Shown: positions 1-59,691 of the stretch, in pieces
How positions within the stretch are numbered: position 1 is the stretch's first letter
How the letters are laid out: the number at the start of each line of letters is the position of its first letter
NCBI RefSeq assembly: GCF_000003605.2
Contig: NW_003144288.1
Location: 372,924-432,614 of the forward strand
Direction: 5' to 3'
Length of the DNA stretch: 59,691 nucleotides
From: Saccoglossus kowalevskii
Taxonomy: Eukaryota; Hemichordata; Enteropneusta; Harrimaniidae
Made by a program: the position numbers and the translations under genes
Notes under the pieces: generated by a model
Seen by the model: only the letters and a program-made list of their open reading frames with translations
Database searches by the model: none
What the model was told of the DNA's origin: nothing

Positions 1-43
1 ATAATAAATAAATAAATAAATAATAATAATAAATAAATAAATG
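1..43. repeat. AT-rich microsatellite (AATA/AAT)n
   Basis: Run of alternating AATA and AAT units at the left edge. Simple sequence with no coding content; it may extend beyond the window. Confidence 0.85.
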
Positions 44-235
44 ATTTTAATTAACATGTAGATAAACTTGGAAAGGTGCTACCGGTTGTAAACGGCAACC
101 TTGCAATTCCGCGACTGATGAATATCGAAGTACAACTTTCATAAAAAAGGTAAAATAATTCTCCGATAATTATCGATCTAGGTAGTAAAAGGTCACGCAC
201 GGCTAGTCAGATTAAGTTTGACACAAGTATACTGT

Positions 236-297
236 GTGTCGGAACATAGGGGTGTCGGAACATAGTGGTGTCGGAACATAGAGATGTCGGAGCATAG
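236..297. repeat. Short tandem repeat, about 16-17 bp x 4
   Basis: Four consecutive copies of a unit close to GGTGTCGGAACATAG, the last one diverged. The unit is CpG-containing, in contrast with the AT-rich surroundings. It sits about 600 bp upstream of the LRRC74-like start codon. No function can be read from the sequence. Confidence 0.75.
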
Positions 298-558
298 GGC
301 AGTCCCTCCTTCTCAGACGCCCCCCTGTTCGCGCAAGCGCGGACATTGGCCGTTTACGCGGACACAAAAGTGTCCCCCTCACTTTTCAGAATGGATCGAC
401 GCCCCTGTCGATAACCACAATAATATTCGCAATTAATATCAAATAATGTATGCATTGTAGTCTACACAACAGTAATGACGATCTTAAACCTATATTGTAA
501 GCAATATATTAATCACAATTAAGGACAAGACTTACGGGCGCTTTCATGAAAAGTGTCA

Positions 559-888
559 TAGTATATATATATATGGTGGGCTCGACACCTTGAAAACGAA
601 CGCGAGTTGTGAATGCTAAATTCATATTTCTTGTGAGTAATAAACATATAATATCATATTATATAAATTAAAACGACGTCTTGGTCGACCCAAATCGATT
701 TGAATAATTAAATTCAACAAAAGCGGGACAATCGCGATGCACACATCGTACATATCCACATGCTGATGAGAGAGGGCGCTGTTATGATCAAGCTCAGCGT
801 TTCCAATCTGATATGTAAATGAAGACCATAGCAACTCCCCAAAATACACAACGCCATCTTGGAAGTGATCATATTCGAGCTCGGCAAA
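559..888 (+). promoter_or_regulatory. LRRC74A: Putative promoter and 5' UTR of the LRRC74-like gene
   Basis: The 330 bp before the start codon hold a TATATATATATA run near 561-574, then a stretch with more CG dinucleotides than the neighbouring intergenic DNA. An in-frame TAG at 829-831 closes the reading frame upstream, so translation cannot start earlier in this exon. The transcription start cannot be fixed from sequence alone; a TATA-like run in AT-rich DNA is weak evidence. Confidence 0.3.
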
Positions 889-1053
889 ATGGGCCGAGAA
901 CAGACTCCGACTTCAGAAGAAGCTCTTTCCCGGGCCGCATCAAGACTGGACGCCGAAAAAGATGAAAAATCACATAGTCGGAGAGGCAGTGCCCTTGGTA
1001 GTCGAGCACCAAGTCGTGCTAAAAGTCGTGGTAGTCTCACCGAAAACAAAAAG
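889..1053 (+). CDS. LRRC74A: LRRC74-like exon 1 (start codon; aa 1-55)
   Basis: Begins MGREQTPTSEEALSRAASRL in a strong initiation context (AAAATGG). The upstream TTG in the same frame is not a eukaryotic start. The segment is rich in Ser, Arg, Glu and Lys and probably disordered. It ends AAG before GTTGGC, a weak donor, but the only one I found that is phase-compatible with exon 2. Confidence 0.75.
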
Positions 1054-4000
1054 GTTGGCACAAATTTATTTATAATATAATTTTGTTAAATCAGCAGACT
1101 GTCAGTTAATGTTGAAGCATGCTTGAAGTAAACGTTTTCAATTTTGTCAATCAAAATAGATATTTGTTAAGACTGTAGTTTCAAAAATAATAACGAACAA
1201 GTATGATAATTGTTAAATATAAACAGAAGTCGAACTTTAAAAAAAACTATTGCTACAGCTGATTTGTTTTCTAGCCATCAAAACAACAACAACAACAGCA
1301 TCATCACAATTCTTTTTCCACTCCCTGAATTACCGCGACCAGTGAATTTTCATATAAGTTGGACTGTAGTGTTAAAATTGTTGAGCTATAAAACACATTA
1401 GATTTGCTTGCTGTTAATAATTGAAAATGAATTGGATACGGTTGAGTGCTCTTTCCGACAATCAGAATATGCTGCCTTGACTATCCTTCACTTCGGAATA
1501 ACCATGAATACATGACACGGTCCCTCCATTTGTGCAGTAATCGTTTTTCCCGTTTTAGAAAATAATAAAGCATTCAAATTAAAAAAAAAGGCTTAAATAA
1601 TCGACTCGTTTTTTAAATAGTGGCTATTTTTCTGTTTCTTGAATGAATTTAGATATGCATTATTCACCTATAAATCTGCTGCTATGAAGCTCAAAAATGT
1701 TAGAAAATATACTGAATGATGAATAAAATGTTCCCCTTTTGAATGATATCACTATGCCGATTTGAAGTCTTAAAAGTGGAATTGCCCTACCACTTCCAAT
1801 ATGCCAGTTTTATCTAGGCAACAATTCAGATGACTGCAGTGAGTATGTATAGTATAAATGCTATTTGTGGCAAAAAAAATTATGTGGAATTTCCGTTCAT
1901 CCTAAGGGATGGTGGAATACTGTGCGAGGAGTAATGTAATTTAATTAGCACACGCCTGTATGCTTTTGAGCATTGCACGTTTCCCCTTTTCTATGTTATA
2001 GAATAATTTTAGAGTATATATCCACAGGTTGTTATAATACCAGTGACTGCATTGGGGGTCAGTCACTCCTCGCAATATAAATGAGTAATATATTTCTGAA
2101 ACCTCTTCGCTTCAGTGCTTCAGGCAGTATATGTATAGTTTTTATTAATTACCGGTACATATTGTTTTCTACAAGGTCCATTAGTTTTAGTTTTTTATCT
2201 TCATTATCACTTTTCACAGTACAATGAATGTATGTAACACTTCACTAATGAAGTGACTAATGAGTGAATACTATGACATTACATTAAGAGGTGTGACAAG
2301 CAGTTAGACTGTCTCTGTTCTAATCTATGTACAAGCACATGTACTAACAAGTAGAATGTGTCATTGGTTAGCATGATCATGGCACCAGTGTTCCCTCTAA
2401 GCCGATAATAATATTAATAATAATAATTTCATTTATTACACCATAATGAAAGTTAACAAATCATTTTGGGCTGTTATGTAATAAAATTTTTAAAATAACA
2501 GTAATATGACATGCCACCGACACACAAAGATTTTCACAACCATTTGTGCTAATTCGTTTGCACATTTTATAAACTTTGCTAAACACTACAGGTGAACAAA
2601 TTGTTGTAGGAATGTTGAATAATTTTGACAGTTAAAAAGAAAAATCGCAAAATGAATACATAAGTATTTCAACATTGAAAAATGACCAGCTGCCTCATAA
2701 TAAATATTTCACTTTATTTTTATTTTTGCTTTTTTGCTCTTGTATTTTTTTATTCATGACTTCTATGGAATACTTTATTTTCGCTGGAATTAATTTTCGC
2801 TGAAAAGGCTTTTTGGGCGTTTTGTATAGAATTTATTTTCACTGATTTTTGATGAGTTTAATGTGAAATATAAGAAAAAAAGTATATTCGCTGGATTTTA
2901 TTTTCACGGAATCTTCCCTTCAGCGAAAATAGCGAAAATAAATTCCAAGCGAAAATAAAGTATTCTACAGTATTTGTTATTTCAAGAGCATCCTTTATTG
3001 TACTTTTCAAGTAAATATGATTACGATAAAATTATTATAAATAATACAAACAAAATAATGAAATCAGGGGCCACAACATCTTTATTTGTGCCTCCAGTCA
3101 CATACAATTTTATTTTTTTCTTGAAAAATGACCTCCCCAGCTCTCAACAAGGAGACTCACCTTGATATTTGGGGATTCCATTTTGATCTATAAAAATACA
3201 AAATCAGTCCTGTTAGACCCAATTGCATTTCAAAAACTTGTACAGTTAATGCAGATTAAATTTTTAATGGAGGAAAAAAAATATACCTAGTTTATTCACA
3301 TCTACATATTGTGTTGAATTTAATAGCAATCTTATTAAAAACAAAACACGCGGTCGTTTTTGGTCATATTTTTTTACCTGCACAGTATATATCACGTACA
3401 TCAAATAGTGTATGGTTTTATAACTGAGTCACTGATGCTCAGCATTTTTAATCCGACATATTGACAAGACCTACCAATGTGATGAAAATACCCAATTGTA
3501 TTCCAATAGACAATCAGCAGACCAAGCAGTCGAACCGGTTCTGGCAAGAGGCCTGATAGCAAAATTTCCAGTCGATCTGAGAAAGAGAATATTGAAAGCG
3601 ACGATGACACAAGGACGAGAGCTACATCAGAACAGGACATACTGAGTGAAAACGGCTGGGACACGGACCTTGAAGTTGAAGGTATATATAAATTAAAAAT
3701 GATGAAAAATTAAATGTATTTCATATGTTCTGAATATGGCATCAATTATCTTTTTAAAAATAAGTGATCAGTTGATTATATTTGGTGTAATAGTTTTTTT
3801 TTCAATATTTTGGCAAAAAACCGACATGAAACAAATCACTTTTTGGCTTAGATAGTTGTGGTTTTGGTTAACTATTTTCACATTTTGTGTATGTAACCCA
3901 TATGTGTTTATAGATATAACCAGCTTTCTTATGACACTGACAAATGGAATTTGTTTTTCTTGAAAAGTTCTTGACTTTTTTTTTTATTTAGGAAAGTTGC

Positions 4001-7000
4001 AATCATCTAAGTGGTTTGAAAAAAAGGAAACACACTTTGAAGGATGTCTGAAACATTCTGACATTCAATAAAACAGTTATTAAAACTGAACAAGCAGTGT
4101 TTTGGCATCTTTGGAAATTGTTTTTAGATGACAATTTCAAATTCAGCGGCAAGAACAAGCAAAATATCCAGTGGCTGTTACTCATCTTTAATGACTTCTC
4201 ATCGTATACCATTTCATTTTCAACACAATAGCTGAACCGCAGCATTGTCTTCTGTGCATGTTATATAGGGACAATAGCGATCATTGTCATGGAGAATTCT
4301 TCCCCTCGCACACGAATTTTCACTCTATTTATGATGCATGTTCAGTGTTTATGTGCATGTTATTATAGGAGACTCTCAATTGTTGACCTCGTATTGATTG
4401 GTATTGTTGCGCCTTATTGTTCACTGGAACTTCAACGTACACGTACATAGACACATGACAAACACAATGCCTGGTGTGTAAACAACTACTAACAAATAAT
4501 CTCAATGTCCCAAATAAACACCGTCTTTTTTTACTCCTTCTGTCTGCCACCAATGTCAACTGGTGTATTTTGTCCCAAGTTCTTCAAGTTGCAGTATCTA
4601 TTTAGAAGTTTTCTATCTTGTATTTGCTTATACTGCATGTAGTGTTGACCTTGTACGTGTAACTATGGATGATTGTTAGTTGATCATGTCCAATCAGCAG
4701 TCAGTTTACTCTGTGGATGAGAAAAACTAAACAATTATATGAAAATAGTGATAAATTGCGACAACTTCCTCATTAATTATGCAAGACAAAACTGTGATAT
4801 TATGAGTGATCAGCATGCATGTGTTTTGACACAGTTGCATAGCAACTAGCAAAAACATAATATATATCAATGGTTACAGTATGCAAAAATTGTCAGCACT
4901 GTTAGCAAAGTATTCCAAAATATCCAAGCACTCAAGTATAGCTTTCATAATTATGTGTTATTAATATAAAAACCAATAACTGAAACAATACCGGTAATAT
5001 GCAAAGAAGTGAGATGTTCTTAGGTAAATGACAAATGTGAGTCTGTAGTCAAAATAAGTCATTGTAATCAACCAGCATGCAGTTTGATGTGCATGTAGGT
5101 GCGCTCCATTACAGATGTGTTTCAAATAGAGCAAATGTGGTATATTGTATATATTGTGCGATGTGAAATAGTTTAGCGAGAATTTCACGCGCACAATGAC
5201 GGTGTCGGTCTGATGAAGTTTTGTAGAAAGCATGCAATTCTGCCAAAAAATAAGATGGACATTCAAAAAAAATATACCAGTATAATGCAAGTTTTTTGTT
5301 AGAATAATTTAGATGCAATCAGAAATTCAAAATTCAGATAAATACAGTACTCTTGAAGAATATATACCCCATAAACTTCTGTGTGACTACTATCGCTAAA
5401 ATAAAGTACAGTCAAATGATAGCTATGACGTGAAAAATTGTAATGCCTAAGTTAATGCAAATTGCAGCAAATAAACTACATTCCATTTTCAACGATTTTG
5501 ACGATTGTTTTGACTTCCAATTTGATTGTTTGAAATATATGTGTTCATGGATTCATAAAGATACACATTCATTCGGAATTACTGCGATTTCTCAAATATT
5601 TTCCACAATTCACAAATTATTTGTACCATTATATATTTCATGTACTAGTCCCAATAAAGATCACAATAAACCTTAGGAATGTTTTTAGAATTCAAGCTTA
5701 ATTTCATAGAACTATGCAATTAATGATAAACTTCACATCTTAGTCAATGTTCCATCATGTATTTTACTTAATAGTTATTTCAAACACTGGCGAACTGCTT
5801 ATGCTGCTACTACAGTCAAACCTGTGTTAGTCACTGCACCTCTATATAAAAACACCAGCCTATAGTGACCACCTTTTCAGCAATATTTTTTCAGATTCAC
5901 ATTTAATAGCCTTCTGCTTATAAAACAAGTTTGAATTCCCTTGAGTTAAACTTATTTGATTTTGATTATCTCAAATACCTTCAAATTATTTTCCAGTCAA
6001 ATATTATATCAAACGTATCAGTTGTGGATCCATAAAAAAATAATAATCTAACCTTCATCCGTGTAAAAGACCACCTCTCTATGAAAAACCATTGTAATGA
6101 AGTTTCTTGGGTGGTCGCTATACACAGGTTTGACTGTATATTGACAAGTACAAATGCTTATATTAACATCCACATTGCAGCCATGTGATTCATCATAGCT
6201 TGATGTAATAGAAGAAACGCAATCACTTTAATATTATTTTACTATCTGCTATTTTTTATTTGGCTCCCTTGCAGGAACCTCTAGGAGAAGTAAGACTTTT
6301 AGAAATTATATTTTTTTAAACATTTTTTAAAATCACTCTGTGTGCTGTGCATGCTTTTGTTAAACATCTACTCTTATTGTGCTTGTTTCTGGGAATGTTT
6401 AATATATTTAACGTGGTAATCTTTTCTTTGAACAGATTGGATACTTTACCTCCCCGGCCTTCCCTGTAACTTGGTATGACCCATACAGTCTTGCATGAAT
6501 GGGCCAAACTACTTTACATGGATTTGGGGGGAGGCTAGGTAATTTTTTTTCCGGGTACACACTTTAATCTAATGTTTTAGCACTATACATGATCATGGAA
6601 ATGCTTATGTCACTTTGTTTTTCAGTAATTTTAGTGTTTCTGACTTTTTGTGTATTTTTGATTCTCAATATTATTAAACATTTTTGTTGTTCATATCTTT
6701 TTTTGATCATTTTTTAAGCACTCCACACATATTTTTATATGGATAATACTAGTAGATTAGCTTTATTTCATTGCTTTTGTCGGTTTACCCGTACAGAAAC
6801 CAAGGAATCATATGATGCATCTGGTAGAACGACGTATAAAGAAGCATGTAAGATGAATGGTGTTGTTCCTGTCTCATACTTCCTGAGGCATATTGTAGAT
6901 TCTGAGCTTACTATGAAACATCATGGTCTTGGTCCTGCTGGAGCTAGAGCTATAGCCATAACTCTTGTTGTAAGTTAAAATTCCTATAGTTTGGTGTAGC

Positions 7001-10000
7001 GGAGGTCGATGAACGGCGTACTGTCTGAGGTGGGAATGGCGAAATTCATAATGATTAGAACAGAATCAGCGAACTTCTTTGTGTGGAGTCCGGTCACGTT
7101 CTGGTGGCAGCCATGTTTGTTTTTATTATTAGAGGATGCTTACACGCGTAATCATTCCATATTTGGAATTCATATTTCCTAATATGGTAGGATGAACATA
7201 CCCCGTAAAATACCGCAAAATTACGGCACGCTGTAACTTATGGCGTTACGGTGACAGATGTATAATAATGATATATAATGCTATTTATCTTTAGGCAAAT
7301 ACTACTATTTTAAAATTGAATCTTGCTGACAATTGGTTGGATTCAGAAGGTGGGCAGGCAGTGGCTGATATGCTAAAGGAGAACTGTTATATAGCTGAAT
7401 TAGTAAGTCAACATTTAATATAAGTCATGTAACTTAAAGGAACATCTTGTTTTGTTGTTCACAAATTTTACATTGTTTGAAGTAATGTAGACCCTTCAGG
7501 TTCTTGCTCACTTGTGGTGAGAAAATAAAGTTAAATTCGAAGGGACATGGAAGCCTGCTTCTAACCTTTTCATCGCCAGACCTTCTCGCCCAAATTTGTC
7601 TGCACTTTTTTAGCTCAGCTGTCGACTTTGTCGAAGGGAGCTTATCATATGAGTGATTGTCCGTCGTCGTTCGTGTCAATGTTTTACTTTTTCGACTTCT
7701 TCTTGAAAACTACAAGCCTGAATGCTTTGATACTTGGTGTACCGGTATATGTACCTTGGGTAGACCTCTCTCAGATTTGTTCATTTCATGATGATATCTT
7801 CAAATCCCTAATTTTGGTGAATATTTTTGTCATTTTTGGTAAAAAGTGATATTTTCAACTTCTTGTTAAAAACCGCAAGTCCAATTGCTTTGATATTACA
7901 TATATGTGTACTACTTGTGGATCTCTCTCAGATTTGTTCATTTTGTAATGATATCTCCAATTCTCTAATTTTGGTGAATATTTTTGTCATTTTTGGTAAA
8001 AAGTGATATTTTCGACTTTTAAAACTGCAAGTCCAATTGCTTTGATATTACATATATGAGTACTACATGTGGACCTCTCTCAGATTTGTTCATTTTGTAA
8101 TGATATCTTTAATTCTCTAATTTTGGTAAATATTTCTGTCATTTTTGGTAAAAAGTGATATTTTCGACTTCTTATTAAAAACCGCAAGTCCAATTGCTTT
8201 GATACTATACATATTGTTCATTTTCTAATGATATCTTCTGTTTTTTTATTGAAATGTGCATTGCTAACAGCGGAGCTATCTCAGCCGACTGGCTGCTTGT
8301 TTTTATATTCTTTAATATTTCTGGAAATACACTGTAATTTTGGAGCCAACAGACAAAATTTGAGTCAATTTTCATTTTTTATCAACAAATTTGACTATTT
8401 TTGTTATAATCTTCTGAAGGAAAATGAGGACTATAAACAGGACTACATGTATTTTGTGAATTTGTAATAAAAAGAGGGAATTGGTGGTGAAAAGGTTAAT
8501 AGAGTGCAGGAAAGCATAGAGATGTGCCCATCAAAACCCAAGTACGGTAGTTTTGACTTGATTCAGTGCCCCTTTTACGGACAAATAATATTTTAACTCC
8601 ATTAAAGTAGGCATTTTCATGCACTAGTCCTTAATCATATACAAAGTTTAATTGTTTCTTTCTGTTTGCAGGATCTTTCAGACAATCGTTTGAGTGATGA
8701 CGGTGCTAAAGCTATGGCTGACATGTTGAAAGAGAATGTTAATCTACACAGTGTTACACTGGCTGGTAATGGTTTTGGTGATAAGAGTGCTGAAGGCTTT
8801 GCTGAAGTTATATTGGTACAGCATTTCCATGTTTTATTTTAGGCGTTGCACACCATCAATTCTTAAAACTATATTTGTTCTTCTTCGATATTCAAATTCT
8901 ATTGTCAACCATGCCATTGTCAATGTTTCTCACTTTTTTAACAAAATATTTAACAATATCCTATATTATGGTGGCTCTGTTTGATCTAATGTGTAAAGGA
9001 AATGTAGTTGTAATGTAATTACTAGTATCACTACATGTATATGCATATATGCTTTCCATGTAATTTTATGATCAAACGCTTTAAATTTCAGCAAAACAGC
9101 AAACTAGAGAACATGAACCTGAGCCGAAACAGTTTCAGTGAAGCAGCCGGACTGTTGCTGGGACCAGCCATTTCTGAAAACATCACCATCCGACAACTTG
9201 ATTTAAGCTGGAACCATATACGAAGGAAAGGGGCTGTGGCATTAGCTAAGGGCATTGGAGTAAGTTGCTGACCGGTAGAGCTGTGGACAATTTTACTGTT
9301 TCTTTATATCCCACTGTATACTTTCCTGCATCAGATTCTTGCTGAGTTCAAAGCTTTATGATTATATATCCACTTCATAATAGAGTCTGTTAACTGGTGT
9401 ATAAAGCATGTTATATTTAATACATCCACTGCCAACGACAATTTCTATCAGCAAATATATCTCATAATATAAAACAGTTTTTAGAATTTCAGTTAAGATT
9501 TTTTTTTTTAAAGTTGCACTCTGAAATTATTTTTGAAGTTTTACTGGGGTCTTGGGACTGTGATGTGAAATATTTTATGATATTGACTTCCTCCAATTTC
9601 AGTACGTCCGAATTCTGCTTTCTTTGATTGTTTGTTTAAATTTTTGTTGTCAGTGTTCTTGAATAGTGTCTCAGTGTATGTGGATTCACAGAGATTCGCA
9701 TATTTTGAATTACTGTGGCCCGTAGTTATTTAAATAAGGGGTGAATGCTCATTTTCTCATAATTCGTTTTCATTCAGGTCATCAAATATATCACATAAAA
9801 GTCCCTAGACACAATAAAGTTATAGGAATGGTCTCAGAGTGTAACTTCAAAACTTTAAATTATAAAAAAAAAATAATTATCCAGATATTAATTGAAACAA
9901 CCTTGACATTGGATGGATTAAATGCAGAGGGAAATTTCATCCAGAAAACCATTTCTTCTTACTGTAGGTATAAGACATCTCTAATAAATGCTTTCATGTT

Positions 10001-13000
10001 AAGAAAACACCATTTTCTCTCAGATATAATTACCATACAACAGTCATTTTAAGACCCAGTAATGATCTTTACATTTCTATAAGCCATACTGTTACTCATT
10101 CTGTCTGGCTCAAATGTAATAACTAGATATATTTTCAAATGACAGAAAGTACGATCCACAGCTTGTTCAGCAGTGTACTCTTTTCCTTCATACTAGTGAC
10201 ACACAGATTTATGAATATTTTGAGTACATGTGCTTTAGTATTAATTTTATATAAACCAATGTTCATATCTCATGTGCTTGATTCATAGACTTTGAGGACT
10301 ATGGTTGGGTTGATCATGGTTAGCAACCATGGATTGATTCAGCTATGGGAAGTTTTGTGCATTTAAAATTAAAATATTGTTTTAAAGAATAACATTTCAA
10401 AGCATTACAAATCTTACTTTTTTTTATCAAAACTTCTAAAATTTCTTTGTATGGTTGCTGATTTGCCATATTTCTTTTCATCAGTTTAAACAAAACCTAA
10501 CTTCTAAAAATGCAAAATACCCTAAAATCCAAACTTAAAAATCATAATAATCATAATTTTGGATAATACTTTCAAAAAAGGACACTTGCATAAGAACAAC
10601 TGTTCTATTAGAGCAATTACTGAGTTACTAGTAGTCAACTTGCCAGTCATTTACTATTGAAAAGTAAAATTATTTGGAAAAATTTAACTTAAACTGTATT
10701 TGTATTTCTTCAAATTAAAGGACAGTCGTCGTTCCGCGTCCTGTTTGATATGGGACTCATAGTGACGTATACAACGCATGTAAAATACATTATTTATTTA
10801 CATGAAATTCGAACATGCGCTGAGCGACAACCACCACACTTTAAAGTGTTCACTTGTCACATTTGTTGGTTATTATATAAACTATGTTGACAATGACTGT
10901 TAATGGCGTCATGATTTTTTTTCTTTTTCTAAGAGCAATATTGGTTTGCGGAAGGTAGATTTATCCTGGAATGGTCTTGGCAATGAAGGTGCATTGGCCA
11001 TTGGGGAAGCCTTGAAAATGAATAACTCACTTGAAGAACTAGACTTAACGTAAGACTAGTGTATCCACTTGTGTGTCCATTATAGCCTTACTTGTTTTAT
11101 TCATGTGTTAATTAACAAGACACCTTACCAATGCACTGCACATCTTGTATATTCAAGATCTACCATGCCTGACGTGTTCATTCCCAAACATACTCCTAGC
11201 ATGTGAACTTGACTAGAACTATCATGATCCCCTGTGATTCCGTGAATTCAGTTTTCGTCTGATATTGACTATTTATTGTTTAATTTCAACACTGAAACTG
11301 ATTTAAACTAAACTTGTGAATTTGTTTTCATGGATGTCTCGATGCTTGTCTTGGTTTTATAATTCAGTCTGTTTGAAGTGTAACTGCAGTATTTTGGCTT
11401 TCTTGGAAGCATATAGCAATGTCTGTTTAAAGATGCAATATAGACAAAAACATATAATTTGTCAATACTCCATACTTCAGACCAAATTGTTAGTTGAAAA
11501 ATTAAAAAAAAGCTAATAGGCATGTGCAGTATTGAAACGATATTGTATGCACATGCATATTAGTGAATTGCATTGTTTCATTGTTGAACAAAAAACCCTG
11601 ATTTGCACTTCAAGAACAGGGTTCACATCATGATAAATCAGAATTCAATGTATTACTTAACATTGCTCAAGCAAGAATATTAATAATGACATGTTCTCGT
11701 CCATATTGTAACTATAATGGGGCAAATCTGGTAAGCAAATTTACACTTTGGATAGTTAATGTCAAATGCATATTAACAAACACTCAACAAAGGCTGTCAC
11801 ATTTTGATCTACCGGTATATTTAACCACAACTTTTAATCTGCAGATTTATCCTTTTGTCACAACACTTATGCGTATTACTGTGGATAAATACCATATTCA
11901 GTTTATAAACCAAGACATTTGAACGTTGTTTGCTCAATTTGGTATGAAATTTGTTGACGTTATTACAAAAACAGTGCAAATTATTAATATTCTGATGGAA
12001 TTTCATTCTTTTTCAAAGGAAGTTCTTGCTTTTCAGCGTGTACATGTCTGACAAAATAATTATCAGCACACCTAACTTTGAATGTCTTTTATAAACCCTA
12101 GACTTATACATGTATTAAGCAAACAATATTTCTTTTTCGCATGTGAAGACACGGTAAACAACAGTGTTCTTGTATACACAGTTTTATACACTGTTTTGGA
12201 TCCTGTTTACATATATTATAATCACTGTTGTAGATATACTCCTCACAGTGGTGCTGTTATTTAATACTAGACTCTATAAAACCTATAATCACCATTTTTA
12301 TGCTATCATAGGAATAACAGAATATCTCCCGAGGGAGCTGTACTTTTAGCAAAAGGACTTGCAGTAAATGAGACGTTAAGAGTGTTGAAGGTAAATTCTA
12401 GTACCGATAGATAACATTCTAATCTCAGTACAATGTAGTGTGCCTTCTTACAGGACTGACTTTGTAAAGATATTGAGTCACAATAGAATTCAAAAATTTA
12501 AGTTGGGTCAGCCAGGTGACTGCTAGGGAGAGAGAGAGAGGTCTTCAAGAATACTGTAAAATACTTTATTTTTGCTTGGAATTAATTTTCGCTATTTTCG
12601 CTGAAGGAATGATTCAGTGAAAATAAAATCCAGCGAATACCTTTTTTTCCTATATTTTACATTCAACTCGTCAAAAATCAGTGAAAATAAATTCCATACA
12701 AAACAGCCAAAAAGTCTTTCCAGTGAAAATTAATTCCAGCTAAAGTATTTTACAGTAGATACAAAATTTCTGATTTCCTTTGTTTTTACACATATTTCGT
12801 CTAGAAAAATTGAATATCATGTTGTTACAATGCATACCTGTAGTAAGATGTCAGATGTTTTTAAAGATTACTATATCAATGTATGATTTTCTGTTGCATC
12901 ATTGTTACACCATGGAATGAGCATAACTAGTTGCAACATGAAAAAGTTCTGTACATCAGTGACACGTCTAAAGAGCGCTCTGATACAATGTATTTAGACA

Positions 13001-16000
13001 AATATTTTCGTTTTTTAACTCCACTGTCATTTGAGTTGCTCTGGCAGGTAGAGCATTATGAGTAGTTTGTCCATCCATCTTACATTGTCCGCTGTTGCAA
13101 TTTTTACATCTTCCAAAGCATCAGTGACTTTGATAACAGGCACCTCGGGTGATTCTTTCTCGTATTCACATCCATATAGTGTTGATATCCATCATTAACA
13201 ATCAATTATTGAATTTGGTTTTGTATTTTGATCTTAATGCTTCCATGTTTACAGAACTGTCTCTTTGTGGAGAGTTATTGAGTTTCATGAATAGTACTAA
13301 AACAACAGAGCTATTTTGATTAGCATATGATTATTCAATAACACATTGCCATACCGCTATGCAAATTAGTTTCTACATTGTCAACAGCATGGTTGTTAAA
13401 GTGCTAACTGTAATTAATCCAGCAGATTTTGTATCAGTACACCATCCATCACCCATATACTCATGTAACGTTGTATCAAATTTATGTAAATCTTGACAGA
13501 ATTAGTTACAAATGTTTGGTTTCATTGGCAGGTCGGTAAGAATCCCATGCAAACTGCTGGTTGCTATGGCATCGTGAAAGCAGTTAAAGAAAACGCAAAC
13601 ACAGCAATAGAACAACTAGATTTTTCAGTAAGTATAACCAGAGTGTTGCTTCAATAGACCAAAATGAAATAATTCCTGTTTTCTACCTTGGTATTGTAAA
13701 CTAAATGAAAATATGTACAGGTACTCACCAGATATTTCCTATATTTGTGTTTTCTAGCCAGTGCATTGTGGGAGAGTATAATGATGACATTATATCTCAA
13801 TAGACATTGGGAATCGTATTTTGTTCAGTTCATATCATGTTTTCTGTCATGATTAGTTACTAAATGAAGTGAAAATCCATTATTGCAAGATTTTGGACTC
13901 TCATTTCTCCATAATAATCACTTACTGTAAACATATTAATGTTCACTGGAGATTTAATTCACTATGTTATTATGATATTATGAGCGTACTTACTGGGCTA
14001 TAATTAAATAGATATTTCATTGATTTCATTGAAACAATTTATTGTATGATAATTTTACCTGCTCACATGCATTTTAAATTGAGGATTTCACTTTTTCAGG
14101 GAAATAATGAAATTAAAATTCAGAGAATTAGTAATTAATGAGTTTACAATACTTATATTTCACTATGTAGAAAGTATTAATGTTTTAATCTGTGTTCAAA
14201 ATTTGATGAATTTATGTTTTTTGTTTTTTTTTGCAGGACATTCAAGTGAACAAGGACTTTGATGAGCTATTCATGCAATTGAAAGAAGTGCGTCCCGATA
14301 TCAAAGTTAAACATGGTGGCTCCGAAGAGGAGAAAAAGAAGAAAGCAAAAGTTAATCCCATGCAGAAACTGCAGAAATATATACAGAAGAACAACCTGAG
14401 ACTGGTGGATTTCTTTAACAAGTTTGACAAGGATGGCAGTATGAGCGTGTCATATGAAGAATTTAGGGAAGGCCTTGAGGTATGGAGGAATAGATTATTT
14501 TCTGTTCACTGTAAGATCCAGTATTATCTGTGAAATCGAACGTAAAAACAGGACAAACAAAGGATCATAGCTCTTAATTGACGTGAAACATGTCATGGGA
14601 GTTGGAAAGCACAGGAATATTTTTGGTGTATTTCCACGATTAATGATGTGCTACCGGTAAGGGTATCTCAATGCAATAAATATTCTACTCCCAAAGACTG
14701 ACATTTTAGCATTGAGCTATAAAAAAAGCAAATTGAATTTTAAAATCAAATCGTTTGATTTTTGCTGCAGGTATGCAGTTCGCACCTTTCACATGGTATC
14801 TCGCAGTGAACGGAAAAAGATTGTCACTTATTTAACTCTAAAATGTTTTTTAGCATAATGATTATAGTTATAAATATTTTTGATTTTGTGAGAATGAGAT
14901 CATATGTACATTACTGTGATTTGCAGTCAAGGTTAATAGCATTATTACCAAAAACATATTTCCAGTATTTACTCTATTAATTGAGTATGCACTTATGTAA
15001 ATGGCAGAGCTGTATCTATAGTCATAAATAGGTTATATTTTAATAATTCAGTATTCAATAAATGCAACATGTGCTTTTTTTGGAGATGAGCTACTAGGCC
15101 TTATATATCGTGGCATGTACATGTACATTTATTACTACAAATTTAAGATTTATTCAATAATTCTAATTTTTACTCTAATAATTATTACAATCAACAAATG
15201 ACATTCTGCTATCTTCTCAGGAAACTGGTATTGATATGTCAGGTGAAGAAGTAGAAATGTTAATTGCTGAACTTGACAGGGATGGAGATGGTGACATCAA
15301 CTACAGGTATGTATCAGGTTCACATATCACTACTTATACTGGTGAGGGTTTAAGGAGTACCGTAACACATTAAACCAAGTCTCGTTCATTTTCAGATTCT
15401 AACAAGTTTTTTCTCAGCAGCCCAAGATGTTTTTAGTTTTCAGGAGGATTCATCTCTTTCCTGAAACTGAGAAACCAGTAATACTCATAGACTGGAGAGA
15501 AGTAATCGTAGTTTTTTACGATATTAACAATCTATGAGTATATCATGGATGGGGTGAGAAGGATCCAAATATCGATAAACGTAGTAACTGCACAAATATA
15601 AGTAATTTAAGTTATAACATGCTTTCATCATCTTTTCACATTTGTATGTATGCAAATACAAAAATGCTGTAATTCAGAATTTAGAACTATTTGCTGAGAT
15701 TATTATTATGATTGGACAAAAATCACTGCCAGTAAAGCCAAATAATATTTCTTTGAAAGATGCAGACCTTACAACGTTTTTTTTTTCAACATCTGAGAAC
15801 CCAAAACAAATTTTGTTTCCTTAGATCAATAAAAGAAGTTCCTAGGGTGTTTGAAAAATTATGTTATGATGTGGTTGTAATTCACAAGTTAATTTAACGA
15901 TATTGAGGTCTCGTTAATACAACGAATTAAAGATGGTGAATAGCATTGAAAATATGTAGTACACATTGTAAACACTTATTATAAAGTCCTATTCTTATTC

Positions 16001-19000
16001 ACAGAAATTACTAAAATTGAATAAATGTGTAATTTATGATTAATGTAATTGAACGGAACAGTAAACCGCTTTTTTGACAAAATTTTGTGAAAATCGCTAT
16101 GAGCTTGTGTCTTTAGAACCCAAGTTTATAACGCTACGAAATTTCATAATTTTTACCGACTTGCAAAATTCACAAAAGTTTGTCTCAAGATTTAAGTGGT
16201 TTAGGCATAATGTTTTGACTGTCGACAATAGACCGTAAGATACGAATGATCACCGAAATCTCATTAAGAGTACCTTCACCGTTTTCCCGATCGAGGTCTC
16301 ATCTATGTATCGATGTAAACCGGTATTTAGAACACAGGATACAAGTGAAAGGAACATAGTAGCCAGGTGGCTCTTTCGCTCTCAATGAGATATCTGTAGC
16401 CATTCACGTCTAAGGTCAATTATATTGCATTCCTGCATGACATAGATTCACTATGTAAATGACTTCACTAGCCAATCACATAAGTCATATTCACCATCCC
16501 ATAATGTCTTCACTTTTTTTTTTTTTAGCCAAATGCAATTGCATCCCAGTGTGTTAGCTAGCTTCACGGTGTAGACACATTACTCCTGCAACATCCCACA
16601 ATGCAATGCAATTTCATTCCTGTGTGATAGCTTTTACTTTGTAGGCACCTCACCAGTCAATTGCATTATCCCATGTTTTCCCACAATGCAATGGCATCCC
16701 TGTGTGATAAATTTCATTTGCCACTCTCAACATCCTGTAATATTATATGGCACCGTAATTTTCATGGCCCTTGTAATAGACATTTTTTTTCACTTGAATA
16801 CAATCACATTACATCACCACCATCATACATTGCATGTTGCATGTCTTGAAGCTTTCTACCTGCTTGTCCACTAACTATTGAAATTCTGATGCTTGTCAGC
16901 AGTCTGTACCATATTTACTGATTTACAAAACTACATTGGGACACACCTTTCATAACACTATTTTAAAGTTTAATAATTGAAAAGGTGACTAGATCAATTA
17001 TGTAAAATGACTAGATCTTTTTTCATGTGACTACGTCATTTATGTCAGGTGACTAGATCATTTATGTCAGGTGACTAGATCAATTATGTAAAATGACTAG
17101 ATCTTTTGTCACATGACTATGTCATTTGTCAGGTGACTATGTCATTTATGTCAGGTGACTAGATCATTTGTCAGGTGACTAGATGGATTTATGTCATGTT
17201 AAAACAGCAACAGCAAAATCAAAATTTGTATTTTCTAATCACTCGTCAGAAAATTTGGTATGACTGCATATTTGCATCCAAGCTCATACTTGTAACAGAG
17301 AAAACATGATATAACTGCATGCTTGCATTTTGGCTTTTTGTGTGCATCTTATTGCATAATTAAGGGACGACGTCTAAAGATCGATGTTGGATAAAAAACT
17401 TATTTCCTTTAGTTTGGGGGTGGGGGGTTTTGACCTCAAAAAGTTTCCATCCTACAAAAAGATTTTATTTTTTAATGAAGTCAAAAAATCTTGGAGTATT
17501 TGTAGTTCTATCCAATCATGGACAGAAATAACCGAAAAGGGAAAAAAAACAGAAAATTGGTTTGGTTCGAGTGTAAATCTGTGCGTCAAATGAGGTGCAT
17601 TTGTAAACTCTTTTTACACCCACCCGACAACCAACTGCTATGCCATACTACTGTCCGATTATCATGACCAATATTTATCAATTAAGTTTCAGTGGGGGGT
17701 AGGGGGGGGGGGGGTTTGGAAAAAAACTAAAGGAATTAAGTTTTTTATCCGACATCGATCTTTTGACGTTGTCCCTAACATAGTTGGCTTCATGATGGTA
17801 AGAAAACTTCTTCTAGGTTATCAGGGAAATTAGAAGTAGTTGTGGTGTTGGACTGTCAAAGTTCTGGTAAAATAATAACTTACTGCTACTCATGTCATCA
17901 TGCCTAATTATTAACAGACCATTCTATTTTACTGGTAGTAATCTAATTCTTTTCCCATATAGCTCAATGGTGCAGCCTTTGTTCATAACACTTATGCGCA
18001 TACTTATATAATTCCTGCCATGCTGTAACTTTAAGGCATATATACATATTAACATAACTATCATCTTTCATCAACAGAAATTTCCACTTACAATTATTGG
18101 TGCAAATTTTGTCATTTTTCTAGAAGTTGAACAATATAATTTATAAAATAGTGACTGATTTTGCACTAATTTCTGGACTGAGAATGTCTGGTAGTTGATT
18201 GTTCTAACTTCAATGTTTACTTATTACATTACTGCATCTTCAATAGCTGGAAAGCTGTGTTGTCTACATTTCTATACAAAACACAGAAATATGATCCATC
18301 TTAAAAATATTTATTTGGATTTCAAGTAGTAAGTCAAAGTCAAATATGGCAGTTCAACTGTTCATCCATCAGACTGTGTTTGTTACGATTGCGTCAGTTG
18401 AATAATATTAAATCATTGTTCAAAAAAAATCAACCGTCCTGTTCTTTGGTCTTGATCTGGGACACCTATAAGTGCTCTCTGATGAACTTTCTCAGCCTTG
18501 AATCTATCATTTTACTTTCTGTCTGAACGAATAGTTATTGCTAATAATTTGTCTTTTGCAATTAACTCTGTGACTTGACATGTTTTGTACTTGATTAGTT
18601 TCTAAAATTTGACATCACAGCTTTTCACAAATGTTACAAACATATCATTGCTCATATCAACGCTATAATTTCACAGTCTTCAACATCCCTCCTTCTCCCA
18701 CTGTTTATGTGTCACCTTTTATCTGCCTCTATCTGCTTCCAAAGCAAGCATTCTGAGCATTCACATTGACATTCAACAAACACAGATTTTACAGTGAGAG
18801 GAAATCTCAAATTTCGCACAGATTTGTCATTCTCAATTTGGCTAACCACCCTAGCTACTGAAGCTGTTTTCTATTTCGAGAAACAGAACCTACCGGGTAT
18901 CCCTATACGCATTGGAAAATGCAAAAATGTGCATCAATTCGTCAGTTGGAGAAATATTATTGCAAATTGATTCTAATAATTTTGATAACATCTAGCACAC

Positions 19001-22000
19001 TGACAAATTTATAAACCAAATTTTATGTTTGAGTATCTTCTCCCCAATATCATGAATGAAAAGAACTAAATGACACACATCTTTCATCATCTTACTGACA
19101 TCAATATATTACATCATGTCTATTTCATTGTCCATTATTTTTCTATTTTTTTTTGTCCTGATTCTCAATATAGTCCACCGTTATCAAGTACTAATTGTGT
19201 GTTATTTTTATGTTAATTTCTCCTTTCTACCCCCTTATAATAACGTGCACGACGCTACAACAGACTTATTACACTGCGGTTGGTATGTATAGCAATCCCA
19301 CCTTCCCCTGATTAGATGGACACTCATAGTAGTAGTACGCTTAGATACCATTGCACAATGTTATATATCTTTTACACTCCAATAAGCTTAAAAGTGGTGG
19401 GTTGCTAAATGGTGTTTTTATCTCAAGCATAGTTTGAAATGTCAGTCCTGCAGCTGAATTGGTGATTGCCGAACCTGAGGGCATTATCATTATCCATATT
19501 GCCCTGTAACTTATAAAATATTCATTTGCATATATTGGTATCGATATTATCATAGTCTCCAGGATAAAGACCACAAATTTGTGTTGATCCTGAGGGCATT
19601 ATCATCAAAATGCTGCTCTGTGAGTCGTACATCATTTGCATAATGCTATTAATTTTGGTTAAAACCCCCAGGGCGATATCCAGAATAATGACCTCAGGTT
19701 GCTTTCTATCCAGTGTATAATATTGATGTTTACAGTAGAGTAGTATATTGCATGTGACTGCTGCTAGATTTCAATAATGCATGTTAGAGCACTTAGTACA
19801 TATAGTTGTGTGTAAAAGTAATATGTATATATACATGTAATGGTGTTTTTAGGGGTAAGTATCGATATCAACTAATTGGTCCATGGTTGTGCTGATATAC
19901 CATTACATGATAACAATATGTGTAATATATATTTAAATGCTGTTGGTGCTTGTTTGATGCAAACACAAAAGTTGCATGTATTAAAAGACAGTGGTCGTCG
20001 TACCGCATTGTGTTCAATATTATATCCCATGCGATGTACTCAACGCATGAGAAATATATTATTTACTCGAAATTTGAACCCAAGCTGTACGGCGATCACT
20101 GCTTTTCAATTTATTTAACTTGTCTGAACCAATCCAGGAATAATTAAAAACTTTTGAAACAAAACTGAAAAAGTTGAAACAGTCGTGGTTCTTCAAGTGA
20201 TACCAATTTCAGAAATTTTGTTTTCTTAGTGTATGTCATTCCTGGATTGGCCAGTTTTGATGCATTTTTTTTTTTTAAATGATGTTGATGCTCATTAATA
20301 CACTTCTTACACAAACAAATAACTAAATCAATATCATTACTGTAGTAATGATATTGTAGACTAACTTTAATTAGACATACATGTATTTTAGAGAATAATC
20401 ATCCCCTATGCTGAAAAGAACATAAAACTATTGACAATAAAGCACGAAATGTCAGCACCGGTAAAATGATTTTTTTTTTCCTTACAGAGGTGATGTAAGT
20501 TAGGGCAATCTCCACAGTACTATATAATCAGTACTCCCAGTATATAATCACTAGTTTTGTGGGTACATGGGAGAGTAAACTTAATTAATATTAAGATGTC
20601 ACGCATAGGGGGTTTCAATGGAATCTTGGTGTAGCGAAGCATTGGTATCGCACATAGGGGTTTTTAATGGGATCTTTTGTAGCAAAGCATCGGTATCGCA
20701 CAGAGGGTTTTTGTAGCAAACATAGGGGGTTTCAGTGGGATCTTGGTGAAGCAAATTATTGTTGTTGCACATAGGGGGTTTCAATGGAATCTCGGTGTAG
20801 CAAAACATGAATGTTGAACATAAGGGATTTCAGTGGGATCTTGGTGTAGTACATCATTGATTGAGAACACTGGGGGTTTCCATGGGATCTTGGTGTACCA
20901 AAGCATTGATTAGGTACATTGGGGGTTTCCATGGGATCTTGGTGTACCAACGCATTGATTAGGTACATTGGGGGTTTCCATGGGATCTTGGTGTACCAAA
21001 GCATTGATTGGGTTCATTGGGGGTTTCCATGGAATCTTGGTGTACCAAAGCATTAATTGGGTACATTGGGAGTTTCCATGGGATCTTGGTGTACCAAAGC
21101 ATTGATTAGCTACATTGGGGGTTTCCATGGGATCTTGGTGTTGTAAATCATTGATTGGGTACATTGGGGGTTTCCATGAGATCTTGGTGTAGTAAATCAT
21201 TGTTTGGGTACATTGGGGGTTTCCATGGGATCTTGGTGTACCAAAGCATCGATGTTGTAGTCTTTGGGCATATAGGTCATTTCACCTCCACAATTGAGAT
21301 ACCATACACACCATGTAGTTTTATTGACACACACATATGCATGTACATGTAGCATCATTTGCCAAACCCTTATATTGAGAAATGTTGTCTTGACAGAAAT
21401 CATCCCCTTATTCTTCTTATTATAAAAATGTAAAATCACTGATGTTAAAATATGTTGTAATCATCGCATTCTTTTCAGCCCATTTTATAGTCTTTTTATT
21501 TTTGATGTTACCGTATTTTCTGAAGTACTGCTCTGCCGAAAAAAGTACAAGTTGCAACTTTTAATCTTAACTCATTCATTCATTTGCTACTGATAGACGA
21601 AATAACGGTAGCCATATCTTGCATGTAATCTATATAATCTGTAATTACCCTTGACTTGCACATGTAGTGATTACCGTATAATTGCATGCTATCTTTCTGT
21701 TACAGAATGATATATATTAGGAACAAAATAAATCCCAGAGACTTTGTAATGGCAAGTGTTTTTTTGAAATTCAAACCAAAATGCTAGTATAAAAAGTGAA
21801 TTTGATTTGTAGGTTTACAGCAATTTAGGTGCACATTTTGTTCTATTTCGTATCATTCCATCTAATATGGTGGCCTGAAAATATTGAAGCAGTCATTTTC
21901 ACACCTACTGTTGAGATTGATTTTGTGCCTATTTTTCAAAAATTTTTAATCTCAAGAATAAATAAAAAATGCAGCAAATATTGACCAACATATGATCAGT

Positions 22001-25000
22001 TATAAAATATTTTTCATACAGTACAGACAAAAACAGAAAAAAAAACCAAAGATCTGATCACCAGAGTTAAACTCACAGTGATACATTAAACTTCATCACC
22101 TTGCTGTTACAAAGTCTAGTCTATTCCTGTGCATGTTCCTCACTGAAAGTACCGTAGAATATATTGCATCCTTTCAATTCGCACACCAGTAGTAGTATGA
22201 CCAGGACAACGTAACCTTCGAATATGCTGCGTCTTCAGAACATTTCATCCTGGTTATCCTATATAGTAACTTATCACGTTCCCTTTTCTTTCCTTCCATT
22301 TTCCAAATCAGTGAAATTTTTTTATGTTATGGCAGCCAGGTAAGGTAGTCTGTGCTGTGACATCTGTAATTTTCTCCTATAACCAGTTATGTCTGTTATA
22401 AAAACTAACAATATATAAGCACAGGTTTTGAGTTATTGGTGGGTATATCCGGTATAACTAGGTTTGAGTTGGATAATAAATGCACACATTCACACAGCTC
22501 TACGCACACTTGGGAATCATTCTACATTTGTAGTGTCGTCACTCTTATGGTGTTCGTGTGAAGGTTTCCACACACTTGGGGTAAACTCGCTTTTAAAATG
22601 TTTTTTGTCAAGACAGTGTTTCATTATTAATGTTGACATTTTATCATACATACATACATCCATCCATTTATCATGTGTTTCTTGCCTCAATAATACTTCG
22701 AAGGAGATGGGAACTGACAGGGATTCACTCTTCAGAATAGATGTATGGACCATATAACATGATCATATCTTCATTGAGACATTGAATCATTATCATTGTA
22801 TGCCTTGCCTCATTGTGTCTTGCTGTATTTATCTTGTGTGTGGCCATAGCATGTTGGTCAATACCTTTATCTCATGTTTTTTTGTGTGTGTTTCACTGCT
22901 ATCGTTTTTTGCATGCTGATCTGATCTCATCTTTATGTATCTCTCACTTCATCATGCCAATTTCAGTGAATTATACCTGGGCTATGTCAAGGAAAAGGTG
23001 GGTGCAAACAAATCACTAACCTAAGGGGTTCACAGCATTTATTTTTTCACTGAGCCTAAATGGCCTTTAGTGACAAAAATTACCAACTTGTGGATAGACT
23101 GTGAATACCCCAGCACCTAGGGAAATCGCAATGAAAGCTTTACTAACCTAAGGGGTCCTTACACTAATTAATAAATCACCTTTAGGTACACCATTAATTA
23201 CTGTATGTTCAAACCACCTATAATTGATGAGCTAATATCTACAAAGCATGTATGCTATAAGGTTTAAAAATGGCGGCTCAACATGATTTCGCCTGTTGCA
23301 TCAACTCTGTTGTTTTCTGAACATCAAAGTTTATACATTTTGGTGTAAAAGCAGACATGTTGCATTTTCTGAACTAGGGAATTTATCAGTAGACAAAAAA
23401 AAAAAATAATTGAAATGTTTAAATGTAGCATGTCTATGAATACTGTAATGTGAAGCAGTGTTGGTGCATTTAGAATGGTGAACAGGTGCCAATGCCATCA
23501 TTCACGTCACGTGTGGATAAATGCACTTATACTGTTTAAAGTCCGTCACCACTCCAGCCAAAAACCGCACACACCTTACAAATGTCAAAACCGCACTACT
23601 AACGTCACATTTCTTTTTTTCCCCTTAATCACATCCAGGCTGCTTACAACAACAAGCCTGATAAGGCATGTCGTGTTTATCTTTTTCCCTCCTTTACCTT
23701 CTGTACCTCTTATAAGATCCAAACTCCTTTTCCCTTAATTTCCTGTAAACATATTGGGTAAACTGTAAATACAATGAACACCATTGGACGTGGTGTTCCG
23801 CAGAATATATATAAAACCTCCAGTGTAGATGTGACTTATTACAATGCTTTTAAAATCCAGTTTAACAAATTTTAATTTTTATGCTTGTAATTTCCTGTCT
23901 GTATATTAATTGGTGGCTAAGCATTGTTGCTATAGATGCCAGTAATTGTACCTATACCTATGTAACAGTAATAGTGGTGTAATATATCCTAAATACGTTA
24001 ATGTATAGTAGTGAACCCCTAGCACACTAGTTTTAAATTCCCAGGTTAACTGCCGTTGTTGCAGCTGCTTATTTGTGTAAAAAACGTGATATGTTGCAGT
24101 GAAGCTTTGTTAAATTTAATGTAGTGTATTGATGATGTGAATGGCGTATTGGTCTTGAAGATGTCCTAACAACCTGCTAATTAAGTATCGATCCATACTT
24201 TAAAGTTCTATCAAACATGCAAAATGATTCGCAATGCATAATTTGTTCATGTCGTGTACAAAATATATGCTGTCATGTGATGAAATGTTTTAAACCAGCT
24301 GAAGTAACAACTGGGTAAGAAGTGGGGGACAACCATACTAATGACAACTTAGGGAGTCTAAGACACCAGCCTATCTAGCTTGGTGGCTATAGACAACGGA
24401 TAAATATTGAATACATATTGACTGATCATGAGATCGATAGCATATATCTATTTATCTCAAGGGATTTTGAGTAACCCACAATGCAGTGTTAATTTCCATA
24501 GCCTACGGACATAAGTTGCGCTCCGAGTGACTCAAAATGATGAGGGATAAATAAATGTACTTTATTGCCTAGATAATAACAGTCAATATGTGTTTTATAG
24601 CACGCCGCATTCATGCGCACACAAGCAATGATACACGCTAGTCAGATAAATACAAATTATTTAAAAAGTTTGATTGAAAACACGCAAAGCAACATGCGTT
24701 TCCAATATGTGTAATATTAATATGCGCATATATTTAAGAAAATCTTGTATCAATATAGTCAACTACAGCAATCGATTTCATGTAAACCTGTGTAGAAACT
24801 GTGGATGTATAAACATGGCTTATTCAGAGATATGGACAAAAATGCAAAATATGGAAACTCATAATCTACTTTTTAAAATGCCACCGTTTTGGAAAATCTT
24901 GTCAACGCATTCACAACACATCACTGGTTGGTAGTTGAAAGTACTATCTTCCTGCACGAGATATTGCAAAAATGTTTATTTCCATGTGACTGCGTATTGT

Positions 25001-26195
25001 CCATTCACTGCACAAAATTCGAATGCTGTGCAATATAACATCTTCATCCCCCAGAAGTTATTGACAATAACTACTAGATGCTTTAGCAAAAATATATTAA
25101 TTTGATTTATTAATATTGATATAAAATCATTAAGAAAAACCATGCTACATATTGTTTGCTTTTGTGAAATCATTTTTCGAATCTAAATAAAAAAAATTAA
25201 AATTAAGAAAGTACATGTACATACAAAAGTGGATCTTTTATACTTTGCTGATGGAAAATGTGTATAATAAAAATAAACTTGGTTGGCCGACAGTGTTCAT
25301 GTTTCCTCGCTGCCATAATTCATGATTTCATGCTTAGTTATCAGCTGTGTAGTAATCATTCTTAGTAGATTAAATTTGTGCTTAGTATCATTTATTAAAA
25401 AAAAAAATGTCTTTGACCATCAATATGACCATGACAGCAAATGCCAATATGCTATTCCCATCTCCAATGCAACTAATATTCCTCATTACTTATTGGAAAT
25501 CCATGTATAAATAATATTTCCCAATTAACCCCCTAGCTTGGTGTTTTTAATGTGTTGTAATCCTCTAGCTCTGTGGTGATTATCAATAGCAGAGGTTGGA
25601 CATCATGTTAAAATTGTCAGGCTATGTAATTTGTAAAAGTTGATGAATTCCTTCTTTGGTGACATTTGGAGATTAGAACTTTTATGGTTTACAAATTGAA
25701 ATAAAAAAAACAGTGATTTGCCTTTCTCGGCTCTATATTTTATGTGATATTAGTGATCATTTGGATTTTTGAAAAATATTCATGAATTGACTTTGAACTT
25801 CTTGAATGCCATAAAAGTTAAAGATTTTGACACAAATTTTGTTTTAAATTTTGGTACCGAGTATACATAAATTCTGATTTTTGAAAAATATGAAAATACT
25901 CATGTAGGTTTGTTTTGTAAATAATTACAAAAGTATACAATGGCGTTCAAAGGGTTAATTAACTCTTTACAATATTGGGAGAAGTGCAGTAAATTGAAAA
26001 TGACACAAAAATAGGAAAAATACAGTCACCTCTGAGTATGGGGGAATATGACCAAACAAAGCTATAATGACTCAGTTTTCTCATTTTTTTTCTCCCTACA
26101 TTAGTGAATTGGTAATGACAACATCTGAATATACACAGAAGGTCAGGAAAGAAAAGCTACTGCTGGCAGAAGCTATACAATCAATGGAAACGTGA
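889..26195 (+). CDS. LRRC74A: LRRC74A/B-like leucine-rich repeat protein with two EF-hands (13 exons, 551 aa)
   Basis: Seen: exons 889-1053, 3510-3681, 6275-6289, 6797-6969, 7295-7402, 8672-8815, 9092-9259, 10934-11049, 12312-12390, 13532-13627, 14237-14479, 15221-15306 and 26105-26195 join in one frame (1656 nt including TGA). The start ATG has A at -3 and G at +4. Residues 1-112 are polar (Ser/Arg/Glu), ending in a GWDTDLE acidic motif. About nine RNH1-type LRRs (LDLS.N.....GA..LA..L) run from about 150 to 412. EF-hand loops lie at 476-487 (DKDGSMSVSYEE) and 512-523 (DRDGDGDINYSE), each with acidic residues at positions 1, 3 and 12. Known: the GWDTDLE motif, the repeats and the NPMK/Q...VDFF segment match LRRC74A/B, whose biochemical role is unclear. 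Inferred: an intracellular, possibly Ca2+-responsive scaffold; no signal peptide or TM segment is visible. The exon 1-2 junction and the 15-nt exon 3 are the least certain parts. Confidence 0.85.
1054..3509 (+). other. Intron 1 (LRRC74-like)
   Basis: 2.46 kb of AT-rich sequence. It holds one palindromic MITE (2762-2972) and a short (CAA)n run near 1283-1295. I see no coding exon with family similarity, although an extra small exon here cannot be excluded. Confidence 0.6.
2762..2972. repeat. Palindromic MITE, family A (full length)
   Basis: Starts GGAATACTTTATTTTCGCTG and ends with the reverse complement, GCGAAAATAAAGTATTCTACAGTA. About 45 bp at each end pair with each other, and ends are TA-flanked as in Tc1/mariner-type MITEs. 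Near-identical to 35096-35301. Confidence 0.85.
3510..3681 (+). CDS. LRRC74A: LRRC74-like exon 2 (acidic GWDTDLE segment; aa 56-112)
   Basis: Encodes a Ser/Arg-rich stretch and then ENGWDTDLEVE, a motif kept at the N-terminus of LRRC74A-family proteins. The donor is GAAG|GTATAT. The acceptor chosen (CCAATAG|ACAATC) gives phase 0 with exon 1, but its pyrimidine tract is poor. A nearby CAG|ACC acceptor would need an unseen intervening exon leaving two bases. Confidence 0.7.
3682..6274 (+). other. Intron 2 (LRRC74-like)
   Basis: 2.6 kb without a supportable exon. It contains the TIR element at 5811-6138. Open frames on either strand here lack splice-phase or family support. Confidence 0.6.
5811..6138. 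repeat. TIR element (MITE-like, 328 bp)
   Basis: Left end TACAGTCAAACCTGTGTTAG and right end CTATACACAGGTTTGACTGTA are inverted repeats of about 20 bp, and the similarity runs on through a GACCACC motif inside each end. TA at both termini is compatible with a TA target duplication. No coding capacity. Confidence 0.7.
6275..6289 (+). CDS. LRRC74A: LRRC74-like candidate microexon 3 (15 nt)
   Basis: A T-rich tract, CCCTTGCAG acceptor, 15 open bases, then the donor GTAAGA. It is in phase (1 to 1) with both neighbours. Inclusion inserts five residues giving ...VEGTSRRKTK...; skipping gives ...VEETK.... Because 15 is a multiple of 3 it could be a cassette exon. The splice sites look good; there is no expression evidence. 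Confidence 0.45.
6797..6969 (+). CDS. LRRC74A: LRRC74-like exon 4 (family signature and first LRR)
   Basis: Starts after CCCGTACAG and ends GTT|GTAAGT (phase 0). It encodes the segment with VPVSYFLRHI and LTMKHHGLGPAGARAIA, closely matching the conserved linker and first repeat of LRRC74A-family proteins. This was the clearest anchor for the family call. Confidence 0.9.
7052..7275. repeat. Dispersed repeat, family D copy 1
   Basis: About 220 bp closely similar to 58257-58449 (shared GAACAGAATCAGCGAACTTC, CGTAATCATTCCATATTTGG, CGGTGACAGATGTATAATAA). No terminal inverted repeats recognised. Lies in intron 4. Confidence 0.7.
7295..7402 (+). CDS. LRRC74A: LRRC74-like exon 5 (LRR)
   Basis: 36 codons in phase 0/0 between TCTTTAG and GTAAGT. 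Encodes ANTTILKLNLADNWLDSEGG and the following helix ending KENCYIAEL, one RNH1-type repeat plus the start of the next strand. Confidence 0.92.
7563..8498. repeat. Family C MITE interrupted by a nested element
   Basis: The left end AACCTTTTCATCGCCAGACC (7563 on) and the right end GGTGGTGAAAAGGTTAA (to about 8498) match the intact copy at 50292-50536, but about 680 bp are inserted between roughly 7611 and 8292. The insert begins TAGCTCAGCTGTCGACTTTG, ends near GCCGACTGGCTG, and contains three diverged tandem units of about 150-165 bp. Lies in intron 5. Confidence 0.6.
8672..8815 (+). CDS. LRRC74A: LRRC74-like exon 6 (LRRs)
   Basis: 48 codons, phase 0/0, between TTTGCAG and GTACAG. Carries DLSDNRLSDDGAKAMADML and a second repeat (VTLAGNGFGDKSAEGFAE). 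Confidence 0.92.
9092..9259 (+). CDS. LRRC74A: LRRC74-like exon 7 (LRRs)
   Basis: 56 codons, phase 0/0, between AATTTCAG and GTAAGT. Carries two repeats (MNLSRNSFSEAAG... and LDLSWNHIRRKGAVALA). 56 codons is twice the 28-residue RNH1 repeat, as expected for this fold. Confidence 0.92.
9260..10933 (+). other. Intron 7 (LRRC74-like)
   Basis: 1.67 kb; nothing coding recognised. Contains the TTAA-flanked MITE at 10715-10844 close to its 3' end. Confidence 0.6.
10715..10844. repeat. TTAA-flanked MITE, family B copy 1
   Basis: TTAAAGGACAGTCGTCGTTC at the left and GACAACCACCACACTTTAA at the right. Inverted ends plus TTAA on both sides resemble a piggyBac-type target duplication. Related copies are at 56140-56272 and, decayed, near 19975-20112 and 27600-27704. 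Confidence 0.65.
10934..11049 (+). CDS. LRRC74A: LRRC74-like exon 8 (LRRs)
   Basis: Begins after TTTTTCTAAG and ends AC|GTAAGA (phase 2). Carries VDLSWNGLGNEGALAIGEAL and the start of the next strand (LEELDLT). Confidence 0.92.
11050..12311 (+). other. Intron 8 (LRRC74-like)
   Basis: 1.26 kb. No repeat family or exon recognised; short overlapping open frames only. Confidence 0.55.
12312..12390 (+). CDS. LRRC74A: LRRC74-like exon 9 (LRR)
   Basis: 79 nt entering in phase 2 and leaving in phase 0 (AAG|GTAAAT). Encodes NNRISPEGAVLLAKGLAVNE and LRVLK. Confidence 0.92.
12391..13531 (+). other. Intron 9 (LRRC74-like)
   Basis: 1.14 kb. Contains a short GA run (about 12530-12540) and one family A MITE (12552-12757) in reverse orientation. 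Confidence 0.6.
12552..12757. repeat. Palindromic MITE, family A (reverse orientation)
   Basis: Begins TACTGTAAAATACTTTATTT and ends GCTAAAGTATTTTACAGTA. The interior is the reverse complement of that in 2762-2972. Confidence 0.85.
13532..13627 (+). CDS. LRRC74A: LRRC74-like exon 10 (last LRR)
   Basis: 32 codons, phase 0/0, between ATTGGCAG and GTAAGT. Encodes VGKNPMQTAGCYGIVKAVKE and IEQLDFS, aligning with the K.FLNPMT.EGA segment of LRRC74A. Confidence 0.9.
13628..14236 (+). other. Intron 10 (LRRC74-like)
   Basis: 609 bp of AT-rich sequence ending in a T-rich tract and TTGCAG. Nothing else recognised. Confidence 0.6.
14237..14479 (+). CDS. LRRC74A: LRRC74-like exon 11 (linker and EF-hand 1)
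   Basis: 81 codons, phase 0/0. A Lys/Glu-rich basic linker (EEEKKKKAKV) is followed by NPMQKLQKYIQKNNLRLVDF and the loop DKDGSMSVSYEE (aa 476-487), with Asp1, Asp3, Ser5, Ser7 and Glu12 as expected Ca2+ ligands. Confidence 0.92.
14480..15220 (+). other. Intron 11 (LRRC74-like)
   Basis: 741 bp between EF-hand 1 and EF-hand 2 exons. No exon or named repeat seen. Confidence 0.6.
15221..15306 (+). CDS. LRRC74A: LRRC74-like exon 12 (EF-hand 2, first part)
   Basis: Acceptor ATCTTCTCAG; ends TACAG|GTATGT in phase 2. Encodes ETGIDMSGEEVEMLIAELDR then DGDGDINY. The exon stops inside the Ca2+ loop before position 12, so the liganding Glu must come from the next exon. Confidence 0.9.
16490..16730. repeat. 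Degenerate tandem repeat, about 75 bp
   Basis: Three or more diverged copies containing CCCACAATGCAATG, a TCC(C/T)(A/G)TGTGTGATAG-like core and a short CACC/CATC segment. Copies are too diverged to count exactly by eye. Confidence 0.5.
16981..17190. repeat. Degenerate tandem repeat, about 18-22 bp
   Basis: About ten variants of GTGACTAGATCATTTATGTCA, including shortened units and ATGACTATGTCATT variants. Simple tandem array in intron 12. Confidence 0.8.
17363..17776. repeat. Foldback element with about 50-bp inverted ends
   Basis: The left arm starts AGGGACGACGTCTAAAGATC and runs on through GATAAAAAACTT and CCTTTAGTTT. The right arm is its reverse complement (AAACTAAAGG...GTTTTTTATCCGACATCGAT...GTCCCT). 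Each arm has a G-rich run next to it. A truncated reverse-orientation copy is at about 57526-57784. Confidence 0.8.
20598..21250. repeat. 49-bp minisatellite, about 13 units
   Basis: Unit approximates GTACATTGGGGGTTTCCATG, then GGATCTTGGTGTACCAAAGC and ATTGATTAG. Spacing is a regular 49 bp from about 20835 on; units to the left are diverged and of uneven length. On the - strand the units stay open in all three frames, so the long peptides predicted there are a by-product of the repeat rather than evidence of a gene. Confidence 0.9.
22312..22339 (+). other. Candidate 28-nt alternative exon in intron 12
   Basis: A long pyrimidine tract (CCCTTTTCTTTCCTTCCATT...AAATCAG), 28 bases, then CAG|GTAAGG. 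Joined to exon 12 it gives SEIFLCYGSQ, so Ser-Glu again completes the EF-hand loop. Phase then becomes 0, and splicing on to 22967 or 26105 would read TGA at once. Splice sites are strong, coding evidence minimal. Confidence 0.3.
22967..23024 (+). other. Candidate alternative terminal exon in intron 12
   Basis: After CCAATTTCAG the sequence TGAATT... joined to exon 12 encodes SELYLGYVKEKVGANKSLT and stop (TAA 23022-23024). It completes the EF-hand position-12 Glu just as exon 13 does. It could be an alternative end or chance. Confidence 0.3.
26105..26195 (+). CDS. LRRC74A: LRRC74-like exon 13 (terminal; stop TGA 26193-26195)
   Basis: Strong acceptor (TTTTTTTTCTCCCTACATTAG). AG from exon 12 plus T gives Ser522, and GAA gives Glu523, the position-12 ligand of EF-hand 2. 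The tail reads ELVMTTSEYTQKVRKEKLLL, then AEAIQSMET and stop: a charged, helix-prone C-terminus. Completing a canonical loop is good support for this join across 10.8 kb, but see the alternative candidates inside that intron. Confidence 0.75.
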
Positions 26196-26730
26196 TTTTA
26201 GCTAAAAATAGCTATAACATGGAATACCCCCCCCCCCCCCCATGTATAACTTGCCTATACATACCACGGTGCCTAAAGTTTATTTATTCACATGAACAAA
26301 GTGGTGCCGCAGACTATCTTTTGTGCCATATGTTTTGGTGCAACATCTTAGTGTTTTACCTTAAGATGCCTGATTACCAAAAGAATAGCTTGCCAGATCA
26401 TGGTGATTTTGAATTGCTTACAGACTATGTGAAGTCTATGTATATGTACGAATTACATAACCACTGAACTTTCAGTGAGAATTCATTCGTTTCGTATATA
26501 TTTCTCGCCATAGTTTATTCAGTGTTACCCTGTTTGAATGGTTAATATATATTATTGGCAATGTTTTATTATTTAAACATTTATTTATTTACATAGTGTT
26601 GATTTACACAGTTCATAACACTTTGATTTTGTTAACAGTTCTGTTGTTTGAATATTTTAGAGTTTTTCTATTAAATTTTCACATCACTTCCTGTTACATG
26701 ATTTAATAAATGTGACATCACAAAACGAAA
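26196..26730 (+). other. LRRC74A: Probable 3' UTR of the LRRC74-like gene
   Basis: Follows the TGA. Contains a C14 run at about 26227-26240 and AATAAA at 26705-26710, the first canonical polyadenylation signal I see. A second AATAAA at 27379-27384 could give a longer 3' end. The true cleavage site is not determinable here. Confidence 0.4.
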
Positions 26731-27994
26731 CATAGAAACTAATCCTTATAAATGTTTTCCACAATTTAATTTAGTCCAACTGTATTTAAAAAAAAATAAT
26801 CATGTTTTTACATCAATAAGCCTTCAAAAGAAGTTTTATTTCTGCTATTGAGATGTGCTGTGAACTATCTTATCTTCTTTCATGAAATTCTTTTGTTTCC
26901 ATTTAAAAAAAAAAAATGTGCACTGACCATTTTTTTTTTCGATCCCAACTAAATAATAGTATTTTTAGAATTGTTAACACCCTATAACTATATACTGTTC
27001 TTATTTGAATTAAGATCTATTCATTTCAGCTCTTAAAATGTAAACCATGGACAAGTGCTTTTTTTTGAGTGAGTGAAAATTTCGCTTGGCTCCTACAACA
27101 GTGTTGGTGAATTCCACGAAATTCTGCAGTCAAAATTGAGCACTTTACAGTAACTTTACAATTTTTCTGTCCCAAAAAAAGCTAGAATTTCCTGGAAAGT
27201 CAATTTTACCATTACATGTAAAAATAGACACTTTTTAATTTTATGCATTCCAACAAAAAATTCATTTTGTGTTAGTTATTTTCTGTATATATTAGAAGAA
27301 TTCATGAAATGTATTTTTCAAAACAATGTTTTATTTTGTGCTGCCGTAATTGACAATTTTTTTTTTTTTAAGTGTGACAATAAAAAAATTATATATTGTG
27401 AATGTCTTGTTGGTACTCTCGACTCCAGTGATTAATATTTGATTGAAAAAAAAAATATTTTGCTGAAAGTCCGTTTGGTTGATTTTACCTTTTCCTGGAG
27501 TGTATGTCTAAATTTCAATAACCTAACTTGAAACATTAAAAGTATACCGGTAGCATGTTATCATGCCTGGGAGACATTTTGTCCTACTCTCAATCATTTT
27601 CAATATGCGGCTCATAGCGACGTACACAATGCGGGTAAAATACTTTTTTTGTTTACGTGAAATTTGAACATGTTCTGCGTGACAACCACTGCCTTTTAAG
27701 GGGTTAAGTTTTAACAGATTTTTGTAGTTACATGTTGGCAAAATATTCTACCATATGGTTTGCATTCCAGGTATATTTATGGCTCTGTTTACAAACATTG
27801 TTGCACCAAGATTGATCATATTTGGATTGGACATAAAATTTAAAGCTACATGACGTGCAATGAAAATATGTGTCGATACTTCAATTTGATTAAAATAAGA
27901 TCTTAATTATGGCCGTTTTTTTTTATATATTTTATGAAGTACCACGGGCAGAATTATGGAGAACTTAGGGTGCCATACAAATGTACTTAGGTTA
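26731..27994. other. Intergenic AT-rich sequence
   Basis: No gene seen. Includes poly(A)/poly(T) runs and a decayed family B MITE (about 27600-27704) recognised by GCTCATAGCGACGTACACAA and GACAACCACTGCC at its right end. Confidence 0.5.
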
Positions 27995-29150
27995 GGGATA
28001 TCTCCGTGCAATACTTAGTTTCAGGGTATCTCCGTGCAATACTTAGTTTCAGGGTATCTCCGTGCAATACTTAGTTTCAGGGTATCTCCGTGCAATACTT
28101 AGTTTCAGGGTATCTCCGTGCAATACTTAGTTTCAGGGTATCTCCGTGCAATACTTAGTTTCAGGGTATCTCCGTGCAATACTTAGTTTCAGGGTATCTC
28201 CGTGCAATACTTAGTTTCAGGGTATCTCCGTGCAATACTTAGTTTCAGGGTATCTCCGTGCAATACTTAGTTTCAGGGTATCTCCGTGCAATACTTAGTT
28301 TCAGGGTATCTCCGTGCAATACTTAGTTTCAGGGTATCTCCGTGCAATACTTAGTTTCAGGGTATCTCCGTGTAATACTTAGTTTCAGGGTATCTCCGTG
28401 TAATACTTAGTTTCAGGGTATCTCCGTGTAATACTTAATTTCAGGGTATCTCCGTGTAATACTTAGTTTCAGGGTATCTCCGTGTAATACTTAGTTTCAG
28501 GGTATCTCCGTGTAATACTTAGTTTCAGGGTATCTCCGTGTAATACTTAGTTTCAGGGTACTCCGTGTAATACTTAGTTTCAGGGTACCTCCGTGTAATA
28601 CTTAGTTTCAGGGTACCTCCGTGTAATACTTAGTTACAGGGTATCTCTATGTAATACTTAGTTACAGGGTATCTCTATGTATTACTTAGTTTCAGGGTTT
28701 CTCTATGTAATACTTAGTTACAGGGTATCTATGTAATACTAAGTTACAGGGTATCTATGCAATACTTAGTTACAGGGTATCTATGCAATACTTAGTTACA
28801 GGGTATCTCCGTGTAATACTTAGTTACAGGGTATCTCCGTGTAATACTTAGTTTTAGGGTATCTCCGTGTAATACTTAGTTTTAGGGTATCTCCGTGTAA
28901 TACTTAGTTTTAGGGTATCTCCGTGTAATACTTAGTTTTAGGGTATCTCCGTGTAATACTTAGTTTTAGGGTATCTCCGTGTAATACTTAGTTTTAGGGT
29001 ATCTCCGTGTAATACTTAGTTTTAGGGTATCTCTATGTAATACTTAGTTTTAGGGTATCTCTATGTAATACTTAGTTTTAGGGTATCTCTATGTAATACT
29101 AGGTTTCAGGGTATCTCTATGTATTACTTAGTTACAGGGTATCTCCATGT
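27995..29150. repeat. 28-bp minisatellite array, about 41 units
   Basis: Unit GGGTATCTCCGTGCAATACT plus TAGTTTCA. Units on the left carry GTGCAATAC, the middle ones GTGTAATAC, then diverged TCTATG/TTACA units, then a block with TTTTA. Variants are in blocks, as expected from local unit duplication. Some units are shortened. Confidence 0.95.
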
Positions 29151-30950
29151 TTTAGGAATCAAATTTCCCCAAACTTTTGCTTATCTTCATGCCACATGAA
29201 TATTAATGTTTTTAAAAATAAATCGTGTATAACTGTATATCCACTTATGGTTTTACGAAAACACAGAAACTGGCGTCAAGTTCAACCAAGTTTCATAAAA
29301 CATTGACTTACCACGTGAACGTTACCGAAACTATCCAATAAGTCTTGTATACATCGGATGATTTGTATTTGAAATAAACCAGAGATTAATGTAAAGTTTC
29401 ATCAAGTTTGGTTAAACTTTGACTAATCACATGCCACATGAATATTTAAGAAAGCCAAAACTTTCAAATAAATCTGATTTACTAGTATCCAATGTTTTTT
29501 TCACATATCAGGTCGTCAATATATCATCAATGGTGATAAAGTTTGGTCTAACTTGGAGTGCAAATCAATATTGTACGCTGATAAAACTAGAGTATTAATA
29601 TAATTATTATTTTATTGTTAATATAGCCGTCTGGTTTGATAAAGTTTCGTCATACTTAACCTAAATTATACACGTACAACAGAGACTTGCGTCACTGACA
29701 GTTGTCAATAATTGTAACCTTTTGTAAACTTTTGAAAAACTACACTTTTTTCATTTGTTAAAATACAAATATTTCGTTAAACATAATAAAAATATCATTA
29801 ATCTTTCAATGTATTGTATCGTTTATATTTCAGTCAAACTTTACAATATAATAATTTTATTAACACACAACAATCCTCAGAAGGGACGAAAAAGATTACA
29901 ATTCGTTAAATCGTTGTTCCTTCCATGTTTACTCGGTGAACAAGTGACACAATTTTACCGGGTGGTTCCGAAACTTCTTTGCATTTCCCTAAAATATCAG
30001 TCGCAGTATGATGATTTTTGTAGACTAGGATGTCAAAGATACGAGTAATTTCCAAGCAAATTATCATAACAAATAATCGTTTCAAATACATGTTGCTTTC
30101 CAGGTGAGTAGGAAGACGAGAAATTAATTTTATGCAAATTTGCCGTTTTCGCGAGCGTTTCATTTTGGCACTTCGAGCAATACTTTCTGAGACGTCTGAC
30201 AGACGACGGATCAATGAAAGAATTCATTTTTTTCACACAATTCACTCACAGCGTTAACTAAAAATATATAACATGTAGGTATTCGAATGACATCTTCACT
30301 GTGAAATACTGGTTTGAATATAAGCAGCCACAAAATCTGGGTCTCATTCAATTTCTTAAATTTGCTTTCAGTGTCAAGTTCCTTTCCTTCAAAGTATAAA
30401 ATTTAATTTTTTTAGGAGTCTGTATGATTTATAATATATTTTTCCGTATTAACTGTTAGTTGCCATTTTGTTGTGTACATTGTATATGGAAAATTTATCA
30501 AGACAATTTTGCAAACCGGGAGGGACACTGTCTTTGGCATGGTTTATATTTTTTTCTTGGTTTAAACTAAAATTCGTAATTTATGCAAGTTGTTTTGAAA
30601 CCCAAAACGTGGGAATGGCCTAAAACTAATATTTATATGCATAAACATATCCTTTCCTGTTTCCCCTGTATCAAAACAAATGTACAACTTGCTGGCGATA
30701 ACGCCCTCATGTGAAACTATGCGGGAACTATAAAAAGACAACTTTGATGACGTCATTATCACCATATTGGTCAGGTGACTGAGCGTTGTTAACAAACGTT
30801 ACTTGTATTTCGAGAAACAATTAACAGTTTATCAGCGACACCCATTGAAATGTTTTTGGTAAACATATCGTTGGTTGAAAATGGATAAACTACGTATCGT
30901 TGTTCTAGTAGAATTCTCTGAAAGACAAATAAAAGGCAATGTCATGTAGT
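29151..30950. other. Intergenic segment without a supportable gene
   Basis: AT-rich to about 29870, then a slightly more CpG-rich patch (29880-30250) with overlapping open frames of 60-100 codons on both strands. On the - strand one of these reads MNSFIDPSSVRRLRKYCSKC. No family, splice context or repeated copy supports it, so I leave it unannotated as a gene. Confidence 0.45.
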
Positions 30951-31534
30951 CAGCTGACCAGTCACATGACTAGTCACATGATCTCTTATATACAACAAGC
31001 CGAACATTTGCTAGATTGTCTAAAATCGTGTTGTCGAAGTCATATTTTTCAAGCAAATATCGTAAGTAAATGTGGTATTTTATTATTTTATTTATTAAAG
31101 GAAATTCAGTGATCACCGTGTGTATACGATGACTGCCAGAGCTCGAACGATTCGTGCGTCATTTGTTCTCCTTCGCCGGTGATCGTTGGCGATAAATCGT
31201 TTGAACTTAAAATGGCGCTTGTTCACAGACCTGTAAAATACGTCTGATGTTCAGTCGAAATGTTATCGATGTTTGCTATTTCTGAGTTTTTATTTTCGCG
31301 ATGTTTACCTACCTAACTGTCAGGTGTAGTGGTTATAATGAATCACAGTCTCTCGACAAAGGGCTGCGACTGACTCGACCAGGGAGCTGTAATGAGTTTC
31401 TTGAAGTAGCACGTTCATGTCGCGACCTTGATAGTGGTCTGGCACATTTTACCCTATTCTCACATCTCGCATGCCGACGCCGTGATGCTACTAAATCCAG
31501 GCTGATCACAAAATATGTTTCCGCAAGTGAGTTA
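30951..31534 (+). promoter_or_regulatory. Promoter-like CpG-richer patch with CACATG E-boxes
   Basis: Two GTCACATGA(C/T) E-box sites (about 30963-30985) are followed by TTATATAC near 30995, then by CpG-rich DNA to 31530. Good donors follow at AAATATC|GTAAGT (about 31063) and CCGCAA|GTGAGT (about 31530). This could be a non-coding 5' exon of ATP7 or of a non-coding RNA. The open frame across 31301-31624 does not join the ATP7 coding frame. Confidence 0.3.
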
Positions 31535-33130
31535 AAACTGTTGCGTAACACATCATTACAATTAAAACAGTGCGCATTTGTTATTTTTCAAAATCTTACT
31601 GAAGTTGCTTTGTTCGTAGCATAAAAAAGTCATAAAATAATAAAATGCAGGCCAACACCCTCATAGGTATTGACAGTAGGTCAAAGTTTACAGTATGAAG
31701 TGCCATACAATAGCCATGTGATAGGCAGGTCACCTGACGCTTCAAATTCCTTGACCATGTAAGGTCATGTTTTCCTACCGATTAGGTATGGTTTACAATG
31801 CAAAACATAGTTATGCTGGTATATCACATGACATGTCACATGTTATATCTTTCTCCACCACGACACAGCAGTTATTCAAAAGCTGATCATGTGATACTGT
31901 CACCTTTCAATCATGGAGGTCATCTTAATTGGGTGGAGCATTTTAGTTTACAATTTTAAATTTGTAATTTTATAAGTTATATCTCATAATAAAAATAAAT
32001 TATAAATTGGACGGTGCTGATGAATTGATTTGTTTTTTTTTCCATCAAATTTATGAAATGCAATTTTCAAACAAAAGTAATCTTATTTGTGTCACTCTGT
32101 TTAATCCTAAGTGAGCCATTAGTTTCAGTGCATATTTGTCTCTATGAAAACACCAACAAGTTTTAAAAAGCTGTAGGTTGATTGTATCCCCCCCCCCCCC
32201 CGAAATTAATGTTTTTAAATAATGTACAACAGAAAAGTACTAAAAAAATACAAAATGTTATTTGGAATTATAGTGTTTGTGTCAGTCAAAGCAAAAGTGA
32301 ATCTGACTTCTGTCAACTTCATAGTCATAAAAAATGGAAAGTATGGACATGGAGCTAATGATGATGGTCATGGTTTATCATCAGATTACCTCAAATTAAG
32401 TTTGAGGGCGCTCTAATTTACACTGCTTATGTAAGTGGGTTGTAATCAAAATTAATGAGCACTATTATTTTTAAACTACAGCTCTGCAATCCCTAGGATT
32501 GCACCAGTGCATCATGGGAAATGTATTTTTCTTAGTCCACCTGGGTTTTTACCAGGTATAGAGCATTTCAACTGGAAGTGTTAATTCCTGTGCTCACATC
32601 TCATGCACTATTACTGTTTTAAAAGTACTTATTGACATGCCACATGATTGAGAAGCCACTCAATCTTTTGAATAATAATTTTCTATAATTTCCTGGGTCG
32701 AATGAAGTTTTCTTGATTTGTTTCGCTTGTGGTTGACAGTGTAACGCGTACTGTAACTAATACATTTTTGTTATGGCTAGAATCATAAGGGTGTTTTGTT
32801 TGTTTCCAAAAAATAACATTTCTGAAACAACCCATGAAACCTGAAGACATTGCACGCTAGTTATGATCAACATATTTAATGACCATGTATGGTCATGTGA
32901 TCTCATTAATACTGCATAAATATGTCTGGAACGCTAATGGAAATTTAGACATTCAACGAGTGCTTTATGGAAGACATTGGGCACTTGATTTGATTTGCAT
33001 ACCTAATAGCCATATATGGTCACGTGAGCTCATTAACAATGCATAAATATATCTAAAGCACTATTGCAGATTTACACATTCGAGCAGTGCTTGTGAAAAA
33101 AATCTGGGATCTGCCATCTTTGATTCCTTT
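31535..33130. other. Intergenic segment
   Basis: No gene seen. Contains a C-run (about 32190-32202) and, at about 32868-33095, two diverged tandem copies of a roughly 120-bp unit with GGTCATGTGATCTCATTAA / GGTCACGTGAGCTCATTAA. Confidence 0.5.
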
Positions 33131-33460
33131 CTTGTATATTCAATATTGAAAATAAAGAACATTTCTTCATGGAATGTCTTAGGTACCAAACAAAGACAAA
33201 AGTTATTTAATAATATCAATATTCCTGAAGAATTAAAAAGTGATGTCCTGTCCAGATATTAGGATTTCAAGAGAAGACATAATAATAATGAGACAAATTG
33301 GTGAATACAAAATATTTGAAATCAGAAATCACAATTTCAAATGACATTTTAATTTAGTTTTATATGTATTTTATATTATTACTAACATTTTATTGACAAC
33401 TGATGGAAACTATTTCTAAGGATGCAATAAATTCATTATTATTATTATTACTATTACTAC
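33130..33460 (+). mobile_element. 3' remnant of a non-LTR retrotransposon (LINE)
   Basis: Frame 33133-33207 reads CIFNIENKEHFFMECLRYQ and soon stops. This matches the C-x-H-x4-C zinc-knuckle-like end ((E)xEHF..EC..Y) that closes many L2/CR1-clade reverse transcriptases. The tail ends GATGCAATAAATTCATTATT with an ATT microsatellite, typical of that group. 5'-truncated and decayed. Confidence 0.55.
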
Positions 33461-35095
33461 TCGTACCGGTATGTCTTATGGTAGTGTACTGATTGTTCAG
33501 CAAGACCTATTCCAAAGCCATATGTTTAAATTTAATACGCACTGATGTTTTATGGGTAAAATTAAAAAAATCAGAATTCCTTAAATTTCTCAACTTCATA
33601 TAGGAATCAGAAATATGAGACAGCAAAATTCTATTTTGAAATTAGTATGCAGAGTAGTGTTTCTTCTTGTCATACTTAACTGTACTGTTGCCACTCTTTC
33701 GACTGATATTACAAAAGTGACTGATTCTAGGGAAATTACTGCACTCACGAGTTTTGCAAAAAATTGTGCAAAATGCCCAACTTTGTGAAGTGTTTATTTA
33801 CTCTGAAAACAGCAAACAAAGATAGTTTTAGTTATGCGAGGTCTAAACTAGAATTTCAACATCACAAAGGTGACAGTGAGTTCTCATCGTAAACTTCAAT
33901 TTAATGTAAACGACTAAAGATCTGGTGTGAATATTCATTGCGATCACTAGAAGTCACGACGGCATTTGAGGGAAATTTCCCACAAAACATGATTATTCAT
34001 CATGTGTGAGACTGAGCACTCATCTTTAAAATGATTTACCGAGTTGAGTTCACCGGGCACTAATTAGCCTGTTGAATTTAAAGGGTTGCAGAATCTGGCA
34101 TTTTTAGACACTAGTGGGCATACTTCATTTATATATTAACCAACAGAGTGCTTGTGAATATATAATTGAAGTATGCCCTCTAGCAAACACACTTTCTGTA
34201 AATTAGAATAAATCAGTCAAAGAGTTTGTCCAGTGGAAAATTTTGATTGTTGTAATTCTAGTTTATTTTGTTTAAGTTTGGTAGAGTTTGTCAAATAATG
34301 CAAATCAGACAAGAAGATAATAGAAATTAAATTTGAAGCACTATCAAGTAGGGGGCTCCCTGAGGGTGACCATCAGAAATTTGTGTGAAGAGGAGGGATT
34401 TGGAGAAAAATTGAAAAACAAATGATACAATGACAGAAAAAAAAATAATTATCAATATAGCCTGTATTTATAAATAAATAAAAACATATACCATAGTTAT
34501 CAAAAATAAACTATATTTAAAAAATTAACCTGTAATATTTCTAAAAAAAAAATAAGATTTATCCTAACATTTTTTTCATTAATAACCCTATAATTATAAA
34601 CAATAAATTCAGTATACTAGCATTCATAAAAAAAAAAATTCATCAAAAGCACCATCATCAAAAAATAAATCTAACTCAAAACTAAATGAAGAAAAAAAAT
34701 TGTTTCCATATGTAACCTCTATTAGCATATTCTATTGTTAAGATATTTCCTGGAGACAACACTGAGACAATATACCAGTACAGGTATGTCATCAACTCGG
34801 GGAGAATATAATCTATTATATATTTTAATGTTTTTAATATTGTATTGTAGACAAAACTTAGTTGAAAGGTCAAAAATGAAATCTGAAAGTTATAGTGTTC
34901 GCAAGTTGTATTGATCAAAAACTGTTGTACATTGCACGGTTTATCAAATACATTTAAGTTATTCATTGTCTTCACTAGAATAAGTCCTGTCAAGTATTGC
35001 TGTTGTAATTCTGTTTCTAGAGTCTGCTAAACTAAACCTATAAAGTATGTAATGTTCAATGTTCACTCAGAATTGCAGCGGCAACAGGAGTAGTA
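33461..35095. other. Intergenic segment with a 73-nt hairpin
   Basis: AT-rich, with A-runs at 34430-34690. No gene seen. The only structured part is the hairpin listed at 34111-34183. Confidence 0.5.
34111..34183. other. Near-perfect 27-bp hairpin (73 nt)
   Basis: Arm 34111-34137 (CTAGTGGGCATACTTCATTT...) pairs with 34157-34183 with two mismatches and a 19-nt loop. Size and shape suit a pre-miRNA or a very small foldback element. CTAG at both tips hints at the latter. Confidence 0.5.
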
Positions 35096-35301
35096 TACTG
35101 TGGAATACTTTATTTTCGCTGGAATTAATTTTCGCTGAAAAGGCTTTTTGGGCGTTTTGTATGGAATTTATTTTCACTGATTTTTGATGAGTTTAATGTG
35201 AAATATAGGAAAAAAAGTATATTCGCTGGATTTTATTTTCACTGAATCTTCCCTTCAGCGAAAATAGCAAAATTCCAAGCAAAATAAAGTATTCTACAGT
35301 A
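35096..35301. repeat. Palindromic MITE, family A (full length)
   Basis: TACTGTGGAATACTTTATTT ... AAAGTATTCTACAGTA. Almost identical in order and interior to 2762-2972, suggesting fairly recent spread of this subgroup. Confidence 0.9.
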
Positions 35302-35673
35302 TGTTAATCTATTAATTTAAAAAGAAGGGACCAAATAGATATAAACTCTTGTCTGGTGTGCATATCAAAAATAATCCTCATGGAACAATCTTCACATTGT
35401 TTTTAGTAGAGATAGACTGGTTTGGCATTTACCGTAAACGCTACCAGACTGACGCACTGTGACCCTCATTGTTTATCAGTATCTAATTTCACACTCAAAA
35501 CAAAAGATGTTGCAAAAACCCCTCATGTAGAACCCTGATTTTGTAATATAGTCTGTATTTGATTGTCAAACCGAAAATAATGCACGTTATACAGTAACTT
35601 AGGCCCAAAATGCTGAAACTTGTTCATATCTGCTTGACACTGTTCGGCTATTGGCAAAAAATTTCTGATCCAG

Positions 35674-36122
35674 TCACTGGTAGCATAGTGGTTGTCGCAT
35701 CAGACTCATGATCGGTAGACCCGAGTTCAAATCCTACCTTAGGCTGAACATCAAAGGGTCTACCCCTACCCTGGGCGAGTGTGCCACAGACTCAATGGGA
35801 AGGCCAATTCCACTGGCCGAGATTCATTCACTAACGAATGCGACTTTGGGGGAACCTTGGTTAAGATCCACAGGTGCTGGTGTTCGACCGGGCCTGGTTG
35901 ATGCTAGGATAGCGCATTAAAACATTGCCATTTGACAGAGAGATGGCCACACAGCCCTGTCATGTAGTCCCAAACAGGAAAAGACTTCTGTGGCAAAATC
36001 CACTATGTGTCAGCACTAGCACTTACGAAAAAAAAAAAAAGTCAGGAGAGACAACAGTGACATTCAATGTCCGAAACTGTCGCCTGGCACAAAAAATAAA
36101 AAAAAAAAAAAAAAAAAAAATG
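35674..36122 (+). mobile_element. tRNA-derived SINE with target-site duplication
   Basis: RNA polymerase III box A TAGCATAGTGG (35681-35691) and box B GTTCAAATC (35725-35733) match the consensuses TRGYNNARNNG and GWTCRANNC. A tRNA-unrelated body of about 350 bp follows, with a poly(A) tail at about 36099-36120. The direct repeat TCTGATCCAG flanks it exactly (35664-35673 and 36123-36132). Mobilised in trans by a LINE, from family knowledge. Confidence 0.9.
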
Positions 36123-36132
36123 TCTGATCCAG

Positions 36133-38417
36133 GTATTTTATGAATAAGAAAGCTGTTGTACACAGTTCTATCATTGTCAACGAAAATCACAATGATTCAA
36201 TTTCAACAATATAACAAATATTTCTTTAAAATACAATGCATTTCTTACTTTGTAGTAAAAAAAGATAAAATATAGTAAAATCTGGGAAATGAACAGAATA
36301 AAATTGATGATGTAATGAAAATGCATATATGTAATAGTATAAATATCAGTCTTATAAAAACGAAGGTAATCCATTTTGACATCTGTCAAACTGCATTACT
36401 GGCACCACTCTGACTTATGAGGGCGCTGTCAATACGCATCACTAAATGCACTTAGTTTTTTTATGGATGGAAAGCTAAGTCATTCTTGTGTGCAGAATAT
36501 ATTTAATTTTTAAGTAAACCATTCAATTGCTGCTGTCATCAATGTTTCAGTTTGATTGGCATTCATGGAGACATAATTTATAAGATTCCCTGTTAAAAAA
36601 AAAAAGCTGTTCAAAAATTTGTAAACTTTACAATTTTCCAAGCCTTTTCAGATTTGTCTGTCGTGTAATGAAATAGATTTGCCACAAATTGCTTAAATTT
36701 TGTGACAAATGAATTTAAAAAAAATTTCACTGTGGTCCCAGAGAGATGGTTACATTAATTTTTGCAAAATTTCGTACCAATAAAACCAAAAATGTCTATC
36801 GAAAAAAATAAAATTGTTTACAGTGTAAAATTAAAAAATTTATTAGTTATTTAATAATTAATGAAAGCAATAAATTATTACAATATTAATATAATTTTTG
36901 ATGATACATAAATTCTTTATCGTTGATCAGCATTAAACGATACGTGATGTACGTTACACTAAATCATAAAATGAATATTGATTATAAAACAGTGGAGGTG
37001 TGAGGTTCTTTTAACAAGTCTTAAATTCTCGTATAAAACATAACCCAATTTATATACTTCATTTTTATAACCAGCTGTTTCTGAAGATGTCAGACAATGT
37101 GGTTACTATTTCATGAATTTTACGATCACAGATGGTACAGGAAGATCTCTGCTTAATTAATTTGTTTCTGCAGCTGTCTCTTCACAGAGTCTTAAAACCA
37201 TATATCGCACGTATAGTAATCACAATTCATGTGTACGTTAGTCACCATACCCACTATCTCCTGTTCAGTCTCTATCTAGATAGAAACCATGAGAACTATA
37301 AAAGTGAAAAATATGATTGAACAAAGAGTCAAAAACTGCTTATATTGTGGGTGTATGTTTGGAACATAAGCAACATTTTTAATTTCACAGTTTTTTTTTT
37401 GAACAAGCCAAAATTTAAATACATGTACACACAAATGAGTTCGCCCGTTACCTTAGAAGCTTGCAAGCACTGACGTAAAAACGTTTCAAGCTCATCTGTG
37501 TAGGTGGGTGATTTTAGGCAATGTAAACGTTTGATAGCTCATTAGAGTAACAGGAATCAGAGAAATAAATTCCACAATCTTGATATCAACTCAGCAATCT
37601 GGCACAAAAAAACGCTATAAATCAAAACTCATCTATTGTGGGTTCTCATTGATTGTTATTGTTGTCGAGAGCTCTGCCTTTAAGCGTAATAAAAGTTTTA
37701 TTTCATTCTTAGTTATGATTTTAATTAGTATGATGTGAAACAGCAAAATAAAACACCTTATTAGATTACCGTGATCTGCTTGAATTTCATGAAAGAAAAA
37801 TTTTGACGAATTTCGGGAGTTGGTGAAAAATACAAAATTCTCTGAGCATTTCTACGAAATAGAGCGTCACTGACTCAAAATTTTGTCTTCCGAGATGCCG
37901 TAGAATCATAAAATTTTGAAAATTGACAACAAAAATCGAGTGGCTTACATGTGTACAAATATATCAGTAAAGATGAATAGGCTCTGCATGAGCCCTAAAG
38001 GCCACACATCCTGGTACTTTCTTTGGGTATTGTTGTCATATAACAATGATTTCAAATATATCTCAATTTCTGCTTTAACTGTTCTTGAACTTGATAACTG
38101 CATTTTGCAACGAAAAATTTTAAAATTCTGATTGACAGTGATTTTTCACCCTGAGAAAGTACCTGGATGTATGACCTTTTAAAGGTCATGCATATGGCCT
38201 ATTTCTGGAGTATGGACAACCATCCATGGGACAACAAATAAAATATTTCAATGACGTTTAGTATATGCAAATGCTGTATGTAAATTTTGTTATGTTACTG
38301 TATTTGCTCTACTAGAAGCATATGTGCTCACGTAAAAGACCGGCGTAATCACAGTGCCTCCACTGACTCTTTGAGGGACTGTGGCAGAATCTTTTGTCAA
38401 AATAAGACATGTTTAAT
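36133..38417. other. Intergenic AT-rich sequence
   Basis: No gene or repeat family recognised. One ATGACCTTTTAAAGGTCATG near-palindrome lies at about 38171-38190, a single relative of the triple repeat at 43374-43478. Confidence 0.5.
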
Positions 38418-38626
38418 TACTGTAAAACCATTTATTTTCGCTGGCATTTACTGGTAATTTCATTATTTTGATATTTTGAGCACATACACTGGGTCTTACA
38501 AAATGTAAGTTCACAAACTACTTGGCTGGTAAACAATGAGTTCTATTGTTATTTTACAAGTTTATGTCGATTTAATTTAGCGAAAATTACAAAATTAAAA
38601 ACCAGCGAATAAATGTCTGTACAGTA
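38418..38626. repeat. Palindromic MITE, family A2
   Basis: Ends TACTGTAAAACCATTTATTT and AATAAATGTCTGTACAGTA are inverted. The interior differs from family A but is shared, in reverse, with 42424-42600 (TTTAGCGAA, TTGTAAAATA, AGCCAAGT equivalents). Confidence 0.7.
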
Positions 38627-40045
38627 TTTAATATTCAGTAAATGCAATTTTGCTAAGTAGACTTCTATTGAAGATGCACTACTAAAAATAAAATAGAGCA
38701 AATACCATATAACCCCCCCCCCCCCTACTAGTAATTTACAAACATTTTGTATGAAAGAATCCTCAAAATCAATGAACGATGACTATTTCATGGCCAAGTG
38801 TAAGCAGTTGTTGACCCCACTACGTGTTCTCATCAAACTGCATTAATCGATTAGCCTTCTCTAAAGTTGGGGGCCAACAAGCTTACACATGTCTAGAATA
38901 ACTTATTTGCTTTTAGCCTTGATAAATGCAGCTATTTACTTAGGGAGGACATGCATAACATACATATACATGTATCGTTCACTAGCTCACAATAAGTGGA
39001 ATATATAGTATGGTTTCTATTATTAACTATTGTTGAGATAAATCACTTTTTTCTATTCATAGATGTTTTAATGTGGATGTTTAATAAATATCGAGTTAAA
39101 TATCCACCGCATAAGGAAATTAAAAGTCTGAAAATACTAAACTACTTTCTAGGTGTAGGTTCACGGTGTGTGAGTGCATGAAATCGTGCCAGACAAAACA
39201 ATGTTAAGTTAAGCCACTATATAGTATTTGTACCCCTCTTGGATAATACCTCTTTATTAAAATTGGTCTGCCCCTAAATCAGAGCAGTACACAACAATTT
39301 TGTTTGTAACATGATTAATTTTAGCATGATGTAAGATAATGCTATAATACAAGCTTTGAATTGATGTTTGAAAACATACGATATGTATACAGACTGCCTC
39401 TGTCTGAGCAGAATAACCTGAGAAACTTATCTTGTTTAGATATACGTTTTATAATCAGTTTGTGGTTTCATGTATGTTTTATTGTACTATCTGTTTCCCT
39501 AAAGTGTTGCCTCCTAAAAACATAATTGGCCTGTCCCTTGGGTATTTCTATTAATCCCATTAAATGCCACCAGCCACATGCCTATATACTTTCAGGGATG
39601 AACCAATGATATTTACCTTATTTTGCCAAACTCTCAGAAAAACTTAGTTTCCGTTCCGTCTTTCCTCAGCCTTCTGAAATGTAATTGATTGGTTGCATTA
39701 TGGCTCTACCCCATATCCTGTCATTTATTTGCAATGTACATCAGATATGTCCATTGCCCGCCGTGATTGATGCATCGCTTCATGAATATTTCATATCCAT
39801 CACATTCCACATCTGTAATTAAATTAAACTCAATACAAAGTGACAAATTTTTTTTTTTTTTTGTATGAATATTCCGTCACAAATGTAGCAAGCATTTTGC
39901 ATCAATATTCATGAGTTTCCTGATCATTCTTTGTTTCGATGTAAGAGATCTTATATTAGAGTCAAGGGACTTCGCAAAGAGATTACTGCATTTTACTATC
40001 GGGGCTCGCATATTGAGCTTTTGATCCAGCGCAAGATGTATTTAT
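38627..40045. other. Region upstream of the ATP7 first exons
   Basis: No coding exon seen. A C-run at about 38712-38725 and a T17 run near 39848. The last 300 bp probably include the promoter of first exon 1a; I see no clear TATA box or initiator. Confidence 0.4.
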
Positions 40046-40091
40046 AGATACTTACTCTGTAGTTGGAAATTACGTCTTCCGGCAGAGCAGC

Positions 40092-40138
40092 ATGTCTTGG
40101 AACCGGTATAGTAGAAAGGGAGTCAGCGAGAGTGAAAG
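40092..40138 (+). CDS. ATP7: ATP7 alternative first coding exon 1a
   Basis: ATG in the context CAGCATGT begins MSWNRYSRKGVSESER, where the last Arg is completed by the A at 45569. It is 47 nt and ends GAAAG|GTATTT in phase 2, in frame with 45569-46278. Read-through without splicing stops at 40284-40286. It resembles exon 1b in length, phase and sequence (MS-x-NRY-x-basic-K). Confidence 0.5.
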
Positions 40139-40300
40139 GTATTTTTCAGGATATTCCTCTGGACTGGAATTACAACTAACCTTGTTCACGCTGCATCATG
40201 GGTTGATCACGGAGTATGCATGGCTTGCTTGCGTATTAATTAATGCATGTAGTCTACCTACTACTGCACTCAAGATAACAGCATAACTCTTCTTCGCACC

Positions 40301-40347
40301 ATGTCGGTTAATCGATATGATAAGAAACGTGACAGCGTACACGTAAG
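40301..40347 (+). CDS. ATP7: ATP7 first coding exon 1b
   Basis: CACCATGT gives a good start context. It encodes [16 protein letters not shown], the Arg being split (AG plus A). Donor CGTAAG|GTAATT, phase 2. The neighbouring CAC|GTAAGG donor would leave phase 0 and break the frame. If neither 1a nor 1b is used, ATG at 45582 in exon 2 could serve as start. Confidence 0.6.
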
Positions 40348-43300
40348 GTAATTTTGTTTTTTTAATACTACCGGGGGTAATAATATTCTAAACTTAAATT
40401 TTTTTTTTTTTATAATATTTGTGGAAAAGTGTAAGTGTTGAATTATGAACACAACACCTACCTTTATCACAATAATAAACTTTGATTTGAAAGGTATTTT
40501 TAGAATACTTTGTGATCATACTGTAAAATATAGTAATATTCTTGTGCCAGGTGACAGTTCCATCCATTGAATGTTGTCTGTATGGATTATTTTATGTGCA
40601 ACTCATTTAAACTTAGTTACCTTTCAGTAAATAAATCTACTGAAATATTTTCATATGCTATAATTTTGCAGAGTTTGCAAAGATTTTCTGTAATTTGTTA
40701 TTGTTAATTTTTGACCAATCCTGATATTCTGGTCCAATTGTATGGGAACAAACTGCAATGGTAAAAAATAAGGAGTTTTGTCTATAGAGTTGAAAACAAC
40801 AATTCCAAACAAAAAATAAAATTATAGTTTTCAGTTAGGTTTAAAAAAAAAATTCTGATTTTGTTTTTCATTGACTTTATTTTGATTGATTTTTTTCTCA
40901 AAACTGCATTTTTGTGGTATGCATGGAGGTATACAAATGACATCCTTTGAGGCTGGAGACCAATCGTTTAGAATTGTTCACAAAGATGAATAGGTGAAAG
41001 CATTTGTTGACCAAATATACTCAAAGTGTTGTGTTAGCAGGACACACAACAACATTCGTTAAATAAAAAAATAAAAACCACTAATACCATGTGTATTAGT
41101 GATTGTTACTATACGTTCCAAAATCACCAATCCACATGTGTTTTAAAGAATTCACATTTATTCCTTGAATGAATAATTAGACATATGCTACAAAACAATG
41201 TTTTCATGTCATGGTAAACCATAATCTAATTTATTCATCAATATGCAATATCAAACAAATAAAAAATGACATGTTCTCATTCATATGTCTTGAAGACCAC
41301 CATACTACAAGTCTCGATTTTTAAAATTGAAAACATAAATTAAGACGAAAAATAGATATAATGGTATCTTTAACTCTTTTAAAGTCAGCGTTAGTTATCT
41401 TTCTCAGATTAAACCCACGTAACTTTTTCCATAATATGATTAAGATTTTGATTGAGATCTGATAAAAATTTGTTTTTTTAAATATTTAAAAATATTTTTA
41501 AAAAGTGGAAACAACAAATGGAAAAAATTCATTCCAACATTTTGGCTGAAGAAAAATATATGGCATCCAAAAAAAGTTAAATAGAAAAATACATCTTAGA
41601 AATACAAGACTGAAAATGTCTGCTCTAATCATTAAATGTGATTTGTATGTAGAATAGGATTGATTTCATGATTCCTGCTTATTTGTATTTCTAATATCGT
41701 CAATAATTAAGTTAATACATTAGTAATAGAATTTGAGAGCAGCATGCACAGTGAGTCCACATTCTTGTCAATTATGGATAGATTTTAAGATTAGAAATAG
41801 TTTACCCTGAAGTTGTCATTCACTTAACATCGTTGTCCTGATGAATAATTGAAAGTTCACGTATGTCTTGACTTTCTAATTTAAATTGGTCGCACTCTGA
41901 GATGGTAAAATCTTTTCTGGAGAACTGAAGCAACATCCTAGGCTAAGTTGTAGGTGATATTGGTACAGCGAAAACTGCCACAAATGAATTTTTCTCCCCA
42001 GGATACAGAGAGCATACGACCACAGTGCTTTTTTTCTACCACTACACTGCTAGTCTGACATCGCCAGTCATTAATTATCTTGACTGGCAATGTGGTTTAC
42101 ATGTATTTCCACTTTGCCATTGTTGATGTTTTTTTAATTAAATTGTAAAATCACTGAAAAATCAAAAACTTTTATGTACTGTAGAATACTTTATTTTCGC
42201 TTGGAATAAATTTTCGCTGATGGAATGATTCAGTGAAAATAAAATCCGGCTATGAACTTGGTTACTGTAAAATACTTTATTTTAGCTGGAATTAGTTTTC
42301 GCTGAAAAGACATTTCTGGTACTTTGTATGGAATTTATTTTCACTGAATGTAAAATATAGACAAAAAGGTATATTCGCTGAATCATTCCTGTCAGCAAAA
42401 ATTAATTCCAAGCGAAAATGCCTACTGTGAATGCATTAAATATTGGCTGGTCTTTAATTTCTCTAGTTTTGCTGATAAGTGAAATTCGCTAAATTAAATT
42501 CACATGATCTTGTAAAATAGAAAACATTGTTGTCCTGCCAAGTTCGTGAAATTGCTCAAAACATCAAATACCGGTAGTAAAAATAAATGGTATTACAGTA
42601 TTCTTTTCCTGCCAGAACATATTTTAAAATTTTCCTCATAATATTTTGTTGGTCATTTTGACACTTACATGTATGCACATAATTTCTCATTGTTTAAAAA
42701 TATGAAAAAAATGATATGAATTTAATTTGTGAAAAGTTGACAAAAGTTGACTTTGGCATTCGGAGAAGGTTTATTTAAAATAATTTCAATTTCAATGACA
42801 TATATGCTTGCATGTACAATCATTTCATGTACCCGACTCTCTGCAATAGGTGATTTTCCGTTCACCACGAGATTTTGCATATTGCGTGAAAGGCGCGGAC
42901 TGAACGTCTGTCATAAAGATCAAACGATTTGATTTAATTTATAATTATTTTTTTATAGCTCAATGTCATAATGGCGATTCTTGAGGGGAACATTGCGTTG
43001 AGACACCCTAACTTAATTGAAATTAACCATCATCACATGTGTACAGCGCATTATGTTTGACGAATCCCATGCGATGTTCTGAAGCCGCTACAACGCTACA
43101 ATGACCTTTGTTTGTCCTGTTTTTTCATTCAATTTCACGCATAACGCGGGAACTCAGTCAACGGAAAATGGTCTATTTTATTGACTAGGAATTAGAAATT
43201 CATAAAATAGAAAAACATTTTAAAAGCACTTTTAAGTCCTCCATTGATATTTGTTGCGCAAAATTGGGTCACTCAAGAAAGTTTAACTTGGCAAAAATTG

Positions 43301-46300
43301 ACTTATATTGGAAAATTTTGTTACTTATCCTGAAAAATATCTTTCTGTCATGCTGGCTCCCTTATAGAAAATACCAGGATGTGTGACCTTTAGAGGTCAT
43401 ACGTAATGCCAGGATGTGTGACCTTTAGAGGTCATATGTAATGCCAGGATGTGTGACCTTTAGAGGTCATACATAAGGCTTATTGAATCCTAGTTAAACT
43501 TGACTTCCAATCAAAAAATTAAGAGAAACTACTGAGTTTTGAAAAGTTTAACAAAGCCCAAACTTTCAATGAAGTCTCTCTCAGTGATTTGACATTTGAA
43601 CCAGTATTACCCCCTTTACCCCCCCATACCTTACACACATACAACAATATCTTAAGAGAACTGTACCTAAAACATCAGAAATTACACTGTTGAATTTTAT
43701 TATTATGTCCTACATTTTTATTTTTGTGTTTTCAGCTGTTATGATTTATATCTTTAAGTAGTTCACAGAATATCAATGTCCGTTCATGCAAATATACTTT
43801 AAAATGTGTCTCGTGGTACCCTTGAGTGATCTTCACTTAATCATAATTATAGTCTCTCGAGATCGATGATAAATTATTCAATGTTGTCATAATCTTTTTT
43901 AGTTCGACTGTCTGATTTTTGATAAAATAATCATTTATTTTTATTCCATCAATTCACCCACCGGTGATGACCTTATTCAAATGCTGTCAATCCACATTTA
44001 TTGATGTCTCTTTTTATTGATGAGAAATAAAAATAGTTACGCTTTTGAATATTTCTGTTTTTTTTTTTCAATATTACCCGGTACACACTTCTTCAGTTTG
44101 AAAATATCTACAACCATGTTTAACACCCTTGTCTGAATTGCATGGTTTTACAAGCTGATGTACTGAGAGGTTGTGTACTCAATCTCGGTAAAATGCACAG
44201 ATCTGATAAAAGAACACAGACATTTGCAAATTCATTAAAATGAGACTCATTTTGACCACCTTTTCACCACCAGACTTTCTCACTCTAGTTTTTACTCAAA
44301 ATTTTGGTTATTATTGTCCAAATCTTCTGAAGCAAAGTGCAGACTATAATGGGACTGTTTTGTGAACTTGTGATGAAAAATGGAAACTGGTAGTGAAAAG
44401 GTTAAAATCACCTAAATCATTTAAACATATGCACTACTAATAGAGAAAATACGTACAGTAGCTTTATATAACTTGATTCAATGACCCTATAGAGGTCTGT
44501 GCTTGATCGTCATGCATACATAGTTTTTCCTGTACCAGCTGCACATGTTGGTGTTTCACTATATTGTAAGCATCCAGGCAATGCCTTGAGCAAGAAAAAT
44601 GCACGAAAGCTTGCATGGTCTTTAAATGTGCAGACTGATGAATCAGAACTCTTTTCTTCTATCATTGTTACAACAAATCTTATAGCAGTCTGTTAAAAAA
44701 TTGAGAATTCCAATCAGGAACACATCCTCGCTGATTTATTCTCCGTAAAAGCTCAATTAATCCATGGTAGTAAAAATAATTGCTTTTCACACTGCATGGA
44801 TTATTACTTTGCTCAATTAAAATGCATGCACTTATGTACACGTGGTTTCCATGGGAATTTAAGTCATATTTTAATGATTCAGGAGAAACAAATACAATTT
44901 TGGGTTTATATTATTATTATTTTATTTCCAATTCTCTAAAAATAATATACCCCATTAACCTGGGGGAACAGGTTACAATGCAAAAGTTACAGGCGTGACT
45001 TTAATTGTCTCACTAAAATGTTGTTTATTGGAGATGTACTTTTAATAGAGAAAATATGGTAATAAGATACAGTGAGAATTATTTGATTTAGATTTTTGAA
45101 TTTTCCCGCCAAAATGTTGGTGTCGCAATTTGTGCATTTTTATGTGATTTTCATGTATTTCTTTTTCAATTCTGGACCAACTATTCATAAATTCTCATTG
45201 CCTACATGACTTGATCAAATGGGTTTTTTTTTGAAGAAGAAAAGGTTAAAATTTTGGTGTAATTAATTCTTGTACGATTTTGTTTTGTGATTACTCAAAA
45301 CAGCAGTGTTTATAATGAGACGATGTAAACAAAATTTCTCTAGCCATAAATTATTCCTGCGATAAGTTATGCACAAAAGCTTCAAACACAAACTAAAAAG
45401 TTATAATTTAAAGTTGTGATGGTAAATTGCAAATTAAAAGGATATTATTTAATCATCATTATTACTAGCTGTGCAAATTAATATACACTGCAAATTAATT
45501 TTTTAATTGATGTGTACACATAACTGTGCAATAAGTGTTTACATTATTGTAATTTTATTTCATTTCAGACAAAACTGGACGATGTTTCCCCAGTTGTTAT
45601 CGTACCGTCAGAAAAACGTGGAAGACACCGTCCACTTAGACAGGGTAGCAGACATTCGAGTATGGGGTATGAAATGCAGGTTGTGCGCCGAAACAATCAA
45701 GAGTACGTTGACAGGACAGCTTGGCGTCAAAGAAATCACCCCCTTCCTGAGTGAAAGCCAAGTACGTGTCATCTATCGTTCAGACTACACAACAGCAGAG
45801 GTTGTCAATGATGCTATAACTGGAATTGGATATGACACATCGCTTCTCGAAGACAAACCGCTCATTATGATCCCTAGTGACAACTATGCCGAAGGTCAGC
45901 CGCTTCTTGCATCTCTCGAAGACTTGTCAACATCAGAACTTGTCTCACCTAGAACATCCCTGATAATGTCATCCAAACGAAACTCAGCATTACTACAGAC
46001 TGTTTTAAGCAGAGGCATCACACCGGAACAACTGAATGCTGCCCTCACAGGCAGGAGTACACTTCCACCAGAAACGACAAACATTTTCGTGGATGGAATG
46101 AAGTGTGTGGCATGTGTGACTGCAATCGAGGGACAACTCACAAAACAAGATGGCGTCAGATCGGCTGATATCTCACTTGAGAAGAAAAGAGCGCAAATTG
46201 ACTATTTCCCAGAAAAAGTCAGCCCGGAAGAGTTACGAGAATTGATACACAACATGGGGTACGATGCTCGGGTGGAAGGTAAGTGAAAAAAACAACAAAA

Positions 46301-49300
46301 AAAAACGCTATTTATTGATTGTTTTCCTAACACAGTTTCCAACTGTATATGACACAGTATTTAGCTACTGTGTTAAGTATGTCCTCTGGTGATCTTTATC
46401 TCTAGCAACTAAACTTTACTTTGATTGCATGCTATGCTCTGATTACACCCTTCATATACATTCAAACCACTCTTCATACGGTGAATCCAAGACAGAATGC
46501 ATCGCAATTATACTTTCCTAATACAATAACTACATACCTTTTTGTTGCACAGTGCTCTTGCTAGCCTATACTAATTTTAAATACACATAAATCCAAAAAA
46601 TAATCTGAAAACTATAGGTCACACTCTGAAAATTGTTATTTAACAACATATAACACTAAACAGGTTATAAACCATTGCTGAGTTTTAAAAAATGCACACT
46701 GGCCATGAGAAACCAATTTTCGTGAACTTCGTGGGTCAGTGAATCATGAAATTTTTACTTTTGCATAATTTTGTCCTCATGAATGCCTTAAAATCAACAA
46801 ATTGTGGTAAACTGTTATATTTCCATGCTAGAAACGTTTGGTATTTTCTAATCTGAGATTGTTGCAGCAGAAATTGTGCTGCAATATTTCACCATTTTCT
46901 TCAATTTGCATAAAATAGGGTTCTCGTGTAATTTGAAATCAGCAAGGAACACAATATCATGAAGGTTGATCTCTAATAATTTATTTTGTTATTATTTATC
47001 TGAAACCGAATAGAAAGGCCTTAAATTGTTCAACCACCTGTTAATGGTATAGATTCTGTCTACTGTCTTTTGGAATGTAATATCATCTCGCTCCCATTGG
47101 AAAGTTGAAATAATTTTAAATACCAGTGTAACGTACTAAAGTATAATAATGAATAACAGTCAATGGAATTAACACAATGTCAGCTGCAATGTCAAAACAA
47201 AGAAGTTGTCATGGAAATTTAATATTTAACCAAACATATTTTATAAAATGTTTACTGGGTAATCAAAATAAATTTTTAAATTTTCAACTGCAATGGGATG
47301 CAGGTCCTAAATGAAATGTGTATTGACCTGATTGGCTAACATAATAAGCCAATCACATTTCCTGTACTGTATCATTCCTAGATTAAATTTAATTATTTCT
47401 GTAGTGCTCCAAACTACTTGTCATTTTATTCATACATTATGTAATCAAATAATAATCTGAAAAAACTTAGGCATGAATTGACCTCAGATAATAGCAGGTT
47501 CATCTGTAACAAACTTTAGTGATTCTAATAATGGGACGCCCAGTACAGGGAGAGACTCATTTTGAGACAGGGACCAATTTGTGATAAAGTTATACCAAAT
47601 GAATTTTGTTTCTCATTTTACATATTGGGATTCACTTATGCTAATGTAATCCTCGGCTGTAACTACATGGATACAGTGGAGGGCACAAAGCTGGGGCTTT
47701 GTTTATAAATGTATTATAAAAATAGTAATTACTGATAATCAGCTTTCATTCAAATATTTAATAGTGATTGCCGTAAGAGCTAAACATTGTCCAAGCCCAT
47801 TATGTGTGTGCATGTGACCACAGTTCTTCTAGTAACCGTGATGTGACATAGTAAATGTGACTATGCACTTATTCAAAAAGAGGTGCTTGCAGATCAGATA
47901 ATGTTAAACTTACTCATTAATATTAATTAGAACTAATAATGATGTCACAAAAGCCATTTCTGGATTGGTCAATTTGAATTGTAACACCCATTTTGATTTA
48001 TGAAAACATAGGTTGCTTTATAAAAACTGTAGGCATCACAAGCTCCCACAGGTATTACAGTCTCTTACACCACCAACTAGAAACGCGTACTCTGGTTATA
48101 TCGTATATTTATTCCATATGGTCAATAGTTACGGAATCAGAACAGGTTAGCAAATCTCCAGAATATGGTTCTAAAATATACAAAACAAAATAGGGAAACT
48201 ATAATATTCGAAGTAAATCAAACAATTCTCATCATAAAATGTACAGTAAATTAAATATACATTTCTCTTAATATGTGCAGAAAAATCGAGCAATACAACC
48301 AATAAATATACGGCAAATAAAATATGTAACAATAAATAACAATGCTAACTGAAATATTTGTCAACCATTTTGACAAGCCAAAGCACAAACTGCATACCAT
48401 GTGCTCTATTGAACGTGCAGCTGACCACATGTACGTAATGTGTTTGGGCACAAAAAAAATGGGTGGCAAATAGTATAAATAATAAAACAATTTTCAAAGA
48501 AATAAGTCTTAACGAATACTAACATTTACAGACTTGCAATAATAACCCAAAGTAAGAGTGATAAAATCGGAGTTCACACGAGTACTCAAACTTGTAACAA
48601 ATCACTGCCAATAATTTCATGCTGATGAAGCCAACAATGAAAAAGAAAACCTTCCTTACCTCGTTTAGTGGCACCTTCCCGGACCGGTGTACAAATGTTA
48701 GCAAACCTAGCAAGTTTCAAAAAACTCAACGCGGCAGGGCAGGGCAATTCAGAGTAGACACAGAGACGTCTTCACTCTTCAGAAGCACATGCAGAACTGA
48801 AGACAATAGCCTGCCTAGCCCAGAGTTCACCACAGGTCAAACAGGTGAAACAAAGGAATCTAACTATGTAATCAATAACCAATCAGAGGGGAGGTTTGCA
48901 CAACTTACAAAGACATTTATAACAATCCCAGCTTTGTGTCCTTCACTGTACTCTGTCCAATACTTACATATACTAATAACATTACTGGATGCTAACTTGC
49001 AAACTAACCTTAACAATATTTCTCTTACTCTGGCCTTCTCCATCAAAGCTATTGCCAAAAATTCACCTTGTGTACATATGAAGACGTCATCGCCATGGGA
49101 ACGAAGATCTCTGTTATCAGATTGTGATGGTAAAAAAACAAAAGAAATTAGTTGTTTTAATTTAAACTGTTGTATGTGAGGTGTATGGAAACTAGTATAC
49201 ATGCATGTGTCTATTATTACTGTCTGTAACTGTGTTTATATCACCATGGCAACCTTCATTAGATTCTATGTTTGTGAATGTCATAATTTTCTCAACCAAC

Positions 49301-52300
49301 ATTTTGGTGCACCATTTTATACCTTTTTATCTACCGGTACTTTTCTATAATTTTTTTTGTTAATTTTGGATCAAATGGATATAATTTCCTATTGGCTATG
49401 GTCTCGAGCAAAATTGTTGAAAAATAGAAAACAAATTATGTGAATTATTTTGTAAAGGTGACAAAAGTTGTCTTTGGTGCTGAATCAGATAAAATCGAGA
49501 TTTGTAACTTCTGTAAACATATTTCACATTCACAAGTATCTAAAAGTTAGGCACCTTGCATGTATCATATTTTATCTACTGTAAATACTTTATTTTCGCT
49601 TGCAACTAATTTTCGCTGAAGTAATGATGCAGTGAAAATAGAATCCAGCGACTATAACTTTTTTCATATATTTCACATTAAACTCATCAAAAATCAGTGA
49701 AAATACATTCCATACAAAATACCCAAAAAGTCTTTTCAACGAAAATTAATTCCAGCTAAAATAAAGTATTCCACAGTATATACATATCAAGCGTCAGAGT
49801 CAACTTATCTCATCATTCACAAAATGTTTTCATATTTTTTATAAAATTTTGATCAAGAATTTTAGCCAGTAGGTACTACTAGTAGGTACGTTATTAGTCT
49901 AAAATGATAAATAAAGATATAGAAAACCACGTAAAATCTTGGCAAGAAAAATTGTGCTCATAAAAATGTTACCTTAAGTGACCTGTAAAACAACTTTACA
50001 TGGTTTAGTGTGAGGATGGTACTTGAACTTGAAACCCCATTCATACCAATGTGTTGTCTCACATATGCCTCTATTAATGATGTGCTTCTAATACAACAAA
50101 TATGGTAGGCTTTATAAAAAAACATCAGCCGAGCTGTGGGCATGGTTTTATATCCAGTGTTCTCCCAAGGTACATGCCCAAATATGGTTGCTAGTTGCAT
50201 AATGATAATTAGTAATAATAATAGTAATTTGCATACTTATTTTATTGTAATTAATAGAAATAATTCACATATAAATATCATTTATTGTTTTTTAACCTTT
50301 TCACCAGCGGACTTTCTTGTCCAAGTTTTTCTGCCCTTTTTTTCTTGTATTCTTCAATATTTCTGGAAATGAACCCTAATTTTGGAGCCAACAGACACAA
50401 TTTGAGTCAATTTTCAGTTTTTACTCAAAAATTTATCTAATTTTGTCTCAAATTTTCTAAAGGAAAGTACAGACTATAAATGGGACTAGTTTGTGAATTT
50501 GTGATGAAATAAGGAAACTGGTGGTGAGAAGGTTAAAGGTGCCCTGCATGGCATTTCAGTGGCCAAGCATGGTAAACCTCTTGTATGTTGTATAGAGTAT
50601 AACACTGCATAGATATGACAACACATCCACAGCATCATACTGTCTTGCACTCTGTTATACCTGTATAAATGTATATTTTTGCAGACCTGGTAGAATCAAA
50701 TGAGAATCGCACTGACGAATCACCGGTGCCGAGGGAACCTGTTGTCCGTTTTAACATCACCAACAACAACAGCGAAAACGAACACCCAAATGTCATTATT
50801 GAAATCCCAGAAAGGGCAAAATCGGAAAAATGTATTTTGAAAGTTGAAGGCATGACTTGTGCATCTTGCGTTAATACCATCGAGAAGAACCTAATGAAAC
50901 ATACAGGTACTGATAACACTATGGAGGGCTGTTGCTATGACAACTCTCTTTATTTGGGCACTATATTTATGAAAATCCATCCAAATTGAGGATATGAATT
51001 TTTATCATTACATTATTATTATTATTATTATTATTATGGGTCAAGATCATTGGAATACTGAAAATTGAAACCAAAAAATGGAGAAACTGAAATTGAAAAA
51101 AAAATCCAAATTGCCACTTTTAATCCATTTGAATACATTCACAATATGACCAGGAAACTTGTATCATGATATTTATGCTCAATGGCTGATCCATCAGGTT
51201 CACTGGGGCATATGTCTACATAAGAATATGATATACAAAAAAGCCTAAAATATGGAATATCATTTCCCCATTTATACATATATTAACAAATGTTTGAATT
51301 TTAATGTGAAGTTATTTACAATTAAACTATTATTACTTGACCATTATCAGTTTATAAAACTGAATGTTAAAACATATATATTGTTGGACAGTCACTTATC
51401 ACATATGTTGTACTGTATATTCTGTTGACACATGCAGTTTAAAAGAAATAACTGCTGAATATTATACCAAATTTATCCCAGAAATATTATTCATTCATAG
51501 TATCCTTAATTGATTTAGCTAATCTGTAATTTTGCAAATTTGAGATGTAGCTATATTCTCATAATTACATTGTTGGCACTAAATTAAAATTCTGTTAATT
51601 TGTGCATTGAGCCAAATTTGCTAAAAAAGCATGTAGTTATTTCTAGATGTTTTTATAGTATTGCTTAAGAAATGAACAGTGCATTAGTTTCTACACTGAA
51701 TTGAGATGACTGCTCATGACTGAACATTTAAAATTTCAACCAATCAGTGATGACTTTCCAAGCTTACAATTTGCATATACCAGTACATTGTCTAATTAAT
51801 AGGTCCTTGACCAGGTGTTTGTCACATATTGGCCAATGCAATCAATCATTTGGGTTTTGAATCTTTGTGTGATAGCAGCTGATCAGACTTTTTGATGACC
51901 TGGTTGGTATATTTCACAACACAAACCATTTGATGTTTTTGGTGGGACTTGATTGAGATGTGACTGTTTTGTTTTAGCTGTACATTGTTATGTGCTCTAG
52001 TCACCTGGTGTTCTGATGTCTGTACTGATAGCAGACATCTTTACATCTTTGCACATGGATATCTATTAGGACTAGACCATTAGACCATGCAGGGGGGGGG
52101 GAGCAGGATTAAGCATTTCAAACAAATAATCAACCCACAAGCCTCCCTTGGGAAATTTAATGGTCTGTTCCTTATTCAGTATCATGGAATTGTGCATGTG
52201 TTGTACATGTTATGTAATAGGTCAAAGGTCATGGTGGTCAAGAGTAAATTTACTTTTTTTCTTTAATTGGCTGCATTCTATTTGTGTATTTTTTGACAGG

Positions 52301-55300
52301 TATTGAGTATGTGTTGGTGGCATTGATGGCTGGTAAAGCTGAAGTGAAGTATAATCCTGTGGTACTTGATCCATCACAGATTGCAGAGATGATTGAAGAC
52401 ATGGGGTTTGAATCATCTGTTGATGAAAGTGAATCAACTGGTGGTACTTTAGATTTAATGGTGAGTCAGTCAGCAAACCACTCTACATGTACATGTATGT
52501 ATTGAATTGCTGTTTGTTACATGACTGCCGAGTGATGGCATTTATAAGCCCATTTTTTTTTTCACCAACATGATAGTTATGCTGACGCCACTGCCCCTTT
52601 GAAATGAATTTACAATCAGATCTTGCTAAGGTATTATAGATGCATGTTTATGCTGACTCACATGATGTTTTTGCTTTTTTATTATATGTATACAGTCTTT
52701 GTTTCACACTGTTAAAGTTTCAAAGCTCGACCACCAATGGAACATACTAAAAAATGTGAAAATGAAAAAATAATGTATCATTGTAAATGCAAATCTGTAA
52801 ATAAATAAATGAAAGAATAAATACATAAACAAACAAACAAACAAATAAATAATTATTAAATTGGATTTATAAAAGATGGTGCTAGAATTTTTATATAATT
52901 TACTATTTAATAATTAACATTTCACAACCGTATTCAATCTGTACTACTTTGTCTGTAAAACTGTCTTGTCTAGGATTGTTGAAAACAATGAAACTAAGCG
53001 TTACAAACAAAAACAAAATATAAAACAACTTTAAGCTCTTTTTTTGAGAAACACGCCTCCTTCTGGGTACATACACACAAATTTCAAATTCAATGAACAC
53101 AAACTCTAGAAGCTATAAAAAGTGAAGAGCCAAACAGAAATATGTCCATTTATGAACATAAAAATCATGTAGGAGAACATTCATATCCACCCTTAGTGTT
53201 TTAATATTTAAAAATCACCTTTTTTTTCAAAAGAAATATTCTCTAGTTGAGCTTGAAAATAACAGTATGTAACCAACACTGTCTAGATACATAAATAGTA
53301 AAAACTTAATTTTGGTGATTGGTGTACTTGTGAACCTGCATCTATTCTTCAAGTTCATTGAACCTGTGGAAGGAACACATCATTTTATGAATTAGTTTGG
53401 GGTTGAAAGGGATGGAAATTTGGATGGTCACATACAGGCATATTGGTAAAAATGTAACTTGACAAAATTCAGGTCACTAAATCCAAATTTGGTTGAATGA
53501 AAAGAGCTCAGTGCATACCAACACACCTTTTTTATGTGAAACCATAGATTAAAATATTATCTGAAAATACAGTGAATATTTTTTATGAAAATTATAAAAT
53601 ATTTACCCTGGAAAACCTTCATCCTCATTCAAGGATTACGTTTTCAATTGCTGTAGAAACAATTTGAGTAATGCATATGTTAACATATTATGATTGATCA
53701 AGTTGTTTTCAACTTTCATTTGACTTGGTGATGTCACTTCCTCTATAGCAACCATAGTGACATCACTTCCTCCATAGCAACTGTTGCATCATGATGATAA
53801 TTGGTATATTCTACCATAGACCCTCCAATAGACTGGAGGGTCTATGATTCTACATGTTTTTTTTTTATTGGCAAATGTTTATAACTTACCTTTGATGTTT
53901 TATTTCTTTTCAACAGATTCTAGGGATGTCGTGTGTATCCTGTGTAAATTCCATTGAGTCTATCGTCATGGCAATTGATGGAGTTCACTATGCCTCTGTT
54001 TCCCTGGCAACCAGTCGAGGTTCTTTTAAGTTCAACCCATCCGTAATTGGTCCTCGGGACATTATGAAAGCAATAGAGGACGCAGGGTTTGACGTTTCTC
54101 TACCAAGCAAAGATGGAAGTGCATCCACCATGCTGGCACACAAGCAGACAATACGCAAGTAAGTCAACACTCACCAGTATATTCCCTCGTGGGCTTGCGT
54201 CCAACATGCTTTGGTAAATGCCAGGATTCGAACGTCAAATTTATATATTGATTTATCATTAATCAGAGTTCGACATGTTCTAAAATACGGTAAATCTTTC
54301 AAGACGCAGAGATGAGGACTATAATCTAAACCCCTGATGTATATATTTTTGTCTTGTTATAGGTGGCGTAATTCATTTCTGATTTCATTGTGTTTTGGTG
54401 TACCAGTTATTGTTATCATGTTGTATTTCATGATAACTGGTAACCATATACTGGTGTTCCCTGGAATGTCGCTGGAAAACTTGCTTCTTTTCTTATGTGC
54501 AACACCTGTGCAGGTGAGTGTCAATAACTGTCTTTATTCTACCTGTTGTGTTCAATGATTTAAAAAAATAAAATAATCATTTACATGGACCTGTAGTGTA
54601 AATTTATTATGCATTGGAACAAAACAAGCATGTGCAGTAAGTTCATTAAACAAAATAAAATCTGTTTCAAAGATTTTGTCAAAATTTGATCAATCTGGTT
54701 GGTTGAACATTTGGCAGAAAAAAATAAAACATTTTTTTTTTTCAATTTTTACCTTGCCCGTACCATCAAAGATGGAAGGGAAAGGTATATTTAAGGGAAA
54801 GATTTCCGTTCGTCCGTTAATAATTGTTTTTGTGTGCACAATAACCTTACTAATTCTACTCTAAACTTTATCAAACTTGGTCACCTTATTCATCAGTATA
54901 AAGTCTTCCCTGAGTATGAATGACAGATGTCCTATATGAAAATATCATGCAAAAATTGAGAAAATCTGATAAAATATTTTGACTGTCTCTACTTGACTGA
55001 TCACTGGTGATACACATTCAAAGGTCACTGATCTCAGTGGAAACATGCATTGTTGTCTGTGTTGAATGAAGCAAATCATTTATCTTGTAATAATATCATT
55101 GTAATGTATCTCTCAAATCCACATGGGGAATACTAAAACCAACTCATGGAGAGAGTTTTTGCACAGTCTGATACACATTTGCAAACCTACCAATAAAATC
55201 TTTACAGAAAACAAGATGTCAGAAAATCAATATAAGCACTCCTATGAACTGGGTGCCAAACTTTGATCAAGATCTGAAGCTGATAAAAAATATGTTTATC

Positions 55301-58300
55301 AAATCAAAAACAATACATAACAAATACATAAAAAGCAAAACGTTGCATCCACATTTTGAAAGGAAAATTGTACTCAAAAATATGTATTCTGTTTTTGACA
55401 AACAGTTCATTTGACAAATGAAAATTCACAAAAATTTGTTTCAGCTATTAGAACAGAATGATAGAGCTTTTATAATACTAATTTAAAAACGCACTTCAAA
55501 ACAAAGATTGCAGTGTTTGAAATTGTAGATTCTCGGGAGGCAACAGTACTGTTGACTTCTCTCTCCACTGGACACCAACCAACTAACTGACTATTTAAGT
55601 TGATTTGCATTCAAAGCAGAGCTTGCAACATGATAGCTATTCATAGAGGGCGTTTTTTTCTTACTTTTCAGATAATACAGTAGTCACACAATTAATATAT
55701 AATATAAAGGCAGTTCATATTTGTCTCAGTGAATCATTGATTTTAGACATACACCTGTACAATATACTTGGACAAAAGCCAGCTAAGATTTTCTGTTATC
55801 TTGCATGTTTTATGAATCTATTCACGTCTAAATGCAGCACTTTTTTTCTGAGATGAGGCATTTGTTTTTATACTAAAATATCTGAATTACTTTGAATAAA
55901 GCTGGGAATTATGCCCCTTAAAATAATTAACAAAAATTATCAAGGATGTTAGGTAGACTGATTTCCCACTGTTGTTTCAACCCCAAAACTTGTTTGTATT
56001 CAAAATTATTTAAGACAATGCATAGTCATATTGAAACAAACTATGATAAAAAAAATAATATTATATAACATTATATTATATGTTTTTTTGTCTGCAATGA
56101 GTATGTGTAATTTATCCCCACCGATATATCAATGGGAACTTAAAGGGCGGTAGTCGTGAAGCAGAGTGTGTTTGAATTTCATGTAAACAAACAATGTAAT
56201 TTACACACATTGTATATGTCGCTATGATTCGCATATCAAACATAACATGGCGCGTCAACCACTGCCCTTTAAGTAAGAAAGATTTTCTTGTGATAGTATT
56301 TTAAAAGTTCATCCTTTCAGTAAAGAAAAGTATTCTGTCGCAGCCTTGTGTTCAACCTCTATTTCATTTCTATTATAGTTTATAGGCGGCCGTTACTTCT
56401 ACATCAATGCGTACAAAGCTTTGAAGCACGGATCAACCAACATGGACGTATTAATAATGTTAGCGACTAGTATTGCATATCTGTATTCATGCATTGTTGT
56501 CTTGATTGCTATTGGTCAGCAACTGAATTACAGTCCGATGACATTCTTTGACACCCCACCGATGTTATTAGTGTTCATCTCGCTTGGCAGGTGGCTGGAA
56601 CACATTGCAAAGGTGAGATTATATTGCACTAGATGGCATTTTAGTTTAGTTTAGTTTAGTTTAGTTTAGTTTAGTTTAGTTTAGTTAAGTTTAGTTAAGT
56701 TTAGTTAAGTTTAGTTAAGTTTAGTTAAGTTTAGTTAAGTTTAGTTAAGTTTAGTTAAGTTTAGTTAAGTTTAGTTTAGTTTAGTTTAGTTTAGTTTAGT
56801 TTAGTTTAGTTATCACCCAAGGAGTATAAAGAGTAGCACAGATTGCATCACATGCAATGCAGTTCTAATAATAATTGTTTTTGCATGCTAACGTATTATT
56901 TGTAAAAGGTCATACTAATGCACATCTTGGTTCAGGTCACCAACCTAGTCATGTCTAAGTGCAGTAATCTAATAATACTAATTTGTCATTTTTTGTTGTA
57001 GGCTAGAACATCTGATGCACTCACTAAGTTATTATCTCTGCAAGCCACGAATGCTACCCTGGTGACCTTGGGCGAGAATCTAGAAATACTTACAGAGGAA
57101 CACATTGATATTGAATTAGTACATAGAGGTGATATTCTGAAGGTTGTCCCCGGTGGCAAGATACCTGTGGATGGTAAAGTAATTGACGGAACGTCCATGG
57201 CCGATGAATCACTCATTACTGGGGAATCTATGCCTGTACTGAAAAAGCCAGGTAAGTGAAAAATTTGTTTGTAAAAACAAAAGAAAAAATGATGTTGGTC
57301 ACTGCGGGGCATATTTTATAATATTGGTCTTTTTTTTTTTTTTTATGAAAAAGTATGCGTCAACTCTTTGAATGCTATCATTTTTCTTGCTGAAGGTTTG
57401 GAGCAAGTTTTTGCACATTTTATGTGTTTTTCTATGATTTCTGTTAATTTTGGAGCAAATTGACTTTATGTTCCATTGGCTATAGATCTTGAGAAATAAA
57501 AAACAAATTAGAGAAAACATCAAAAGTGGGTGGGTGTAAAAAGACTTTACACTCGGACCAAACCATTTTCTCGTCTTGGATGTATTTTTTTTCATTTTCT
57601 GTTATTTTTGTCCATGATTGGATAGAAAAAAAAAACGAATATCAACTACTCCAAGATTTTTTTGACTTCATAAAAAATAAAATCGTTTTTGTAAGATAGA
57701 AACTTTTTGAGATCAAAACCCCCCCACCCCCAAACTAAAGGAAATAAGTTTTTTATCCGACATCGATCTTTTGACTCCGTCCCTTAGGCAGGTTTATTTT
57801 GTGGAACATGACAAAAGTTGACTTTGGCATCAAAAGTGTCAATATGAAGAGTAAGAAATGCATGCACTTTACAACGATGCAGTTAACATCATTTGAAATT
57901 GCTTTCACACCAGTAGCACATGGTCTTACGTATTATACGAGTAATAGAGGTGTATCTATGGTAAAAGCGAGTCATATTTTAATTATGTAGTATACAATCA
58001 ATGTGATTTTTACTTTATGTGCACTTCTAATAGAGAAAATACGGTATCCATAAAAAAAAGCCATTTAGCAATTGTATATAATATGAGGTTATTACGAGGA
58101 TACCTCAAAGTATGCATGAAGGCAGTACAGTAGGAGTATCGACCGACTGTGTACTGTCATCGTTTATACTTTGAGGTGTCCTCGTAACAACCTTATTATT
58201 GTACATCTTTTCCTTCCAAGGATATATCATGGGAATGCCAAAATCTGAAATGTTTAGAACAGAATCAGCGAACTTCTTTGTGTGGATTCCGGTCAAACCA

Positions 58301-59627
58301 TGATGGCAGCCATGCTTGTTTTTATTATTAGAGGACGCTTAGGCGCGTAATCATTCCATATTTGGAATTCGCATTTCCTAATATGGTAGGATGAAAATAT
58401 CACCAAATTACGGCACTTATGGCCTTACGGTGACAGATGTATAATAATACTGTGGGTGACTTTATTTTACCTGTGAATAATTTTTCGCTGAAACTCACAA
58501 TGAGTGTTAACATTTATTTTTACTTAATTTCATCAAATCATAAAATTTACTTTCTGTTAGTTTTATTTCACATTTACCTCTTTACCTCTTCATTGAAAAT
58601 AGAAAAATAAACTTCAATTGAAAATAAAACATCTTTACAGTATTTCCTTATCTAAAAGGAGTTTTAAACAATGGTCACCACTGTTTTACATGGCCATGTA
58701 TTGTGATGGCTGTTTTACTTTGATTATAGGTGTGAATGTGATTGGTGGATCTGTTAATCAAAACGGAACTCTACTGATAGAAGCCACTCATGTTGGAGCT
58801 GATGCCACCTTGGCACAGATTGTTAAACTTGTGGAAGATGCACAGACTTCAAAAGTAAATATCCTTCTATTGTTTAAAAAAAGTGATTATTCAATATATC
58901 ATTCATTACTAACACTGGTTCGATATTTTGGGTCAATTCAATACATAAAGTGAACAGATACAATGATGTTCTATATAATGTGGTATATGTTATCATTTTT
59001 CCAATCCTTTAAACACTAAAATCAACTTTTGTCACTTTTGCACAAAATTAATTGTTTGCACAAAATTAATTACTGTAAAATACTTTTAGCTGGAATTAAT
59101 TTGCGCTGAAAAGACTTTTTGGTGTGTTTTGTATGGGATTTATTTTCACTGATATTTGAAGAGTTTAATGTGAAATATAAGAAAAAAATGGATTTTATTT
59201 TCACTGAATTATTCTTTCAGCGAAAATTAATTCCAAGCGAAAATAAAGTATTCCACAGTAATTTTTTTCAAAATTCAATTTTAAAAATTTAGATCTAAAC
59301 CTGTAGCAATTGGGAAATAAGAAAGAAAGAAAGAAAATCATAAAATAATGCGTACAAATTTACGAAATTTTGACTAAAAATTGTAGCTGGAAACTAGGAA
59401 ATAAATCAAAACGCAAATGATTGATTCCAATTATCAGAAATGTTCCACATTTATAAAAAAAATATTGAAATGTATCGTTTCAGGCCCCAATTCAACAAAT
59501 TGCTGACAAGATATCTGGTTACTTTGTACCGGGCATTATTATCCTGTCGACATTGACATTGGCGATATGGTTGGTTATTGGATATATTGATTTCTCAATC
59601 ATACCAGAGTTCCGTGGACAACATCAG
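40301..59627 (+). CDS. ATP7: ATP7-type copper-transporting P1B-ATPase, N-terminal half (762 aa in window)
   Basis: Role (family): pumps Cu+ from cytosol into the secretory pathway or out of the cell using ATP. Exons: 40301-40347, 45569-46278, 50685-50906, 52300-52460, 53917-54158, 54363-54513, 56379-56612, 57002-57251, 58730-58854, 59484-59627; all phases agree. Seen: four heavy-metal domains with CRLC (52-55), CVAC (195-198), CASC (311-314) and CVSC (386-389); TM1 about 466-485, TM2 about 498-530, TM3 and TM4 in 533-589 ([35 protein letters not shown]); actuator with TGE at 662-664; TM5 from [20 protein letters not shown]. The last two metal domains align best with mammalian domains 5 and 6. 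CPC, DKTG and the ATP-binding domain lie past the right edge. Mammalian homologues have six metal domains and about 1,460-1,500 aa. Confidence 0.92.
42178..42600. repeat. Cluster of three palindromic MITE copies
   Basis: A truncated family A copy (42178-42264, reverse), a family A copy with one eroded end (42264-42426) and a family A2 copy (42424-42600, ending GGTATTACAGTA) lie head to tail, joined at their TACTGT ends. Confidence 0.75.
43374..43478. repeat. 35-bp direct repeat x 3 with everted AGGTCA half-sites
   Basis: Three near-identical units beginning CCAGGATGTG, each carrying TGACCTTTAGAGGTCA, i.e. TGACCT and AGGTCA separated by 4 bp. AGGTCA is the nuclear-receptor half-site core (known). 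The arrangement could be a regulatory cluster or simply a small palindromic tandem repeat. Confidence 0.85.
44256..44404. repeat. Family C MITE (internally deleted)
   Basis: Begins CCACCTTTTCACCACCAGAC and ends CTGGTAGTGAAAAGGTTAA, with an interior shared with 50292-50536 (CTTCTGAAG..AAGTGCAGACTATAA). Confidence 0.7.
45569..46278 (+). CDS. ATP7: ATP7 exon 2 (metal-binding domains 1 and 2)
   Basis: 710 nt after CATTTCAG, ending GAAG|GTAAGT in phase 1. Domain 1 runs from about [13 protein letters not shown] to [11 protein letters not shown] Ser/Leu/Glu-rich linker of about 70 residues follows. Domain 2 runs from [14 protein letters not shown] to [10 protein letters not shown]. An in-frame ATG at 45582 is the fallback start. 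Confidence 0.93.
49577..49778. repeat. Palindromic MITE, family A (reverse orientation)
   Basis: TACTGTAAATACTTTATTTT ... AAAGTATTCCACAGTA, with interior in the same orientation as 12552-12757. Confidence 0.85.
50292..50536. repeat. Family C MITE, intact copy
   Basis: TTAACCTTTTCACCAGCGGA at the left and CTGGTGGTGAGAAGGTTAA at the right: inverted ends with TTAA at both borders. Reference copy for 7563-8498 and 44256-44404. Confidence 0.75.
50685..50906 (+). CDS. ATP7: ATP7 exon 3 (start of metal-binding domain 3)
   Basis: Acceptor TTTTTGCAG; ends ACAG|GTACTG, phase 1. A 50-residue acidic/Asn-rich linker precedes [20 protein letters not shown]. The domain is split by an intron after LMKHTG, aligning with mammalian domain 5. 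Confidence 0.92.
50907..52299 (+). other. ATP7 intron 3
   Basis: 1.39 kb with an (ATT)n run near 51013-51037 and a G-run near 52090. No exon seen. Confidence 0.6.
52300..52460 (+). CDS. ATP7: ATP7 exon 4 (end of metal-binding domain 3)
   Basis: Acceptor TTTTTTGACAG; ends TTAATG|GTGAGT, phase 0. Encodes [20 protein letters not shown] and [16 protein letters not shown], nearly matching the corresponding part of vertebrate ATP7 domain 5. Confidence 0.93.
52461..53916 (+). other. ATP7 intron 4
   Basis: 1.46 kb. Near its 3' end are a duplicated TGATGTCACTTCCTC / TGACATCACTTCCTC segment (about 53730-53785) and a perfect 13-bp hairpin (53815-53846). Confidence 0.6.
53917..54158 (+). CDS. ATP7: ATP7 exon 5 (metal-binding domain 4)
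   Basis: Acceptor TTTTCAACAG; ends CGCAA|GTAAGT, phase 2. Encodes [20 protein letters not shown] through [12 protein letters not shown] and [14 protein letters not shown], the link to TM1 conserved with mammalian domain 6. Confidence 0.93.
54363..54513 (+). CDS. ATP7: ATP7 exon 6 (TM1 and start of TM2)
   Basis: Encodes [20 protein letters not shown] (TM1), a short lumenal loop ([15 protein letters not shown]) and [11 protein letters not shown]. Donor CAG|GTGAGT, phase 0. The loop is shorter than in human ATP7A and ATP7B and lacks their Met/His clusters. Confidence 0.92.
54514..56378 (+). other. ATP7 intron 6
   Basis: 1.87 kb. Contains a family B MITE (56140-56272) about 100 bp from the acceptor, and a fragment with CGTTCGTCCGTTAATAATTG near 54810. 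No exon seen. Confidence 0.6.
56140..56272. repeat. TTAA-flanked MITE, family B copy 2
   Basis: TTAAAGGGCGGTAGTCGTGA at the left and GTCAACCACTGCCCTTTAA at the right: inverted ends of about 16 bp with TTAA borders. Confidence 0.75.
56379..56612 (+). CDS. ATP7: ATP7 exon 7 (TM2-TM4)
   Basis: 78 codons, phase 0/0. [20 protein letters not shown] is the conserved kinked TM2 end. TM3 follows in [20 protein letters not shown] and TM4 in [20 protein letters not shown]. Confidence 0.95.
56641..56812. repeat. (TTTAG/TTAAG)n microsatellite
   Basis: Pure TTTAG pentamers at both ends enclose a block of the 10-bp alternation TTTAGTTAAG, starting 28 bp after the exon 7 donor. Confidence 0.95.
57002..57251 (+). 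CDS. ATP7: ATP7 exon 8 (actuator domain)
   Basis: Acceptor TTGTTGTAG; ends CCAG|GTAAGT, phase 1. Contains [20 protein letters not shown] and [20 protein letters not shown] (662-664) is the dephosphorylation motif of P-type ATPases. Confidence 0.95.
57526..57784. repeat. Truncated foldback element (reverse copy)
   Basis: Reverse complement of about 17363-17630: GGGTGGGTGTAAAAAGACTT ... CCCCCACCCCCAAACTAAAGG ... GTTTTTTATCCGACATCGAT ... GTCCCTTA. One inverted end is missing. Confidence 0.75.
58085..58195. other. Imperfect hairpin (111 nt)
   Basis: GAGGTTATTACGAGGATACC...CAAAGTAT pairs with ATACTTTGAGGTGTCCTCGT...AACCTT over 28 bp with two mismatches. Inner GCAGTACAGTA and ACTGTGTACTGTC extend the stem. 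Foldback element or structured RNA. Confidence 0.5.
58257..58449. repeat. Dispersed repeat, family D copy 2
   Basis: High similarity to 7052-7275 in the same orientation, with small internal deletions. Confidence 0.75.
58448..58642. repeat. Palindromic MITE, family A variant
   Basis: Ends TACTGTGGGTGACTTTATTT and AATAAAACATCTTTACAGTA are inverted; the interior diverges from families A and A2. Confidence 0.6.
58730..58854 (+). CDS. ATP7: ATP7 exon 9 (end of actuator)
   Basis: Acceptor TTGATTATAG; ends TCAAAA|GTAAAT, phase 0. Encodes [20 protein letters not shown] and [20 protein letters not shown], highly conserved in P1B-ATPases. Confidence 0.95.
58855..59483 (+). other. ATP7 intron 9
   Basis: 629 bp, about a third of it a family A MITE (59071-59260), plus a short GAAA run near 59320. 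Confidence 0.65.
59071..59260. repeat. Palindromic MITE, family A
   Basis: TACTGTAAAATACTTTTAGC ... AAATAAAGTATTCCACAGTA, same orientation as 2762-2972 with small deletions. Confidence 0.85.
59484..59627 (+). CDS. ATP7: ATP7 exon 10 (TM5; last exon in window)
   Basis: 48 codons, phase 0, acceptor CGTTTCAG, donor CAG|GTAACT. Encodes [20 protein letters not shown] and [17 protein letters not shown], then a lumenal stretch. The CPC-bearing TM6 should be in the next exon, outside the window. Confidence 0.93.
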
Positions 59628-59691
59628 GTAACTATAGGCTTTATTTACAATACCGTAAAATCTGTATTAGAAGCCGCATCTCTAATATAAA

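Follow-up and report, generated by a model that had tools for sequence, protein, structure and literature searches.

A related pair of candidate first coding exons upstream of an ATP7-type copper ATPase gene in Saccoglossus kowalevskii

The ATP7-type gene and its relatives in the genome

The stretch of DNA analysed here, referred to below as the window, comprises 59,691 nucleotides of a Saccoglossus kowalevskii contig and carries a series of ATP7 exons on its forward strand. The one designated exon 2 (45569..46278) encodes two heavy-metal-associated domains (GMKCRLC and GMKCVAC; the Pfam HMA model was matched twice) and ends in the donor AAG/GTAAGT, which agrees with an earlier reading of the exon at 45569 as leading into an ATP7 metal-binding domain. 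Downstream of it are the first part (50810..50923; GMTCASC) and the second part (52293..52463) of a metal-binding domain and a metal-binding domain with GMSCVSC (53917..54159), the bounds of all three being approximate and those of the first set by similarity. These are followed by a membrane exon (56379..56612; FIGGRYFY...GRWLEHIAK) with 68% identity to human ATP7A, an actuator-domain exon containing TGES (57005..57253), an exon with a 42-residue stretch (58729..58863) and the last visible exon (59481..59678), all on the forward strand, before a run of N starts at the window's end. The membrane and actuator exons together show 68-70% identity to the human ATP7A sequence. Judged by its CxxC HMA domains and the presence of membrane and TGE exons, the gene downstream of the exon pair described below is an ATP7-type (P1B) copper ATPase.

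Neither the window nor the examined pieces of its contig (C3527 in the 572-Mb animal assembly) up to 502 kb showed the CPC membrane motif or the DKTGT phosphorylation site, and an 11.3-kb N run intervenes. A query taken from the later P-domain exon of a gene on another contig, C2924, matched only C2924 (in two places) and, distantly, C2730, so that the C-terminal half of the window's gene is either in the gap or absent. Because the 11.3-kb N run starts where the window stops, the reading of a truncated gene was set aside rather than excluded.

When the membrane exon was searched against the genome, three places were returned, i.e., the window's gene, C2924:497036 (+) and C2924:457743 (-). At least three ATP7-type genes are present in the genome, two of which lie head to head on C2924 (484481-505935 on the forward strand, and from 461590 down to at least 451830 on the reverse strand). 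For organisms before chordates, the introduction of PMC10729821 gives one copper ATPase. Additionally, a second tandem set of metal-binding exons with 76-84% DNA identity was located beyond the N gap, at C3527:451153-456121. The first domain of this set has lost its CxxC (GMKSVLH), one TAA stands inside the first match, and the alignment lacks the region of the exon-2 acceptor and ATG. The three compared stretches are otherwise open, and their mismatches by codon position (41, 23 and 52) show a third-position excess. No exon-1-like segment was found in the 7.2 kb visible ahead of this tandem copy, and none in the visible, gap-interrupted DNA that precedes either C2924 gene, where the check covered the best 8 candidates per strand or AG/GTR donors only. 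One scan of viral contigs with the ATP7 membrane exon gave no confirmed match.

Other features of the window include, farther upstream, one exon from a gene for an EF-hand protein (14210-14533, +), for which the EF-hand models scored below the Pfam cut-offs, a 28-bp satellite at 27984-29150 (42 copies at 96%) and a 10-bp repeat, TTTAGTTAAG, present in 17 copies at 56640-56811, directly behind the ATP7 membrane exon. Rfam models at gathering scores gave no match, and a tRNA scan with the bacterial code found no tRNA. The mitochondrial contig of the assembly (C4830; 17,037 bp) carries COX1 on the strand opposite to most of the other protein genes recognised by eye, and has ATA at positions occupied by isoleucine elsewhere, and AAA at a position for lysine. 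Its gene order is deuterostome-like, and these features taken together would fit a hemichordate.

Two segments of equal length in phase with exon 2

Ahead of exon 2, two segments on the forward strand were identified as candidate first coding exons. Exon 1a (40092..40138) encodes MSWNRYSRKGVSESE followed by AG, leaves phase 2 and has the weak donor AAG/GTATTT, and exon 1b (40301..40347) encodes 15 residues followed by AG, also leaves phase 2 and has the donor AAG/GTAATT, of moderate strength. The start context of exon 1b is GCACCATGT, in which ACC-ATG is fuller than at exon 1a. Each segment measures 47 nt (15 full codons plus AG, then GTA), and the two are 209 bp apart from start to start. The acceptor of exon 2, ATTTCAG/A at 45568/45569, demands exactly phase 2, and the join of either segment to exon 2 gives 252 stop-free codons, 15 of which come from exon 1. 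Between 39000 and 45569, three candidates of 8-60 codons were found that are open from an ATG, in phase 2 and bounded by AG/GTR, exons 1a and 1b among them. The third (42812-42849) was dropped; its peptide is unrelated and its donor is GTGATT.

The first-pass annotation had reported these equal ATG...AG/GTA segments, their phase and spacing, and their fit to the A at 45569, all of which could be reproduced. Its estimate of 28-30 matching bases was corrected to 27 of 47, and the 16-letter peptides that it gave are to be read as 15 full codons per exon, the sixteenth residue (R) arising only across the splice.

At the peptide level, exons 1a and 1b share 7 of 15 residues, including Met. This likeness was compared with chance by means of equal-length, equal-phase start segments, scored with BLOSUM62 after Met at a threshold of 20 or more. 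In a second-order Markov null (36.0-45.6 kb, AG/GTR donors, phase 2, pairs within 1 kb) none of 3000 simulations reached this score (best 9), and the same was true of a second Markov set of 3000 with AG/GTR donors, any phase and pairs within 6 kb (best 12). Under a looser, first-order null on a 7.6-kb stretch, limited to phase 2 but open to all GTR donors, the score was attained in 2 of 400 simulations. The loosest null, on a 9.6-kb stretch and open to all phases and all GTR donors, gave 19 of 500. As a background of real DNA, the window and 14 pieces of 10 kb were read on both strands (290,630 strand-bases, with about 0.7 kb of overlap counted twice). This background held 20 equal-length, equal-phase AG/GTR pairs within 6 kb, of which four scored 10 or more: exons 1a and 1b, one pair lying inside a tandem repeat of 49 bp, and a genuine pair of metal-binding exons of another ATP7 gene, which counts twice because it was read in two overlapping ways. 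Redealing the residues of one peptide against the other gave p of about 0.0008. The first-pass view that so many joint matches would be unlikely by chance was upheld by the strict simulations and the real-DNA background, and is tempered by the 19 of 500 under the loosest null. Altogether, the likeness of exons 1a and 1b, measured over 15 residues only, is probably real.

The similarity runs from the ATG to about the donor. Shuffled sequences aligned as well as the exons in 6 of 500 trials, and as well as the flanks of 1a and 1b in 137 of 500 upstream and 328 of 500 downstream, which puts the flanks on a level with shuffled DNA. Because of these flanks, a duplication is something that we infer; unlike flanks are also what an old duplication is expected to leave, and their absence as duplicated DNA is thus not decisive. 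Of the six residues shared after Met, S2, N4, R5 and K9 are specified by different codons and Y6 and S12 by the same ones. The mismatches by codon position (4, 7 and 9) are too few to prove constraint, but lean towards it, and the pattern would fit an old duplication preserved for its protein sequence. Both tails contain S-x-N-R-Y-x-(R/K)-K-x-x-S, which places a serine three residues past a basic residue and might represent a putative kinase site. The second halves of the tails differ, with an acidic SESE in 1a and RDSVHV in 1b.

When further exon-1-like segments were sought in the window with a DNA pattern allowing up to 2 mismatches, 16 matches were obtained against 14 expected, and exact matches fell on the two exons only. 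A DNA search of the genome with positions 40000-40420 returned the self match only, and is blind to a copy as diverged as 1a is from 1b.

Donors, rival starts and promoter signs

Donor strengths were scored with a donor matrix, yielding 3.2 for exon 1b, 0.2 for exon 1a and 7.8 for exon 2; the donors of 1a and 1b are both without G at +5. For the region from 24 to 45.5 kb, 22 phase-2 candidates having a purine at -3 were listed, with exon 1b in fifth place and exon 1a in twentieth. These values bear on the possibility that just one of the two, more likely 1b, is a working first exon, the second being left over from the duplication. The stronger donor and fuller ACC-ATG of 1b and the weak GTATTT of 1a are in line with such a relic. 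At 27 of 47 bases, however, a relic would likely be broken in its frame, start codon or donor, whereas 1a retains all three, and four of the six residues shared after Met differ only synonymously. We consider this explanation unlikely.

The top-ranked phase-2 candidate was a segment at 30030-30103, about 10 kb upstream of the exon pair, with the donor CAG/GTGAGT and a score of 9.1. A stretch at 30600-31100 is promoter-like: it has high CpG, gives a self match only in the genome, and holds TATAAAAAG at 30729, the window's only TGACGTCA at 30748, and TCACATGA at 30962 and 30974. By eye, TATATA was seen near 30987 and GTAAGT at 31062, about 75 nt beyond. This stretch might serve as promoter for ATP7 or for some other gene. 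Additionally, exon 2 contains an in-frame ATG (45582..45584, +) with A at -3, which is a rival start codon.

These features would suit the reading that the likeness of 1a and 1b is a coincidence, or that neither segment belongs to the ATP7 mRNA, with transcription starting elsewhere and translation beginning there or at the ATG at 45582. Such a transcript might start in the 30.6-31.1 kb region with a non-coding exon, or make use of the candidate at 30030-30103, whose donor is far stronger, and the attainment of the pair's score in the loosest null also leans this way. On the other hand, the similarity of the pair lies outside both the real-DNA and the strict simulated background, the evidence for the 30030 candidate consists of its donor and start context, and the 31-kb region could serve another gene. 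We regard a coincidence or a start of this kind as unlikely.

Around both exons (39751..40500) the observed/expected CpG ratio is raised to 0.88-0.97, ranking 69 among 1179 windows of 750 bp, which is consistent with a promoter but is neither unique nor proof of one. A CpG-rich patch also lies in ATP7 intron 1 at 42500-43250 (observed/expected 1.06-1.26), where ATGG occurs in a strong context at 42971. About 30 bp before the ATG of 1b, TGCACTC (40265..40271, +) fits TGCRCNC, the core of the metal-response element. With 24 core matches in the window this is at chance level, and the element was discarded as promoter evidence. The consensus TATAWAWR had no match near either exon. Stretches noticed by eye were TATTTATAGATA, about 50 bp before the ATG of 1a, and TATTAATTAAT, about 70 bp before that of 1b; given the AT-rich DNA, TA-rich stretches ahead of these ATGs mean little.

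Since acceptor-like AGs precede both exons, their status as first exons is unproved. The AG at 40274, before 1b, has a pyrimidine fraction of 0.69, equal to that of the exon 2 acceptor; for the two AGs ahead of 1a, at 40062 and 40087, it is 0.62. Together with the promoter-like stretch 9-10 kb upstream, these AGs would suit two real exons that are internal or driven by a single promoter, the choice between them being made by splicing. None of the acceptor-like AGs before 1a or 1b, however, has a T-rich run like that of the exon 2 acceptor, and the one closest to 1b (40281) comes after AAGATAAC. A choice made by splicing appears quite improbable to us, even though the AG before 1b, being as pyrimidine-flanked as the exon 2 acceptor, slightly lowered our estimate for two promoters and raised that for splicing.

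Alternative N-termini and their possible role

The explanation that we favour, at a little short of an even chance, is that the two segments arose long ago in tandem and act as alternative first coding exons, each spliced to the ATP7 acceptor by promoter choice. That both exons are in use has about even odds, and two promoters yielding two ATP7 isoforms are plausible but unproven. The first-pass annotation had proposed duplicated alternative first exons of ATP7; of this, the related phase-2 pair, the confinement of the likeness to the coding part and the mostly synonymous changes stood, and the flanks look unrelated. The two promoters and the sorting or regulatory signal that it also envisaged are hypothetical. 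Equal use of both exons is counted against by the weak 1a donor, the ATG in exon 2, the upstream promoter-like stretch and the candidate at 30030-30103.

With alternative first exons, transcription starting upstream of 40092 would lead to use of the 1a donor and its joining to the acceptor at 45569, and transcription starting between the exons would lead to use of the 1b donor with the same phase-2 acceptor. If the 1a donor is left unused, the reading frame from ATG 1a continues for 64 codons (40092..40286, +) and reaches a stop 14 nt ahead of ATG 1b. In a long transcript spliced at the 1b donor, this would form an upstream reading frame acting against 1b, which a separate start site would therefore serve best. 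The resulting pumps would be alike but for 15 residues at the N-terminus, in front of the first metal-binding domain. Both tails probably share one basic function, which may be N-terminal handling, a serine of the kind recognised by basophilic kinases, or contact with a partner. The steps that we infer here are the duplication, the transcription of each exon, promoter choice as the switch and any effect on trafficking.

The use of alternative first exons to provide short targeting N-termini is already well known. In plectin, alternative first exons encode such N-termini (PMC8468861), and the arrangement resembles the present one in that several first exons stand ahead of shared exons and each adds a short peptide before the first domain. 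Here, in contrast, the two peptides resemble one another in sequence, length and phase and appear duplicated, and their exons are candidates. Closer to the present gene is cua-1 of Caenorhabditis elegans, also an ATP7-type ATPase of an invertebrate with two N-terminal forms. CUA-1.1 and CUA-1.2 differ at the N-terminus and in location (PMC11083455). CUA-1.2 is without the first two exons, which hold a putative metal-binding domain, whereas here no domain would be lost and only 15 residues would differ.

In vertebrates, the N-terminus of ATP7B governs apical sorting, through a signal at F37-E45 that contains NVGY (PMC10729821). The likeness to ATP7A and ATP7B lies in the variability of the extreme N-terminus, in front of the first metal-binding domain, and in a short stretch containing N and Y; the vertebrate N-termini are, in contrast, on two genes, and the NRY found here is not the NVGY motif, and no alignment supports homology between them. 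A precedent for a choice of 5' end set by copper is found in Cryptococcus, where Cuf1, when copper is limiting, yields 5'-truncated transcripts of SOD1 and SOD2 (PMC7961099). Among the matches listed by our literature search, none described alternative first exons of ATP7.

It is tempting to suppose that here one gene, by promoter choice, uses a duplicated 15-residue tail to set the location of the pump or its copper response, as vertebrate ATP7A and ATP7B do, but we consider this further step a doubtful one, with a low probability. What would be unusual, if the favoured explanation is true, is the kinship between two start exons of one copper ATPase. Should both be in use, the swap of 15 residues would provide a clean natural experiment on the extreme N-terminus, apart from the metal-binding domains, and would add isoform diversity to the set of at least three ATP7-type genes of this invertebrate.
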